A stretch of DNA of 64,000 nt from Verrucomicrobiaceae bacterium (GCA_016795375.1 JAEUHJ010000151.1:1-64000); one strand, 5' to 3'. Positions 1 to 64,000 are shown, counted from the first letter of the stretch. Notes: generated by a model from the sequence alone, not told the origin. A program made the numbers and translations.

Positions 1-1
1 A

Positions 2-676
2 GGCCGCTGCAAACGCGTGCTGGCCGGCGGCTACGACGCGCTTGCGCGGCTCGTCTTCACCGGATTCGACAGCCTGCGCGCGCTCGCGCCGGACGGCATC
101 CCGCGGCCGTTTGATGCGCGGCGCGACGGCCTCGCCCTCGGCGAAGGCGCCGGCGTGATGCTGCTCGAAGCCGAGGACGCGCACCAAAGCGAGGCACTGG
201 CCGATATGGCCGGTCACGCCACCGCCACCGATCTGCACCACCTCACACAGCCCGATCCCGAGGGCAAAGCCGCGATCCGCACCATGACCGGAGCCTGCGC
301 CCAGGCGGGTGTTTCACCCGCGCAAATCGGCTACCTCAACTCCCACGGCACAGGCACGCCCTTCAATGATGCCACCGAGGCCGCCGCCATCGCCGCATGG
401 GCCGGTGACGACGTGAAAAACATCCCCGTCAGCTCCACGAAGTCCGCGATGGGCCACCTGCTCGGCGGCGCCGGCGCGGTCGAAGCCGTGATCTGCCTGA
501 TGGCCCTGCGCGGCCAGTGGCTGCCCGCGAGCCTGAACGTGCGCGAGGTCGATCCCGCCGTGAAATTTGACCTCGTGCGGAAGTTCCGCCGCGCATCTTT
601 TGATCATGCGCTGACGAATTCCTTCGGCTTCGGCGGCACGAACGCCACGCTTGTCCTGCGAAGGAGGTCCGCATGA
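2..676 (+). CDS. beta-ketoacyl synthase (ketosynthase), 5' partial
   Basis: C-terminal part of a ketosynthase of the FabF/KAS-II type, which condenses an acyl group with malonyl-ACP in fatty acid or polyketide assembly. The reading frame is open to the window edge, so the N-terminal half with the catalytic cysteine is missing. Both catalytic histidines of the Cys-His-His triad are visible, in NSHGTGTPFNDATE and in KSAMGHLLGGAGAVEA, and the protein ends in the usual GFGGTNATLVL motif. Its stop overlaps the ATG of the next ketosynthase-like gene (ATGA), so the two are probably translationally coupled and may form a heterodimer. Whether it serves primary fatty acid synthesis or a secondary pathway such as aryl polyene or polyketide synthesis cannot be decided here. 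The pairing with an inactive partner favours the latter (inference). Confidence 0.9.
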   Translation, partial: GRCKRVLAGGYDALARLVFTGFDSLRALAPDGIPRPFDARRDGLALGEGAGVMLLEAEDAHQSEALADMAGHATATDLHHLTQPDPEGKAAIRTMTGACAQAGVSPAQIGYLNSHGTGTPFNDATEAAAIAAWAGDDVKNIPVSSTKSAMGHLLGGAGAVEAVICLMALRGQWLPASLNVREVDPAVKFDLVRKFRRASFDHALTNSFGFGGTNATLVLRRRSA

Positions 677-1698
677 ACGCGGAAGGCATTCATGTTCGCG
701 GCGTCGGCGCTGTGAGCGCCGCTGGATGGAGCGCTAGTGATCTGCTGCACGCGGTGCGTGTAAAAAAATCCCTCCCCGCGATCAATTGCGCCCGCCCCGG
801 TGATGAGCGCCCTTGGCCATGTCCCGTGCGGCCCGTCCCTTCGCTGCCTTCGGACAAGGCCGCGCGGCATCCGCGCCTGCGCCGTGCCAGCGCGATCACA
901 CGCTACTCGCTGGCCGCCGCATTGGAGGCATTGACCGACGCAGGAAGCCCCCCTGCAATGCCGCCAGAGGGGCTGGGCATCATTTATGTCATGATGAACG
1001 GCTGTGTGAACCACACCGGCCGCTTTTACAGCGAAGTCCTGCAAAATCCCGCGCAGGCCAGTCCGCTCATCTTCCCGGAGACTGTTTTTAACGCGCCCGC
1101 CTCGCACGTCGCCTCGTTCCTCGGCATCGACGGCGCGGTCAGCACGCTTGTCGGCGGTTCGAACGTGGTCATGGAGGCCCTGGACATGGCCGCGTTCTGG
1201 ATCCGCGGCGGCACCGTCGCCGAATGCCTCGTCATCGCCGCCGAGGAGTCCGACTGGCTCAGCGCCGAGGCGCTCACCTATTATCATCCGAAACTGGTCG
1301 CTTCCGAAGGCGCGGGAGCCCTGCTGCTGTCTGCCGACGGCCCAGGGCCGCAGATTCGTGATGTCATCGGCCCGATGTGCCACACCTCCTGGGAAGAACG
1401 CGCCGCATTGCTGCCCGAACTGGCGGCCCAAACCACTGCGAAGGTCGATGGCGACGCGACTTTGATCGACGACCAGTGCGGCATCGCGCGCATCGACCGC
1501 GCGGAAGCCGCCGCGTGGTCGCAAACGACCTGGAATGCCGTCCGCAGTCCGAAGGCTGTCCTCGGCGAAAGCATGGGCGCCGGCACGGCGCTGCAACTCG
1601 TGCTCGGTGTGCTCGAAGCCCGCGAAACGCAACGCCAGGCCGTCGTCTCCATGCCCGGCGCCAACACAGCCGCCTACGCGTGCGTGATCACGCCCTGA
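673..1698 (+). CDS. beta-ketoacyl synthase-like protein, probably inactive (chain-length-factor-like)
   Basis: A 341-residue thiolase-fold protein of the ketosynthase family. The start is fixed by a perfect AAGGAGG at 661-667 and by the four-base overlap with the upstream ketosynthase. The nucleophile position, expected as TACSSS or similar, reads LVGGSN near residues 159-164, so the cysteine is replaced by glycine. The GTGT histidine region is absent, and the KSxxGH motif is replaced by GESMGAG near residue 298. The protein therefore lacks the whole catalytic triad. In type II polyketide and aryl polyene systems such dead partners (chain length factors) heterodimerise with an active ketosynthase. 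That role is inferred here from the pairing. It is also shorter than a standard ketosynthase of about 410 residues. Confidence 0.8.
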   Translation: MNAEGIHVRGVGAVSAAGWSASDLLHAVRVKKSLPAINCARPGDERPWPCPVRPVPSLPSDKAARHPRLRRASAITRYSLAAALEALTDAGSPPAMPPEGLGIIYVMMNGCVNHTGRFYSEVLQNPAQASPLIFPETVFNAPASHVASFLGIDGAVSTLVGGSNVVMEALDMAAFWIRGGTVAECLVIAAEESDWLSAEALTYYHPKLVASEGAGALLLSADGPGPQIRDVIGPMCHTSWEERAALLPELAAQTTAKVDGDATLIDDQCGIARIDRAEAAAWSQTTWNAVRSPKAVLGESMGAGTALQLVLGVLEARETQRQAVVSMPGANTAAYACVITP

Positions 1699-1710
1699 TG
1701 CGCCGGGAGG

Positions 1711-4629
1711 TCATTTGCCGCTCTGTTTGCGCACCAGGCCGGACCAGGTGATCAGATAGCAGCAGGCGATCCAGAGGCCGAGAATGCCGAGGGAGACGCC
1801 TGCGGGATGGAGATTGTGGTAGATGATGCCCATGGCATAACGGACATCCCCGCGCTCCTCGACGCTCTCCTTGTATTTCTTCACGCCACGGGACATGTCG
1901 AAGGCATTGACGTGCTCGCCCGCATGGCCGGCAAAAACGATCAGATTCTGCCAGGACTTGTTGTTGGGCGAGACCTTGTCGTAGTCTTCGCTGAGGGTGC
2001 CGTCGAGGCTTTTCCACTCCACGGTCTCACGCTCGCCTCCCGGTGTGAGGAAAACCGGATAGCGGGTTCGGTTTGACATGCGCGGCGTGGACTGTCCGTA
2101 GAGGTGCGCCACATCCATGACACGCTGCGCGCAATAACTGGGCACCAGCACGCTGGCGACGCGCACGGACTTCGACATCTCAGGCCGGGTGACGACAAAA
2201 CCGCCGAAAAGAATCTGCGGGATGAGCACCAGCGGCACCCACAGCACGGCCTGCGTGCTGTTCTGCACCAGGGCGGAGATGGCCAGGCCGATGACCACGC
2301 CCACCATGGCCGTGGCGAGCAGTGCGAGGAACTTCATGCCGACGCTGAAGAAAAACACGCGGGAGAGGCTCATGGGAGACAGCAGACCGGTCTCGCGCGA
2401 CTGGTCTCCGACGGGTTCGGTGGCCTCCATCAGGTTGTCGGCCACTTCAAAGAATGTGCCCAGCCTCAGGATCATGCTGACGGTGAAGGAGTTTTTGCGC
2501 TGCTCCTCAAGAGCCATCGCCGACTCCAGGGCGCCATTGTCCGCAGCTACGGCCGTCTGTGCTGCGGCGCCCTCCTCGACCACGGCGAAACCTTCATCGG
2601 CAGCAGGGGCTCCGGGAGCCACGGCAGGCGGCGGGAAAAGACGCGCGGTGATTTTTTCACGGAAGACCTGCTGATCGAGATCCGGTGGATGGAAAACATG
2701 AGCCACCGCCAGGGTGACGAGGAACAGCAGCAGTGCCTGGAGCGCGGTGACGGCGCCGAGGAAGAAGTACTTGCTCTGCAAGTAGCAGTTGGAGCCGAGG
2801 CCGCAGACACGTTCGCGGCGATAGATGGGCAGCTCGCGCACGATCTGCTGCGCGCCATTGCTGCAACCGAACCACAGCGTGGCCACGATGCAGAGGAAGG
2901 AGCGCAGCACCGCCTCGTCCGCCACCCAGCCGACCAGCAATGCGATCAGCAACGGCTGGGCGGCGAGGAACACCAGATTGAGGGGGTCCGCGCGCAGCAC
3001 CGCCCACTGACGTGAAAGCAGCACCGCCAGGCTGCGCATGTAACCACCGCCACGCCGGTCCGAACTGGCGGCTGAGACCTCGGTGTCCGCGCTGCCGAAG
3101 TCCGGGCGGTCGGCCCGCCCGTTCCGCCCCACGAACTCCTGATGCAGCTCCGCGCCGCTTTTGCCGCCTTCCTCCCGGGTTCTGGCAAACAACTGATACA
3201 CCTTCAGCAGGCTGGTGACTCCGAAGTATTCGAGCGCCATCTCAGACGCGGAGCGCAGACGGAACTCCGAGGTGTTCGTGATCGAGCGACTGTGGGTGTC
3301 GTCGAGATCGACGGACACCTCGTCTTTTTTGACATCCGCCCGCTCCGTGTCCACATCACAGGCGACATGGCCGTCCTGGATGAAGATGAGCTTGTCGAAC
3401 AACTGCGCGTTTTCGAGCACATGCGTGGTGCACACCACGGTGCAGGTCTTCGCCAGGCTGTTGAGCAGGCTCATGAGCGAGAATTCCGTGGCGGGATCGA
3501 GGCCGGAGGACGGTTCGTCGAGGAACAACACCGACGGCCTGGAAAGCAGCTCGGTGGCGATGCTGACACGCTTGCGCTGGCCTCCGGAAAGCTGGGAGAT
3601 GCGCTTGAGCCGGTGCTCCGTCAGTCCGAGGCGCTCGATGGTCTCATCCACCAGGCTGTCAATGGCCCGTTGCGGTGTCTCCGGGGGCAGGCGCAGGCGC
3701 GCGCTGAAATGCAGCGCCTGCTCCACCGAGATCTCCATGTGTACGATGTCATCCTGCGGCACAAAACCAATGCCGGCCGCGGTCATCTGACGCGTGTCGT
3801 TCAAGGGCACGTCGTTGATGTAAACACTGCCTTGCGTGGCGGGATTGATGCCGCAAAGCGCGTTGAGCAGCGTGGATTTGCCCTGGCCGCTGCCGCCCAC
3901 GATGCCGACGAAGGTGCAGCGCTCGATGTCGAGCGTCACATCCTTCAAAATGGAGCGCCCGGACTTCAGCGTGAAGGCGATTTTGCGCGCCTTGACCTGG
4001 CCGCCGGTCTGCCGCGGCACGCGCCTCAGGGAATGGCCGGTGAACTCGAAGGTGTAGCTGCCCACACGCATGCGATCCCCCACCTGAAGCCGCTTCTGGC
4101 TGAAATACTGGTCATTGAGCGGTGTTCCCGCCTGGCTCTTGTCGGCCGCGATCCAGTCTCCCTGCGGATCCTTTTCCAACAGGACATGCTCGCGGGAGAT
4201 GGAGGCGTCCGCTGCGTCGAGTGTCAGCTTGTCAGGATCATCTTGCGCGCCACTGTCGCGCCCGATCAGCACGCGGGAGAGCCTGGCAAGTCGCAGCTCA
4301 TCGGTAGGCTGCCCATGAAAGACGGGAGTGTCCGGCACGCGCTGGAAGCGGATGAAAACATCCGGCATCTCGATGATGTCCCCATGCTGCAGATAGACCG
4401 GTGATGTGGCCGGCGAACCGTTGACACGTGTCGAACGCGCGGCTGCCGATGCCGCAGAGAGAACCCAGGTGGCGGAACGCTGGTCCCAACTGAGACGGGC
4501 ATGCTCCGGCAGCATGGAGGAGCCGCAGATCTCGCATTCAGAGGAGGATCCCACTTTCAACACCGCCTGGCTGAGGGCATGGTGGCTTGCAGGTGCATCA
4601 CCCGCGCAGACTGAGATATGGCCTTTCAT
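1711..4629 (-). CDS. ABC transporter ATPase/permease with two N-terminal FHA domains
   Basis: A 972-residue half transporter of the ABCG-like (ABC-2) layout. Two FHA-type domains lie at about residues 1-100 and 108-200. The second is canonical, with LIGRDS, ISREHVLL and a late LQVGDRMRVGSYTFEF strand. The ATPase follows, with Walker A GGSGQGKS near 245, signature LSGGQ near 347, Walker B VLFLDE near 367 and H-loop His near 403. The C-terminal half carries two groups of hydrophobic segments separated by a large non-membrane loop. FHA domains bind phosphothreonine peptides, so transport is probably controlled by a Ser/Thr kinase. A kinase is encoded nearby at 7132-9600. The substrate cannot be predicted. 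It converges with the ketosynthase pair with 12 bases between the stops. Confidence 0.9.
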   Translation of the reverse strand: MKGHISVCAGDAPASHHALSQAVLKVGSSSECEICGSSMLPEHARLSWDQRSATWVLSAASAAARSTRVNGSPATSPVYLQHGDIIEMPDVFIRFQRVPDTPVFHGQPTDELRLARLSRVLIGRDSGAQDDPDKLTLDAADASISREHVLLEKDPQGDWIAADKSQAGTPLNDQYFSQKRLQVGDRMRVGSYTFEFTGHSLRRVPRQTGGQVKARKIAFTLKSGRSILKDVTLDIERCTFVGIVGGSGQGKSTLLNALCGINPATQGSVYINDVPLNDTRQMTAAGIGFVPQDDIVHMEISVEQALHFSARLRLPPETPQRAIDSLVDETIERLGLTEHRLKRISQLSGGQRKRVSIATELLSRPSVLFLDEPSSGLDPATEFSLMSLLNSLAKTCTVVCTTHVLENAQLFDKLIFIQDGHVACDVDTERADVKKDEVSVDLDDTHSRSITNTSEFRLRSASEMALEYFGVTSLLKVYQLFARTREEGGKSGAELHQEFVGRNGRADRPDFGSADTEVSAASSDRRGGGYMRSLAVLLSRQWAVLRADPLNLVFLAAQPLLIALLVGWVADEAVLRSFLCIVATLWFGCSNGAQQIVRELPIYRRERVCGLGSNCYLQSKYFFLGAVTALQALLLFLVTLAVAHVFHPPDLDQQVFREKITARLFPPPAVAPGAPAADEGFAVVEEGAAAQTAVAADNGALESAMALEEQRKNSFTVSMILRLGTFFEVADNLMEATEPVGDQSRETGLLSPMSLSRVFFFSVGMKFLALLATAMVGVVIGLAISALVQNSTQAVLWVPLVLIPQILFGGFVVTRPEMSKSVRVASVLVPSYCAQRVMDVAHLYGQSTPRMSNRTRYPVFLTPGGERETVEWKSLDGTLSEDYDKVSPNNKSWQNLIVFAGHAGEHVNAFDMSRGVKKYKESVEERGDVRYAMGIIYHNLHPAGVSLGILGLWIACCYLITWSGLVRKQSGK

Positions 4630-4709
4630 GGGGGGCAGTTTAGGAGGTAATGCGAAATGTCAGGGGAATTTCTGGCCTGTGGTGATGGAATGGCTTCTGC
4701 TGATGATTT

Positions 4710-4738
4710 TTACAAGTGGCAAGAAAATAACTGGTCAA
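4710..4738 (-). promoter_or_regulatory. candidate promoter of the FHA-ABC transporter gene
   Basis: On the minus strand TTGACC (4738-4733) is followed after 17 bases by TTGTAA (4715-4710). The spacing suits a housekeeping sigma factor, and the -10 box is weak. The surrounding intergenic segment is clearly more AT-rich than the genes. Transcription would begin about 75 bases before the ATG. Confidence 0.3.
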
Positions 4739-4749
4739 TCGATCTGCAA

Positions 4750-4755
4750 TATGAT
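4750..4755 (+). promoter_or_regulatory. candidate -10 element for the glycine-zipper lipoprotein gene
   Basis: TATGAT in the AT-rich divergent intergenic region, about 47 bases before the ATG at 4802. No good -35 box lies at the expected distance, so this is only a suggestion. Confidence 0.25.
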
Positions 4756-4801
4756 TTCATGAGAGCGCATATTTCAAATATATCCAGCCCCCCATACCGC
4801 C

Positions 4802-5437
4802 ATGAGCACACGCACCATCCGTCTGACCGTCACCGTCGTCCTGGCAGCGATGCTGGGCAGTTGCACCAATATCAAAGATGATGGCAAGCGCACACGCACG
4901 GAAGGCGCGCTCGGCGGGGCCTTCCTGGGCGCCCTGGCCGGCGCAGGCATCGGAGCGCTCACAGGGCGCGGTGCCAGCGGCATCATCGCCGGAGCCGTTG
5001 CCGGAGCGGCCGCCGGCGGAGTGGGCGGCTATGCCTACGGAGACCATGTGGCGAAGAAGAAAGCCGCTTATAAATCAACCGAGCAGTGGCTCGACGCCTG
5101 CATCGCCCAGGCCCGTGCCACGAACCAGAAAGCACGCAACTACAACAGCAGCCTTAGCGCCAAGATCAGCAAGCTGCGCTCCGAAGTCGCCGCCGCCAAA
5201 TCCTCCGGCAACAGCCGCGTGTTGCAGCAGAAGAAGAGCGAAATCCAGAAGCTGCAGAAGGAGTCCACGAAGGAAATGCAGAAGCTCGACAACGAGATCA
5301 AGCTGCAGCAGGACGTGCTGGGTGAGAAGCAGAGTCCTGCCCTGAAACAGGAGGTGATCAGCCTGCGCAGCACCCGTGGCACGATGTCCAGCAACTACGA
5401 CCGTCTGGCCAGCCTGAACCGCGAGATCGATGTCTGA
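4802..5437 (+). CDS. glycine-zipper lipoprotein with a coiled-coil C-terminus
   Basis: A 211-residue predicted lipoprotein. A signal peptide ends in the lipobox LGSC (Cys about residue 22). A glycine-zipper stretch follows at about residues 37-82 (GGAFLGALAGAGIGALTG and GAVAGAAAGGVGGYAYGD), the pattern of SlyB/OmpA-like two-helix membrane-embedded hairpins. The remaining 125 residues are charged, Lys/Gln/Glu-rich and likely helical (LQQKKSEIQKLQKE region), suggesting a coiled coil. It probably sits in the outer membrane with the helical part in the periplasm. A second small lipoprotein and an S41 protease follow in the same direction, so the three may be an operon. Exact function is unknown. 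Confidence 0.75.
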   Translation: MSTRTIRLTVTVVLAAMLGSCTNIKDDGKRTRTEGALGGAFLGALAGAGIGALTGRGASGIIAGAVAGAAAGGVGGYAYGDHVAKKKAAYKSTEQWLDACIAQARATNQKARNYNSSLSAKISKLRSEVAAAKSSGNSRVLQQKKSEIQKLQKESTKEMQKLDNEIKLQQDVLGEKQSPALKQEVISLRSTRGTMSSNYDRLASLNREIDV

Positions 5438-5495
5438 CCAAAGGGCGGGGGTTCCGCCTGCGCACCTTTGACACGCACCTTCAAAACGCATCCTC

Positions 5496-5726
5496 ATGTC
5501 ACGCTCCATTTCACTCTCCCTGGTGCTCTGCACCCTGAGTCTCGCCAGTTGTGAAACAACGGGCGATCCTTCCCAAGGCGGCTTGTTCGGCTGGTCGCAG
5601 TCCAAGGCGGATGTGCGCATCCAGGAACGGCAGAACACGCTGGCCGCGCTTGATGACGAGCGTGCTTACCAGAGGCGGCGCACCAATGCATTGCGGGCCG
5701 AGCATGACCGGCTCAAAAACCAATAA
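5496..5726 (+). CDS. small lipoprotein, unknown function
   Basis: A 76-residue protein with a signal peptide and lipobox LASC (Cys about residue 19), followed by a short Gly-rich linker and a charged, probably helical tail rich in Arg, Glu and Gln. It lies 58 bases after the glycine-zipper lipoprotein gene. Its stop codon shares one base with the start of the S41 protease gene (TAATG), so it is probably co-translated with the protease. No family is recognised. A role as an envelope partner or substrate adaptor of the protease is only a guess from position. Confidence 0.65.
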   Translation: MSRSISLSLVLCTLSLASCETTGDPSQGGLFGWSQSKADVRIQERQNTLAALDDERAYQRRRTNALRAEHDRLKNQ

Positions 5727-7105
5727 TGGACGGCGGTCATGTCCATCGCAGCAGGTGGATGCTGGCTGGCATGCTGGCATGCGGGTGGTTGTCGGCCAGC
5801 AGCGCCCACGCCCAGGCGGATGGCCGGGAATTGGATGCTGCGGTGGAGACCTTGCGCGAGTGCGCGAGCGTGATCGAAAAGCGTTGTTATTATCCTCTGA
5901 CGGCACCCGTGGTGGTCACCCGGTCGCTCGCAGAATTGCATCAGTCAGGCATCGTCACTGGGAGCGACCTGCCTCCCGCGCCCGACCTGGCACAAATGAC
6001 CGAGACCGAGGCATTGCAGGGTGCGCGGAAACACCTGGCCTTGCTGGCCGCTTTGCCTGGACAACGCCTTTCACCAGTGGAGCTGGCGGAGGCGGCGCTG
6101 GCGGCGTACTGCCGCAAGATCGACCCCTACACCCGCTACGAGACAACGGAGGACGCGGCTCGCATTGACAAGGCGCGCGCCACGTCCGGCAGCGGTATCG
6201 GCATGAGTTTGAAAGAACGTGACGGCACCTATTACTGCTACCCGTATCCTGACAGCGTGGCCGCGCTGTCCGGCATCCGCCCTGGGGACAAGCTGGTCTC
6301 CGTGGACGGCCGTGCGGTGAAAAACCAGTCCGTGGACCTGCTGGCGACATGGATCAAGGGACCGCCAGGCACCGAGGTGAAGCTGCGCATCGAAAAAAGC
6401 ACCGGGCGCCAGCAGTTGCTCCCGGTCACGCGTGAGGCGGGGTCGATCTCGCCGGCGTTTCGAATTGAGAAGGACACCGGCGGCGTGGTACTGCGGGTGC
6501 GTCGCTTCGAACATGGCATGGGGGAGGCGGCCTTCAAGGCGCTGCAAAGCGAGGGCCAGGGCTCCGCACGGCTCATGACCGTGGATCTGCGCGGAAACCA
6601 GGGCGGATCATTGATGGGAGCGGTCGAACTGGCCGCGCTTTTTCTCGATCCCGGCGCGGAGATCGCCACCATTTTGGAGCGCGGCTTCCCGCCGCGCAAA
6701 ATCGAGGCCGAAAAGGCGGCCGTGCTCAAGCCGTCACAGATTTCCATTCTCCAAGACGAAGGAACCGCCAGTGCATCCGAGGTTTTCATCGCCGCGCTGG
6801 TGATGAACATCCCTGATCGCGCCGCCAGCCAGGGGCAGAAAACTTATGGCAAAGGCGTGCTGCAACTCGTCGTCTCAGATAAAAACAACGGTCAGGAGGG
6901 CGCCGACATCGTGACCATCAAAAGCGGCGGCGTGCTGACGCTCACCACCGGCATGATATTCGCCAAGGGCGGCCTCTCCTGGAATGAGACGGGATTGCTG
7001 CCTTCCACCACCGCCGCCGGCGGCAAGATTTTCGCCCCCAATGCCATCTCCATCAACAACACCGCCAGATCACGCCCCAAGCCGGTGGTGAAACTGGTGG
7101 ATTGA
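5726..7105 (+). CDS. S41 family carboxyl-terminal processing peptidase with PDZ domain
   Basis: A 459-residue secreted serine protease. The signal peptide runs over about residues 1-34, ending SSAHAQA. A helical N-terminal region is followed by a PDZ domain at about residues 155-240 (GIRPGDKLVSVDGRAV) and by the S41 core. The core has MTVDLRGNQGG, the nucleophile region EGTASASEVF and the general-base lysine in KTYGKGVLQ, so the Ser-Lys dyad appears intact. Family members trim C-termini of periplasmic proteins or regulate cell-wall enzymes. The start overlaps the stop of the preceding lipoprotein gene by one base. It converges with the kinase gene that follows. The physiological substrate is unknown. 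Confidence 0.88.
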   Translation: MDGGHVHRSRWMLAGMLACGWLSASSAHAQADGRELDAAVETLRECASVIEKRCYYPLTAPVVVTRSLAELHQSGIVTGSDLPPAPDLAQMTETEALQGARKHLALLAALPGQRLSPVELAEAALAAYCRKIDPYTRYETTEDAARIDKARATSGSGIGMSLKERDGTYYCYPYPDSVAALSGIRPGDKLVSVDGRAVKNQSVDLLATWIKGPPGTEVKLRIEKSTGRQQLLPVTREAGSISPAFRIEKDTGGVVLRVRRFEHGMGEAAFKALQSEGQGSARLMTVDLRGNQGGSLMGAVELAALFLDPGAEIATILERGFPPRKIEAEKAAVLKPSQISILQDEGTASASEVFIAALVMNIPDRAASQGQKTYGKGVLQLVVSDKNNGQEGADIVTIKSGGVLTLTTGMIFAKGGLSWNETGLLPSTTAAGGKIFAPNAISINNTARSRPKPVVKLVD

Positions 7106-7131
7106 GGAAGGAGTTCCGGACATCAACCGGA

Positions 7132-9600
7132 TCACTGCACGGCGTTTTCAATCTCCTTGCTGTTGCCCTCGAAGGTGTTGCCCTCCAGCTTCGGAGTGGC
7201 GCCAGGATAGACAAAGATGCCGGTCAGGGCGTTGGAGGCGCAGTGATTGCGCAGGATCCTGGGACTGAAACCGGCGCCTTGAATGGTGATGCCGTGCTGC
7301 CCGCCCCCCAGGCATTGATTCCCCTCCACCGTGATGTCCGCCTGACCGGCGGCGCCGATCAGCATGATGCCGCGGTAAGGGTTGCTCCTGACTGTGCAGT
7401 TGCGGATGACGCTGCCGGCGGAGCACTCAAGAAGCTGCACACCGGACTTGGCGTTGCCTTCCACCATGACGTTCTCCAAAACGACGACCGGCGCGTTCTC
7501 AGCCACCAGCCCGCCGCCACCCTGGCCGCTTTCAGTGCCTCTGCTGGCGTTGCCGCTGAAGACGAAACCGTTGCTGCTCAAGCTGCCGCCCTTCCAGCTC
7601 GCCTGGGTGCCGGAATCGAGCACATACAAGCCGTTGAGCACATTCTCACGGGCATTGACCTGCACCGCCTTGAGCGACGCTCCTTTTTCCACAGCCAGAC
7701 CGTTGGCCTGGTTGCGCGTGAAATCGGACTCTGCGGCCTCCGCAGTCGATCTTCCAGTGACAGACATGCCATCCAGGCCGTTGCTGGTCGCCTGGCATTT
7801 TTGCAACCCGGCATACGCACCACGGGCCAGCAGGAAACCGCAGCCCTGGTTCTGTCGCGCGGCACAGTTGGCCAGCGAAACCCGGCTGGAGCCCTCCACC
7901 TTCACTCCATCCCCCAGCCCCTTTTCAAACACACAGTTCTCAAAGGTGACGTTGCTGGACAAAATGCTGACCACGGCAGGCCCTTGAGCGGCCGCGGCCA
8001 GATCATCACCGCTGTGGGCAAAAGTCAGGCCGCTGATTTTGACGGCAGTCTTGACTTTGTCCGCCTCCAAGGCGCTGCCGGACTTGCCTTCAACTGTGAC
8101 CAGCACACGGGAGCCTGGAGGGTCGGCGGCGAGAGACACGCCATCCGCCAGTTTCACGTTTTCCTCATAAGTGCCTGTCTGCACACGCACGGTCTCCCCC
8201 GGCTTGGCCGCTGCCAGAGCCGCTTGGATCGTGGGATATCCTGTGGGGACCACCAGAGGCTGATCCGCCTTGACTGGCGCGCTTTCCGACCTGGCCGGCT
8301 CCTCTGCCTGAGTGATATCACGCTTCTCTGTCCCGTCTGCGCGAGTGCCCGGCGTTCCTCCATTCGTCGTTTCATCGGCTGCCGTCCCGGAATTGCCCGG
8401 GGGCCACAGAAAATAAGCGGTGCCAACCGCAAGCAAGGCCGCGCCGACGGCAATCAACCACACTGGAACTGCCTTTTTGCCCGGCTGCCGGCTGGATTCC
8501 TCAACAGGCACCCCGCTGATGGCAGGAGCACTGGCGGTGCTGCGCTGCTGCGCGGCCAGTGGTGACAGCGTCTCACCCATTCGCACGGTGACCGCCCGCC
8601 CCGCTGACACCGCCGTTTCCGCCACAGCCGGATGCAAGCCCGCTGCTGTTGTAAGATCACTCATCGTCGAGGGTGTCAGCGACGGCACCTGACCGCCCAG
8701 CCCCAATCCCAGCAGAAAACCCACCTCATCCACCGTGGCCGGCCTGAGCTCCGGATGCTTGGCCAGACAGCGGCAAATCACATCCTCCCAGGTGGCGGGA
8801 AACGGCTCTGTGCTGCCGAGATTAAATTCAAAGCGCCGCTCGCTGATCGTGGGCGGGACATCCTCACGAATTTGCCGGACAAAATCACCGGTGTAAAACG
8901 GCGGCTTGCCGGTGAACATCTCATACAGCGTGCTGCCAAGTGAGTAGATGTCATCGGAGGGGCTGGCGGACTTGCCCGCCGCCTGCTGCGGACTCATGTA
9001 AGCCAGCGTCCCCGTCGAATTGCCGGCGATAGTGACCCGCGACATGGAGTCCTGGATGCTGCGGGCGATGCCGAAATCCATGATCTTCAAATCCCCTTGC
9101 GAGTTGATGATGAGATTCGGCGGCTTCAAATCGCGATGGGCGATTTTTGCATGGCGGTGCGCGTAGGAGAGGCCGTCGAGCATCTGCGCCACCCAGCGCG
9201 CGACCTGGCGCGGCTCGAAAACCTTGTTGGGCTGGAGCACGCGCAGCTTCGCCAGCGTGTCTCCGTCCACATATTCCATGCAGATCGCCGCATGATCGTC
9301 ATCAAGGAAAAAATCAAAAATCCTGACGATGTTCGGATGCGCGAGATCCTGCCCGCGGCGTGTTTCGCTCTTGAGCTCCTCGATCGCCGCATCGTCGGAA
9401 CGAAGCGTGTCAGGGGCGAACTTGAGCGCCACCTCCCGCCCCAGCAGCGTGTCTTCGGCCAGCCAGACCACCCCCATGCCGCCGCGTCCCAGCACCCGCT
9501 TCAACGCAAAGCGTTTGAATGCGAGATCCCCCGATTGATGCCCGCGCATGGTGGCTCCGAACTCTATGTCATCGAGATTGGTGGGGACATTGTCACTCAT
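7132..9600 (-). CDS. transmembrane Ser/Thr protein kinase with extracytoplasmic right-handed beta-helix
   Basis: An 822-residue protein. The N-terminal PknB/Hanks-type kinase domain (about residues 28-300) has the glycine loop GRGGMG near 38-43, catalytic lysine in VALK near 60, HRDLKPPN near 155-162 and DFG near 175, so it should be active. A Pro/Ser/Thr-rich linker leads to one transmembrane helix (about 376-400, VWLIAVGAALLAVGTAYFLW). Outside the membrane, from about residue 448, the sequence reads as a pectate-lyase/NosD-type parallel beta-helix of repeated short turns (many N-x-x-G and V-x-x-N motifs). That domain replaces the PASTA repeats of the best-known kinases and may sense a glycan. 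ATG at 9600 was chosen over a TTG two codons upstream. Two FHA proteins nearby are plausible targets. Confidence 0.9.
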   Translation of the reverse strand: MSDNVPTNLDDIEFGATMRGHQSGDLAFKRFALKRVLGRGGMGVVWLAEDTLLGREVALKFAPDTLRSDDAAIEELKSETRRGQDLAHPNIVRIFDFFLDDDHAAICMEYVDGDTLAKLRVLQPNKVFEPRQVARWVAQMLDGLSYAHRHAKIAHRDLKPPNLIINSQGDLKIMDFGIARSIQDSMSRVTIAGNSTGTLAYMSPQQAAGKSASPSDDIYSLGSTLYEMFTGKPPFYTGDFVRQIREDVPPTISERRFEFNLGSTEPFPATWEDVICRCLAKHPELRPATVDEVGFLLGLGLGGQVPSLTPSTMSDLTTAAGLHPAVAETAVSAGRAVTVRMGETLSPLAAQQRSTASAPAISGVPVEESSRQPGKKAVPVWLIAVGAALLAVGTAYFLWPPGNSGTAADETTNGGTPGTRADGTEKRDITQAEEPARSESAPVKADQPLVVPTGYPTIQAALAAAKPGETVRVQTGTYEENVKLADGVSLAADPPGSRVLVTVEGKSGSALEADKVKTAVKISGLTFAHSGDDLAAAAQGPAVVSILSSNVTFENCVFEKGLGDGVKVEGSSRVSLANCAARQNQGCGFLLARGAYAGLQKCQATSNGLDGMSVTGRSTAEAAESDFTRNQANGLAVEKGASLKAVQVNARENVLNGLYVLDSGTQASWKGGSLSSNGFVFSGNASRGTESGQGGGGLVAENAPVVVLENVMVEGNAKSGVQLLECSAGSVIRNCTVRSNPYRGIMLIGAAGQADITVEGNQCLGGGQHGITIQGAGFSPRILRNHCASNALTGIFVYPGATPKLEGNTFEGNSKEIENAVQ

Positions 9601-9657
9601 GAGCAAGAAGCCGGGATGTCATGGGGTTGAGAAAAAATCATCTCACAAGACTTCGGT

Positions 9658-9676
9658 TTGAACTGTACGCGTTCAA
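9658..9676. promoter_or_regulatory. inverted repeat TTGAAC-N7-GTTCAA upstream of the kinase gene
   Basis: A perfect six-base inverted repeat with a seven-base spacer, 58 bases before the kinase ATG. The GAAC/GTTC half sites resemble operator half sites of winged-helix or helix-turn-helix repressors, including some LexA boxes, but this spacing is not one I can assign. It is a candidate operator only. Confidence 0.3.
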
Positions 9677-9704
9677 GTCGCAAGTTTTGGTTCGGGGCGG
9701 ACAT

Positions 9705-9731
9705 GAAACAGGCCGCCCTGCGGGCGGCCTG
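9705..9731 (-). terminator. intrinsic terminator after the small lipoprotein gene
   Basis: A ten-base-pair GC-rich stem, CAGGCCGCCC/GGGCGGCCTG, with a three-base loop (9709-9731). On the minus strand it is followed by a short T-run (TTTC). It lies 45 bases after the stop of the minus-strand lipoprotein gene and before the kinase gene. The T-run is short, so termination may be partial. Confidence 0.55.
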
Positions 9732-9775
9732 CGTGGGGTTCACCCAGCTCCGTCGAAACAGGGCATGCACCCTGA

Positions 9776-9961
9776 TCAATGGCTGTAGGTGGAAGGCTTG
9801 GTGATCGCCTTGAAATCGTCCGGGGAGGAGCTGTGCGTCGTCGTCACTCTGCGCACGGGTGTCGATGGCTTGGGCGCCGGTTTCGGCGGCACGACATAGG
9901 TGTGATAAGTGCAGTTCGAGAGCAACAGCGCGGCGGCAAGGATGGTGATGTTGTTTTTCAT
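9776..9961 (-). CDS. small lipoprotein, unknown function
   Basis: A 61-residue predicted lipoprotein with a short signal peptide and lipobox LSNC (Cys about residue 17), then a Pro/Lys-rich stretch (VVPPKPAPKPSTP) of the kind that spans the envelope or peptidoglycan, and a Ser/Thr-rich tail. No conserved domain is recognised. It lies 59 bases downstream of a gene for a secreted protein on the same strand and is followed by a strong hairpin. The Thr-rich tail is noted only because kinase and FHA proteins are neighbours. Confidence 0.55.
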   Translation of the reverse strand: MKNNITILAAALLLSNCTYHTYVVPPKPAPKPSTPVRRVTTTHSSSPDDFKAITKPSTYSH

Positions 9962-10020
9962 GGGATGAATATGGTGAAAAATGTGGCGCGAAACCTGATG
10001 AATGCCTGATGCTGCGGCTG

Positions 10021-10551
10021 CTAATCCTTTTTGGGCTGTGCCTGCGGCAGTTGGGTGGTGGCAGGGCCGTCGGTGGGGGCTCCTCCGCCGGAACCGTCCA
10101 GGATCACTCCCTCCTTGGCCACACCACGACGCCCCACAAGCACGGTGTAGGAAGCCAGGCCGTTGGCCCTGGCCATGTGCAGATAAACCACCGCTGTTCC
10201 GTTGTAGGACGAGCGGAACTGCACGCCTGCGAGCTTTGAAGAACGGCGGTCATCCAGGATCAACTGGCCGACTTCGTCATAAACGTAGATGTCAACGTCG
10301 CGCGTCAGATCATCTGTGCCGACGAGGAACACATAATCCAGGCCGCGAACCACCGGAATGAGGAAGCGGACGGCCCCTCCCGTTGTCAGCATGCCGGAAT
10401 GGTCCGTGGGAGCCATCTGGAAGCCTTTGTGGATGTATGAATCCGCCATCCGGTAGGCCACATCTTCAGCCTGCGCAGGATCAGCCTGCGACGTACGAAT
10501 TGACAGTGTCAGAATGCCGAAAACAACAAGTGAGAGATAGGAAAGCTTCAT
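10021..10551 (-). CDS. secreted protein, unknown function (possible PPC-like beta-sandwich)
   Basis: A 176-residue protein with an N-terminal signal peptide (about residues 1-23). The core is beta-rich: GLDYVFLVGTDDLTRDVDIY, then a DEVGQLI segment and a VVYLHMARA strand. The order of an Asp-rich turn followed by a strand and a late YTVLVGRR resembles bacterial pre-peptidase C-terminal (PPC)-type beta-sandwiches, but the match is by eye only. The C-terminus is a low-complexity Gly/Pro/Gln tail. It is likely periplasmic. It precedes a small lipoprotein gene on the same strand, possibly co-transcribed. Confidence 0.6.
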   Translation of the reverse strand: MKLSYLSLVVFGILTLSIRTSQADPAQAEDVAYRMADSYIHKGFQMAPTDHSGMLTTGGAVRFLIPVVRGLDYVFLVGTDDLTRDVDIYVYDEVGQLILDDRRSSKLAGVQFRSSYNGTAVVYLHMARANGLASYTVLVGRRGVAKEGVILDGSGGGAPTDGPATTQLPQAQPKKD

Positions 10552-10609
10552 AGCAACCCGAGATTACGCAATCGGGCGTGACAATTGCAAGAAAAAAAAT
10601 CCGCGTGGA

Positions 10610-11419
10610 TCACAAAACAAATTCTTCGGCAAGTTTTTGAGCGAGCTGGTTGGCTTTTTGCACTTTTTCCTTCTCAATGGTGCCGTCGAGCGGGATGTTC
10701 ACGATGTCGTACAACTCGGCCAGTGCCGCCGTGAGTTTGACCACGCGCGGATTGGCCTTGGTCGCCTCCGGCAGCGCCTGCATCTCCGTCATCATGGCTT
10801 TGACGAGCAACGGCTCGCGCAGGATGTTGGAAAGCGCGGGCGTGTAATGGCCGCTGATCACATGCATCGCATAATGCACGCCCTGGAGCCAGCCGGCGGC
10901 GATGATCAGCGTGCGGCGCTTCTCATTTCCGCGTTCGTTGAGCGAATGCATGATGTCCACCTGCAGGCAGCCCATTTCCCAGAACACCAGGGTCCACTGC
11001 CCCTTGTTGGCCAGCGCACGGGTTTTTTTGGCGCGCTCGAGCTGCGTGTCGCTCACCTTGAGTTTTTTGGCCAGCGCCTCGATGTCATTGGCGCAATCGT
11101 TGAGCGCGTTCGCGTCCCGTGCTTTCACCGCCACGATGCCGTCGGCGATCCGGACTCCCAGCGCGAGGCAGACATTGGTCTCCTCTTTCAAGGCGCCCAG
11201 ATCGGCATTGCGGGCGATTTCTTGAAAAACCCCCGCCCAGGCAACCGGCTTGCCGCCAAGCGCGGCATCCAGCCCCAGCAGCTTGTCCATCGGACTGGGC
11301 AGCCCCAGCTCGGAATTCTTTGCCTGGGACATGTCAAAGGGAGCTTTCTGCTCCTGCGCAGACAAAGATGACATCACAAGGGTGAGGGCGAGGCCGGGGA
11401 ACAGGCGGAATCTTTTCAT
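10610..11419 (-). CDS. secreted protein, unknown function
   Basis: A 269-residue protein starting at the ATG that begins a signal peptide (MKRFRLFPGLALTLVMSSLSAQ). The open frame extends far upstream, but that extension is antisense to the lipoprotein gene at 11526 and is not used. The mature part is mostly helical, with ALGVRIADGIVAVKARD, a DTQLERAKKTRALANKGQW segment and an LNERGNEKRRTLIIAAGWLQG segment. No catalytic motif is evident. The gene is divergent from two lipoprotein genes across a 106-base gap. A periplasmic location is expected, and no function can be assigned. Confidence 0.65.
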   Translation of the reverse strand: MKRFRLFPGLALTLVMSSLSAQEQKAPFDMSQAKNSELGLPSPMDKLLGLDAALGGKPVAWAGVFQEIARNADLGALKEETNVCLALGVRIADGIVAVKARDANALNDCANDIEALAKKLKVSDTQLERAKKTRALANKGQWTLVFWEMGCLQVDIMHSLNERGNEKRRTLIIAAGWLQGVHYAMHVISGHYTPALSNILREPLLVKAMMTEMQALPEATKANPRVVKLTAALAELYDIVNIPLDGTIEKEKVQKANQLAQKLAEEFVL

Positions 11420-11525
11420 GACAAAGCGGGGTTCTGTTTTAGTTTCAGGCCAGACGTGCTGGCGTTGCGACTTCACGCCCGAAGTTAACGCCTTCACGCC
11501 GATAACGGTCAAGCCTGTTTCTTCC

Positions 11526-12503
11526 ATGAACGCAAAAACCTTCTCATTCCATGGTTTTCCCCAGCATGGCGTGCTCGCCTGCATCATCTGTGTCACCGCG
11601 TTGTCAGCATGTTCGGAAAACGAAGGCCATATCATGGAGCTGCGAATGCTCCGTGACAAACTGGCAGCGGCTGAAAAAAAGGCGGCTGAGGCAGTCGAGG
11701 CCGCGCAACAAACCCCGGCTCCTGTCGCTGACCCAAAAGCCGGCGCTGAAGCGACCGCCAGATTGGAGGCTGCGTCCGCAAAGATAGCATCCCTGGAAAA
11801 AGAGCTGCAAAGCGCGCGGAGCGCGGCACAGGCCTCCGCCGCGACCAGCACGTCAAAGGGAAGCGAGGAAAGTTTCCGCGGCTTCGTCAAATCCATGGAG
11901 CAAAGCCTCCTCACCAAAGTGAATGAGTTGCAGCAGTCCGTGGAGCAGGCGCTCCCGTCCGCCAACATCCAGGAAACCACGGTGAAACGGCTCCGTCTCC
12001 CGGAGGAAATTGCCACCGCCTTCCAATCTGCCGTCGTGTTCAACATCACGGACGCAAAGGGTCAGGCCCGGCGCCTGGAGTTTCCAGTCCAGGCCGGACT
12101 GGACGGCCAGTGGCGTCTGCCCGGCGCGGCGGATGTGCAAAAACACATTGCCACCGCAGCCACGCAACCACTGACCGCTTCGCAGGTGGCCGCCGCCCCT
12201 GCTCCGGTTGTCCCAGCCGCCGCTCACACGCCTGGCGACGTCCACGCACCCTCGGCGCTGCCACAACCGGCCATCGCAAACATCTCCACGCCAGGTGGAG
12301 GTACCGCCCCCACCGTCGTTATTCAGTGGGATACCGCCCCGGGGAGGGCGGCCGCGCCGCCTGCGGCGGCGGCACCTCAGCCCGTCGCCACAGCCGCCAC
12401 GACCCCTGCGGCGGCCAAGCCCGCCCCTGCGGCAGCACCGAGACCAAGCGTGCCAAAGGCCATCATGCCGGTGCAGCAAGATGTGCAGATACGCTTTGAG
12501 TAA
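11526..12503 (+). CDS. coiled-coil lipoprotein, paralogue A of a tandem pair
   Basis: A 325-residue predicted lipoprotein. ATG at 11526 gives a signal peptide with lipobox LSAC (Cys about residue 29). Next comes a heptad-like helical region (LRDKLAAAEKKAAEAVEAA and IASLEKELQSARSAA), then a globular segment at about residues 120-225 (VKRLRLPEEIATAF, VVFNITDAKGQARRLEFPVQ, GQWRLPG), a long Ala/Pro linker and a conserved tail, MPVQQDVQIRFE. The next gene encodes the same arrangement with clearly related sequence, so this is a local duplication. It is probably anchored in a membrane and spans the periplasm. Function is unknown, and it is not a family I recognise. Confidence 0.72.
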   Translation: MNAKTFSFHGFPQHGVLACIICVTALSACSENEGHIMELRMLRDKLAAAEKKAAEAVEAAQQTPAPVADPKAGAEATARLEAASAKIASLEKELQSARSAAQASAATSTSKGSEESFRGFVKSMEQSLLTKVNELQQSVEQALPSANIQETTVKRLRLPEEIATAFQSAVVFNITDAKGQARRLEFPVQAGLDGQWRLPGAADVQKHIATAATQPLTASQVAAAPAPVVPAAAHTPGDVHAPSALPQPAIANISTPGGGTAPTVVIQWDTAPGRAAAPPAAAAPQPVATAATTPAAAKPAPAAAPRPSVPKAIMPVQQDVQIRFE

Positions 12504-12532
12504 ACACGGCAAAAACCGCCACGGCTCCTCAT

Positions 12533-13498
12533 ATGAAACTCGCAAAACCATCCGCACCCACCCGCATTCTCACGGGGTTCCTTGCTGTGATGTTCCTGTC
12601 TGGCTGCCTGGAGAACGAAGACCAGGTGCAGGAACTGCGGCAGTTGCGCGAAAAACTGACGGTGGCGGAGAAAAAACTCGCGGAACGGACGCAGCAGCCC
12701 GCGCAAACCACAATCACCTCGCAGCACATTGCCGAAACTGCTCAAAAGCTGCGCAAGGCGGAGCAGCAAATTGCAGAGCTGGAGAAGAAACTGCAGGAAC
12801 AAGCGTCCCGCCCCGCCACCCCGTCCGATCAATCCATCACTCCCGCCGCGACAGCCCGCACCGCCGACAGCCTCGGCCTGCTCGTTGAGGCCATGGAAAA
12901 CGATCTGCTCAACAAGGTGGGCGAGCTGCGCGCCTCTTTGGGGAAAACCATTCCCGAAGCGAACCTGAAAGGCGCCACGACGATCAAACGGCTGCGCCCC
13001 CTGGACAAAATCGCGCCAATGTATGATTCGGCGATCACATTCAAGGTGGCGGACAAACACGGCAACACATGCAAGCTCGTGTTCCCAGTGCAGCCTGGCA
13101 CTGACGGCCGCTGGCACCTGCCCTCGCTCGCGATCATCCAGGAACAGATCAAGGCGTTCATCAACCGCGACTGGCCGCAGTCGGGCCTTCCTTCGCACGC
13201 AGGCTCGCATCTCACATCCCCCCTGCCCGTACCACCCGGCTATGTGGACAAAACCCAGAAAAAACCGGCCGACCAGGACACTTTCGTCATTCGTTGGGAC
13301 ACTTCGCCGGTCATGGAAGACAAACCCCAAAGCGCTCCCGTGGCTAATTCCCCGGTTCCGCCTGCAGCATCACCGTCTCCGATTGCTACACCGTCACCAT
13401 CTGCCAAAGAGGCCCAATCCGCTCCGCCCCCACAGCCTCGCCGCACACCCGCGCTCATCATGCCCGTGATGAAAGATGTGCAGGTGCAGTTCGAATAA
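12533..13498 (+). CDS. coiled-coil lipoprotein, paralogue B of a tandem pair
   Basis: A 321-residue predicted lipoprotein with lipobox LSGC (Cys about residue 25), directly downstream of its paralogue with 29 bases between them. The same order is seen: coiled coil (LRQLREKLTVAEKKLAE, AEQQIAELEKKLQEQ), globular segment (TIKRLRPLDKIAPMYDSAIT, VFPVQPGTDGRWHLPS), a motif TFVIRWDTSP matching TVVIQWDTAP in the paralogue, a Pro/Ala-rich linker and the tail MPVMKDVQVQFE. The globular segments differ enough that the duplication is not recent. The downstream FHA-like protein gene begins 25 bases later, so the three are probably one operon. A structural or sensory role in the envelope is inference. Confidence 0.72.
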   Translation: MKLAKPSAPTRILTGFLAVMFLSGCLENEDQVQELRQLREKLTVAEKKLAERTQQPAQTTITSQHIAETAQKLRKAEQQIAELEKKLQEQASRPATPSDQSITPAATARTADSLGLLVEAMENDLLNKVGELRASLGKTIPEANLKGATTIKRLRPLDKIAPMYDSAITFKVADKHGNTCKLVFPVQPGTDGRWHLPSLAIIQEQIKAFINRDWPQSGLPSHAGSHLTSPLPVPPGYVDKTQKKPADQDTFVIRWDTSPVMEDKPQSAPVANSPVPPAASPSPIATPSPSAKEAQSAPPPQPRRTPALIMPVMKDVQVQFE

Positions 13499-13523
13499 AT
13501 CCGGCAGCGTGAAGCCACCCCAG

Positions 13524-15998
13524 ATGTCCAGTCTTTCCCGCCTCGATCAGGAGCTGCTTGAAAAATTCAACTTCGGAGAGCGGCTGCACGCCCCCTCCCC
13601 CCTGCATCGCCGCGCCTGCGGCACACGGCTTGGGCAGCCGTCGCCCTCTCCGCTGGTTGTCAGTTGGGCGCATCATGCCACGCCGCTGTCGCGTGAGTCT
13701 GTCGAACGCCAGCGTTCGGTCGCCGGGCGGATGCAAAACTCCTCCTCGCCCCTGCTCGCCACGGTTTCCGAGCATCAGTTTGAGCCGGAATATCACTGGA
13801 TGTCAGCGTTTTTGCCGCCGGGAAGAGACCTGCGGGACATCCTGCGTGTGCAACAGCGCCTGACCGTGGAGCAGGTGGAATGGCTGGTCGCCATGCTAGG
13901 CGAAGCGCTGCGTGCCGCAGTGGACCAAGGCTGGCCTCGCCTGACCCTGGACGCCACCCAGGTGATGACGGATTTCGACTCCCGCGTCATGACCGTGCTC
14001 ATTCCTGACATGCCCTTGTTGGGCATGTCGTCCGGAGTGCAGTCTGACGCCATGCAGACCATCGCCTTCAATCCCGCCGCCTTTGCCACCAGCGATGGCG
14101 ATCCGTTTCCGGACAACACCCGGGATTATGTGACCCCCCTGGCCACGCTTTGCACCCAGTTGCTCGGAGCTGCTGCCAGCGGTGGAGGTCAGAATGAACG
14201 CTTCAGGGCCATCCCCTCGCTCACCATTTATCAGAACACCCTCCTGCGCAGCGCTCTCGCCGGCACGCAGCGGCACAGCTTTGAGACCCTGGATGAGTTT
14301 GTCTCCCATTTCCTGGGTGGCGGTGAAAGCGGGCATGCCACTGGTGCGCACACCGCCCACGTCACCACAAACACACCGGTCACCGGCTACCGGACAAGCC
14401 ATGTCCCCGCAGCTCCTGCGACAAGCACCGCTGCCTCCACCACCATCACCAGGCGTCACCCGGCGCCTGTGGACGCCACGCTGCTGCTCGCCGCTCCCGA
14501 AGGCTACACGATCCGCCGCGAGCTGCGCGTGCGCGAAGGCTGGCGCATGACCGAGGCCGTTCATGCGACCCTGGGCGATGTCGTGCTGACCGCCGTGGAT
14601 GTTTCAGCCGAGGTTGGCGAAGCGTTGCGCCGTCTTTCCGGCCAGATGCAGGTGCTGCAAAAGTCCACGCGGCCTGAATTGCTGCGCCCGGTCGATGTGC
14701 GCAACGATCCGCGCATCCTGCATGTCGCGCGCCCGCTTCCTTCCGGACGCACCCTGCTCGACGCCTTGCGTGAGCGCCGCGCCTTCCCCCGCCCTGCGGT
14801 GGCCCGCCTGCTGGCGATCATCCATGCTTCATACGAGGCTCTCTGGTCGCTGCTGGAGCGCCGTTACATGGCGACCTCGCTCGATCAATTCTGGCTTCCT
14901 TCAACCAGCGGAGAAGCTGATGAAAACGGACTCCTGCTGGACGCTCCGCAGCTCGTCATCGAATCAGTCATTTCCGGCGCGCAGTCAACGCCGCGTGTGG
15001 TGGGCCACTTCGCACGGCTGGCCATGCTGCTGCTGGGGCAGGATGTCGGCGGCTTGTCCGGGGAGGGCCAGGCGCGCTTCACTCCCGTGCCGGAATTAAG
15101 CGCCGAGATCAACGGCATGCTGCGCCTCGCCCTCTCACATGAACAATCGGGCGACCTGACACTCCCGCGTTTTCTCGCGCAACTGACCGCCGCCCTGGCC
15201 GGGCACACCGCTGTGGCCGAGGCCAGCCGTCAGGTGCTGCAGGTGCCGGAAGATCTCCGCGGCATGGAGGTCAAGCCCGCGCAAAGGCTGCGCTTGAAAC
15301 CACTCGCAAACTCCCAGCCCTTCATCGCGCTCATCGCTGATGAATCGCTCTGGCTTGGCCGTGCCAGCACGCACAGCGATTATGTCGCGCAGTTCCGGCC
15401 GCACAGCCCCGTCAATGACAGCCGCACGCGTCTGATCAGCCGTGCCCAGACCAGGGTGTTCATGCAGAACGGCCAGGTTTTTCTCGCCGACACCGGCACC
15501 ACCAATCCTTCCTTCACCGCCGGACACCGCCTCGGCAGTCCTGAAATCGCCGAGTTGCCCATGACCCTCGTTCTTGCGGGGGAATATCCGCTGGAAATGC
15601 GCTCCATGAAATCTGCCTATCCCGCGCCCGGTCCCGTCGTCACCGGGTGGCCCGCGTCAAAACACCGCTCCCTGCGCCGCGGAGCCTGCGCCTTCTTCTC
15701 CCTCGACCGCGGCACGCTTCCGTTTGAGGCCGCCTGGCTGTTCACCGATGCCAGCCTTGGCATCGACTCGAACGGCCGCCTCGCATTTCTCGTTCAGAAC
15801 ACACAGGACAGCATTGTGCGTTTTCACCACCATGCCGGCATGTTCTGGGTGGAGGCCCCGATCCCTTCCACGGTCGAATTAAACGGCCGCCATCTCCATT
15901 TCCGCGAAGTCGCCCCTCTCAATCCGGGTGATGAACTGCGCCTCCAGGGCCTGGCATTCCGCGTGGAAGCCTACACTCTGGAGAGCAAAGCGGAGTGA
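13524..15998 (+). CDS. multidomain protein with kinase-like remnants and two C-terminal FHA-like domains
   Basis: An 824-residue cytoplasmic-looking protein without a signal peptide. ATG at 13524 is preferred, since earlier in-frame starts lie inside the upstream gene. Two regions resemble degenerate protein-kinase lobes. The first (DLRDILRVQQRLTVEQVEWL, followed by a GEALRAAVDQGW helix) and the second (TLLDALRERRAFPRPAVARL and a following helix) have the spacing of the kinase hinge and helix E. Both lack HRD and DFG. The C-terminal 230 residues hold two FHA-like domains. The first has LWLGRAS, ISRAQTRVF and DTGTTNPS, and the second has VELNGRHLH and LNPGDELRLQGLAFRVE. A scaffold reading phosphothreonine marks is a reasonable inference. 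The kinase assignment is by eye and uncertain. Confidence 0.65.
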   Translation: MSSLSRLDQELLEKFNFGERLHAPSPLHRRACGTRLGQPSPSPLVVSWAHHATPLSRESVERQRSVAGRMQNSSSPLLATVSEHQFEPEYHWMSAFLPPGRDLRDILRVQQRLTVEQVEWLVAMLGEALRAAVDQGWPRLTLDATQVMTDFDSRVMTVLIPDMPLLGMSSGVQSDAMQTIAFNPAAFATSDGDPFPDNTRDYVTPLATLCTQLLGAAASGGGQNERFRAIPSLTIYQNTLLRSALAGTQRHSFETLDEFVSHFLGGGESGHATGAHTAHVTTNTPVTGYRTSHVPAAPATSTAASTTITRRHPAPVDATLLLAAPEGYTIRRELRVREGWRMTEAVHATLGDVVLTAVDVSAEVGEALRRLSGQMQVLQKSTRPELLRPVDVRNDPRILHVARPLPSGRTLLDALRERRAFPRPAVARLLAIIHASYEALWSLLERRYMATSLDQFWLPSTSGEADENGLLLDAPQLVIESVISGAQSTPRVVGHFARLAMLLLGQDVGGLSGEGQARFTPVPELSAEINGMLRLALSHEQSGDLTLPRFLAQLTAALAGHTAVAEASRQVLQVPEDLRGMEVKPAQRLRLKPLANSQPFIALIADESLWLGRASTHSDYVAQFRPHSPVNDSRTRLISRAQTRVFMQNGQVFLADTGTTNPSFTAGHRLGSPEIAELPMTLVLAGEYPLEMRSMKSAYPAPGPVVTGWPASKHRSLRRGACAFFSLDRGTLPFEAAWLFTDASLGIDSNGRLAFLVQNTQDSIVRFHHHAGMFWVEAPIPSTVELNGRHLHFREVAPLNPGDELRLQGLAFRVEAYTLESKAE

Positions 15999-16038
15999 TC
16001 CCGGACGTCCGTCACCGACAAACTCACATCCTCAAACC

Positions 16039-16470
16039 ATGACCGCCCGATTCCAAAACCTCCTCATCGCGTTGCTGCTCGCCTCCTGCGCCTCACGAAA
16101 TCCAAATGTTCACCTCATGGAGTCCGGCGTGGTGGAACGAGTCACCATGGACATGCGCCAGACAGGCGGCACCACTCCTTTCTGGAGCGCCCTCTGGCTC
16201 GCCGCCATCGGCAGCGGCATCGGCACTGGGGCCACGGCTCATGCCATCGGCGCAGGTGGCGGGGCGCTGCTCGGCGGCGGCCTGGGCTATGCCCATGACC
16301 GTCGTGTCTCCAGAAATTCCGCCCGCACCGTCGAAGTGCTGGCTGACTCCGGCACCCGCTATCTCATGCGTGACTCCGGCTCCCCGCCCGTGCGGCCCGG
16401 CCAGCGTGTCTGGGTCGCGCTTGACTCCCGGGGCAGGCCGGAACGCCTCATCTCCGGTCAACTTCGCTGA
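16039..16470 (+). CDS. glycine-zipper outer-membrane-type lipoprotein
   Basis: A 143-residue predicted lipoprotein. ATG at 16039 gives a signal peptide with lipobox LASC (Cys about residue 17). The middle contains a Gly-rich zipper (GSGIGTGATAHAIGAGGGAL and GGGLGYAHDRR), like the two-TM glycine-zipper lipoproteins of the SlyB type. The C-terminal 50 residues are beta-rich (TVEVLADSGTRYLMRD, GQRVWVALDSRGRPE), also in keeping with SlyB-like proteins. It follows the FHA-like protein gene by 40 bases and converges with a minus-strand gene. A role in outer-membrane integrity is inferred from the family. Confidence 0.7.
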   Translation: MTARFQNLLIALLLASCASRNPNVHLMESGVVERVTMDMRQTGGTTPFWSALWLAAIGSGIGTGATAHAIGAGGGALLGGGLGYAHDRRVSRNSARTVEVLADSGTRYLMRDSGSPPVRPGQRVWVALDSRGRPERLISGQLR

Positions 16471-16485
16471 GAAGCCTGCAAGCTC

Positions 16486-17145
16486 CTATTTGCTGCCCGG
16501 CAGCATCGGCATCTTCATCTCATGGTAGCCTTCGGGTGCGGTGAACTCCTTCGCGTCCACCTCCTGCTCCTTCGCGGAGACGAGCAGGGTGCTCACGCTT
16601 TTGCCCGTCATCATCATCTCCGACTTCACCACCATGCCGTTGAAGTCCGCCGCCTGCGGCGCCAGACCGGCCAGCGCGCTGCCCATCGTCTTGCCCAGCC
16701 TGTCGTTGATCGCGTTGATCTCAGCGGACTTTGGAAAATCCCGCACCACCCAGAAGCGCCCTTTGCCCAGCGGCCCATCCCAGGTGAAAACCTCGGCCAC
16801 CCATTCGCCAATCCTCTCCTTTTGTCCGGTTGCGACCGGCTTGACGGCAGCCTGCTTGTCCAGCGGCGCGGATGCTTTCGCCGCCATCTCCAGCGCTGCC
16901 TTCATCGTGGCCAGGTCCATTTCCATGATGACCTTCTGGGCGTGCATGAGCATCTGCATGCCCTCCGCTCCGGTGATCACGCTCATCTCCTTCCCCACAT
17001 CCACCCGCGCCTGAGCGCCTTTGATTTTGGTGGTCGTCTCCTTCTCCTGCCCCTCCGTGACCGTTTTCTGAATGATGACCCAGTCGGAATGAGCGGGTGA
17101 AAAAGAACCGAGAAACACCGCGAGGACACAAAGAATGGTTTTCAT
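16486..17145 (-). CDS. secreted DUF4412-like protein
   Basis: A 219-residue protein with a clear signal peptide (MKTILCVLAVFLGSFSPAHS). The mature part has the layout of DUF4412-type periplasmic proteins: an early beta-strand pair with TTTKIKGAQARVDVGKEMSV, a mid-section EWVAEVFTWDGPLGKGRFWV, and a late strand STLLVSAKEQEVDAKEF ending YHEMKMP. These families are thought to resemble LolA/LolB-like half-barrels, but function is not established. The gene stands alone on the minus strand, convergent with the glycine-zipper lipoprotein gene. Confidence 0.65.
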   Translation of the reverse strand: MKTILCVLAVFLGSFSPAHSDWVIIQKTVTEGQEKETTTKIKGAQARVDVGKEMSVITGAEGMQMLMHAQKVIMEMDLATMKAALEMAAKASAPLDKQAAVKPVATGQKERIGEWVAEVFTWDGPLGKGRFWVVRDFPKSAEINAINDRLGKTMGSALAGLAPQAADFNGMVVKSEMMMTGKSVSTLLVSAKEQEVDAKEFTAPEGYHEMKMPMLPGSK

Positions 17146-17409
17146 GACGGGAAAAAATAGCTGACAGCCGCCGCGACCGTCAATCCCGAACGTCCCCGGC
17201 CTTCAGTCGCGTTCCATCGTTCCTCATGCTGTGGCCCCGCCGGGCATCGGAAGATGGCGCAGATCATCCTCGGCATCACCTCCGCGTCATCAGTGGCAAT
17301 AACAAGGCCGCCTTTGCCACAGGCGGGCTAACAGATGTTCAAATGAAGCTACGCCAGGGCAATTCAGGCATGAAAACTGCCCACCTCGGTGCGTAAGACT
17401 CCTCCCCCG

Positions 17410-20400
17410 ATGCGTCGTTTCGTCGTCTTTTTCGTCCCTTCGTTCCTTTTTGCCCTTCCAGCCCGTTCTGCGGACTGGAAGACCGTGGAGTCCATGCTTG
17501 CCGCCAAGTGTTACGAGTGCCACAACGCGGACAAGATGAAGGGAGATGTCGATTTGAAGCAGTTTGCTGCGAATCCGGATGTGCCGGTGAATTTCGAAAT
17601 CTGGAACACGGTGAGGGACACCATCGAAAATGGCGACATGCCTCCGCGCAAGGCGAAACAGCTCACACCGGCGGAAAAGGTCGGCATCACCAGCTGGGTG
17701 CAGGCGGCGATCCACCAGCTTGCAGAGGCAAAATCCGGCGACCCCGGCCAGGTGACGATGCGCCGCCTCACCAACGCCGAGTACGACAACACCATCCGCG
17801 ATCTCACCGGCCGCGACTACGGCCTGGCGAAAGAATTCCAGACCGATGGCGGCGGCGGCGAGGGCTTCACCAACACCGGCGACGTGCTTTTCATGAGCCC
17901 GGCGGCCATCGACAAGTATTTCTCCGCCGCGCGAAAGCTCGCCGACCACGCCACCATCATGCCGGGCACGGGCATCGTGTTTCATCCGCAGCGCATCGGC
18001 CTGCGTGGCCCGGAGCAGGTGAAGGCGCAGGCGCAGCAGGGCCTCTATGTGTGGTATCAGCAGAAAGCCGCGCCGTTTCTGCCGAAGGACTTCGACCCCA
18101 TGCGCGAGGGCGACTACATGCTCGCCTGCTGGAGGCACAAGCAGCAGAACGTGCCGCTCGACCAGCTCGCGAAGGACATGCAGCTCAACATCCACTTCCT
18201 CGAGAACTGGTGGAATCACCTGAACAACACGGGGCCGAAATCACGCTTCCTCGACCTCACCCGCTTGCCCTGGCGTGCCTTGCCTGACAATGAAAAAGCC
18301 GCCCTGCCCATCATCCAGACCATCGCGGCGGACCGCCAGTCCTGGAATAATCCCAAACGCCCCGGCGAAGGCACCCAGCGGCATCAGCAGGACAGCGACG
18401 GCCTCCGCCTGTATCCGATGCAGACCTCCGTGAATGGCAAAACACACGTCCACCTCTGCTTTGGCGACACCGCTGATGGCAGCAAAGGCGACATCGCGCT
18501 CGTCACCTACATTGAGGTCAGCATCGGCAAGCAGAAGCTCAATTACTTCCACTGGCTCGCCAAGACGCTCGACGAAAAAAAGAAACAGGCCGCCGCAAAC
18601 CCGCCGCCGCCGGATATCGACGTGCTGAAGACCCGCATCGCCGAGCTGGAAAAGGCGCGTGCCGCTTATGGCAGGCATCCGCTGCCCGGCCGCAAGATCG
18701 AGCCGCATGTGCTCGCCTTTGCCGCGCCCGCCGTTTTCACCCTGCCGCTGCCGGAAGGTGCTCATCGGCTGAAGGCGGACACGCGTCTCGACATGGAAAA
18801 CCCCGAGGTCGAGGACGCCACCGTCCAGTGGGCGCTCAGCACCGACAAGCCGCGCGATGTGACGAAGGTCATGTCCGGCGTGCTCACCATCTGGAAACGC
18901 GGCACCAAAGCCGCCCGTCAGACCATGGGCGAGTTCAACTCGATGAAACAAGCCTTCGCCGACATGTTCGAGCGCCGCCTCGAAATCGTCGCCGAGAACA
19001 TGCACCACGAACGCCCTGGCATCGGCGTGTATTATTTCAGCGACGAGCAACTCGGCCAGCTCCTCGGCCAGAAGGACAAAGACTACCTCGCCGCGATGAA
19101 GAAGGACTGGGGCTACACCGCGCCCGGCAGGCTCGGCCCGCAGCAGGAAAAAGAATACGACGGCCTGCTCTGCGGCCACCTGCGTTACTTCGCCAGCCTC
19201 GCGTGGCGCAGGCCGCTCACCGGCGATGAGAACGCGAAGCTCGACGCTCTCTACTTCGCCGGACGCCAGAAGGAGCTCGATCGCGAGTCCGCCGCGCGCG
19301 AGGTGCTCGTGCGCACCCTCGTCTCTCCGAATTTTCTCTTCAAAGCCGAGACGCTGCCGCGGCTCGCCGACGCGAAAATCACCGAGGTGCCGCTGAACGC
19401 GCACGAGCTCGCCTCACGCCTCAGCTATTTCCTCTGGGCCTCGAAGCCTGACTACGAACTCAAACGCAGCGCCGATGACGGCAGCCTGCTCAAACCCGGA
19501 GTGCTCGCCACGCAGACGCGGCGCATGCTGCGTGATCCCAAGGCCGGCGCATTGGCGGAAGAATTCGCCGGGCAGTGGCTGAAGTTCAACGGCTTCGACG
19601 AGAAGAGCACCGTCGATGAGAAAAAATTCCCGCAATTCACGCCCGGACTCCGCGCCGACATGCAGCGCGAGGCCGTGGAGTTCTTCACCCATCTCGTGCG
19701 CGATGACCGCAGCGTCTCCGACATCATCAGCGGCGACTACACCTTCCTCAACGAACGCCTCGCCAGATTCTACGGCATCCCCGATGTCACAGGCGCGGAC
19801 TTCCGCGAGGTCAAAGGCATCGCGCAACATCACCGCGGCGGCCTGCTCGGCATGGCGGCCATTTTGACGAAGACCTCGCGCCCGGACCGCACCAGCCCCG
19901 TGCTGCGCGGCGACTTCCTCTATCAAGTCGTCCTCGGCTTCAGCAGCCCGCCGCCGCCGCCGAACGTGCCGGAGCTGAAGGAAACCAGCAAGCCGGCATC
20001 GCTGCGCGAGGCGCTCATGCAGCATCGCACGGACTCCGCCTGCGCCGTCTGCCACGAGCGCATCGACCCGCTCGGCTTCGCGCTGGAGAGTTTTGACCCC
20101 ATCGGCCGCTTCCGTGCCGCCGACGACACCGGCGGCAGGATCGACGACACCGGTGAGATGATGGACGGCTCCAAATTCACCGGTTTCACCGGCTTGCGCG
20201 AGTACCTCAAAAAAAATGAGGCCAGTGTCACAACACAGCTCTGCCGCAAACTTCTCGGCTACGCCCTCGGCCGCCAGACACTGCCCAGCGACAAAAAGCT
20301 GCTCACCCAGATGCAAATCTCCCTCAAAGCCAACAGCGGCAAGTTTTCCGCCGGCGTTTTGGAGATTGTGAAGAGCAGGCAGTTCCTCAATCGCCGTGCC

Positions 20401-20427
20401 GAAGCAACCGTCGCCACCAATCCGTAA
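17410..20427 (+). CDS. secreted c-type cytochrome of the DUF1587/DUF1592/DUF1588/DUF1585 family
   Basis: A 1005-residue exported protein. ATG at 17410 starts a signal peptide (FVVFFVPSFLFALPARSA), and an in-frame GTG lies seven codons earlier. A PSCyt1-type haem site is near the N-terminus (KCYECHNADKMKGDVDL). DUF1587 follows (MRRLTNAEYDNTIRDLTG), then DUF1595/DUF1592 segments (LRYFASLAWRRPLTGDE, SRLSYFLWASKPDYEL), the CxxCH-containing DUF1588 (CAVCHERIDPLGFALESFDP) and DUF1585 at the C-terminus (TQLCRKLLGYALGRQ). Such proteins are abundant in Planctomycetes and Verrucomicrobia and usually sit next to a DUF1552 gene, as here (12 bases downstream). Their substrates are not established; polysaccharide breakdown has been suggested. 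Confidence 0.92.
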   Translation: MRRFVVFFVPSFLFALPARSADWKTVESMLAAKCYECHNADKMKGDVDLKQFAANPDVPVNFEIWNTVRDTIENGDMPPRKAKQLTPAEKVGITSWVQAAIHQLAEAKSGDPGQVTMRRLTNAEYDNTIRDLTGRDYGLAKEFQTDGGGGEGFTNTGDVLFMSPAAIDKYFSAARKLADHATIMPGTGIVFHPQRIGLRGPEQVKAQAQQGLYVWYQQKAAPFLPKDFDPMREGDYMLACWRHKQQNVPLDQLAKDMQLNIHFLENWWNHLNNTGPKSRFLDLTRLPWRALPDNEKAALPIIQTIAADRQSWNNPKRPGEGTQRHQQDSDGLRLYPMQTSVNGKTHVHLCFGDTADGSKGDIALVTYIEVSIGKQKLNYFHWLAKTLDEKKKQAAANPPPPDIDVLKTRIAELEKARAAYGRHPLPGRKIEPHVLAFAAPAVFTLPLPEGAHRLKADTRLDMENPEVEDATVQWALSTDKPRDVTKVMSGVLTIWKRGTKAARQTMGEFNSMKQAFADMFERRLEIVAENMHHERPGIGVYYFSDEQLGQLLGQKDKDYLAAMKKDWGYTAPGRLGPQQEKEYDGLLCGHLRYFASLAWRRPLTGDENAKLDALYFAGRQKELDRESAAREVLVRTLVSPNFLFKAETLPRLADAKITEVPLNAHELASRLSYFLWASKPDYELKRSADDGSLLKPGVLATQTRRMLRDPKAGALAEEFAGQWLKFNGFDEKSTVDEKKFPQFTPGLRADMQREAVEFFTHLVRDDRSVSDIISGDYTFLNERLARFYGIPDVTGADFREVKGIAQHHRGGLLGMAAILTKTSRPDRTSPVLRGDFLYQVVLGFSSPPPPPNVPELKETSKPASLREALMQHRTDSACAVCHERIDPLGFALESFDPIGRFRAADDTGGRIDDTGEMMDGSKFTGFTGLREYLKKNEASVTTQLCRKLLGYALGRQTLPSDKKLLTQMQISLKANSGKFSAGVLEIVKSRQFLNRRAEATVATNP

Positions 20428-20439
20428 TACCACCCACAC

Positions 20440-21759
20440 ATGAAATCTTCCCGTCGTCACTTTCTCCGCGGCACCGGCGCGGCCCTCGGCCTGCCGTGGC
20501 TGGAGTCGTTCTGCGCTTTCGGAGCCGAATCGGTCAAAAACAACACCGCGCCGCGTCGTCTGGCGGTGTGCTTCACCGGCAACGGCGTGAATCCGCATCA
20601 TTGGGGCGCGACCATGGGCGCGAACGGCATGGAGCTCATGAAAACCCTCTCACCGCTCGAAGGACTGAAGAAGCATGTGAATGTCTTCAAAGGACTGTGG
20701 AATCCAACGACGGTCGAAGGCGAAGGCGGCCACTATCCGAAGATGAACGTGCTCTGCGGCCTGAAGGTGAAAAAGACCACCACCGATGTCGAGGTCGGCA
20801 CCACGATGGATCAGCTCATCGCCGCGCATACTGGCAAATTCACGCCCGTCCCCAGCGTCGTGCTCGGCACCGAGCGGCCCAGCTACAGCACGGATAGCGG
20901 CTTCACGTCGATCTACTCCGCCTACATCTCCTGGAGCACGCCTACCACGCCCGCGCCGAAGGAAATCTTCCCCCAGCAAGCCTTTGACCAGCTCTTCGAC
21001 GACGGCAGTCGCCGCAAGCGCGACAAAAGCATCCTCGACCTCGTGCTCGAAGACGCCAGCAGCCTCAAACCGAAGCTCAGCAGCCGCGACAAACAAAAGC
21101 TCGACGAATACCTCACCTCCGTCCGCGAGATCGAGCAGCGCGTCGAGCTCGCCGAAAAAATCAGCCAGGCCGAGACCAACGGCCAGGGCTGGCAGCCCAG
21201 TGTGAAAACCGTCACGCTCGGCCGACCCGCCGTCGGCATCCCTGCGAGCAGCGAAGACCACCTGCGCCTCATGTTCGACATCATGCTCCTCGCCTTCCAG
21301 ATGGACCGCACCCGCGTCGCCACCTTCATGATGAACAACGACCTCTCCAACATGCGCTTCCCCAGTCTCGACGGCATCAGCGGTGGCATCCACGAGCTGT
21401 CGCATCACGCCGGCGACGAGCACCGCCTCAGCATGTACCAGCGGGTGAACGAGCATCAGGTCAAACTCTGGGCCGAGTTCCTCGCCAAGATGCAGGCCAC
21501 GAACGAAGGCGAGCGCACCCTGCTCGAAAACAGCATGATCCTGCTCACCAGCAGCCTCATGGACGGCAACGCGCACGACTCACGCCAGCTCCCCGTCGTC
21601 CTCGTCGGCGGCGGCGGCGGCACGATTCAAGGCGGCCGCTTCCACGACCTCAGCGCCGACCCCAACCGCAAACTCTGCCGCCTCCACATCGCTCTCATGG
21701 ACCGCATGGGTGTCAAAACGAGCCACTTCGGCGACGCGGAGAACGCGCTGGCGATTTAG
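20440..21759 (+). CDS. Tat-exported DUF1552 family protein
   Basis: A 439-residue protein whose N-terminus has a twin-arginine motif (SSRRHFLRGTGAALGLPWL). The body matches DUF1552: RRLAVCFTGNGVNPHHWG near the start, EGGHYPKMNVLCGLK, YSTDSGFTSIYSAYISW, and a C-terminal DGNAHDSRQLPVVLVGGGGG with an Asp-His pair typical of the alkaline-phosphatase/sulfatase-like fold shared with DUF1501 proteins. It is encoded directly after the DUF1592 cytochrome, and the two probably act as a unit in the periplasm. The enzymatic activity of the family is not known. Confidence 0.9.
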   Translation: MKSSRRHFLRGTGAALGLPWLESFCAFGAESVKNNTAPRRLAVCFTGNGVNPHHWGATMGANGMELMKTLSPLEGLKKHVNVFKGLWNPTTVEGEGGHYPKMNVLCGLKVKKTTTDVEVGTTMDQLIAAHTGKFTPVPSVVLGTERPSYSTDSGFTSIYSAYISWSTPTTPAPKEIFPQQAFDQLFDDGSRRKRDKSILDLVLEDASSLKPKLSSRDKQKLDEYLTSVREIEQRVELAEKISQAETNGQGWQPSVKTVTLGRPAVGIPASSEDHLRLMFDIMLLAFQMDRTRVATFMMNNDLSNMRFPSLDGISGGIHELSHHAGDEHRLSMYQRVNEHQVKLWAEFLAKMQATNEGERTLLENSMILLTSSLMDGNAHDSRQLPVVLVGGGGGTIQGGRFHDLSADPNRKLCRLHIALMDRMGVKTSHFGDAENALAI

Positions 21760-21946
21760 CCGTTTCCCGGCTGATGCCGCACCTCGGAGATTCGTGGGAC
21801 GAGACGCTTGAAAGGGGCGCGTCCCCCACCCAGGGCGGCGGCGCGTCCGGTGTTCCTTCCGCGCGTCAGCGCGGAGCGGAGTTCATCCCGGTGCCTTCAC
21901 CCTTGCGAAAACGTGCCTTGCCCGCGAGTATCCGCCCCCTCCCGCC

Positions 21947-22726
21947 ATGACCACCTCCCAGCAGCTTCTGGCCGCCGCCACGTTCGTCTTCATGAGCGCG
22001 GTCGTACAGGCGTTGTCCGCGCTCAAATCAGGCGCGTGGAAAAAGACGCGCGCGCAATTCGCGCTCATGGCGCTCGGCTTTGTGCTGCAGACCGGCTTCA
22101 TCTATCTGCGCGGCCAGGAGGCGCGGCAATGTCCGATCCGCAGCCTGGCGGACGTCCTTGTCTTCATCGCGTGGAGCGTCGTGATGCTGTACTTCCTGGT
22201 GGGGTCGTCGTTCCGGAATTCGCTGCTCGGTCTTTTCACCGCGCCGCTCGTCGCCATCATGCAGTTGATCGCCTTCGCGGCCGGTTTCGCGCCGTATCCG
22301 CCGAAAGGCCCGATCAATGCGCTGGTGGAGCTGCATATCGCGCTGGCGCTCATCTCCTACGCGGCCTTCGCCCTGGCGTGCATCACGGGAGTCATGTACT
22401 TGATTCAAGAGCGCATGTTGAAGCTGCATCACATCGGCGGCTTGTTTTATCAACTGCCGCCGATCCAGGGCCTCGCGCATGCGATCCAGCGCCTCGTGCG
22501 TCTCGGACTGCTGCTGCTGAGCATTGCTCTGGGCATCTCCCTCGGCCTGCATCTGCCGATGACTAGAACCGGCCACGTCGTCTTTGCCTGGAGCGTCTGG
22601 GGCCTGTATGCGGTGATCGCGCTTTTGATGTGGCGGCATTTCACCTCGCCGCGGCGCACCGCGTGGCTGGCGGTCACCGGCTTCATCCTGCCGTTCATCT
22701 CGCTCTGGATCGTCACGCATGCCTGA
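21947..22726 (+). CDS. CcsA/HemX-like cytochrome c assembly membrane protein
   Basis: A 259-residue integral membrane protein with about eight hydrophobic helices. It carries the CcsA/CcmC-type core, with conserved histidines in the order LVELHIALALISYAAFALAC and LGLHLPMTRTGHVVFAWSVW. A tryptophan-rich WWD loop is not obvious, which leans towards HemX. HemX-like members are encoded next to hemA in many bacteria and are thought to influence glutamyl-tRNA reductase level or haem handling. Here the gene overlaps hemA by eight bases, so an effect on haem synthesis or transfer of haem to c-type cytochromes is likely. The latter fits the many exported cytochromes of this genome. Confidence 0.82.
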   Translation: MTTSQQLLAAATFVFMSAVVQALSALKSGAWKKTRAQFALMALGFVLQTGFIYLRGQEARQCPIRSLADVLVFIAWSVVMLYFLVGSSFRNSLLGLFTAPLVAIMQLIAFAAGFAPYPPKGPINALVELHIALALISYAAFALACITGVMYLIQERMLKLHHIGGLFYQLPPIQGLAHAIQRLVRLGLLLLSIALGISLGLHLPMTRTGHVVFAWSVWGLYAVIALLMWRHFTSPRRTAWLAVTGFILPFISLWIVTHA

Positions 22727-23771
22727 GCCGACTGACAACCGCGGCGGCCTCGTCTGTGTGGGCCTGAACTACAAAACCACGCCCGTCGAAGTGCGTGAGC
22801 GCCTCGCATTTCCCGATGCGCAGGTGCCGCAGGCCGTGCAGCAGGTGCGCGGACTGCCCGGTTTTGAGGAAAGCGTCGTCATCAGCACCTGCAATCGCGT
22901 CGAGCTATACGCCGCGCATACGTTGTCGGCGGGAACCGAAAGCCATGTAGCGCTGCGGGATTACCTCATTCAGCGTTTCGAGCTTCAACCCGAGCATGCC
23001 GAAGCACTCGTGCTCTACAATCTCGACGCCGATGAAGCCGCGCGTCATCTGTTTCGCGTCGTCAGCGGGCTTGATTCGATGGTGCTCGGTGAAACCGAGA
23101 TCTTCGGCCAGGTCAAAGCCGCGTACAAAACCGCGCTCGACACCGGCGCCACCGGCCGCACGTTGAACAAGCTCTTCCAGCAGGCCTTCACCGTCGGCAA
23201 GAAGGTGCGCAACGACACCACCATCCAGCGCGGATCGACCAGCGTCGGCAGCGTCGCCGTCGATCTCGCCGAAAAGGTCCACGATCTGAAGGAATGCCGC
23301 GTCATGCTCGTCGGCGCGGGCGAGATGAGCCGCACCTGCGCGCAGAGCCTGCTCTCACGCGGCGCGAAGAGCATCATCGTGAGCAACCGCAGCTATGACA
23401 AGGCCGTGGAGCTCGCTGCCGAGATGAAAGGCGTCGCGATGAAGTTCGACGAATGGGAAAACGCGCTGCACGAGGTCGATGTCATCATCTCCAGCACCAG
23501 CGCGCCGCATTTCGTCATCAAGCAGGAGCAGGTGGAGCACGTCATGCGAATGCGCCGCTGGCAGCCGCTGCTCATCATCGACATCGCCGTTCCACGTGAC
23601 GTTGATCCTGCCGTGAACAACATCGAAGGCGTCTATCTCTACGACATCGACGCGCTGCAGGCCATCGCCGACGAAGGCCGCCGCGAACGCGAGCGCCAGC
23701 TCGCCGCCTGCGAGCGTATCATCGAGGAGCAGCTCGAAAAATTCGGCTTTCTCAAACCTCCCGCCTCATGA
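22719..23771 (+). CDS. hemA: glutamyl-tRNA reductase, C-terminally short
   Basis: Reduces glutamyl-tRNA(Glu) to glutamate-1-semialdehyde, the first step of C5-pathway haem synthesis. The catalytic domain is clear: VGLNYKTTPVEVRERLAF, and the nucleophile Cys58 in STCNRVELYA. The motif GLDSMVLGETEIFGQVK and the NADPH-binding region (VMLVGAGEMSRTCAQSLLSRG) follow. At 350 residues it stops just after EEQLEKFGF, where the long helix leading to the dimerisation domain starts in the usual proteins of about 420 residues. The stop overlaps the hemC start (ATGA), which argues for a genuine gene end rather than a frameshift. It overlaps the ccsA-like gene upstream. Confidence 0.95.
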   Translation: MPEPTDNRGGLVCVGLNYKTTPVEVRERLAFPDAQVPQAVQQVRGLPGFEESVVISTCNRVELYAAHTLSAGTESHVALRDYLIQRFELQPEHAEALVLYNLDADEAARHLFRVVSGLDSMVLGETEIFGQVKAAYKTALDTGATGRTLNKLFQQAFTVGKKVRNDTTIQRGSTSVGSVAVDLAEKVHDLKECRVMLVGAGEMSRTCAQSLLSRGAKSIIVSNRSYDKAVELAAEMKGVAMKFDEWENALHEVDVIISSTSAPHFVIKQEQVEHVMRMRRWQPLLIIDIAVPRDVDPAVNNIEGVYLYDIDALQAIADEGRRERERQLAACERIIEEQLEKFGFLKPPAS

Positions 23772-24706
23772 GCATCGAAAAAATCATCCTCGGCACCCGT
23801 GGCAGCGAGCTCGCCCTCACGCAGACCGCCATGGTCACGACGGCATTGCAAGCCGCGCATCCGCAGTTGCGCGTCGAACGCCAGATCATCCAAACAAGCG
23901 GCGACAAGCGCCAGGACCTCCGCTTCTCCGAATTCAGCGGCGTGGCGCAGGTGGACAAAGGCATTTTCATCAAGGAGCTCGAAATCGCCCTCGAAAACAA
24001 ACAGATCGACGCCGCGGTGCATAGCCTGAAGGACGTGCCGAGCGATCTCGCCTCCGGATTCACCATCGCCGCCGTGCTGCCACGTGCCGCGATCGAGGAC
24101 GTGCTCATCACGCGTGATCCGCACACGCTTGACAGCCTGCCGCAGGGCGCGCGAGTCGGCACCAGCAGCGTGCGCCGCGCCGCGCAGCTCAAGTTCCTGC
24201 GCCCTGATCTCGAGATCGTCGAGATTCGCGGCAACGTGCCCACGCGGGTGAAAAAAGTGCTCGGTGAAAACGCACTCGATGCCGTCCTGCTCGCCGCCGC
24301 CGGTTTGCTGCGCCTCGGCTTGATGCAGGGAGCTCAAATCAACATCGAAGGCACGACGTTGAGCGCGCTGACGCTCGATCCGGTGAAGTTTCTGCCTGCT
24401 GCCGGGCAGGGAGCCATCGCCATCGAATGTCGTGCGGGCGATGAAGCGACGATCCAGACGATTCGTGCGCTCAACCACACCGAAACCGAGTCGCGTGTCA
24501 TTGCCGAACGCGAATTCTTGAAGATTCTCGGCGCTGGCTGCCAGACACCGGTTGGCGCGAACACATGGATCAAAGACGGCCAGCTCCACATGGCCGTGCG
24601 TGTCTTCAACGAAGCCGATCTTTCCGCCCCGCCCGTCGAACGTGAAGCCAGCCGCCCCGTGGCGGAGGCGAAGCAACTTGCGGCCGATCTCGCGGCGATG
24701 CTGTGA
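23768..24706 (+). CDS. hemC: hydroxymethylbilane synthase (porphobilinogen deaminase)
   Basis: Polymerises four porphobilinogens to hydroxymethylbilane. The 312-residue length is normal. Motifs seen are ILGTRGSELALTQT at the start, DAAVHSLKDVPSD with the catalytic aspartate, GTSSVRRAAQLK for cofactor and substrate binding, AAAGLLRLGL, and GAGCQTPVGA with the cysteine that carries the dipyrromethane cofactor. It is translationally coupled to hemA by a four-base overlap and converges with opgH. No other haem gene is in the window. Confidence 0.97.
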   Translation: MSIEKIILGTRGSELALTQTAMVTTALQAAHPQLRVERQIIQTSGDKRQDLRFSEFSGVAQVDKGIFIKELEIALENKQIDAAVHSLKDVPSDLASGFTIAAVLPRAAIEDVLITRDPHTLDSLPQGARVGTSSVRRAAQLKFLRPDLEIVEIRGNVPTRVKKVLGENALDAVLLAAAGLLRLGLMQGAQINIEGTTLSALTLDPVKFLPAAGQGAIAIECRAGDEATIQTIRALNHTETESRVIAEREFLKILGAGCQTPVGANTWIKDGQLHMAVRVFNEADLSAPPVEREASRPVAEAKQLAADLAAML

Positions 24707-24727
24707 CCGGGCGGAGTCCACACCTCA

Positions 24728-26890
24728 TCACCCAGTGACCTTCTGCTTCGCAAGCGTGTGGGCGAAGGGGCTGGTGGGGGCGAGCTTGTATTGGCGGATC
24801 GCGGTGGACCAGAAGGGGGCGAGCTCGTCATCGGCGGCGCTCCAGAGGCGGTAGTGCAAGTTGGTGACGGTGTCGGTGTCGTGCATCATGGCCTTCAACT
24901 CCTGCGCGTTGAGCGTCTGCGGCCCCTGCGTGATGAGGCGGTGGCCGATCTCGTCGAGGTAACTGCGGGAGACGTCAATGGTGCGGCGGCGGCGCAGCAG
25001 GCTGACATGCAGGCCGTTCACATACGGGTCGAGGAAGACCTGCATGAGGCCGTAATGACGCTCCAGCTCAGGCGGGAGCTGGAGGCGGTCTTTGATTTCC
25101 TCCAGATTTTGCTGCATCGTCTTGAGCACGGTGGGCGGCTCGTGTTCCTCAGGTGTGAGGAAGATACCGAGGCGTCTGCCGCTGCTCCCTCCGGAAACGA
25201 TCGCTGCGACGAGGATGGAGACGAGGAGCGAGAACAAGATGGGGCTGATCCAGATGAGGAAGGCGAACGAGCCGAGCTTCACGCCGATGGCCGCGCCGAT
25301 GGCCGCCCAAACGAGGCCCAATATCGTGACGCTGGCGAAGGTGAGGATGATCTCGCTCCAGTTGACGCCGCCGTCGATTTTGCGGCGCTGCGTGACCCAG
25401 CTCACGCTTTTGCCGATGAGCGTGTAGATGACGAAGCGCGCGTGGAAGACCATCAGCACGGGGGCCATGAGCGTGAAGATGACGGTGTCGAGCAGACTGC
25501 TGATGAAGGTGAGGAAACGCAGCCGCAGCGGCTTGAACATGCGGCCGGTGATGACCTCGTCGAGCAGGATGACCGTCTTCGGCAGGAAGATGAGCATCAC
25601 GGTGACACCGAGGAGGATTTTTTCCGCCAGCAGGGCCTGCGTCGTGGTGTGTGCGGTCGATGTCGCGGCGAGATACGTCACGAGCGCGAGGAAGAAGAAC
25701 CACAGCAGCGAGCTGACGTAGCTGAGGATGCCGTGGAGGAAGTTCACGCGGCTCATCGGATGCCAGCCTTTGGCGAACACGAGCCAGAGGTGCTGGATGT
25801 TGCCCTGGCACCAGCGGCGGTCGCGTTTAAGCATGTCCACGAGCGTAGGCGGGCCTTCCTCGTAGCTTCCGCGCGTCGTTGGCAGCAGGCGCACGGCGTA
25901 GCCGGCTTTGCGCATGAGCGCGGCCTCGACAAAGTCATGGCTGAGGATGTGTCCGCCGAATGGGGCGTTCTTCGGCAGCGGCGGCAGCGCGCAATGCTCG
26001 ATGAAGGGCGCGAGGCGCAGGATGGCGTTGTGGCCCCAGAAATTCGCCTCGCCACACTGCCAGTAGTCGAGTCCGGCCATGAACGGCGGGCCGTAAAGCG
26101 CCTGCGCGAACTGCATCACGCGGCCCAGCAGCGTGTCGGCGGCAATCTGCTTCGGAAACGTCTGCAGGATGCCGATGCCGGGATTTTTCTCCATGATGCG
26201 CACCATGCTGGTGAAGAGCGCGCCGGACATGAGGCTGTCCGCGTCGAGCACGACCATGTAGCGGTAGCGTTTCCCCCAGCGTCGGCAAAAGTCGCTGACG
26301 TTGCCGCTCTTGCGGTTGATGGGCTTGCGGCGTTTGCGGTAGAAGATGCGGCCGAATGCCTTGAGCTGGCGGCACAATTCCAGCCATGCGGTCTCCTCCT
26401 CGATCCACTGGCTCGTCTTGTCCGAGTCGCTGAGGATGAAAAAGTCGAAGTTCTTCGACTGGCCCGTGGCTTCGAGAGAAAGGTAGATCGAACGCAGCCC
26501 TTCATAAACACGCGTCACGTCCTCATTGAAGACCGGCATGCAGATGGCGGTGCTGGCGGTGATCGGCTGCTCGTAGTCGTCAGCGCTCAACGTGCGCCAG
26601 AGGTCGAGAGAGTCGGGTTTCGGACGGTTCATGAGCCAGACGCCGAAGAGCGCGGTCCAGAATCCGACATTGAGCTGGTAATAGAGCGGGATGAAAACGA
26701 GCAGCAGCGCCCACTCCGAGATGCGCATGCCATTTTCCGAGAGGAAGATGAAGGACAGCCACGCTCCGACGATGGTGCCCAGGCCGACGAGGGAGAAGAA
26801 GGTCGCGCGACGCATGCGCGAGATGCGCTTCGGCGGCATGCCGGCGTTCATCGCGATGTTCGCGGTCTGGCTGCCGACGGGTGCGCTCAT
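24728..26890 (-). CDS. opgH: osmoregulated periplasmic glucan glucosyltransferase OpgH/MdoH
   Basis: A 720-residue inner-membrane family-2 glycosyltransferase that uses UDP-glucose to build and export the beta-glucan backbone of osmoregulated periplasmic glucans. Two TM helices come first (about 29-50 and 60-85). The cytoplasmic catalytic domain has MPVFNED near 119, VLDADS near 214, the acceptor motif HDFVEA near 318 and the product-channel motif RDRRW near 356. Further TM helices follow in the C-terminal half. E. coli OpgH has about 847 residues, including a cytoplasmic N-terminal region. That region is missing here, and a separate 195-residue protein encoded immediately upstream (four-base overlap) may stand in for it. 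No opgG is nearby. Confidence 0.93.
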   Translation of the reverse strand: MSAPVGSQTANIAMNAGMPPKRISRMRRATFFSLVGLGTIVGAWLSFIFLSENGMRISEWALLLVFIPLYYQLNVGFWTALFGVWLMNRPKPDSLDLWRTLSADDYEQPITASTAICMPVFNEDVTRVYEGLRSIYLSLEATGQSKNFDFFILSDSDKTSQWIEEETAWLELCRQLKAFGRIFYRKRRKPINRKSGNVSDFCRRWGKRYRYMVVLDADSLMSGALFTSMVRIMEKNPGIGILQTFPKQIAADTLLGRVMQFAQALYGPPFMAGLDYWQCGEANFWGHNAILRLAPFIEHCALPPLPKNAPFGGHILSHDFVEAALMRKAGYAVRLLPTTRGSYEEGPPTLVDMLKRDRRWCQGNIQHLWLVFAKGWHPMSRVNFLHGILSYVSSLLWFFFLALVTYLAATSTAHTTTQALLAEKILLGVTVMLIFLPKTVILLDEVITGRMFKPLRLRFLTFISSLLDTVIFTLMAPVLMVFHARFVIYTLIGKSVSWVTQRRKIDGGVNWSEIILTFASVTILGLVWAAIGAAIGVKLGSFAFLIWISPILFSLLVSILVAAIVSGGSSGRRLGIFLTPEEHEPPTVLKTMQQNLEEIKDRLQLPPELERHYGLMQVFLDPYVNGLHVSLLRRRRTIDVSRSYLDEIGHRLITQGPQTLNAQELKAMMHDTDTVTNLHYRLWSAADDELAPFWSTAIRQYKLAPTSPFAHTLAKQKVTG

Positions 26891-27474
26891 CCGAAGCGGG
26901 AGAAAAGGGAATAGAGGTAGCCCAGCACGCCGAAGACGATGATGAAGAGCACCGAGTAGCGCAGGATGGGATGGCGGCCGAGCTTGCCGAAGGTGTCCTC
27001 CGCCACATCGGGGATGAGGCCGAGGTCGATGTCACGCGGCGTCATCTTGCTCACGCTCATGCCGGGGCCGGAGGTGCGGATGGCGGAGCGCATGGCCTCG
27101 CCCATGTCATCGGGCATGTTTTCCTCGTCGAGGAAGAACTGCGGCCAGCGTGATGGCCCGCCGGCGAGGTGGAAACCCAGGCGGCCCGTGGCCTCGAGCT
27201 GCGCCTCGTTCAGATGCAGGTCGCTGTAAATCGCGCCGAGCCATTCACGCAGCATGAGCCGCGCCTGCTCGATGGCGTGCGCGGTGGGCCTGCGTGAGGG
27301 GTCTTTCGCATGCGCCTCGGCGGCCTTGCGCAGCGTTTCGAGGATGAGCTGCGTGCGGCGGATGCGGTTGTGGAGCTGGTAGGAACGGAAATAATCCGCG
27401 AGACGGGCATACGCCTCGTTCCACTCTTCCTCGGTGCCCGTGGCGGGCGCGAACTGGATGTTGACTGCTTCCAT
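26887..27474 (-). CDS. membrane-anchored protein coupled to OpgH
   Basis: A 195-residue protein, mostly helical and charged, ending in one transmembrane helix (about residues 168-190, RYSVLFIIVFGVLGYLYSLF). The soluble part contains an Arg/Gln-rich helix (NRIRRTQLILETLRKAAEAH) and a segment SRWPQFFLDEENMPDD. The stop overlaps the opgH start by four bases (ATGA), so the two proteins are almost certainly made together. I do not recognise a family. It may correspond functionally to the cytoplasmic N-terminal extension of enterobacterial OpgH, which regulates the enzyme and, in E. coli, FtsZ. That is inference. Confidence 0.75.
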   Translation of the reverse strand: MEAVNIQFAPATGTEEEWNEAYARLADYFRSYQLHNRIRRTQLILETLRKAAEAHAKDPSRRPTAHAIEQARLMLREWLGAIYSDLHLNEAQLEATGRLGFHLAGGPSRWPQFFLDEENMPDDMGEAMRSAIRTSGPGMSVSKMTPRDIDLGLIPDVAEDTFGKLGRHPILRYSVLFIIVFGVLGYLYSLFSRFG

Positions 27475-27584
27475 GACGGCTCTAACCGGAGCCGGGACGA
27501 GAATGCGCAGGATTGATGCGGTGCAAAGCGAATCCTCGCAGATGCTTTTCCCGCCGACGGACTATGCGAAGCACCCCCCCGACC

Positions 27585-28928
27585 TCACACGAGCACTTCG
27601 TTGATCAGCCTGCCACCGTTCACGATGTCCACAGGGCGGACGTTTTCGACGACGATGCGCTTGCTGGCGTTGATGCCGAGCAGGCGGTACATCGTGCGGG
27701 CGAGATCCTCGGGACCGACGGGATTTTCATCCGGCTCGCCGCCGAGGGCGTCGGACGTGCCATAGACAAAGCCTCTCTTCACGCCGCCGCCGGCCATCGC
27801 CACGGAGAAGACACGCGGGTAGTGGTCGCGGCCGTTGGTGCTGTTGATCCTCGGCGTGCGGCCGAATTCGCTGCTCACGAGCACGAGCGTGGTGTCGAGC
27901 ATCCCGCGTTCGTCGAGGTCACGGATCAGGCGCGCGAATGCGGTGTCGAACTGCGACGCCTGGCCCTCAAAGCCGCTCTTGATGTTCGAGTGGTGATCCC
28001 AACTGCCGTAGTTCACTGAAACCATGCGCACGCCGGCCTCGACAAGGCGGCGGGCGAGCAGGAAGCGCTGCCCTGCGGCGTTGCGGCCGTATTCATCGCG
28101 CAGCTTGGCCGGTTCGGCCGCGAGATTGAAGGCTTCGCGGGCTTGTTGGGAACTGATGAGGTTGTAGGCGGCCGTGTAAAACTTGTCCATCGCGGCGAGG
28201 CCGTCGGATTTCTCCGTCGTGCGGAAATGCTCGTCCACGGAGGAGAGCAGGCTGCGGCGGCGGTCAAAGCGTTTCTGGTCGATGTCCTTTGGCGAAGCCA
28301 GGTCGCGCACGGTGAAGTTGCCGTCCGCAGGGTCGCTGCCCAGCGCAAAGGGGCCGAAAGCGCTGCTCATGTAACCGCTGCCCTGCTCGGGCGCGAAGAC
28401 ACCCGGCACCACGACATAGGGCGGCAGATTGTTCCGTGAACCCTGCTCATGCGCGATGATGGAGCCGAAGCTGGGGAACTTGAGCGCCGGGCTGGGGCGG
28501 TAGCCGGTGAGCATGTTGTGCGTGCCGCGCTCGTGCGCCGCCTCACCGTGCGTCATGGAGCGGATGATGGTGATCTTGTCGAGGATCTTCGCGATGTTCG
28601 CAAACTTCTCGCCGACGTACTCGCCCGTCACACCTTTGACCGGGCTGAAGGGGCCGCGATAGTCGGGCGAGGCAAAGGGCTTCGGATCCCACGACTCATG
28701 CTGCGCCATCCCGCCGGGCAGGTAGATGTGGATGATCGAGGTGGCGACGGGCTTGTAGCTTTCCACCGCAGGCATGACCAGCGTCTGCTCCGCCGCCTGC
28801 AGCTTCATCAATTCCGGCAGGCTGATGCCCAGGCCCGCCAGCGCCCCCACATGCAGGAAATCGCGACGGCTCTGCGAGGTCGCGAACGGGTTGCGGTGGT
28901 TGCCGGAGCACAGGGGATGCATTTTCAT
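27585..28928 (-). CDS. Tat-exported DUF1501 family protein
   Basis: A 447-residue member of DUF1501 (sulfatase/alkaline-phosphatase-like fold). ATG at 28928 is chosen because the N-terminus then matches the family (CSGNHRNPFATSQSRRDFL, a twin-arginine signal). Family motifs seen are SIIHIYLPGGMAQHESWDPK, MTHGEAAHERGTHNMLTGYRP, VSVNYGSWDHHSN and the late VLVSSEFGRTPRINSTNGRDHYPRVFS with metal-ligand-like Asp and His. These genes usually partner with a DUF1549/DUF1553 cytochrome gene, but here the neighbours are unrelated, so the partner may be one of the cytochromes further along. The natural substrate is unknown. Confidence 0.92.
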   Translation of the reverse strand: MKMHPLCSGNHRNPFATSQSRRDFLHVGALAGLGISLPELMKLQAAEQTLVMPAVESYKPVATSIIHIYLPGGMAQHESWDPKPFASPDYRGPFSPVKGVTGEYVGEKFANIAKILDKITIIRSMTHGEAAHERGTHNMLTGYRPSPALKFPSFGSIIAHEQGSRNNLPPYVVVPGVFAPEQGSGYMSSAFGPFALGSDPADGNFTVRDLASPKDIDQKRFDRRRSLLSSVDEHFRTTEKSDGLAAMDKFYTAAYNLISSQQAREAFNLAAEPAKLRDEYGRNAAGQRFLLARRLVEAGVRMVSVNYGSWDHHSNIKSGFEGQASQFDTAFARLIRDLDERGMLDTTLVLVSSEFGRTPRINSTNGRDHYPRVFSVAMAGGGVKRGFVYGTSDALGGEPDENPVGPEDLARTMYRLLGINASKRIVVENVRPVDIVNGGRLINEVLV

Positions 28929-29100
28929 GATCGTGTCAGTGGGTCTGGACACGAACTACCCAGGGACGGCGCGCCTTGTTGCGCCCGCAGCCTGCTCTCG
29001 CAATTTTTGAGCGTTGATGCGCAAGATATGAGCAATGAGAGAAGAACATCGATCCCCTGGTGTTCAACTCGAGCCAGCGCCACAAGCTCGGTGGTTCATG

Positions 29101-31662
29101 TCACACTTTTCCGGCAGCCATGCGGATGACCGCAGTCTGGTGAAAGGGGTCGGCGTGAAGGATGAGGCCGCCTGTGGCGATCCAGCGCACGACGTGATGA
29201 AAGGCAGCCGCCTCGGGTGCGAAGGACGGCGTGAGGCTGGGCGCATTCAACAACCACGATTCATCGATGCCATTGCCGGGGCGGCCGGGGAAGCAAGCGA
29301 GGTAGAGCAGGTCGTGCTCGACGAGGTCGTTGAAGAAATGGGTGCCCAGCGAAACGTCCGGGATGAGCGCTCCGTGCATGGCGACGACTTCGCAGACGGC
29401 GCTGGCCATGGCGATGCGGCCAGCGCGCACCGGGATGCCCAGCGAGGCGCTGCTCGTACCCCAGCGGCCGGGGCCGATGAGAATGAGGTGCCGGGCGGGG
29501 TCGTGTTTCTGGACGAGTTTTTCGATGAGCTTGGCGACGCGGTGGCGTTCGGGATCGGAGAGCGCCGCATAGGCCGCTGTGGGCACATGGAGGATGTCGT
29601 GCAGCGGCACCTCGCGGCCCAGGCCGATGACCGCGCCGCGAGTTTCGAGAATGCGGCGGCCCGGCACGGTGGCGGGATCCACGCCGCCATCAGCCGCCGC
29701 CTTGCCGATCTGGAAGGTGCGACATTGCAGCAGGTGGATGCGGTGGCTGCCGTCCGGCAGGTAGTTGATGGCGAACTCGGTATCGACTGGATGCTGATAG
29801 GCGAGCGCCAGCTCGTGGAGAATGCGCCTGAGATCAGCGATGACGCCGCCATGCTGGATGAGACCGTTGAAGGTGACCCAGGGCATGGCGCCTTGAAAAC
29901 GGTCGATGAAGTGGTCGAGCGGAAAATCCCCGCAGGCCGGGGCGATTTCCTCCACTGGCAGCGAGACGAGGCCGCTGCCCTGGAGATCGATCACGTCCAT
30001 GCGGCGCTGCGAGTGGTCGAGCTGTTCGTCGAGCGACGACTCGGGCCGCCGCTGCGGCGTGCTCAGGGAAACCAGCCGTGTGTAGTCGTCGTCGGAGCGG
30101 TCCACGGCGCGGGTGCCCAGGCCGAAAACAAGGCGGACGACGCCCGCCTCCGGGTCGATCTCCGAGTGCCAGCGGTAGGGATTGTAGGACAGGCCGACAC
30201 CGGCGCCCTGCGGGAAAAAATAGCGTCCGCGCCGCGCGCCGGACACGCGCATGATGAGCAGGGCCATGCGTTCCTCGCTCTCCAGCAGGCCGCGGGATTT
30301 CCGGTAACGCAGTGTTTCCTTGTCGAGAATGCTGGCATAGACGATGCGCACGGCGTCGAGCAGCGCGGTGAGACGCTCCTCACGCGAGCCGCGGTTGGAG
30401 AGAAAGACGCTCTCGTATTTGCCGGAAAAAGCGTTGCCGCGCGCGTCTTCGAGAATGGAGCTGGAGCGCACGATGCAGGGCTTCTCCCCGAAGTAATCGA
30501 GCATGCCCTCGAACTGCAGGAGGATGTCACGCTGGAACCTCCCCGCGAGAATGAGGCGGCGGCCTTCATCAAGGTCCTTGAGAAAGCCTTCCGGCCTCAT
30601 CTGCTGGTCGCGAATCCACCAGACGCCATTCTGCACCAGAAAAGTGACGAAGACCTCCGCGCCCACGAAAAACGAATCATGCGCTTCGAGGCGGGCTGAG
30701 AGATCCGGCGCCCGGTCGCGGATGATGGAGCGCGCCACCATCATTCCCAGCGCCTTGCCGCCGATGGAGCCCACGCCGATGAGGCGCTGGCGGATGGCGT
30801 CGAAGTCCTCAATCGTCAGCCACTGCTCGGCGAGCTGGGAAATGCCGGAACGATGGACACGGAAGGCACGCCGCAACTGCACGAGCATGTCGTGCTCGTC
30901 TTCTGGATCACAGGTGCCGCCGGATTTGGCGTCCACCACGCGATCGAGCTGCCGGAACATGCGCGCCCAGTAGCCGAGACGGCGGTCGCGCAGATGGCGC
31001 GGCCAGCGTGTCTGCGAGAGGATCTGGGCGAGCGTGGAGCTCTCCTCAACGGGCAGCAGCCGCTGCCCGTCCTCGACATGGATGGTGTCCATCACCGCGA
31101 GCGAGCGGTATTGCACCTTCACCGGGCGGACGTAAAACTTCGCCTCGATGCTAAAGACCTCCAGATAGAACTGGGTTGTCTCGCGGATCGGCCCGAGCGC
31201 GTGGATCGAGTGGCGTTCGCGCTCGATGGCGAAATAGGTGATCGTCTGCAAATCACGCAGCCGCGGGCAGGTGAGGACGAAAAAATTCCCAAGCGCCTGG
31301 TCGGAGCGCCACGCGTCACCCAGGTGGCTGATGCAGTCGAAAACATAGATCGCGCCCGGCCCGCAATCCTCGATCACCGCATGCACGGCGCGCAGAAAGC
31401 TCTCGAAACTCACCGATGGATCCACCTCGTGGATTTCGACGCCAGTGGACGCGTCGAGCAACGGCGCGTCCGGGCCGAAGCGGAAATAAATCCGCCGCCG
31501 CCCGGCACGGCGCGCGGCTTCCTCATAGGGCAGGACGAGCTTGCGGTAGTTTTCGATGCGGTCCACCGCCCAGACGATGTTGTCTCCGGGGCGGATGCCG
31601 CAGAGCACGTCGTCGAGAGCCGGCCATCCCGTGGTGGCCTCGGATGGCGGCACGTCAGACAT
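29101..31662 (-). CDS. KaiC-like/PEP-pyruvate-binding (PEP synthase N-terminal) fusion protein
   Basis: An 853-residue cytoplasmic protein. The N-terminal 200 residues follow the start of KaiC/RAD55 ATPases (TGWPALDDVLCGIRPGDNIV), but the Walker A lysine motif is absent, so this part is probably non-catalytic. From about residue 290 it resembles the ATP-grasp and PEP/pyruvate-binding region of PEP synthase and pyruvate phosphate dikinase (GSIGGKALGMMVARS, IVRSSSILEDARGNAFSGKY, RGRYFFPQGAGVGLSYNPY, GPGRWGTSSASLGIPV). The phospho-histidine swivel domain and the PEP-binding barrel are not evident. It starts three bases after gdhA on the same strand, so the two are probably co-transcribed. Function is unknown; a nucleotide-dependent regulator or phosphotransferase is possible. 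Confidence 0.82.
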   Translation of the reverse strand: MSDVPPSEATTGWPALDDVLCGIRPGDNIVWAVDRIENYRKLVLPYEEAARRAGRRRIYFRFGPDAPLLDASTGVEIHEVDPSVSFESFLRAVHAVIEDCGPGAIYVFDCISHLGDAWRSDQALGNFFVLTCPRLRDLQTITYFAIERERHSIHALGPIRETTQFYLEVFSIEAKFYVRPVKVQYRSLAVMDTIHVEDGQRLLPVEESSTLAQILSQTRWPRHLRDRRLGYWARMFRQLDRVVDAKSGGTCDPEDEHDMLVQLRRAFRVHRSGISQLAEQWLTIEDFDAIRQRLIGVGSIGGKALGMMVARSIIRDRAPDLSARLEAHDSFFVGAEVFVTFLVQNGVWWIRDQQMRPEGFLKDLDEGRRLILAGRFQRDILLQFEGMLDYFGEKPCIVRSSSILEDARGNAFSGKYESVFLSNRGSREERLTALLDAVRIVYASILDKETLRYRKSRGLLESEERMALLIMRVSGARRGRYFFPQGAGVGLSYNPYRWHSEIDPEAGVVRLVFGLGTRAVDRSDDDYTRLVSLSTPQRRPESSLDEQLDHSQRRMDVIDLQGSGLVSLPVEEIAPACGDFPLDHFIDRFQGAMPWVTFNGLIQHGGVIADLRRILHELALAYQHPVDTEFAINYLPDGSHRIHLLQCRTFQIGKAAADGGVDPATVPGRRILETRGAVIGLGREVPLHDILHVPTAAYAALSDPERHRVAKLIEKLVQKHDPARHLILIGPGRWGTSSASLGIPVRAGRIAMASAVCEVVAMHGALIPDVSLGTHFFNDLVEHDLLYLACFPGRPGNGIDESWLLNAPSLTPSFAPEAAAFHHVVRWIATGGLILHADPFHQTAVIRMAAGKV

Positions 31663-31665
31663 GGC

Positions 31666-33144
<1,479 letters not shown>

Positions 33145-33203
33145 TCATCGACGGCCTGGGCTTGCTCAGCCAGGGAAGGGAGGAACGGATCCTGCCGGAT
33201 CAA

Positions 33204-34607
33204 TCACCGGTCCTGCCGCAGCATCACGATGTCGAGCCGGTAGTCCGTGTAGGTCTTCAAATCACCGCGAGCCCAGAGCACGACGCGCGGACCGCCGGGC
33301 CAGACGGGCATCACGGGGCGGAGATTGTCCTGCGTGGAGTTCGCGGTGATGGCGGACCATTTCCAATGCGCGCCGCCGTCAGCCGTCGTCCCCTGGTAAA
33401 TCTCCCAATGTCGTTTGCCGTCGGCGGCGCTCACCAGCGGGCGGCCGGTCTGCGGGTCGGCGTTGGTGGAGATGAACGCGACGTTCGCATCCTGCGGGTC
33501 GAGCGCGGCGAGGCCGGTGTAGTCGTCCTCGCCCGCATACAGACGCGTGCCGGCAAAGGCCATCTCATGCACCTGCCAGCGTGAACCGTCCCAGCGCGCG
33601 AAGTGATACCGGTGGTCCTGCCCGCCATCGCCGCCGCTCCTGAGCGTGCGCATGGCGGCACCGTCACGCTGCACGGAGAAGATCATGCGCGGCCTGTCTT
33701 CGGCATCGAGCCGCAGGTCCGTGGCCCAGGCGACGTGGTCGGCGTCGCCGCGAAACACCTCGGTGAAGCTGCGCGGCTTCGGATTTGATTTTCCGTCTGT
33801 GCCCGGTTCGCAGACGAGCGTGCCGTCGGAGCGGAAGAGCTTTCCGGCGCGGTAATAGCCGTGGTAGATGCTGTTGTCGTAGGCCCGCGGATGATCGTCG
33901 GTGGTGATGAAATGGATCGTGTCCCTGCCATCGCCCGCGTAGCGGAGATAGGGCCGGCGGCCATCCAATCCCGTGTGGCGCGGGTTGTTCTGCAAATCCT
34001 CGCGCGTCCACTCGAGCAAGCGCCAGCCGTGGCGCCAGGTTTTGCCGCCGTCGTCGGAGATGTTGCAGTTCGGATTGTAGCCGAGGCCACGGTGAAAGTT
34101 GTAAATGCGCCCTTGCTCCGCTTCGAGGCGGAAAAGGTTCGAGTAGGTGTAGCCCGCACCGATGTCGAGCGTCTGCTCCGCGCTCCACACGCTGATGTCG
34201 GCGGGCTTCGTCGTGATGCGCCAGCGCTGAAAATGGTCGTTGCCGTGCTTGCCGTAAACCGCGAGCACGCGCCGGTCCGGCAGCACGAGCAGGCCGGCCA
34301 CGTCGTGATCGTCGCGATGGAACTTGTCGTGCAGCTCGTGATGCGTGGTGCGGCCGGTCTTGAAGTCGTGCGTCGTCGCCACAAGATCGCCAGCGTCCCA
34401 TCCGCCGCCGTCGTCACCGGCGATGGTGGTGAAGATGAGGCGGTTTTCGACGATGACGGCACGCTCACCCTGGAACCAGCACCAGCCGCCATTTGCCTTG
34501 AGCACCTCGGGATCCCCGCCGGCTCTCGCCGTCGATAACCCCACCATGACAGCGAGAGCAAGACAGCAGGCCGGGATGTGGACGAGTGTTTTATTTCGAT
34601 TGGTCAT
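33204..34607 (-). CDS. secreted BNR-repeat (BNR_4-like) protein
   Basis: A 467-residue protein. ATG at 34607 is chosen because it begins a signal peptide (LVHIPACCLALAVMVGLSTARA); the frame upstream is not coding-like. The mature part is a predicted beta-propeller of the sialidase-like BNR_4 type: GGWCWFQGERAVI at the start, NISDDGGKTWRHGW as an Asp-box, later HWEIYQGTTADGGAHWKW as another, and GDKFH-type Asp/His clusters between blades. Family members occur in polysaccharide-degrading verrucomicrobial and planctomycete gene sets. Lack of a clear catalytic set leaves the substrate open. It may be monocistronic, lying 188 bases from gdhA. Confidence 0.82.
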   Translation of the reverse strand: MTNRNKTLVHIPACCLALAVMVGLSTARAGGDPEVLKANGGWCWFQGERAVIVENRLIFTTIAGDDGGGWDAGDLVATTHDFKTGRTTHHELHDKFHRDDHDVAGLLVLPDRRVLAVYGKHGNDHFQRWRITTKPADISVWSAEQTLDIGAGYTYSNLFRLEAEQGRIYNFHRGLGYNPNCNISDDGGKTWRHGWRLLEWTREDLQNNPRHTGLDGRRPYLRYAGDGRDTIHFITTDDHPRAYDNSIYHGYYRAGKLFRSDGTLVCEPGTDGKSNPKPRSFTEVFRGDADHVAWATDLRLDAEDRPRMIFSVQRDGAAMRTLRSGGDGGQDHRYHFARWDGSRWQVHEMAFAGTRLYAGEDDYTGLAALDPQDANVAFISTNADPQTGRPLVSAADGKRHWEIYQGTTADGGAHWKWSAITANSTQDNLRPVMPVWPGGPRVVLWARGDLKTYTDYRLDIVMLRQDR

Positions 34608-34868
34608 GGCTGGCTGCGTGTGAATGGAACGAACATCATGCGCTATGATGATGATCCAGTGAGGACAACGGAATCCGGGCTGGTTTTGCAGCGCCGAACT
34701 GAACATCTCCTTCGCAGCGGCCAAGACCCGCGCAGTGAAGAACAAACGCAGGCGGGTTTTCACGCCATCGTGATGACAGCGGAGCAAAGAAGCCAGGGGG
34801 AGATTCTTGACGGATGAAACCGCCAGGAACCAAGCCGGCCCGGAAACCGGCGGACCCGGCTTGCCGCA

Positions 34869-36791
34869 TCATGCTGGCTCCACACCCTTCGCGATCAGTG
34901 TGTCCGGCTTGTCCTTGCCGGCTTTGACGGTGTATCTCCCTGGTGCGTACACGCGTGGTTTGAAGCTCCCGGTTTTGGAGCGCACGGTGTATAAAATCTC
35001 GCCGGTTGCCTCCGCGATGACCTGCACGACAGGATTTGCCACGCCTTCGATCCGCACCTCGGGAAGATGCGCGTGAACTTTGCGGCCGTCGTTGGCGTCC
35101 TGGTCGATGGTGATGGGCCATCCGGGGAATTGCGCCTTGTCGCCGCCCGCAACTTTGGAGAAGCGCGGCCAGCATTCGAAGGTGATTTTCCGTGTCACCT
35201 TGTCGAAGCGGATGAGGCCGTAGCCGTCGGCGCGCTTTTTCTCGTCCTGGATGTCTTCGGGATTCGCGTAGGCGAGCATGCTGATCGCGTTGCCGAGGCC
35301 GTCTTTGAAGTCGCCGGTCCACGGAAGCGGGCTGTTCGGCACGGGATTCGGGCCGGGTTTTTCATCGAGAGGATGCCACCAACGTCCGTAGATCGTGTTC
35401 ACCAACGCCGGGCTGGTGAAACCGTAAGGCGCGTCACCAGACTCGTCGATGCCGTGCTTGACGACGACGGCGAGATGCTGGTCTCCGCAGAGATGCGGCG
35501 CCCAGGCACGGCGAATCTCGCGCAGGGCGCGGTTTCGCCCGGCCTGCGGCCAGCCATTGCAATCGAGATCTGCCAGAAGGCGTTGATCGCGGCCGCCGTG
35601 CATGTGGGCAGCCCCGCAGAGGGCCGTGGCGGACAAAACACACTTCATCACCGCGCCGCAGGTGTAGTCCTGCCCCCACTCGTGGAGGAATTTTTCCTGT
35701 CGCCTGCCCAAAAGCTCCAAACCGGCCAAATCGATCGTTCTCGGATCATACGACGGATCATTGATGTGATCCGGCCGCGGCCCCATCTGCGGGATTTTGC
35801 CAGCGGGACCGCTTTTGAACTTCCGGTCCTCCAAAATGGCAAAGTCGATGCCACCGACGGTCATGCGCGTGAAATAGACGCCGACATCGCGGTTCACCGG
35901 TTTCGGATCCCAGCCATCCGGCAGGTGCCAGCTCTGCTGACGCTGCACCTGGTTCACATAGGCCACCGGATAGCGAAAACCGCCGTCCGCATCACCGCTG
36001 ATGGTCGACTGCTTGCCGTCCTCGCCCCACAGATTGCCGTGGCCGACGTCGTGATCGTCGGGAATGCACACCGCCGGCCGGTCGCGGATGATGTCGCGGA
36101 ACTGCAGGCCGAACTCGATCCAGCCCGCCGTGTGCTCCGTATGGCGATAGGTCTGGTCGCCGCCGAAAAACAACACATCCGGATCCTGTGCGCGCAAGTT
36201 TTCGACGATCTCCGTACGCGGCCCGATGGTGCGGCTGGAGTTGCAGCTCATGTTCGCGACCACGATCTGATTTTTCTCCACCGGATCGCGGCGGATGAGG
36301 CCTTCAAACATCGCCTTCTCGCCGTGGCGCACACGGTAGGACACATTCTTCGAGCCATCCCAGCCCTCCACACGGAAATGCGCGTCCCAGCCTGGATAAT
36401 GCACCTCGCCTTTCGCGATCTCCCTCCATTCGCCATTCTCCTGTTTCACTTCGAGCCGCGCCACACGCTCCTCGCCCGGCTTCAGCGGGAAAAGCTGCGC
36501 GCTCATCTTCAGCACGCTGTTTTGGTGTGTGTAATAGGCAAAGCACACGACCTCGTCGCGTGGCACGTCCATCGACGGCGGTGGCGTGGCCTTCCCCGCC
36601 TTGCCCTTTGCCTTCTTTTTCGCATTCTGTGCCGCCGCCGCCGCGTTTTTCACCCACCAATCGCCCGTGGTCAGCGAATCGAGATTCGGAAACTCCCCCC
36701 CGAACGGCTGCGGATCATCCGCCGCGCTCGCGGAACTGCGCACAAATAGAAACGGGGCTATCTTGAGAAGGAGTCGGCGTGTGAAGGTCAT
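34869..36791 (-). CDS. PhoD-like metallophosphatase (alkaline phosphatase D family), Tat-exported
   Basis: A 640-residue exported phosphoesterase. ATG at 36791 gives a Tat-like signal (TRRLLLKIAPFLFVRSSASA), as in PhoD. A Lys/Ala-rich linker precedes the catalytic domain. Metal-binding motifs are VANMSCNSSRT, LFFGGDQTYRH (Asp), CIPDDHDVGHGN (Asp/His) and a late HLCGDQHLAVVVKHG (His). These form the calcineurin-like di-metal centre. The C-terminus (about the last 100 residues) is beta-rich and probably a separate domain. Likely role: hydrolysis of phosphate mono- or diesters, or phosphonates, in the periplasm. No pho box was looked for successfully. Confidence 0.88.
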   Translation of the reverse strand: MTFTRRLLLKIAPFLFVRSSASAADDPQPFGGEFPNLDSLTTGDWWVKNAAAAAQNAKKKAKGKAGKATPPPSMDVPRDEVVCFAYYTHQNSVLKMSAQLFPLKPGEERVARLEVKQENGEWREIAKGEVHYPGWDAHFRVEGWDGSKNVSYRVRHGEKAMFEGLIRRDPVEKNQIVVANMSCNSSRTIGPRTEIVENLRAQDPDVLFFGGDQTYRHTEHTAGWIEFGLQFRDIIRDRPAVCIPDDHDVGHGNLWGEDGKQSTISGDADGGFRYPVAYVNQVQRQQSWHLPDGWDPKPVNRDVGVYFTRMTVGGIDFAILEDRKFKSGPAGKIPQMGPRPDHINDPSYDPRTIDLAGLELLGRRQEKFLHEWGQDYTCGAVMKCVLSATALCGAAHMHGGRDQRLLADLDCNGWPQAGRNRALREIRRAWAPHLCGDQHLAVVVKHGIDESGDAPYGFTSPALVNTIYGRWWHPLDEKPGPNPVPNSPLPWTGDFKDGLGNAISMLAYANPEDIQDEKKRADGYGLIRFDKVTRKITFECWPRFSKVAGGDKAQFPGWPITIDQDANDGRKVHAHLPEVRIEGVANPVVQVIAEATGEILYTVRSKTGSFKPRVYAPGRYTVKAGKDKPDTLIAKGVEPA

Positions 36792-37050
36792 GGCGGGCGT
36801 GTGCAACGGTCCGTTCCCGGAGAAATTTCAACGCACCGGAGACAGACCACGACCTGCACATGACTTGCCGCGCAGTAAAGCGAGAAGCCGTGAATGACTC
36901 CCAATTATTGAAGCCGGCGCAACAAGATGACACCCATTTTCCTGGGGGGCAAAGGTGCTGCTCCGAAGCATGGACGATCCCGCCTTGGGGACGCGATGCG
37001 CAAGGATTGCGGGCGTTTCCCCGTTTTTTGCGCTCCAGCCCGCCCTTGCC

Positions 37051-40000
37051 ATGAAGACCCGCCTCCTCACCGCCGCGCTCGTTTTGTCTTCCACTGCCTT
37101 CGCACAGATGCCTGGGAAAAAAGAGGAGGGCGTCGATGCCTCGAAGCCGGTGTCTTTCTACAAGCACATCCGCCCGATTTTCCAGGCGCAGTGCAATGGC
37201 TGCCATCAGCCGGCGAAGAAGAAGGGCGATTACGTCATGACCGATTTCGCGGCGCTGCTGAAAGGCGGCGAGGAGGGGCACGCGGTCGTGCCGGGGAAGG
37301 CGGCGGAGTCGAACCTGCTCAAGCTCATCAAACCCGACGCGAAGGGCAAGGTGGAGATGCCGCAGAAGGCCGATCCGCTGCATGCGACGCAGGTGGCGCT
37401 GATCGAACGCTGGATCAATGAGGGCGCGAAGGACGACACGCCCGCGACGGCGAAGGCGCACTACGACATGGCGCATCCGCCGGTGTATGTGAAGGCCCCG
37501 GCGGTCACATCGTTGGAATACTCGCCGGATGGCTCGATGATCGCGGTGGCTGGCTATCATGAGGTGCTGGTGCATAAAGCTGATGGCAGCGGCATCGTGG
37601 CGCGGCTCGTGGGACTCGCGGAACGCATCCAGAAGCTCGCCTGGACGCCGGATGGCAAAAAAATCGCCGTCACCGGCGGCAGCCCGGCGCGCATGGGCGA
37701 AATCCAGATTTGGGACGTGGCGGCGAAGAAGCTCGAACTCTCCAAATCGCTGACCTATGACACGATTTACGGCGCAAGCTGGTCGCCGGATGGAAAACAG
37801 CTCGCATTCGGCTGCGGTGACAATGCCGTGCGGGCCATCGACACCGCCACGGGCAAGGAGACGCTGTTCATGGGATCGCATAGCGACTGGGTGCTCGACA
37901 CCGTGTGGGGCGTGGACGGGAGGCACATCGTCTCCTGCGGCCGCGACATGAGCGTGAAGCTCACGGAGGTCGCCACGCAGCGTTTTGTCGATAACGTCAC
38001 TTCCATCACGCCCGGCGCGCTCAAAGGCGGCGTGCAGGTGCTGGCGCGGCATCCGTTGCGGGACGAAGTGCTCATCGGCGGCACCGACGGCGTGCCCGCG
38101 ATCTACCGCATGGAGCGCATCACGAAGCGCGTCATCGGCGACAATGCGAACCTCATCCGTCAGTTCCCCGCGATGCAGGGCCGCGTTTTCGGAGTCGATT
38201 TCGCGCCGGATGGCAAACGCATCGCCGCAGGTTCCTCGCATGAAGGCACGGGCACGGTGAACATCTACGCCTCTGACTATGACAGCAACATGCCCGACGC
38301 GGTGAGAAAACTCGTCGAGACTGTGAACGGCAAGGGCAAGGAGCTCGATGACTGGATCGTGAAGGATGTGAAACAGCTCAGCGCCACCGCGATCCCGTGC
38401 GGCATCTTCAGCGTCAGCTTCAGCCCGGATGGCAAAAGAGTCGCCGCCGCCGGCCAGGACGGCCAGATCCGCCTCATCGACGCCGCGACAGGCGCGATCG
38501 TGAAGGAATTCACCTCCGTGCCGCTCGTGAAGGAAAAAATCCTCGCCGCCAGCGATGTGCTCGTGGATGACAGCGTGCGCGCCGAGGTGATGAAGGACGG
38601 GAAGGTCGAGACGCTGCACAACGCCCCCGCCGTCGCCACCATCGAGATCGAGCCCGCGAAAATCGCCATCGGCAAGCCCGCCGAATATGCGCAGCTCCTC
38701 ATCACCGCGAAGATGAGCAACGGCACCCGCGCCGACATCACACGCATGGCAAAGATCACCGCGGAGAAGGAGAATGTCGTGGGCATCTCCGCCCGCGGCA
38801 TGCTGCGTCCGGTCAGGGACGGCGCCACGAATGTGAAGATCGCCTTCCTCGGCAAAACCGCCAGCGTACCCGTCGTCGTCAGCGGATTGAATGTGGCGCT
38901 CAAGCCCGATTATGTGCGCGATGTGATGCCCGTCATGTCCAAGCTCGGCTGCAACCAGGGCACCTGCCACGGCGCGAAGGAGGGCAAGGCGGGCTTCAAG
39001 CTCTCCCTGCGCGGCTACGACCCGGTTTACGACGTGCTCTCCTTTGCCGACGACCTTTCCAGCCGCCGCGCGAACGTGGCCTCGCCGGAGCATTCGCTCA
39101 TGTTGCTGAAGGCCAGCGGCGCCGTGCCGCATGAGGGCGGCCAGCTCACCGTGCCGGGGGAGCTTTACTATGAGACGCTCAAGGCATGGATCGGCCTCGG
39201 CGCGAAGCTCGACATGAGGACGCCGCGCGTCACCAGCATCGAGGTCAGTCCGAAAAACCCGGTCATCGAGCGCATCGGCGCGCGGCAGCAGATGCGCGTC
39301 ATCGCCCGCTATGCCGACGGCTATGTCAAAGACGTGACCGCCGAGGCATTCCTCGAAAGCGGCAACGGCGATGTGATCGAGGCCGACAAAAAAGGCCTCA
39401 TGACCAGCCTGCGCCGCGGCGAGGCCCCGGTGCTCGCCCGTTTTGAAGGCGCCTATGCCGCGACCACCATCACCGTGATGGGCGACCGCACCGGCTTCGC
39501 GTGGAAGGAACCGGAGAAGTGGAACAAGATCGACGAGCTCGTCGCGCAGAAGTGGCGGCGCATGAAGATCGAACCCAGCGGCCTGTGCGACGACGCGGAT
39601 TTCCTCCGCCGCATCCACCTCGACCTCACCGGCCTGCCGCCCAAGCCGGAGGAAATCACCGCCTTCCTCGCCGACAAGCGTGACGTGCGCGTGAAGCGCG
39701 GCGAGATCATCGACCAGCTCATCGGCAATCCCGACTTCGTCGAGCACTGGGCCAACAAATGGGCCGACATGCTCCAGGTGAACTCCAAATTCCTCGGCGG
39801 CGAAGGCGCGACCGGGCTGCGCGCCTGGATCCGCCAGCAGGTCGCCGACAACACGCCGTATGACCGCTTCGCGTATCGCATCATCACCGCCACCGGCTCG
39901 AACAAGGACAATCCCGCCGCCTCGTATTTCAAAACGGTGCGCACGCCGGAGGAGCTCGTCGAAAACACCACGCACCTGTTCCTGGCGACACGTTTCAACT

Positions 40001-42150
40001 GCAACAAATGCCACGACCATCCTTTCGAACGCTGGACAATGGACCAGTATTACGAAACCGCGTCCTACTTCGCCCAGGTCGAGCTCAAAGGCGACCCCGC
40101 CTCCGCCGGCAAGACCATCGGCGGCACCGCCGTCGAAGGCGCGAAGCCGCTCTATGAGATCGTGGGTGACAAAAAAGCCGGCGACGTGCTCCACCTCCGC
40201 ACCCACAAGCCCGTCGCGCCGAAAGTGCCGTATGAAACCGGGCTCGTCAGCAAGACGGCGGACACGCGCCGCGAGCAGTTCGCCACCTGGATGACCAGCG
40301 CGGACAACGACTACTTCGCCATGAGCTATGCGAACCGCATCTGGGGCTACCTCACCGGCACTGGTGTGATCGAACCGCTCGATGACATCCGCGCCGGCAA
40401 TCCGCCGAGCAATCCCGAGCTGCTGCAATACCTCACCAACGAATTCATCCAGAGCGGCTTCAATGTGCGTCACCTGATGAAGATCATCACCAGCAGCCGC
40501 GCCTACAACCTCAGCCTCGCCACCAACAAGTGGAACGAGGACGACAAGATCAACTACAGCCACGCCAAAGCCCGACGCCTGCCCGCCGAGGTGCTCTTCG
40601 ACTCTGTCTTCGCCGTCACCGGCTCCATGCCGGACATCCCCGGCGTGCCGAAAGGCACCCGCGCCGCCGCCCTGGCCGATGCGCAGATCAAACTGCGCGA
40701 CGGTTTCCTCACCAACTTCGGCCGCCCCGTGCGCGAGAGCGTGTGCGAGTGCGAGCGTAGCAACGACGTCAATCTCGGTCCCGTCATGGCCTTGATGAGC
40801 GGCCCCACCGTCGGCGATGCCATCAGCGACCCGGACAACGCCATCGCCAAGCTCACCAACGGCATCAAAGACGACAAGCAGCTCATCGACGCCATCTTTC
40901 TGCGCATCCTCAACCGCCACGCCACGGAGAAGGAAACCGCCGTCGTGCTCGCCAGCATGACCGGGCTTGCCTCCGAGGACAAAACACTCGTCGCCACGCT
41001 CCAGGCCAAGGAGGCCGAGCAAAAGCCCGCCATCGCCAAAGCCGGGGCGGAGCGCCTGGACGCCATCGCTGCCGCGCAGAAGGAGCTCGCCGCCTACAAG
41101 GTCAAAATGGCCGCCGTGGTGAAGCAAAAAGGGGAAGCACGCCTCGCGTCCATCAAGAAGGCCGAGGCAGCGGTGCAGGCCGCCTTTGATTCCGCGCCGG
41201 TGCAGCAGCCGAGGTGGGAAAACTACCTCGACCTGACCACGGAATGGCACCTGCTCGAAGTGAAGCCCGGCCGTTTCGCCGGTGTGCAAAAACTCGAGGG
41301 CCTGCCCGACGGCTCGATTCTCGCGACCCCGCTGCCCGCCGGTGCCCAGGCCAGCGGCAACTACTCCCTCGTCGGCAGATCTGCCCTCCCAGGCATCACC
41401 GCCATCAAGCTCGAAATGCTCCCGGACGACCGCCTGCCCAACAACGGCCCCGGCCTCGCGCCCGATGGCAATTTCGTCCTCGGCGAGTTCATCGTCAGCA
41501 CCAGCGAAGGCGACGCGCAGCGCAAGCGCGGCTCCCGCGTGGTGCAGACGCTCAAAAACCCGAAGGCCGACTTCGAGCAGATCAATTTCCCTGTCACCGA
41601 GGCATTGAAAAAAGGCAATCGTGACCGCGGCTGGGCCGTCAGCCCCGAAGGCGGCTTCCGTCATGAGGCCGTCTTCACCTTCGAGAAACCGCTCACGAAC
41701 GAAGGCGGCGCCAGCTTCACCATCCAGATGATCTCCACCTTCCAGAACGGCAAATTCAACCCCGGTCGCTTCCGCTTGTGGGTCACCAACAGTCCGAATC
41801 CGCGCTTCGGCGTCCCCGCGCCGGTCGCCGCGGCTCTGAAGACGGCCAAGCGCACACCCGCGCAGAACGCCGTGCTCACCCAGCACTTCCTCAACCAGTT
41901 CCGCGACTACCAGAGCCAGAAAAAACTTCTCGTCGCCGCGAAGAGGCCGCTTCCGGCCGATCCGCAGCTCATGGCGCTGGAGGCGAAGCACGCGGACAGT
42001 CAGAAGCCCGTGCAGATTGATCCCAAACTCCTCCAGCTCCGCCGTGACGCCGGCCTGAGCGCCCGGCAGTTGTCAGACCGGCGTCTCACCGCCGCGCAGG
42101 ACCTCGCGTGGGCGCTCATCAATTCCCCGGCGTTCTTGTTCAATCATTGA
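37051..42150 (+). CDS. giant secreted cytochrome: PSCyt1-WD40-Ig-like-DUF1549-DUF1553 fusion
   Basis: A 1699-residue exported protein; ATG at 37051 starts a signal peptide (MKTRLLTAALVLSSTAFAQ). PSCyt1 haem site CNGCH is at residues 48-52. A WD40 propeller spans about 145-520 (repeated SPDGSMIAVAG, TPDGKKIAVTG, SPDGKQLAFGC, SPDGKRVAAAG). After a short beta domain a second haem-like motif CNQGTCH is at 634-640, followed by an Ig-like domain (VTSIEVSPKNPVIERIG). DUF1549 follows with CNKCH at 984-988, then DUF1553 (NRIWGYLTGTGVIEPLDDIR). A coiled-coil insert (about 1310-1385) and a carbohydrate-binding-like beta region follow before the end. Separate genes usually carry these parts. Substrate unknown; electron transfer linked to periplasmic breakdown of a polymer is inference. 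Confidence 0.92.
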   Translation: MKTRLLTAALVLSSTAFAQMPGKKEEGVDASKPVSFYKHIRPIFQAQCNGCHQPAKKKGDYVMTDFAALLKGGEEGHAVVPGKAAESNLLKLIKPDAKGKVEMPQKADPLHATQVALIERWINEGAKDDTPATAKAHYDMAHPPVYVKAPAVTSLEYSPDGSMIAVAGYHEVLVHKADGSGIVARLVGLAERIQKLAWTPDGKKIAVTGGSPARMGEIQIWDVAAKKLELSKSLTYDTIYGASWSPDGKQLAFGCGDNAVRAIDTATGKETLFMGSHSDWVLDTVWGVDGRHIVSCGRDMSVKLTEVATQRFVDNVTSITPGALKGGVQVLARHPLRDEVLIGGTDGVPAIYRMERITKRVIGDNANLIRQFPAMQGRVFGVDFAPDGKRIAAGSSHEGTGTVNIYASDYDSNMPDAVRKLVETVNGKGKELDDWIVKDVKQLSATAIPCGIFSVSFSPDGKRVAAAGQDGQIRLIDAATGAIVKEFTSVPLVKEKILAASDVLVDDSVRAEVMKDGKVETLHNAPAVATIEIEPAKIAIGKPAEYAQLLITAKMSNGTRADITRMAKITAEKENVVGISARGMLRPVRDGATNVKIAFLGKTASVPVVVSGLNVALKPDYVRDVMPVMSKLGCNQGTCHGAKEGKAGFKLSLRGYDPVYDVLSFADDLSSRRANVASPEHSLMLLKASGAVPHEGGQLTVPGELYYETLKAWIGLGAKLDMRTPRVTSIEVSPKNPVIERIGARQQMRVIARYADGYVKDVTAEAFLESGNGDVIEADKKGLMTSLRRGEAPVLARFEGAYAATTITVMGDRTGFAWKEPEKWNKIDELVAQKWRRMKIEPSGLCDDADFLRRIHLDLTGLPPKPEEITAFLADKRDVRVKRGEIIDQLIGNPDFVEHWANKWADMLQVNSKFLGGEGATGLRAWIRQQVADNTPYDRFAYRIITATGSNKDNPAASYFKTVRTPEELVENTTHLFLATRFNCNKCHDHPFERWTMDQYYETASYFAQVELKGDPASAGKTIGGTAVEGAKPLYEIVGDKKAGDVLHLRTHKPVAPKVPYETGLVSKTADTRREQFATWMTSADNDYFAMSYANRIWGYLTGTGVIEPLDDIRAGNPPSNPELLQYLTNEFIQSGFNVRHLMKIITSSRAYNLSLATNKWNEDDKINYSHAKARRLPAEVLFDSVFAVTGSMPDIPGVPKGTRAAALADAQIKLRDGFLTNFGRPVRESVCECERSNDVNLGPVMALMSGPTVGDAISDPDNAIAKLTNGIKDDKQLIDAIFLRILNRHATEKETAVVLASMTGLASEDKTLVATLQAKEAEQKPAIAKAGAERLDAIAAAQKELAAYKVKMAAVVKQKGEARLASIKKAEAAVQAAFDSAPVQQPRWENYLDLTTEWHLLEVKPGRFAGVQKLEGLPDGSILATPLPAGAQASGNYSLVGRSALPGITAIKLEMLPDDRLPNNGPGLAPDGNFVLGEFIVSTSEGDAQRKRGSRVVQTLKNPKADFEQINFPVTEALKKGNRDRGWAVSPEGGFRHEAVFTFEKPLTNEGGASFTIQMISTFQNGKFNPGRFRLWVTNSPNPRFGVPAPVAAALKTAKRTPAQNAVLTQHFLNQFRDYQSQKKLLVAAKRPLPADPQLMALEAKHADSQKPVQIDPKLLQLRRDAGLSARQLSDRRLTAAQDLAWALINSPAFLFNH

Positions 42151-42182
42151 TCGGCCTGCGGTGCATGTTGACTGAAAGAGAC

Positions 42183-42857
42183 ATGCCTGCCGCCTCACCA
42201 CCAACCACCGACACCGTCGTCCTCATCCACGGACTCGGGCGCACGCGGCGCAGCATGTGGATGGTGGCCTTGTGGCTGAGATTTTGCGGTTATCGCGTGA
42301 CGAGCATCGGTTATCCGTCGCGCTGCGTGTCGATCGCCGAGGCGGTGGAGCGGCATCTGATGCCCGCATTGGCAAAACTGGAGCTCGAAGACGGCTCACG
42401 CGTGCATTTCGTCACGCATTCGCTCGGCGGCATCGTGTTTCGCGCGTGGGCGGCGCGGCGTGACGCGGCGTTTCCGTTGGGGCGTGCCGTCATGCTGGCC
42501 CCGCCGAACCAGGGCAGCGAGATCATCGACGAACTGCGTCAATGGCGCTGGGTACGCTGGCTGCTGGGGCCGGTTTCAGCGGAACTCGGCACCGATGCGG
42601 CCAGCACGCCGAACAGCCTCGGCCCGCTGCCGCCGGAAACGGGTGTCATCATGGGCGGCAAGGACACGCTGCCTTTTTTCCGTCATCTCCTCGGCCCCGA
42701 ATCTGACGGCGTCGTCACCCGCGCCAGCTCGCATGGTGAAGGGGAGTCGGATTTCCTCCTGCTGCCCGCCAATCATGCCACCATCATCCTGCAACCCGCG
42801 GTTTTCCGCGCGGTGAACCGGTTTTTGCGGACAGGCGGCTTTGCGGAAAACGCATGA
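42183..42857 (+). CDS. alpha/beta hydrolase (lipase/esterase-like)
   Basis: A 224-residue protein of the alpha/beta-hydrolase fold without a signal peptide. The oxyanion segment TVVLIHGLGRTRRSMW is at residues 11-26 and the nucleophile Ser80 sits in THSLGGIVFR, the lipase-type elbow. A late histidine (PANHATIILQ) fits the triad position. ATG at 42183 is preferred because it is preceded by AAAGAG and leaves a compact N-terminus; ATG at 42165 in the same frame is the alternative. It lies 32 bases after the giant cytochrome gene and is followed by a strong terminator. Substrate unknown; a lipid ester is plausible from the family. Confidence 0.85.
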   Translation: MPAASPPTTDTVVLIHGLGRTRRSMWMVALWLRFCGYRVTSIGYPSRCVSIAEAVERHLMPALAKLELEDGSRVHFVTHSLGGIVFRAWAARRDAAFPLGRAVMLAPPNQGSEIIDELRQWRWVRWLLGPVSAELGTDAASTPNSLGPLPPETGVIMGGKDTLPFFRHLLGPESDGVVTRASSHGEGESDFLLLPANHATIILQPAVFRAVNRFLRTGGFAENA

Positions 42858-42932
42858 ACTCCGGCTGGGCCGCATCCTGAAAGTTTTGGATCGGTGACTG
42901 GTTGAACATTTGTCCCGGCAAGCTGATAGGAA

Positions 42933-45900
42933 ATGCCGGGCCGCACAGGCCCGGCGTTTCTTTTGCACTCCGCCAAACGAGCTGCCTCACGTCTGAGCAA
43001 ACCGCCGCCATCGCGTGCGCGGGGGGATGCGCTCGGGCTGGTCGATCTGGTGCTGTCGAAGAAGGAGTTCAAGGCGCGCGCGGTGCTCGATCATGTCACG
43101 CCTCAGGCCTTTGGTTTTGCCTCGGCGCTGCTGGTGCGGCGGGTGGAGAAAGAAAAGCGCCGCGTGTGGCTGCTGTGCCCGGATGTGAAGACGCAGGATC
43201 ATGTGCATGCCGAGCTGGGCGTGTGGCAGTGCCCGGCGCTGTATTTTCCGCGGCTCGGGCAGGTGATGGAGGGCGCGCTGGCTGACCCGGAGCTGCTGGC
43301 GGAGCGTACGGCGGTGCTCAGTCGCATGACGGAGGGTGAATCGCCCGTGATGGTGCTCTGCGCGGACAGTCTCGACGAATCAGCGCCTGCCCTCGCCGCC
43401 ATCACGGAGCAAAAAAGGATGCTTGTGGCCGGTGCGAAGCTCGATGTCGAAATTCTGATCAAAGAATTGAGTGACGCCGGCTACGAGCGTGTGCCGGTCG
43501 TGACGGAACGCGGTCAATTCTCGCGACGCGGCGGCATCGTGGACTTTTTCTCGTGGCAGGCGGAGGAGCCGCTGCGCCTGGAGTTTTTCGATGACGAGCT
43601 GGAGTCCATCCGCGCTTTCGATCTGCACCATCAATCGTCGATTCGGCGATTGGAGATCGCGGGCGTCATTCTGAGCATGAGCGATGGCTCGGAGGAAGCC
43701 GGTCTCGTTCGCGATCATCTGCGAAAGGATGATTTCATCATCCAAATCGAGGGCGAGGGCGATTTGGCCGCGCACGCGCACATCCTCAGCGGCGCGGCGG
43801 AGGTGGAAGGCATGGAGGACTTTTCGGCGGCGATTCATGAAAATCCGCTCGGCGTGTTCGACGCGTCGGATTTCGTGCTGCATGAGGCGCGGCGGGAGGT
43901 TTTCGCACGCCAGATCGGTGAATGGCATGCGCAGGGCTGGCGCACGGTCATTTTCTTCCACAACGAGGCGGAGCGGGAACGCTTCAACGAGTTGCAGAGC
44001 AAGCTGCCGTCATCCGTCGAGGCGAAGCTGGGGCTGCTGTATCGCGGATTCACAGTTCCTGCGGCGAAACTGGCCGTCTTGACCGGCGCGGAGATTTTTG
44101 GCCGCCATCAGCAAATCCGCCGCGTGCGCGGATCGAAGCTCGATGAGGCCGAAACGCTGCGCAAAGCGCGTGATGTGCTCAGCGAGCTGCGCGAAGGCGA
44201 TCTCGTGGTGCATAAGGAACATGGCATCGGCCGCTACGCGGGCCTCGAGGTGCGCGAGGGCGGCAAAAAGGAGGAGGTGCTCGTTTTGCACTACGCGGAG
44301 GGCGCGAAGCTGTTCGTGCCGCTGGCGCATGTTCACATGGTTTCGCGCTACGTCGGCGTCGGTGGCAAGGCGCCGTCGTTGAGCAGGCTGAGCGAGGCGC
44401 GCTGGAAAAAAACACGGGCGACGGCGGAGAAGAGCGTGGAGGAATTCGCCGCGCGCATGCTGAGCGTGGCTGCGGAAAGGCAGACGCTGAAGGCGTTTTC
44501 GCATCCGCCGGACACGAGGTGGCAGGTGGAGTTCGAGGAGTCGTTTTTGTATCGCGAGACGCCGGATCAGCTCCGCAGCGCGGAGGAGATCAAACGCGAC
44601 ATGGAGGCCGGAAAACCGATGGACCGGCTCCTGTGCGCCGATGTGGGCTTCGGGAAGACGGAGGTGGCCATCCGCGCCGCGTTCAAAGCGGTGATGGGAG
44701 GCCGACAGGTCGCGATTTTGGTGCCGACGACTGTTTTGGCCCGGCAGCACTGGGAAAACATCCGCCAGCGCATGAGCGAGTTTCCTGTGACCGTGGAAAT
44801 GCTCTGCCGCCTCACCCCGGCGAACAAAGAACGCGAGATCGTCAAAGGCATCAGTGAAGGCACCGTCGATATCGTCGTCGGCACGCATCGCGTCATCTCG
44901 AAGGACGTTCGCTTCAAGAATCTCGGCCTCGCCGTGATCGACGAGGAGCAGCGGTTCGGTGTGAAGCACAAAGAAAAATTCAAAGACATCTTCCGCCTCG
45001 TTGATGTGCTCACACTCAGCGCCACGCCGATCCCGCGCACGCTTTACCTCGCTCTGATGGGCATGCGCGACATGAGCACCATCGAGACGCCGCCGCCGAA
45101 CAAGCAGGCCGTGCAGACGCAGATCTGCCCGTATGACGAGCGCGTGATCCAACAGGCCGTCGATGCCGAGATCGAACGCGGCGGGCAGGTGTTTTTCCTC
45201 CATAACCGCGTCGCCACCATCGAAAAGATCGCACAGCGCATCCGCGAGCTATGCCCGAAGGCCCGCGTGCTCGTCGGTCACGGCCAGATGGAGAGCGAGC
45301 TGCTGGAGGACATCATGCACACCTTCGTCGATGGCGAAGCCGACGTGCTCGTGTGCACCACGATCATCGAAAGCGGTGTCGATATTCCGAACGCGAACAC
45401 GATCATCATTGATCGCGCGGATCGTTTCGGCCTCGCCGACCTCTACCAGCTCCGCGGACGTGTGGGCCGCGGCGGTGTGCAGGCGCACGCCTACCTCCTT
45501 TTACCCCGCGATGCCGTCACCGCAGGCGATGCGCGCAAACGTGTGAATGCCATCAAGCAATACGCCGGCCTCGGCAGCGGCTTCAAGATCGCGCTGCGTG
45601 ATCTGGAGATTCGCGGCGCGGGGAATCTGCTCGGCACGGAGCAGAGCGGCCACATCGCGGCCATCGGCTTCGATTTGTACTGCCAGATGCTCAAACAAAG
45701 CGTCGCGAGGATGCAGGGGCGCCGTGTGGCACGTCCAGTTGAAGTCGGCTTGCGTGCTGACTTCCTCGTGATGAGCGAGGCGCTGATGCTCCAGGCTGAG
45801 AAAAGCGCCACGCCGGCGTTTTTGCCATCCACCTTCATCGAGGACGCGAAGATGCGTATCACCGCCTACCGCCAGCTCGGTGAGATCATGACGCGCAAGG

Positions 45901-46160
45901 AGCTCGACGAGCTGGAAGGCCAGTGGCGGGATCAATTCGGCGAAAAACTGCCGCACGCGGTCACGAACCTTCTCGTTTGCGCGGGCATCCGCCTCGCCGC
46001 ATCTCATGCGGGTGTCGGCGATGTCGAGATCAAGGAGCGCAAGCTCATGCTCACGCGCAACGGCCGTCACGTCATGGTGCAGGGCAGATTCCCGCGCCTG
46101 GCATCGGCTCCCGGCCACAAGCAGCTTGAGGAGGCGCTGGCGATGCTGCGCACGCTTTGA
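42933..46160 (+). CDS. mfd: transcription-repair coupling factor Mfd
   Basis: A DNA translocase of about 1075 residues that displaces stalled RNA polymerase and recruits UvrA. The UvrB-like N-terminal module is present (ERGQFSRRGGIVDFFSWQAE), then the RNA-polymerase-interacting Tudor-like domain (GDLVVHKEHGIGRYAGLEV), the helicase core (CADVGFGKTEVAIRAAFKAV, DEEQRFGVKHKEKF, TLSATPIPRTLYLALMG, TIIESGVDIPNANTIII, QLRGRVGRGGVQAHAYLL) and the C-terminal TRCF domain. The start is uncertain: ATG 42933 lies within a terminator-like hairpin, and GTG 43050 would still keep the family core. The stop abuts the patatin stop in the palindrome TGATCA. Confidence 0.95.
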   Translation: MPGRTGPAFLLHSAKRAASRLSKPPPSRARGDALGLVDLVLSKKEFKARAVLDHVTPQAFGFASALLVRRVEKEKRRVWLLCPDVKTQDHVHAELGVWQCPALYFPRLGQVMEGALADPELLAERTAVLSRMTEGESPVMVLCADSLDESAPALAAITEQKRMLVAGAKLDVEILIKELSDAGYERVPVVTERGQFSRRGGIVDFFSWQAEEPLRLEFFDDELESIRAFDLHHQSSIRRLEIAGVILSMSDGSEEAGLVRDHLRKDDFIIQIEGEGDLAAHAHILSGAAEVEGMEDFSAAIHENPLGVFDASDFVLHEARREVFARQIGEWHAQGWRTVIFFHNEAERERFNELQSKLPSSVEAKLGLLYRGFTVPAAKLAVLTGAEIFGRHQQIRRVRGSKLDEAETLRKARDVLSELREGDLVVHKEHGIGRYAGLEVREGGKKEEVLVLHYAEGAKLFVPLAHVHMVSRYVGVGGKAPSLSRLSEARWKKTRATAEKSVEEFAARMLSVAAERQTLKAFSHPPDTRWQVEFEESFLYRETPDQLRSAEEIKRDMEAGKPMDRLLCADVGFGKTEVAIRAAFKAVMGGRQVAILVPTTVLARQHWENIRQRMSEFPVTVEMLCRLTPANKEREIVKGISEGTVDIVVGTHRVISKDVRFKNLGLAVIDEEQRFGVKHKEKFKDIFRLVDVLTLSATPIPRTLYLALMGMRDMSTIETPPPNKQAVQTQICPYDERVIQQAVDAEIERGGQVFFLHNRVATIEKIAQRIRELCPKARVLVGHGQMESELLEDIMHTFVDGEADVLVCTTIIESGVDIPNANTIIIDRADRFGLADLYQLRGRVGRGGVQAHAYLLLPRDAVTAGDARKRVNAIKQYAGLGSGFKIALRDLEIRGAGNLLGTEQSGHIAAIGFDLYCQMLKQSVARMQGRRVARPVEVGLRADFLVMSEALMLQAEKSATPAFLPSTFIEDAKMRITAYRQLGEIMTRKELDELEGQWRDQFGEKLPHAVTNLLVCAGIRLAASHAGVGDVEIKERKLMLTRNGRHVMVQGRFPRLASAPGHKQLEEALAMLRTL
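42935..42965 (+). terminator. intrinsic terminator after the alpha/beta hydrolase gene
   Basis: An eight-base-pair stem GCCGGGCC/GGCCCGGC with a five-base loop (42935-42955) followed by GTTTCTTTT. It lies 78 bases after the hydrolase stop. Because it overlaps the first possible ATG of mfd, it also argues that mfd translation starts further downstream. Confidence 0.75.
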
Positions 46161-47003
46161 TCAGAGCAGCTTTGACAATGTCTCGTCGAACAACTTCTGC
46201 GCCGCGGCTTCGCCGAGCGCGTAGCCGGTTTTCAGGCGGCCGGGAAACAGCGGCGATGGACGCGGATGCACCGTGGACACCAGTGTGATTTTTTTTCCGT
46301 GCAGGCGGGCCAGCTCCAGGCGGTCGGCCAGAATCTGGCGGCTCATGGTCTCATGCGAGGCGGCGACGGCGGAGAGCATCCGCGCTGGAATCAGCCGGGG
46401 CGGTCTGCCGCAAGGCCGGGTGATGCGGTGCATGATGATGTGGTCGATGTCAGCATCGTGGAACCACGGGTCGATGGGGATTTCATGCGCGACGCCGCCG
46501 TCAGTGCATGCGCGTCCGCCGAACTCAAGAGGTGAGAAGATCATCGGCACGCAGGCGCTCGCGGCCATGGCCCTGGCCAGCGGCCCCTGGCCCGGAAAAA
46601 GGGTCTCCGCGCCCTCCAGATCGCTCAAAGCGATCATCAACCTTGGATTGACGAGGGATTCGATGTCGCGCAGGCCGACGAGGGATTCAAAAAAGGCGAC
46701 GGCGCCATGCGGGTTGAAAAACCCGGGATGACGGTGCTTGAAGACATCGACGAGCTGATGCCAGATCCAGCGCGTGTGTGATGCGAAGGAAAGATACAAC
46801 CGTCTGCCAAGGACGGCCTGCTTGATCGTCTCCTGGTCCACGCCCGCGGCATAGAGTCCGGCCGTGATCGCCCCGGCGGAGGAGCCTGCGACCGCCACGG
46901 GGCGCACGCCGAGCGCATGCAGCCGTGCCATGAAACCCGCATGTGTCGCGTAGCCCATGAATGACGCGCCGAGGGAGATGGCGATGCGCGGCGTGGAACT
47001 CAT
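46161..47003 (-). CDS. patatin-like phospholipase
   Basis: A 280-residue lipid acyl hydrolase of the patatin family. The oxyanion region ISLGASFMGYATHAGFM is followed by the nucleophile Ser42 in GSSAG and the aspartate of the Ser-Asp dyad in TDGG near residues 167-170. The start at 47003 is marked by GAGGTGG upstream and by a four-base overlap with the flippase-like gene; the longer frame is only upstream coding sequence read in another phase. No signal peptide is present, so it should act in the cytoplasm or at the inner membrane face. Last gene of the reductase-ACP-flippase-patatin set, it may remodel or release the acyl product made by that set (inference). Confidence 0.88.
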   Translation of the reverse strand: MSSTPRIAISLGASFMGYATHAGFMARLHALGVRPVAVAGSSAGAITAGLYAAGVDQETIKQAVLGRRLYLSFASHTRWIWHQLVDVFKHRHPGFFNPHGAVAFFESLVGLRDIESLVNPRLMIALSDLEGAETLFPGQGPLARAMAASACVPMIFSPLEFGGRACTDGGVAHEIPIDPWFHDADIDHIIMHRITRPCGRPPRLIPARMLSAVAASHETMSRQILADRLELARLHGKKITLVSTVHPRPSPLFPGRLKTGYALGEAAAQKLFDETLSKLL

Positions 47004-48019
47004 GATGCCACCTCGTCCGTCCTGTGCCTGGATTGCAGGAACAACAGTCCGCCGACGAGTCCCCAGAAGAGATTCAGCAACCAGCCGGCGAGCGAGGCGG
47101 AGACGCCCACGGTCTCCGGCACGGAGGCCAGCCCGGCCAGCAGCGCCTCGAAGGTATGTTCGCGCACGCCGAGCCCTGACACGGACACCGGCAGTGACGC
47201 GGCGGCATCCACCACGGGCATCGCGGTGAAGACATCCAGCACCCCGGCCATGCCGCCCACGGCGCGCAGTCCGCAGTAAAAACTCATGAAGAACAGCACA
47301 TGCATGACAATGCCCACCAGCGTGGCGGGAAGCACGCGTCCGCGCAGTTGCATGAAGACCCCATGTGCGCGCTCCAAACGGGTGAAGACGCCCGCGAACA
47401 GCGGCCGGCCGAAGACGCGCGGGAAGGTGCGCCGTCCCCAGGAGAGCACCGCGGGTTTCATCAAAATCCATCCCATGAGGATGCCGGCCGCCGCGCCGCC
47501 CACATACATGGTGTAGCCGGCGATGAGCACACGGGTATTGCCCCCCAGCGCGTACCAGCGTTCGTGGATGGCCAGCACGCACAGCAGGAACAGCACGGCC
47601 ACCGACAGCAGTCCGGTGAGATGATCCAGCAGCAGCGACATGCCCACGGGCATCGTCCTGCCTGGCAGACGACGCGAGAGGGACATGATCTTGTAGGCGT
47701 CGCCGCCCATCACGCCGATGGAGCTGATGTTGAAGAACGCGCCCACGATTTCCGCGCGCAGGACGGCCCCCAACGGCAGGGCAGGCGCCAGGCCGCGCAG
47801 CAGGATGTGCCAGCGCACGGCGGTGAGAAACAGGGAGGCAAAGGCACAGGCGATGCCAGCCGCCGCCCACGGCCAGTTCGCCAGCATGGCGCCGAGCCGC
47901 GGCGCGATCTCCGCGATCAGGTCATGCTCCTGGAACAACAGCCACAGCAGCGCCGCGCTGATGACCAGGCGCAGGGAGATGGAAAGGAGCCGCTTCACAA
48001 CACAGGAAGGCGGGATCAC
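47000..48019 (-). CDS. flippase-like integral membrane protein (LPG synthase TM domain family)
   Basis: A 339-residue protein with about eight hydrophobic helices, of the lysylphosphatidylglycerol-synthase TM region (UPF0104/AglD-like) family. Motifs seen are VRWHILLRGLAPALPLG, GAFFNISSIGVMGGDAYKI, SLLLDHLTGLLSV, and SLPVSVSGLGVREHTFEALL near the C-terminus, the last being typical. The family includes proteins linked to lipid translocation and hopanoid or glycolipid export. Overlaps of four bases join it to the ACP gene upstream and to the patatin gene downstream, so it belongs to one transcript. It may move the lipid product across the inner membrane (inference). Confidence 0.85.
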   Translation of the reverse strand: MIPPSCVVKRLLSISLRLVISAALLWLLFQEHDLIAEIAPRLGAMLANWPWAAAGIACAFASLFLTAVRWHILLRGLAPALPLGAVLRAEIVGAFFNISSIGVMGGDAYKIMSLSRRLPGRTMPVGMSLLLDHLTGLLSVAVLFLLCVLAIHERWYALGGNTRVLIAGYTMYVGGAAAGILMGWILMKPAVLSWGRRTFPRVFGRPLFAGVFTRLERAHGVFMQLRGRVLPATLVGIVMHVLFFMSFYCGLRAVGGMAGVLDVFTAMPVVDAAASLPVSVSGLGVREHTFEALLAGLASVPETVGVSASLAGWLLNLFWGLVGGLLFLQSRHRTDEVAS

Positions 48020-48273
48020 GCTGCCGCCTGCCTCTTCTCCAGCGCGTCGGCGATGGTGCCCACGCTGTGCAGAACGCGCCTGGCCTGTTCCTGGTCGGAC
48101 ATTTTGAAGCCGAAATTCTTCTCGAGCATCACCACGACCTGCAGCGCATCCACGGAGTCCAGGCCGATGCCGGCCGGGCCGAAGAGGGGCGTGTCATCGC
48201 CGATGTCGTCCGTCTTCATGTCGAGCATGAGCTCGGTGATGAGAAGCTCTTTGAGGCGCTGGCGGATGGGCAT
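48016..48273 (-). CDS. acyl carrier protein
   Basis: An 85-residue acidic carrier protein. The phosphopantetheine attachment serine is Ser40 in GLDSVDAL, with the usual four-helix pattern around it (LFGPAGIGLDS, VVVMLEKNFGFKM). The length is typical. It differs from the housekeeping AcpP context (no fabD, fabF or plsX beside it) and is overlapped by the flippase-like gene, so it is probably a dedicated carrier for a specialised lipid or polyketide. The reductase gene lies 35 bases upstream on the same strand. Confidence 0.92.
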   Translation of the reverse strand: MPIRQRLKELLITELMLDMKTDDIGDDTPLFGPAGIGLDSVDALQVVVMLEKNFGFKMSDQEQARRVLHSVGTIADALEKRQAAA

Positions 48274-48308
48274 GCGGGAAGTTCGTTTCGTGGGAGAGGG
48301 CGGACGCG

Positions 48309-49037
48309 TCAGAGCATCCCGCCGTCGATTTTGAGGGTCGATCCAGTGATATAGCTCGCCTCAGCACTGGCAAGAAAGAAAACCGCCGCCGCCACTTCCG
48401 AAGGCTCCGCAAAACGGCGCATCGGCAGTTGCATTTTCAGCGTCTTCAGGCGCTCCGCCGTCCAGTCAGCCGGCAATCCGCCCTCGATGTAGCCGGGACA
48501 CACCGCGTTCACCGTGATGCCCATCCGCGCCGACTCCTTGGCGAGGCTTTGCGTCAGCCCGATCACACCGGCCTTCGCCGCGGCGTAGTTCGTCTGGCCT
48601 GCGGGCGACCAGATCGCGCTGAGGGACGCTATGTTCACGATCCGGCCCTGGCATTGCCGCATCATCCCCGGCAACACCGCCTGGCAGCCGTGGAAGACCG
48701 CGTTGAGATTCGCGTCCAGCACGCGCGACCATTGATCCTGCGCCATGTTCGCCAGCAGGGCGTCCTCGTGAAAGCCGGCATTGTTGATCAAAGCCCCCAG
48801 CGGCCTGTCCCTGCCTTCGATTTCCCCCATCGCTGTCTTCCAGGACTCCGGGGAGGTGATTTCCAGGAAGATCATGTCAGCGCGGCCGGGAAACCGCGCC
48901 GCCAGCTCCCGGGCGCGATCACGCCGCTCCCGCACACCGAGAAACACATGGCAGTCCGCCTCCCGTGCCAGGAAGCTCTCGGCGATGGCGAGGCCCAGGG
49001 CGCCGTTCGCGCCGGTGATGAGGATGCTGCGGTGCAT
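48309..49037 (-). CDS. FabG-like 3-oxoacyl-ACP reductase (SDR family)
   Basis: A 242-residue short-chain dehydrogenase/reductase. The NADP(H)-binding TGANGALG is at the N-terminus, NNAG near 90, the catalytic serine in IASLSA, the YxxxK motif in NYAAAKAG, and the PGYI segment after it. This matches the classical FabG subgroup. It is the first gene of the minus-strand set reductase, ACP, flippase-like, patatin, so its substrate is probably a 3-oxoacyl chain on the adjacent ACP. A separate housekeeping fabG elsewhere in the genome is likely, so I give no symbol. Confidence 0.9.
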   Translation of the reverse strand: MHRSILITGANGALGLAIAESFLAREADCHVFLGVRERRDRARELAARFPGRADMIFLEITSPESWKTAMGEIEGRDRPLGALINNAGFHEDALLANMAQDQWSRVLDANLNAVFHGCQAVLPGMMRQCQGRIVNIASLSAIWSPAGQTNYAAAKAGVIGLTQSLAKESARMGITVNAVCPGYIEGGLPADWTAERLKTLKMQLPMRRFAEPSEVAAAVFFLASAEASYITGSTLKIDGGML

Positions 49038-49128
49038 GCGACCTGTTTTGCCGTTTCACACCCGGAGTTTCAAGCGGAGAGATTCTCCAATGGCGCGGAC
49101 GTGCCGCCCGCCGCCAGTGATGCGAAAC

Positions 49129-49158
49129 AAAAAGCACGCGGCTTTTGCGGCCGCGTGC
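49129..49158 (-). terminator. intrinsic terminator after secDF
   Basis: A nine-base-pair stem GCACGCGGC/GCCGCGTGC (49134-49142 and 49150-49158) with a seven-base loop. On the minus strand the stem is followed by TTTTTGTTT. It lies 25 bases after the secDF stop and separates that operon from the reductase-ACP genes. This is a textbook Rho-independent terminator. Confidence 0.85.
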
Positions 49159-49182
49159 CTGGGTGGGAGTCCCCGGATGGCA

Positions 49183-51603
49183 TCAAGCCTTCCCCCCCGC
49201 CGCGGCCGCGGCAGCGATGGCCTGCTGGGCCTTCATCTGCTCGATCTGTGCGTCGAGCACCTGGCGTTTCAGGCTGGTGCCGGTCTTCTTCGCGTACCAC
49301 AGCACGAGCGGGCTGGCGATGAAGATGGAGGAGTAGGTGCCCAGCAGCACGCCGATGGTGATGGGCATGGCGAACTCGAGCATGGCCGGATTGCCGAGGA
49401 AGAGCAGCACGACCATCGGCGCGAGGGCCGTGGGGCCAGTGAGCAGCGTGCGGGAGAGCGTCTTGCAGATGGCCTCGTTCATCAGCTCGCGCATGGAGCC
49501 GCCGCTGCCGCCCTGGATGGTCTCGCGGATGCGGTCGAAGACGACGATGGTGTCGTTGATGGAGTAACCGGCGATGGTGAGCAGCGCGCCGACGTGGATG
49601 ATGCTCATCTCCTGGCCGAAGAGCACGCAAAGGCCGGGCACCATGAGCACGTCGTGGAAGAGGGCGATGATGGCGCCGAGGGCGAAGGCGAACTCATAGC
49701 GCATCATCAAATAGGCGAAGATGGCGATGAGCGCGATGCCCATGGCGATGAGAGAGGTGGTCATCGCCTCGTCACCGATCACGCCGCCCACGGTGGCGAT
49801 GCTGGTGCCTGCGAGAGTGTCGTCCTTCCATTTGCCGGTGATGGCGCCCTGGATCACCGGGCCGCTCTTTTCCTCGCAGCGGATGCTGAGGTTCAGCGCG
49901 CCGGTGGTGGGGTCGCTCTTGCGTTGGATGTAGTAGGTGCCGAGTTCCTTGCCATCCGGCTGCTTGAGCCCTTTGAAAACGGCGTCGAACTCGCCGTCGG
50001 TGATGTTCTTTCCGGTTTTGAGCACCACGTCCACACGGCCGCCGCCGCGGAAGTCGATGCCGAGGCTCGATTTCCCCTTCACCGCCAGCGTGGCGAAGGA
50101 AATCGCGGTGACGACGAGGGAGGCGATGATGAACTTGGGCGCGGCGGAAAGGATGTCGAAAATCTTGTCAGGGATGATCTTGGTGGTGTGGATCTTCTTC
50201 AGGATGTTCTTGTCCACGATCCAGATGAAGATCACGCGGGTGACGATGAGCGCGCCGACCATGGAGGAGAGCAGGCCGATCATGAGCGTGACGGCGAACC
50301 CCTTGACCAGGCCGCCGGAAATCATGAACAGAATGACCGCGGAGATGAGCGTGGTGATGTTCGAGTCCGCGATGGCGGAGAATGCCTTCTCATACGCGGC
50401 GTCCAGCGCGGCGGCCAGGGACTTGCCCGCCTCCATTTCCTCGCGCAGGCGTTCGTAGATGAGCACGTTCGCATCCACGGCCATGCCGATGGTCAGGACG
50501 AGGCCGGCGATGCCGGGCATGGTGAGCGTGAAGCCGAAAAGGGACATCGCGCCGAAGAGGATGGCCATGTTGATGACCAGGCCGATGATCGCCACGAAGC
50601 CAGCCAGGCGGTAGATGAAGAACATGAACAGCGTGGTGATGACCAGCGCGGCGATGCCGACCCACTTGCCCTGGTCGATCGATGACTGGCCGTAGGCGGA
50701 GGAGACGGAGCTTTCCGAGAGGATGACCATCGGATTGCGCAGCGGATTGTTCAGCAACGTGGCCAGTGTGTCGGCCTCCTGCGGGGTGAAGCCCTTGCTG
50801 CCGCCGGAGATCTCGGCGCGGCCGCCGTAGTTTTTGGCACGCAGGGAAGGCGCGGAGTGGATGAAGCCGTCCACGATGATCGCCATCTGGTGCTGGTAGT
50901 GCACCGCGGCCAGCTCATCGAAACGTTTCGCTCCCTCGCTGTTGAGCTCCAGCACGACCTTGTTGCCCTCGGCATCGACGATGCGGTAGGTTTTGGCGAC
51001 GACATCGCCCTCCAGGTCCGGCATGTCGCGCACGAGCTCGGAGATGGCCAGCACGGTGCCGTCCTTCGCGGTTTCAGGCACACGGTACTGCATTTCCATC
51101 CAGCCCGGTTCCTTGATGCCGCCACGGGCCTTTATCTGCTCCAGTTTTGCCCTGCCATCGGGATGCACGCGGCGGAATTCGAGATGCGCCACCTGCTGGA
51201 TTTTGTCGCGCACGTCCTTGACCTCGTCCGCCGAGATGCCCGGCATCTGGATCACCACGCGGTCGGCTCCTTCAGGCTGGAGGGCGAGGTCTTTCGAGCC
51301 GTCCGGGCTGAGGCGCTTCTCCAGGATGCCGATGGCCTGCTGCACGTCGGATGACGTGACTGCGCGCGGCGTGCCGTCCTCGTTCTTGCCCGGCTCCAGC
51401 TTCACGATGAACTCGCTCCCGCCCTGGAGGTCGATGCCCAGCTTGATGCCCAGCGCGTCCACGGTGTAGAGCGAGGCAAAGGCGGTCAGCGCGATGAGCA
51501 GCGTGCCGGTGATCCGCTTGGTCTTGTGGACGGCGGTGCCGACATAGATGAGCAGCATCAGCAGGATCGTGGCACCGACGAGGAAGGTGGCGAAGGGGTT
51601 CAT
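49183..51603 (-). CDS. secDF: protein translocase subunit SecDF (fused SecD and SecF)
   Basis: An 806-residue inner-membrane RND-type motor that drives protein export using proton-motive force, with SecYEG. ATG at 51603 is chosen; the short frame upstream is intergenic. The SecD half has GIKLGIDLQGGSEFIVKL and the periplasmic P1 domain, then TM segments with GIAGLVLTIGMAVDANVLIY. The SecF half starts near residue 480 with SLGIDFRGGGRVDV and has ALFHDVLMVPG and GYSINDTIVVFDRIRE. It is one gene rather than two, as in Verrucomicrobia and Bacteroidetes. It lies 42 bases downstream of yajC, and a strong terminator follows. Part of the tgt-yajC-secDF operon. Confidence 0.96.
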   Translation of the reverse strand: MNPFATFLVGATILLMLLIYVGTAVHKTKRITGTLLIALTAFASLYTVDALGIKLGIDLQGGSEFIVKLEPGKNEDGTPRAVTSSDVQQAIGILEKRLSPDGSKDLALQPEGADRVVIQMPGISADEVKDVRDKIQQVAHLEFRRVHPDGRAKLEQIKARGGIKEPGWMEMQYRVPETAKDGTVLAISELVRDMPDLEGDVVAKTYRIVDAEGNKVVLELNSEGAKRFDELAAVHYQHQMAIIVDGFIHSAPSLRAKNYGGRAEISGGSKGFTPQEADTLATLLNNPLRNPMVILSESSVSSAYGQSSIDQGKWVGIAALVITTLFMFFIYRLAGFVAIIGLVINMAILFGAMSLFGFTLTMPGIAGLVLTIGMAVDANVLIYERLREEMEAGKSLAAALDAAYEKAFSAIADSNITTLISAVILFMISGGLVKGFAVTLMIGLLSSMVGALIVTRVIFIWIVDKNILKKIHTTKIIPDKIFDILSAAPKFIIASLVVTAISFATLAVKGKSSLGIDFRGGGRVDVVLKTGKNITDGEFDAVFKGLKQPDGKELGTYYIQRKSDPTTGALNLSIRCEEKSGPVIQGAITGKWKDDTLAGTSIATVGGVIGDEAMTTSLIAMGIALIAIFAYLMMRYEFAFALGAIIALFHDVLMVPGLCVLFGQEMSIIHVGALLTIAGYSINDTIVVFDRIRETIQGGSGGSMRELMNEAICKTLSRTLLTGPTALAPMVVLLFLGNPAMLEFAMPITIGVLLGTYSSIFIASPLVLWYAKKTGTSLKRQVLDAQIEQMKAQQAIAAAAAAGGKA

Positions 51604-51645
51604 GACTGGAGGGGGAGGTGGAAAGATGAAAGCTGGAAACAAAAA

Positions 51646-53794
<2,149 letters not shown>

Positions 53795-53888
53795 GGGGAT
53801 AAAACGAATGCCATCTGCGGAGTCAACGTGGAAAACGGCGCGGCCGGGAAGTGGCGCATAAGCTGGAAATGCGGAGCACGCTCGCCGC

Positions 53889-53916
53889 TTGCTCATTTCT
53901 CAATCCGCCCTACTCT
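53889..53916 (+). promoter_or_regulatory. candidate promoter of ychF
   Basis: TTGCTC at 53889-53894 and TACTCT at 53911-53916 with a 16-base spacer. The start of transcription would be only a few bases before the ATG at 53927, implying an almost leaderless mRNA, which agrees with the absence of a Shine-Dalgarno site there. Confidence 0.3.
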
Positions 53917-53926
53917 CGCCGCCCTT

Positions 53927-55042
53927 ATGCTCAGAGCCGGTATCGTTGGCCTTCCGAACGTTGGCAAATCCACCCTTTTCAATGCTGTCACCCGCACCCG
54001 TAAGGCGGAGGCGGCGAACTATCCCTTCTGCACCATCGAGCCGAACACCGGCGTCGTGACCGTGCCGGACGAGCGCCTCGCCGTGCTCTCGAAGCTCTCC
54101 GGCTCGCAGAAACTCGTGCCTGCCGCGATTGAATTCGTGGACATCGCCGGTCTCGTGAAAGGCGCGAGCCAGGGGGAGGGCCTCGGCAACAAGTTCCTCA
54201 GCCACATTCGTGAAGTGGATGCGATCGTCCATGTCGTGCGCTGCTTTGAAAACGGCGACATCACCCACGTCAGCGGCACGATAGACCCCGTGGCCGACAT
54301 TGAGGTCATCAACACGGAGCTCATCCTGGCCGACATGGACGCCGTGCAGCGCCGCAAGGACAAGGCCGAGAAGAACGCCAAGCGAGGCGAAAAAGAGGCC
54401 AAGGCCGAGCTTTCCCTCTGTGAAAAGCTGATCCCGCATTTCGACGCCGGAAAACCCGCCGTGACGCTCGAACTCGGCGATGACGAACGCAAGCTGCTCA
54501 AATCCTTCTTCCTCCTCACCTCGAAGCCCTGCATCTTCGCCTGCAACGTCGCGGAAAGCGACCTCGCATCCGCGAGCAGCGATCCGGACAACCATCCCTT
54601 CGTCGGCAAGGTGCGCGAATACGTCAAACACGCTCACGAGGCCACTGCCGTCGTTGTCAGCGCTGCCATCGAGAGCGAGTTGATTGATTTGAGCGACGAG
54701 GACGCGAAGGCTTATCTCGCCGACATCGGCGTCACGGACAGCGGCGTGTCGCGGCTGATCAAAGGCGCTTACGATTTGCTCGGTTTGCAGACCTATCTGA
54801 CCACGGGCGAGAAAGAAACCCGCGCCTGGACCATCACTAAGGGCATGAAGGCTCCGCAGGCCGCCGGCGTCATCCACGGCGACTTCGAGCGCGGCTTCAT
54901 CGCCGGTGAAATCGTCCACTTCAACGACCTCGTCGAACTCGGCTCCAATGCCAAATGCCGTGAGAAGGGCAAGCTGCGCATCGAAGGCAAGGAATACGTC
55001 ATGCGTGACGGCGACGTCGTCGAATGGCGTTTCAATGTGTGA
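53927..55042 (+). CDS. ychF: redox-regulated ATPase YchF (OBG family GTPase fold)
   Basis: A 371-residue conserved Obg-family NTPase that prefers ATP and binds ribosomes. Walker A GLPNVGKST is at residues 8-16, the switch I region ANYPFCTIEPNTGVV and the switch II motif FVDIAGLVKGASQGEGLGN follow, then the helical arm and the C-terminal TGS domain (RGFIAGEIVHFNDLVELGS, GKEYVMRDGDVVEWRFNV). ATG at 53927 is the only start that gives the family N-terminus; the longer frame upstream lies antisense to the Rieske gene. No Shine-Dalgarno site is seen. Confidence 0.97.
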   Translation: MLRAGIVGLPNVGKSTLFNAVTRTRKAEAANYPFCTIEPNTGVVTVPDERLAVLSKLSGSQKLVPAAIEFVDIAGLVKGASQGEGLGNKFLSHIREVDAIVHVVRCFENGDITHVSGTIDPVADIEVINTELILADMDAVQRRKDKAEKNAKRGEKEAKAELSLCEKLIPHFDAGKPAVTLELGDDERKLLKSFFLLTSKPCIFACNVAESDLASASSDPDNHPFVGKVREYVKHAHEATAVVVSAAIESELIDLSDEDAKAYLADIGVTDSGVSRLIKGAYDLLGLQTYLTTGEKETRAWTITKGMKAPQAAGVIHGDFERGFIAGEIVHFNDLVELGSNAKCREKGKLRIEGKEYVMRDGDVVEWRFNV

Positions 55043-55048
55043 ACGTGC

Positions 55049-55597
55049 TCACTGGGCTTCCTTCCAGATCCGCCCCTGTCCTGTGCGGAAGCCGCGCTCC
55101 AGGCTTTGGAACAGCGAGTTCAGCCGCGCCTCGTCCTTGATCACATATTCCACCGTGTGCGCGTGTGTGGAGGTGGGGTAATTCTTCACCACCTTCGGCG
55201 TCGTCAGCTCCGGGGAGACACGCCCCGCCGCCTGCTCGAACATGCCTTTCGCACGATCCAGCGCCTGCGTACCCGCCGTCACCGCGTTGCTGCCTGTTTC
55301 CGGTTTGTAGGGCTCGAGGAAGTAGAAGCGCACCACCTGCGCCGAGTTCAGCGTCAAGTTCACCTCGACGACACGCGCCACGCCGTCGGAGATGTACTCA
55401 TGCATCGACAGCGCGATGATCGAGTTGCAGCGCACGATGTAATTCCCGCCGTTCATGCGCCCGTCCCACAAGCCGTCACGCGTCGGCGTGTCCCCCTGCT
55501 GCTGGCCGCCCTGGCCGGTGGTGTTCTGAGCGGGGGCTGTCTGCGCATGCAGGGCTGCGGAAGAGACGAGCAGGAGAGTGGCGAGAATGGTTTTCAT
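55049..55597 (-). CDS. secreted protein, unknown function
   Basis: A 182-residue protein with a signal peptide (MKTILATLLLVSSAALHA), then a Gln/Gly-rich low-complexity linker (about residues 20-37) and a folded domain with RDGLWDGRMNGGNYIVRCNS, VARVVEVNLTLNSAQVVRFYFLEPY and ending KDEARLNSLFQSLERGF. No family is recognised. It converges with ychF (six bases between stops) and diverges from the DUF1501 gene. It is likely periplasmic. ATG at 55597 is chosen because it begins the signal peptide. Confidence 0.65.
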   Translation of the reverse strand: MKTILATLLLVSSAALHAQTAPAQNTTGQGGQQQGDTPTRDGLWDGRMNGGNYIVRCNSIIALSMHEYISDGVARVVEVNLTLNSAQVVRFYFLEPYKPETGSNAVTAGTQALDRAKGMFEQAAGRVSPELTTPKVVKNYPTSTHAHTVEYVIKDEARLNSLFQSLERGFRTGQGRIWKEAQ

Positions 55598-55776
55598 GGC
55601 AGGATATGCGGTGAGACTAGCATGGGCTCCGCATGGGTGAACAACCCTTTCTTTGAAGGAACGTTGCGCGCAGGCTGCCTGGCATCGCCGGAAAGCCCCA
55701 TCGGCCAAAGCGTCATCATCCATTAGGTTTGGCCTTCTGGAGACGTATTCTCGTCCTGCAACCACCCTACGCGCCC

Positions 55777-57156
55777 ATGTTCACCTTCACCGACAAGGCT
55801 TCCGTCTCCACCTGCGATGGCATCACGCGTCGCGATTTCCTTTCCGCAGGCACTTTGAGCGCCATCGGGCTCACGCTGCCGAGTTTCGCGAAACTGAAGG
55901 CCGAGGGCCGTGTGGACGCCAAAAAGAGCAACAAGTCCTGCATCATGATCTTCAACCTCGGTGCGCCAAGCCAGCAGGACCTCTGGGACATGAAGCCGAA
56001 CGCGCCGAGCGAGATTCGCGGCCCCTTCAAGCCCATCCGCACGAAGAGCGATGCCTTCGAGATCTCCGAAATCCTGCCGCTGCATGCGAAGATCGCGGAC
56101 AAATTCTCGCTCGTGCGCTCCTGCTACCACACCGCCGCCGCGGTGCATGACACCGGACATCAGATGATGCAGACGGGCCGGCTTTTCACCGGCGGCGTCA
56201 TCACGCCGCACGTCGGCAGCGCGCTGGAGTTCCTCCAAGGCCGCCGCAGCGACCTGCCCGCGCACATCATTCTCCCGGAAACGATGGGCCCCACCGGCGG
56301 CAACATGCCGCACGGCCAGGACGCCGGCTTCCTCGGCAAAGCGTATGATCCCTTTGTGCTGAACGCGAATCCATCGGAAAAGGACTTCAAAGTGCCCGAT
56401 CTGCTGCCACCGAAGGAAATCAGCGAGGTGCGCCTCGAACGTCGCAAGCAGATGCGCGAGCTCGTGGACAGCAGCGTGCGCAATTTCGAATACAGCGAGC
56501 AGGCGAAGCTCATGGACAGCAATTTCGAGTCCGCCTACCGCATCATGACCTCCACCGAGGCCCGCGAGGCCTTCGACCTCACGAAGGAGCCGCAAAAAGT
56601 CCGCGAACGCTACGGCATGAACCGCTTTGGCCAGAGCTGCCTGCTCGCGCGTCGTCTCGTCGAGCGTGGCGTGCGCTTCGTCACCGTGAACACCTTCATC
56701 ACCGTCTTTGGAGAGATCACCTGGGACATCCACGGCTCCAAACCCTTCACCAGCATCGAAGGCATGCGCGACATCGTCGCACCGATGTATGACCAGGGCT
56801 ACAGCGCCCTCATCGAGGACCTGTTCCAGCGTGGCATGCTCGACGACACCATGGTCACCTGCCTCGCCGAATTCGGCCGCACGCCGAAGATCAATCCCGC
56901 CGGCGGTCGCGACCATTGGCCGAACTGCTGGACGGTCAATTTCGCCGGCGGCGGCATCAAAGGCGGCGAAGTCATCGGCAAATCCGACGACATCGGCGGC
57001 TACCCCACCGAGCGCCCCGTCGCCCCGAAAGAGATCGTCGCCACCATCTACCAGGCCATGGGCATCGACCTCCACACCGAACTCCCCGGCCCCCAAAGCC
57101 GCCCCTACCCCGTCGTCGATTTCGGCACGCAGGCGATCAAGGAGCTGTTTGCGTAA
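55777..57156 (+). CDS. Tat-exported DUF1501 family protein
   Basis: A 459-residue DUF1501 protein. ATG at 55777 gives a Tat signal (TRRDFLSAGTLSAIG). Family motifs are CIMIFNLGAPSQQDLWDMKP, HTAAAVHDTGHQMMQTGR, a central MPHGQDAGFLGKAYDPF, and the late CLAEFGRTPKINPAGGRDHWPN. It shares the fold and the AEFGRTP...GRDH core with the DUF1501 protein at 27585-28928, but the two differ clearly in the middle, so they are not recent copies. No DUF1553 partner is directly adjacent on the same strand; a DUF1549/DUF1553 cytochrome lies 1.9 kb downstream on the other strand. Substrate unknown. Confidence 0.92.
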   Translation: MFTFTDKASVSTCDGITRRDFLSAGTLSAIGLTLPSFAKLKAEGRVDAKKSNKSCIMIFNLGAPSQQDLWDMKPNAPSEIRGPFKPIRTKSDAFEISEILPLHAKIADKFSLVRSCYHTAAAVHDTGHQMMQTGRLFTGGVITPHVGSALEFLQGRRSDLPAHIILPETMGPTGGNMPHGQDAGFLGKAYDPFVLNANPSEKDFKVPDLLPPKEISEVRLERRKQMRELVDSSVRNFEYSEQAKLMDSNFESAYRIMTSTEAREAFDLTKEPQKVRERYGMNRFGQSCLLARRLVERGVRFVTVNTFITVFGEITWDIHGSKPFTSIEGMRDIVAPMYDQGYSALIEDLFQRGMLDDTMVTCLAEFGRTPKINPAGGRDHWPNCWTVNFAGGGIKGGEVIGKSDDIGGYPTERPVAPKEIVATIYQAMGIDLHTELPGPQSRPYPVVDFGTQAIKELFA

Positions 57157-57190
57157 ACCGGAGCGCGGACGCCCTCGTCCGCTATGTGTC

Positions 57191-57700
57191 ATGAAAAGAC
57201 TTCTTCTGTTCACTTCCTTGGTACTGCTGAATTGGACCTTAGCATTTGCGCGTCCAATCGCGGAGCCATCCATCGAGTTCTTGAGAGATAACAGCACCCA
57301 TTCCGCCATCTTCAAAATCGTCAAAGTTGCGCCTTCGGAAACAGCAAACAAGGGTTCGCCTCACCCCAATCTTAACGCCTATGTGGCCTACACTGCAGAA
57401 TGTGAATTGATCACATCAATCAAAGGCGATCTCCAGAAGAAGTTTTTCATCAGATTCTTTGTCTATGACAAACCTGCCTTTAACGGATCTGTATGCGCCT
57501 ACTTTGAATTGTTCATTGGCTCGATTTTTCTGGGCTACTTGGAAGCAGACCCGGATGCACCTGGGGAATTAATGTCATGCATGGGGCATCTCGACGAAGG
57601 CCTTGCGTTTCGCTATCTCACTGAAAGCCCAATCAAGAATTGGATGCAGGAGGTTCAGGAAAGGAAACGCAAAAAATACGAGGCGCAGAAAGCCAAGTAA
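57191..57700 (+). CDS. small secreted protein, unknown function
   Basis: A 169-residue protein with a signal peptide (MKRLLLFTSLVLLNWTLAFA). The mature part has a cysteine in ECELITSIKG and a second pair in NGSVCAYFE and LMSCMGHLDEG, so a disulfide is possible. The C-terminus is a charged helix (MQEVQERKRKKYEAQKAK). Base composition is visibly more AT-rich than in neighbouring genes, a mild sign of separate origin. It lies 34 bases after the DUF1501 gene and converges with the toxin-antitoxin pair. No family recognised. Confidence 0.6.
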   Translation: MKRLLLFTSLVLLNWTLAFARPIAEPSIEFLRDNSTHSAIFKIVKVAPSETANKGSPHPNLNAYVAYTAECELITSIKGDLQKKFFIRFFVYDKPAFNGSVCAYFELFIGSIFLGYLEADPDAPGELMSCMGHLDEGLAFRYLTESPIKNWMQEVQERKRKKYEAQKAK

Positions 57701-57760
57701 TCCCCCTTGCCTCAAGGCAGCCATTCCAAAGCGCATCTTTTCCAGCTCTTCCCACTAACC

Positions 57761-58147
57761 TCACCAAAACAACGGCACGCCGTAAGCCGCAAATTGCTCA
57801 TCAACCGTCACCACATGAAACCCTCTCTGCATCGTCTGCGCGATGATCATCCGGTCGAAAGGATCGCGATGATGGAGCGGCAGCGTGTCGAGAAACAGAA
57901 TGTCGGGCAGGTCGATGGTCTCCAGAGTGAGGCCGTTTTGGCTCTGATGGCGGCGGATGAGCCCTTCCAAAGGGTCCTGGAGAGCCAGCTTGCCTGTCTT
58001 GATTTTGATCTGCATTTCCCACAGGCTCGCTAGGCTCAGATGGAGGGTGTTCGTGGCATCACGGCAGGCGGCAAGAGCCTTGTCCGAAAGCTTTTCAGGT
58101 GCCTCGTCCAGCCAGATGAAAGCATGCGTGTCGAGCATCAACCTCAT
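57761..58147 (-). CDS. PIN-domain ribonuclease toxin (VapC-like)
   Basis: A 128-residue PIN-domain protein, the toxin of a type II toxin-antitoxin pair. Acidic residues expected in the active site are in place: Asp6 in LDTHAFIW, Glu44 in SLWEMQIK, Asp95 and Asp98 in HHRDPFDRM, and Asp116 in TVDEQF. Such enzymes cut RNA in a metal-dependent way when the antitoxin is lost. The start overlaps the antitoxin stop by four bases. The LDTHAFIW and LHHRDPFDRM motifs are typical of the subgroup found with DUF2281-like antitoxins. Confidence 0.9.
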   Translation of the reverse strand: MRLMLDTHAFIWLDEAPEKLSDKALAACRDATNTLHLSLASLWEMQIKIKTGKLALQDPLEGLIRRHQSQNGLTLETIDLPDILFLDTLPLHHRDPFDRMIIAQTMQRGFHVVTVDEQFAAYGVPLFW

Positions 58148-58392
58148 GAGGCACGATCATTGGGATCTTTGCCCGTATATGCATCCTCGCTGAGCCAAAA
58201 CTCGTCCGGTAGCGGATCATTGAAGTCATCCGCCATCCAGATGCGACCTTTGCCCAGGCCAAAAACGCGCTCTTTGACGGCGCTCTTCGACTCTTCGGCC
58301 TTCAGATTCGAAGCCAGTCGTGAAAGCAACGCGCGCTGCTCCTCCAGGGTCAACTCACGCGCTGCAAAGGCAATTTCTGAAACCGTGCTCAT
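58144..58392 (-). CDS. antitoxin of the PIN-domain module (DUF2281-like)
   Basis: An 82-residue protein encoded directly upstream of the PIN toxin with a four-base overlap, the usual antitoxin-first order. The N-terminus is helical (LTLEEQRALLSRLASNL), and the C-terminus has GLGKGRIWMADDFNDPLPDE, a segment found in DUF2281-type antitoxins that occupies the toxin active site. Antitoxin and complex normally repress their own promoter, which would lie between 58393 and 58421, a very short gap shared with the divergent cytochrome remnant. Confidence 0.82.
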   Translation of the reverse strand: MSTVSEIAFAARELTLEEQRALLSRLASNLKAEESKSAVKERVFGLGKGRIWMADDFNDPLPDEFWLSEDAYTGKDPNDRAS

Positions 58393-58421
58393 GCGGGCAT
58401 CTTAATTTCCGCCTCTGATTC

Positions 58422-59070
58422 ATGCAACTCCGCATCTCCAGCCTTCTTTTTGCCGCCCTGGCCGCCACCTCGGCTGCCGCCGAAGCCCCCTCCTTCCGCA
58501 ACACCATTCAGCCGATCCTCACCCGCTACGGCTGCGCGATGGGTGCGTGTCACGGTGCGGCGGCCGGACAAGGCGGCTTCCGGCTTTCGCTGCGCGGTTT
58601 CGATGACGAGGGCGACTGGCTCTCGATCACACGCAGCGCGAACGGACGTTGTCTCACGCTCGAAGACCCGGCGCGTAGTTTGTTTCTGCTGAAGGCGGTC
58701 AAAGCGGTGCCGCACAAGGGCGACAAGCGCTTCGAGGTGAACTCGCCGGAATACAAGGCCATCGCCGGTTGGATCGCAGCGGGTGCGCCGGGGCCGAAGG
58801 CGGATGATCCGCGCATCGTGTCGCTCAGCGTTTCACAGCCGCATCTCGTCACGCAGGCAGGAAAGAGCGTGCAGCTCAAGGTGACCGCGAAATTCAGCAC
58901 GGGCACAGCGAGGACGTGACGCGTTGGTGCAAATACAACGCCACCAATGCCAGCGTGGCCACCGTGGATGACAACGGCCTCATCAAAACCACCGGCAGCG
59001 GCGAAGGAACCGTCAGCAGCGTGTTCCTATGCCGGCCATGTGCCATGGGAACAAACCGGCTCACGATGCA
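58422..59070 (+). pseudogene. frameshifted, truncated secreted cytochrome (PSCyt/DUF1549-type remnant)
   Basis: The first 497 bases encode a signal peptide, a haem-like motif in YGCAMGACHGAAAGQGGFRL and the start of an Ig-like domain (VSLSVSQPHLVTQAGKSVQL). They match residues about 630-770 of the giant cytochrome at 37051-42150 (CNQGTCHGAKEGKAGFKL). The frame breaks at about 58905-58915, and the homology continues in another frame (EDVTRWCKYNATNASVATVD, GLIKTTGSGEG). A second break comes near 59027, where YAGHVPWEQT resumes in the third frame. The sequence then ends at the opposing gene, without DUF1549 or DUF1553. If expressed, the first frame would give a 165-residue secreted fragment. This looks like a decayed 5' remnant. 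Confidence 0.82.
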
Positions 59071-59074
59071 GGCA

Positions 59075-62000
59075 TCACCCCTTCGTCACTGCTTCATCGA
59101 GATTCATGACGAGGTTCGCCACCATCGTCCAGGCGGCGAGTTCGGCGGGGTTGAGTTTCTCATCAGCTTTCGATTCGCCGTAGCTGATGACCTTCTTCGC
59201 GTCCTCGGGCTTCGCGGTGTAGGCGGTGAGGTGTTTTTCGAGCGACTGGCGGATGATCCCGGCCTCCTGTGCGCTGGGGAAACGGCCGACGGACGCGCGG
59301 AACAGAGCGGTGATGCGCGCATCTGTGCCGGGGGCGGCCTGCATCACGCGCTGGGCGAAATTCCGCGCGGCCTCGAAGAACTGCACGTCGTTCATGAGCG
59401 TGAGCGCCTGCAGCGGCGTGTTGCTGCGCTCGCGACGCAGGCAGTAGCTCTCCCGGTTCGGTGCGTCGAAGGCGGTCATGTTCGGCGGCGGCGCGGTGCG
59501 TTTCCAGAAGGTGTAAAGGCTGCGGCGGTAGAGCGACTCGCCGTGATCCTGGATGTAATTGCGCGTGTTGCTGTCGCCGTAACCGACAGGCTCCCAGATG
59601 TTCTCCGGCTGGTACGGTTTCACACCTTTGCCGCCGATCTTCGGACTGAGCAAACCGGAGACGAACAATGCCTGGTCGCGCACCACCTCGGCATCGAGAC
59701 GGAAACGCGGCCCGTGGGACAACAAACGATTCTCCGGGTCCAACTGCGAACCGTGAACCGGGAACAGCGAACTCTGCCGGTAGGTGTGCGAGGTCACGAT
59801 GAGCCGCACGAGGGCCTTCATGTCCCATCCGCCTTCGCGGAAAGCCGCCGCCAGCCAGTCGAGCAGTTCAGGATGGCTCGGCGGCTCGCCCTGTGATCCG
59901 AAGTCGTTGCTCGTCCTCACCAATCCGATGCCGAAGAACTGCTGCCAGAGGCGATTCACCTGCACACGCGCCGTGAGCGGATGCTGCGGACTCACGAGCC
60001 ATCTGGCGAGGTCGAGGCGTGTGTGGTGGTCCTGCTTCGGCAGAGGCGGGAAAATCGCTGGCGTGCCGCGTGTGACCTTGTCCTTCGGTTTGTCATACTG
60101 GCCGCGCTCCATCACAAAGCTGTCGCGCGGCCGCGGCAGGTCGGCCATCACGAAGGTGGAGGGGATCACGTCCTCGATCGTCTTCTTTTTCGCCTCCAGT
60201 GCCAGCTTTTCGGCCCGCACGCCGTCCACAATCTCGCGCGCGCCCTGGTACTCGTTTTCAAACCACCATTCTTTGAGACGGGTCACGTCCTGCCCCGGCC
60301 ATGCGGACGCTTTTTTGCCACGCACGAGGGTTTGCAGGTCGTTGGGCAGGCCCTCCACACGCCGGCCCTGGCTCTTTTCGATCCACACCTTCCACGACCA
60401 TTGCGGATCCTTCGCCGGATCGACGCGGGAGCTCATCGCCAGATGATCCCAGCTCACCGTGCCTCCGAACTGCGTGAAGGCAAAGCCCGTGACCTTCGCT
60501 CCCGGCTTCAGGCCGAGACGCCCGGCGGCGACTTCGAGCCGCACCCACTTCCCCGCCTCCGGCAGCACGCCCACCTGCACTTTCTCCGGCGTGCGCACCT
60601 GGCCGAAGGGAATCGCGCCCTCCTCTCCCCACACGGCGCGGTGATTCCATCCCGCCGTGTGAAATTGCAGCATGATGGCCTTGGGCGGGTTCTTCTCATC
60701 AATGAAGCACTGCACGCTGATTTTGCCGTTGGGTGGAATCTCGTATTTGCCGCCGGCGGAGAAGAAATCCTGCGACACGCCTTCCGCGGTGCGCGTGAGT
60801 GCCGCGTTGCCGCTGAAAACCGGCCCCTTGTCCTTTGACACGAACTGCGTCGGATGACCGCCACTCGACTGCACGTTGGCATTGGCGGGAAAGGCGTCCT
60901 CGAACCACACCACCTCGCTCGTCCGCACCGGCGGCGGCGGGTTGAGCGTCGAAGGATCGGTGTAGTTCAGCTTCGTGATCGACTCGCGGATTTTCGTCTG
61001 CGTCGCGGCGATGTTTTGCCCGAGTTCCGCGAGCTGTTTCCTCTGCTCGTCGGTGCTGAGGCGCAAAACCGGCGGCGTCAGCAGGATGTTGCCGTCCATC
61101 GCCGGATCAGCGGCGCTGTTGAAGAAGGCGTACATCGAATAAAACTCCTTCTGTGTGATCGGGTCGAACTTGTGGTCATGACACACCGCGCAGCCGGCCG
61201 TGAGGCCCATCCACACCGCCATCGTCGTGTCGGCGCGATCCACGGCGTAGCGGAAGATGAACTCCTCGTTGATCGAGCCGCCCTCGCTCGTCGTGACATT
61301 GCAGCGGTTGAAGCCGGACGCGATCTGCTGGTCCACCGTGGCATCCGGCAGGAGATCGCCGGCGAGCTGCCAGATCGTGAACTGGTCGTAGGGCAGGTTC
61401 GCATTGAAGGCGCGCACCACCCAGTCGCGGTAGGGCCACATGCTGCGCTCGTTGTCGAGATGCAGGCCGTGCGTGTCCGCGTAACGCGCCGCGTCGAGCC
61501 AGTAGCGGCCCATGTGCTCGCCGTAACGCTCCGACTTCAACAGACGCGCGACGACTTTCTCATACGCGTCAGGACTCGCGTCGGAAAGGAACGCGTCGAT
61601 CTCCGCCAGGGTCGGCGGCAGTCCGGTCAAGTCGAGCGTCACACGGCGGATCAACATCGCCTTCGATGCCTCCGGCGAAGGCTCAAGCCTCTCCTCGGCC
61701 AGCCTCGCCTGGATGAAGGCGTCGATCTGATTTCTGACCGCTGACTTCCGGCCTCTGACCTCCGGCACTGCGGGCTTCACCGGCGCCTCAAAGCTCCAAT
61801 GCTTCTTGTAGGCCGCGCCCTCCTTGATCCATCGCTTCAAAATCTCCGCCTGGGCCGCAGTGATGTGCTTGTTCGACTCCGGCGGCGGCATCGCCTCATC
61901 CTCGTCCTTGGAGAGAATGCGCTGGATGATCGTGCTCGCCGCCGGATCGCCAGGCTTGACGGGAAACGCGCCGTCGATGGCCGTGAAAGCGCCCTCCGGC

Positions 62001-62164
62001 ACATCGAGCCGCAGATCCGCCTTCCGCTTCTTCGCGTCGAAGCCGTGGCAGGCGAAGCAGTTGTCACTGAGGATCGGCCGGACGTCGCGGTTGAAATCCA
62101 GCCTCGCCGCCGCCGGGACGGTGGCAGGAGCGAGGATGAAAACGGCCAGGGCACGGAAGTTCAT
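59075..62164 (-). CDS. secreted cytochrome: PSCyt1-DUF1549-DUF1553 family
   Basis: A 1029-residue exported protein. ATG at 62164 begins a signal peptide (FRALAVFILAPATVPAAA). PSCyt1 has the haem motif CFACHGFDAKKRKADLRLDV near residue 36 and MPPPESNKHIT. DUF1549 follows (IRRVTLDLTGLPPTLAEIDA, RYWLDAARYADTHGLHLDNE, with CAVCHDHKFDPITQKEFYSM). A beta-rich insert of about 180 residues (VWFEDAFPANANVQSSGG onward) resembles a jelly-roll or concanavalin-like domain. DUF1553 closes the protein (TARVQVNRLWQQFFGIGLV, NRESYCLRRERSNTPLQALT). It converges on the cytochrome remnant and is followed on the same strand, upstream, by a Tat phosphatase gene. Role in polymer breakdown is suggested for the family, not shown. 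Confidence 0.93.
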   Translation of the reverse strand: MNFRALAVFILAPATVPAAARLDFNRDVRPILSDNCFACHGFDAKKRKADLRLDVPEGAFTAIDGAFPVKPGDPAASTIIQRILSKDEDEAMPPPESNKHITAAQAEILKRWIKEGAAYKKHWSFEAPVKPAVPEVRGRKSAVRNQIDAFIQARLAEERLEPSPEASKAMLIRRVTLDLTGLPPTLAEIDAFLSDASPDAYEKVVARLLKSERYGEHMGRYWLDAARYADTHGLHLDNERSMWPYRDWVVRAFNANLPYDQFTIWQLAGDLLPDATVDQQIASGFNRCNVTTSEGGSINEEFIFRYAVDRADTTMAVWMGLTAGCAVCHDHKFDPITQKEFYSMYAFFNSAADPAMDGNILLTPPVLRLSTDEQRKQLAELGQNIAATQTKIRESITKLNYTDPSTLNPPPPVRTSEVVWFEDAFPANANVQSSGGHPTQFVSKDKGPVFSGNAALTRTAEGVSQDFFSAGGKYEIPPNGKISVQCFIDEKNPPKAIMLQFHTAGWNHRAVWGEEGAIPFGQVRTPEKVQVGVLPEAGKWVRLEVAAGRLGLKPGAKVTGFAFTQFGGTVSWDHLAMSSRVDPAKDPQWSWKVWIEKSQGRRVEGLPNDLQTLVRGKKASAWPGQDVTRLKEWWFENEYQGAREIVDGVRAEKLALEAKKKTIEDVIPSTFVMADLPRPRDSFVMERGQYDKPKDKVTRGTPAIFPPLPKQDHHTRLDLARWLVSPQHPLTARVQVNRLWQQFFGIGLVRTSNDFGSQGEPPSHPELLDWLAAAFREGGWDMKALVRLIVTSHTYRQSSLFPVHGSQLDPENRLLSHGPRFRLDAEVVRDQALFVSGLLSPKIGGKGVKPYQPENIWEPVGYGDSNTRNYIQDHGESLYRRSLYTFWKRTAPPPNMTAFDAPNRESYCLRRERSNTPLQALTLMNDVQFFEAARNFAQRVMQAAPGTDARITALFRASVGRFPSAQEAGIIRQSLEKHLTAYTAKPEDAKKVISYGESKADEKLNPAELAAWTMVANLVMNLDEAVTKG

Positions 62165-62213
62165 GGCGGTGGGATACGCACCGGAACCAGGACGGCTTTC
62201 GCCCGGCGGCTGC

Positions 62214-63080
62214 TCAGGCATCCGCCAGCATTCTCGCCACCTGCCTGCGGAAGCCATTCACGCGCAGCGAGCCGTCAGCCAGCACATCGAGCAGGGCATA
62301 GCCGTTGTTTTCGGCTCCGCTGCCTTCGATCATGGCGACGAGCGTGGTGTAGTGGATGCCGGCGATCTGCTGGTAGTCGTTCTTGTGCGAGTGGCCTTGG
62401 AACACAGCCAGCACCTTGCCCGACTTTTCGAGCAACGCGCGCACTTCGGCGGCGTTTTGCACGGCGTGGGCCTTGTCGGCGTCGAGTCGCTGATGCGCAA
62501 ACACGATGACGGAACCGCCGGCCTTGCCGAGCGTGCTTTCCAGCCACGACAGCTCTGCTTTGGGCACATTGGCATCCTTCCAATCAAAATTCTTCCGCGA
62601 ATACGGCGTGCCATCACTGCGGAAGCAGGCGTCGAGAATGACAAAGGTCACGCCAGCGGCCTCGATGCTCTCAAAGCCGCCGCCGGCCTTCGTGTTCGCG
62701 GCGAATTCCTGCTTCGTCAGCGTGCCGACACAATGATTGCCCAAAACATAGTGCCCCGGCATCGCAAGCCGCGCGAAATGGGATTCCATCGTCCGCAGCC
62801 ACTCGATCTCTTTTTCGACCGAGTCGGCCTGGTCGATGAAATCGCCGAGCTCGACCACGAGGGCCGGTTTTTCGCGGTTCATGACCTCCACGGCCTCGTC
62901 GAGCTTCGCGAGCGCCTCGCGGTAAAAGCGTGTCCTGGTCGGCGGCTTGTCCGCGTAGTGCAGATCCGTCATCAAACCGACTCGCAGCAGAGGTTTGACG
63001 CCCGCATCGGCGGCTTGCAGTCCGCCGAGGCCGGCGAGGCAGAGCGTGCTGTTTTGGAGAAAGGCGCGGCGGGTGCTCAT
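62214..63080 (-). CDS. Tat-exported calcineurin-like metallophosphoesterase
   Basis: A 288-residue phosphoesterase with a Tat signal (STRRAFLQNSTLCLAGLGGL); ATG at 63080 is chosen for it. The di-metal motifs are in order: GLMTDLHYAD (Asp, His), VELGDFIDQ (Asp), LGNHC (Asn, His), FAHQRLD and GHSHKNDYQQ (His, His). It is likely periplasmic and hydrolyses phosphate esters. It is encoded 49 bases upstream of the PSCyt1-DUF1549-DUF1553 cytochrome gene on the same strand and may be co-transcribed with it. Confidence 0.88.
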   Translation of the reverse strand: MSTRRAFLQNSTLCLAGLGGLQAADAGVKPLLRVGLMTDLHYADKPPTRTRFYREALAKLDEAVEVMNREKPALVVELGDFIDQADSVEKEIEWLRTMESHFARLAMPGHYVLGNHCVGTLTKQEFAANTKAGGGFESIEAAGVTFVILDACFRSDGTPYSRKNFDWKDANVPKAELSWLESTLGKAGGSVIVFAHQRLDADKAHAVQNAAEVRALLEKSGKVLAVFQGHSHKNDYQQIAGIHYTTLVAMIEGSGAENNGYALLDVLADGSLRVNGFRRQVARMLADA

Positions 63081-63124
63081 CACGGATACCAACCGGGCAT
63101 CCACCGGGTTTCTTCCGAAGTTCC

Positions 63125-63586
63125 TCAGCGGGCCGGCTGTGTCACGAGGATGTCCTTGCCTTTGTTTTCGAGGACGGGTCCCAGCGTGTGGATCCGGCTC
63201 TGCTCGGCCTTGGAGCCGATAACGACGGGCATTGTCGTTTGATTGCGCAGAATCAGGCCGCGAGCCTGCCGCTCTGTGTTAGGCGCGGTGTCCAGCTCGA
63301 TGGTGACACCTCGGAGATCGAAGCTGTTGTCATGGCCGCTGAAGGTGATGAACTGCCACTGCTTCTGCTTTCGACGCTCTGGAATGGAGGCCGGCGGGAT
63401 GAAATCCGTCAGCCGGTATTTGCCCGGCTTCATCTTGAGTTTCTGCCCGCTCTTCGGCGCGGCATCTGCCAGCTCGGCGAGGCTGGAGAGCACTGGCGGC
63501 TCGTCCGCCACCGCGCAAACTTGGGCGGAAAGACCGCAAGTGATCACCCAGAGGACGAGAAAACATGTCATGGCGGCGATCATCAT
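63125..63586 (-). CDS. shortened secreted protein resembling the N-terminus of a beta-helix family
   Basis: A 153-residue protein with a signal peptide (about residues 1-26). The segment KMKPGKYRLTDFIPPASIPE and WQFITFSGHDNSFDLRGVTI reads like the first coils of secreted right-handed beta-helix proteins, which normally run on for 400 or more residues. Here the sequence ends soon after (VLENKGKDILVTQPAR). It may be a truncated or internally deleted copy, or a genuine short protein. A GAGGTG sequence nine bases before ATG 63586 supports translation. It lies between the oxidoreductase and phosphatase genes on the same strand, so all four genes here may be one operon. Confidence 0.6.
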   Translation of the reverse strand: MMIAAMTCFLVLWVITCGLSAQVCAVADEPPVLSSLAELADAAPKSGQKLKMKPGKYRLTDFIPPASIPERRKQKQWQFITFSGHDNSFDLRGVTIELDTAPNTERQARGLILRNQTTMPVVIGSKAEQSRIHTLGPVLENKGKDILVTQPAR

Positions 63587-63640
63587 GTCCGCATTTCACC
63601 TCGTTTCACCTGCCGCTTTCACGGAGGCAGGAAAGCCATC

Positions 63641-64000
63641 TCACCGCGCAGGCACTTCCAGCACTTGCTTGTCCGCGAGCAGACGCTGCCGCAGCTTCGC
63701 GCAGGCCACGCTTTGCACTGGCAAATCGGCATCCAGCGCCATCACGGCGGCGGTGGCGGCGGATTGGGCGGCGACCATGAAGGTGAACTCGATGCGATAT
63801 GCGCCGTAGGCCACATAGCTCGATGACGGGCAGGTGGGGCTGAGGAGGTTCGTGCATTCGGCGGCCTTCGGCACGAGGCAGCGATACGGGATGCCGCAGG
63901 GTATCCAATCCGGCTCGGGTGACTCATTGAAGACCGCGCCTTCATTCCACACCTGGCCTTTTTTCACGATGCGGCGTGCATGATGCAGGTCCGGCGGCCA
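63641..64000 (-). CDS. secreted FAD-dependent oxidoreductase, C-terminal part (cut by the window edge)
   Basis: The frame is open to the window edge; 119 residues of the C-terminus are present. They match the end of the planctomycete/verrucomicrobial FAD-dependent oxidoreductase family (FAD_oxidored type): GIPYRCLVPKAAECTNLLSP, SSSYVAYGAYRIEFTFMVAA, QSAATAAVMALDADLPVQ and the final CAKLRQRLLADKQVLEVP. The GQaAGtAA-type sequence is slightly altered to AAQSAATAAV. The N-terminal FAD-binding part lies outside the window. It is the most upstream of four same-strand genes here. Confidence 0.85.
   Translation of the reverse strand, partial: WPPDLHHARRIVKKGQVWNEGAVFNESPEPDWIPCGIPYRCLVPKAAECTNLLSPTCPSSSYVAYGAYRIEFTFMVAAQSAATAAVMALDADLPVQSVACAKLRQRLLADKQVLEVPAR

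Follow-up and report, generated by a model that had tools for sequence, protein, structure and literature searches.

A conserved kinase, FHA and exporter gene block of Verrucomicrobiota that probably controls export into the cell envelope

A Verrucomicrobiaceae contig (G000:C65) carries, close together, genes for a transmembrane Ser/Thr kinase, two proteins with FHA domains, one of them an ABC exporter, several lipoproteins and an S41 protease. Do these genes constitute one functional system, and what would such a system do? The question was addressed in the window, by which we mean the whole stretch of 64,000 nucleotides analysed, and by comparison with other genomes. The kinase/FHA/exporter block occupies positions 1711-15998 and comprises about eleven genes. 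The genes probably make up a single system, not described before, by which export into the cell envelope is turned on or off.

Gene content and boundaries of the block

A sequence-only reading had placed the cluster at 1711-16470. Each element listed in it (kinase, FHA-ABC, 824-residue protein, lipoproteins and S41 protease) was found in the sequence and the clustering holds, but the right edge was corrected to 15998. Two micro-lipoproteins and the proteins termed g176 and g269 had been overlooked; all four are conserved with the block. The genes are as follows.

1711-4629, minus strand: FHA-FHA-ABC-2 exporter, 972 aa (Pfam FHA x2, ABC_tran, ABC2_membrane)
4802-5437, plus strand: gz1, glycine-zipper and coiled-coil lipoprotein, 211 aa (lipobox present; Gly-zipper match weak)
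5496-5726, plus strand: micro-lipoprotein 1, 76 aa (LASC-ETTGDPSQGGLFGWSQSKAD...)
5726-7105, plus strand: S41 (CTP-type) protease with a PDZ domain
7132-9600, minus strand: transmembrane Ser/Thr kinase with beta-helix ectodomain, 822 aa (Pfam)
9776-9961, minus strand: micro-lipoprotein 2, 61 aa (LSNC-TYHTYVVPPKP...FKAITKPSTYSH)
10021-10551, minus strand: g176, predicted exported 176-aa protein
10610-11419, minus strand: g269, predicted exported all-helical 269-aa protein
11526-12503, plus strand: lip1, coiled-coil lipoprotein with Pro-rich tail
12533-13498, plus strand: lip2, tandem homologue of lip1
13524-15998, plus strand: FHA_PK, soluble 824-aa pseudokinase-FHA protein

The ketosynthase, DUF1592, DUF1552 and second glycine-zipper genes of the window gave no tblastn match in the relatives' loci. 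As the tblastn table mixed several loci, only these missing flank matches and single identities with an assignable place were kept from it. The end of the block was therefore set at 15998, and the flanking ketosynthase/DUF1592 genes, being unmatched, were rejected as parts of it. Two glycine-zipper lipoproteins had been counted in the cluster; both are present, but only that at 4802-5437 belongs to the block, and that at 16039-16470, unmatched in the relatives' loci, was rejected. Nine block genes were compared between the window and the related genome G008, and pN/pS values of 0.17-0.38 (0.54 for lip2) indicate purifying selection. No Rfam family and no tRNA was detected in the window. The block is without a phosphatase or a biosynthetic gene that would hint at the substrate.

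Domains and key residues of the encoded proteins

The kinase is, as had been proposed, a transmembrane Ser/Thr kinase with a single TM segment (residues 374-400). Pfam assigns Pkinase (7e-52) to residues 32-288 and Beta_helix (3e-34) to about 519-815, and a motif check found the G-loop, VAIK Lys, HRD and DFG all intact. No PASTA repeats were detected in the ectodomain with Pfam/NCBIfam; a beta-helix is present instead. A beta-helix also occurs in the system kinases of G134 and G059, and the kinase of G098 can be aligned to that of the window along the ectodomain. Among the loci compared, the closest kinase outside the genus is the beta-helix kinase beside g269-g176 at L086 (62% over the kinase domain). 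The cluster kinases of f2, f18 and g17 fall into another kinase subfamily, with 27-33% identity. In genus g16 the kinase linked to FHA_PK has PEGA and peptidoglycan-binding domains and no beta-helix, which is in keeping with envelope sensing. From these ectodomain types, the beta-helix and the PEGA and peptidoglycan-binding domains of the paralogue, we infer that the kinase may sense the envelope.

In the exporter, FHA1 (about 22-95), FHA2 (120-190) and the NBD (228-374) precede TM segments located by a TM scan at about 547-582, 620-651, 758-814 and 942-966, with two large loops. Both FHA domains that had been ascribed to this ABC transporter are recognised by Pfam, but the residues that read phosphothreonine are intact in FHA2 alone. 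The Arg of FHA1 is lost in 19/19 aligned exporter sequences, which have GS, GN or similar instead. The G-R, S-R-x-H and N positions of FHA2 are kept in the window and its close relatives; in distant relatives they are somewhat eroded. The NBD is WHITE/ABCG-like (TIGR00955) and also ABCA-like. Its nearest PDB relatives are lipid-transporting ABCA chains, and for this reason a lipid or glycolipid would, as a weak guess, be a likelier exported substrate than a protein.

The 824-residue protein, FHA_PK, consists of pseudokinase 1 (38-292), pseudokinase 2 (318-570), FHA-A (585-692) and FHA-B (705-820). Two FHA-like domains had been noted in it. FHA-A is intact, with G-R, S-R and N kept in 14/14 covered sequences, but FHA-B is degenerate, and Pfam detects just one FHA in the protein, weakly (E=0.003). 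The exporter (FHA2) and FHA_PK (FHA-A) have one canonical FHA domain each, and thus one predicted phosphothreonine reader each.

The rest of FHA_PK had been described as kinase-like remnants, and its kinase-like character was borne out by profile comparisons. By hhalign, the segments 38-292 and 318-570 are homologues (probability 97, E=2.4e-11), and the N-terminus is homologous to kinases (E=1.4e-5). Pseudokinase 1 is also related to a second kinase-like domain located behind the active kinase in the clusters of G060, G092 and G610 (E=7.7e-7), and this fused domain is related to active kinases (E=5.4e-9). Against the PDB, the FHA_PK family profile matched ULK3 (E=2.9e-4); weaker matches were to other kinases and to FHA domains. 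Foldseek of the AlphaFold model (pLDDT 41, three sequences) lends weak support, with kinases in 50/50 matches listed. Plain BLAST between FHA_PK and the fused kinase-pseudokinases gave no convincing match, and phmmer of the 824-aa protein against the PDB gave weak WzzB noise alone.

The term remnant did not hold. The VAIK Lys, HRD and DFG are absent from the aligned registers of the FHA_PK pseudokinase domains, an apparent VVLT in pseudokinase 2 has Thr in place of the VAIK Lys, and the gene encoding these two tandem domains is under purifying selection. Because homology to kinases goes together with loss of the catalytic motifs, the N-terminal part is a conserved tandem pseudokinase and no decaying kinase. 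Relatives of FHA_PK in other genera have one pseudokinase domain. The related domain inside the kinase of other lineages ties scaffold to kinase through domain fusion, which speaks for one system.

The two coiled-coil lipoproteins lip1 and lip2 are indeed homologous, in tandem and about 37% identical; G004 and G166 yielded a single copy each. In the relatives gz1 is kept beside the ABC and S41 genes, and micro-lipoprotein 1 sits between gz1 and S41 in 9/9 genomes, G098 included. Micro-lipoprotein 2 sits between the kinase and g176 in all four Prosthecobacter-type loci. The S41 protease has its PDZ domain and a conserved presumed Ser349/Lys376 dyad. The families of g176 and g269 matched no Pfam or NCBIfam entry, and their profiles gave chance-level matches alone against the PDB. 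The AlphaFold model of g269 (pLDDT 54) had no Foldseek match at E<0.001. Assignment of g176 as a PPC-like sandwich was dropped, as Pfam gives no support.

Conservation of the neighbourhood and alternative explanations

Comparison of gene order with relatives had been set beforehand as the refuting test for a single system. In four Prosthecobacter-like genomes the full block was found in the same order. In a search of 56 related genomes, 35 of them from the same genus, strong S41, lipoprotein and FHA_PK matches and full-length ABC matches coincided in three members of that genus, G000, G004 and G008, to which full-length kinase matches were likewise confined; the fourth, G166, came from an order-wide search. 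In G004 the block is split over two contig ends: g176 lies terminally on C238 and g269 on C17, the layout expected if these contigs abut. Identity to the window falls from G008 through G166 to G004 for ABC, kinase, FHA_PK and S41.

The conservation extends beyond these genomes. In G098, from another family, one 16-kb contig holds eight families of the block (ABC, g269, g176, FHA_PK, a beta-helix-type kinase, S41, micro-lipoprotein 1 and gz1) together with a coiled-coil lipoprotein, in a local order that differs from that of the window. Further families, and one other order, keep a core consisting of g269, kinase, coiled-coil lipoprotein and FHA-ABC, in most cases with g176. In G060, G092 and G610, the last from another order of the class, g269, kinase, coiled-coil lipoprotein and FHA-ABC form a same-strand run without gz1, S41 and micro-lipoprotein 1; g176 is also present in the G060 and G610 clusters. 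What the lipoproteins of these runs share with those of the window is the lipobox, the coiled coil and one short stretch of conserved residues; overall similarity is not clear. In G134 and G125 the four genes compared, g269, g176, kinase and ABC, are clustered. Most genomes with the system core are without FHA_PK.

Genera g16 and g18 have the genes divided among separate clusters: exporter-gz1-micro-lipoprotein 1-S41 (L066, L068, L069, L070), g269-g176-kinase (L086; G059) and FHA_PK with another kinase (L053, L054, L062). Physical linkage is therefore not obligatory. This arrangement bears on the possibility that the block is a set of two or three modules that travel together but work independently: one for export, comprising FHA-ABC, gz1, micro-lipoprotein 1 and S41, and one for kinase signalling (kinase, g176, g269 and optionally FHA_PK) that would act on targets elsewhere. 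Exactly such sub-clusters stand apart in g16/g18 (L066, L069 and L070 versus L086 versus L053, L054 and L062). However, these genomes still hold all the modules, and in G060, G092 and G610 exporter, kinase, lipoprotein and g269 lie in a single same-strand run. Moreover, the exporter carries a canonical FHA domain, and therefore a Ser/Thr kinase partner is implied. Independence of the modules is thus considered unlikely.

Acting through S41 and the lipoproteins, the kinase could instead govern the quality of envelope proteins or the turnover of the cell wall, the ABC transporter being incidental. An S41 protease with an intact dyad near coiled-coil lipoproteins would fit, as would the PEGA and peptidoglycan-binding domains of the FHA_PK-linked g16 kinase, but the compact core clusters are without S41 and micro-lipoprotein 1, yet all have the ABC gene, and we regard this explanation as improbable.

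Exporter genes (E<=1e-60) were found in 40 and strong g269 genes (E<=1e-24) in 37 of 387 genomes of the order. Both occur together in 31 genomes, against 3.8 expected when shared ancestry is ignored, and in 20 of these 31 they lie within 10 kb of each other. The hypergeometric p-value of this co-occurrence also disregards shared ancestry and is not to be taken literally; more weight lies in the physical linkage, which recurs from family to family. A chance neighbourhood of common gene types, conceivable in a genome rich in kinases and lipoproteins (such genomes have dozens of kinase candidates each, and the flanks are unrelated), is refuted by these comparative data, since the order is conserved, the block boundaries coincide with the start of the unrelated flanks and both co-occurrence and linkage are as high as given above, which leaves it hardly any credence.

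The conserved neighbourhood thus supports one functional system, in agreement with the original proposal: it is complete in the four Prosthecobacter-like genomes, extends to eight families in G098 and persists as a core in other families and a second order. On balance, the block rather likely represents one kinase-controlled FHA exporter system of the envelope.

Possible mode of action and comparison with known systems

In such a kinase-controlled exporter system, the beta-helix ectodomain of the kinase would read something periplasmic, probably helped in this sensing by the exported g176 and g269 and by the lipoproteins. The kinase would then phosphorylate threonines on itself, on its partners or on both. 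FHA2 of the exporter and FHA-A of the scaffold could bind these phosphothreonine marks, and this binding would assemble kinase, scaffold and exporter. The assembly may switch the activity or the clustering of the exporter, which would deliver an envelope component, and the lipoproteins and the S41 protease may handle or tune its periplasmic side. That the kinase phosphorylates and gates exporter and scaffold is plausible, as the catalytic and phosphothreonine-reading residues are intact and the mycobacterial PknF-Rv1747 pair offers a precedent.

PknF and Rv1747 of Mycobacterium tuberculosis are encoded by a kinase-exporter operon in which phosphorylation, FHA dependence and positive modulation by the kinase have been described (PMC3908365). 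Export of a glycolipid has been suggested for Rv1747 (PMC5549992), which has a long disordered linker between its FHA domains and for which phosphorylation-dependent condensation has been reviewed (PMC9312465). The resemblance lies in the FHA-FHA-NBD-TMD (ABC-2/ABCG-like) arrangement in one chain, in the adjoining gene for a transmembrane Ser/Thr kinase and in the putative export of an envelope glycolipid there. PknF-Rv1747 is, however, a two-gene operon, whereas the block has about eleven genes and adds the pseudokinase-FHA scaffold, lipoproteins, S41, g176, g269 and the beta-helix ectodomain of the kinase. The FHA domains of Rv1747 flank the disordered linker, while FHA1 and FHA2 of the block exporter are adjacent and FHA1 is without its Arg.

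A pseudokinase and an FHA protein under a Ser/Thr kinase also act in envelope synthesis in mycobacteria, as the MviN pseudokinase and FhaA (PMC12599244). The VAIK Lys is replaced by Thr in both cases, giving VALT in MviN and apparently VVLT in pseudokinase 2. Unlike in MviN-FhaA, the pseudokinases (two here) and FHA are in one soluble protein, without the MviN flippase part. In the T6SS threonine-phosphorylation pathway PpkA-Fha-PppA, a transmembrane kinase and an FHA protein switch an envelope machine; the likeness is in these two components, and neither T6SS genes nor a PppA-type phosphatase were found in the block with Pfam/NCBIfam. The best reading, by analogy, would be a system like PknF-Rv1747 with extra envelope parts. 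The literature searched, in which subscription papers were thinly covered, held no description of a kinase-FHA-ABC system in Verrucomicrobia.

More tentatively, the block may represent an as yet undescribed, phosphorylation-controlled export complex, widely conserved in Verrucomicrobiota and reaching from the cytoplasm to the outer membrane. Its parts would be a receptor kinase with a beta-helix, a scaffold of pseudokinase and FHA (in some lineages the pseudokinase is joined to the kinase), two periplasmic families new to description and dedicated lipoproteins. Control of an exporter by a kinase and FHA domains is so far known mainly from one mycobacterial pair, and a richer conserved version in a little-studied phylum would offer a second, non-pathogenic model. 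Controls would be built in, since one FHA of each protein is live and the other dead, and the pseudokinase is placed, by lineage, in a separate scaffold or in the kinase. The question of the exported substrate and the signal becomes directly testable. The two uncharacterised families, g176 and g269, also gain a genetic context. g269 is the best genetic marker of the system, and weaker members of its family occur even in a small-genome genus of the same order, which we take to be Akkermansia.

Two micro-lipoproteins of the block

The window's block includes two very small lipoprotein genes, both shorter than the customary ORF cut-offs:

5496-5726, + strand, micro-lipoprotein 1 (76 aa)
9776-9961, - strand, micro-lipoprotein 2 (61 aa)

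Micro-lipoprotein 1 carries the near-invariant motif CxTTGDP-QGGLFGWSQSKAD and is flanked in every case by the glycine-zipper lipoprotein gz1 and the S41 protease.

Distant relatives of block proteins, and a further protein in distant clusters

The predicted exported, all-helical protein g269 belongs to a paralogous family for which no match was found in Pfam or NCBIfam. Weaker members are present in the window's own genome and in many others across Verrucomicrobiota, including a genus with 2-3.5 Mb genomes, which may be Akkermansia. A more distant relative of FHA_PK, the pseudokinase-FHA scaffold, was located at L058 (G093:C173, 8087-9952) between two kinase genes whose products show 51-53% identity to the window's kinase domain. 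The G093 genome lacks a match to the FHA-FHA-ABC exporter, and this arrangement suggests that a scaffold of the FHA_PK type is able to serve other kinases.

Within the cluster of two distant genomes, CxxCH heme-type motifs were seen in a 700-760 aa protein that is absent from the window's block:

L085, 2284-4404, CxxCH protein, cytochrome c-like by Pfam
L056, 5917-8205, CxxCH protein

Window ORFs outside the block

36715-41991, - strand, ORF of ~1750 aa
36955-42150, + strand, antisense overlapping ORF of ~1750 aa
17-676, + strand, ketosynthase-like
673-1698, + strand, ketosynthase-like

The minus-strand ORF has no Pfam match; thus, one of the two overlapping ORFs is probably not a gene. The ketosynthase-like pair at the window's left edge is not conserved alongside the block, and its second gene is apparently divergent.
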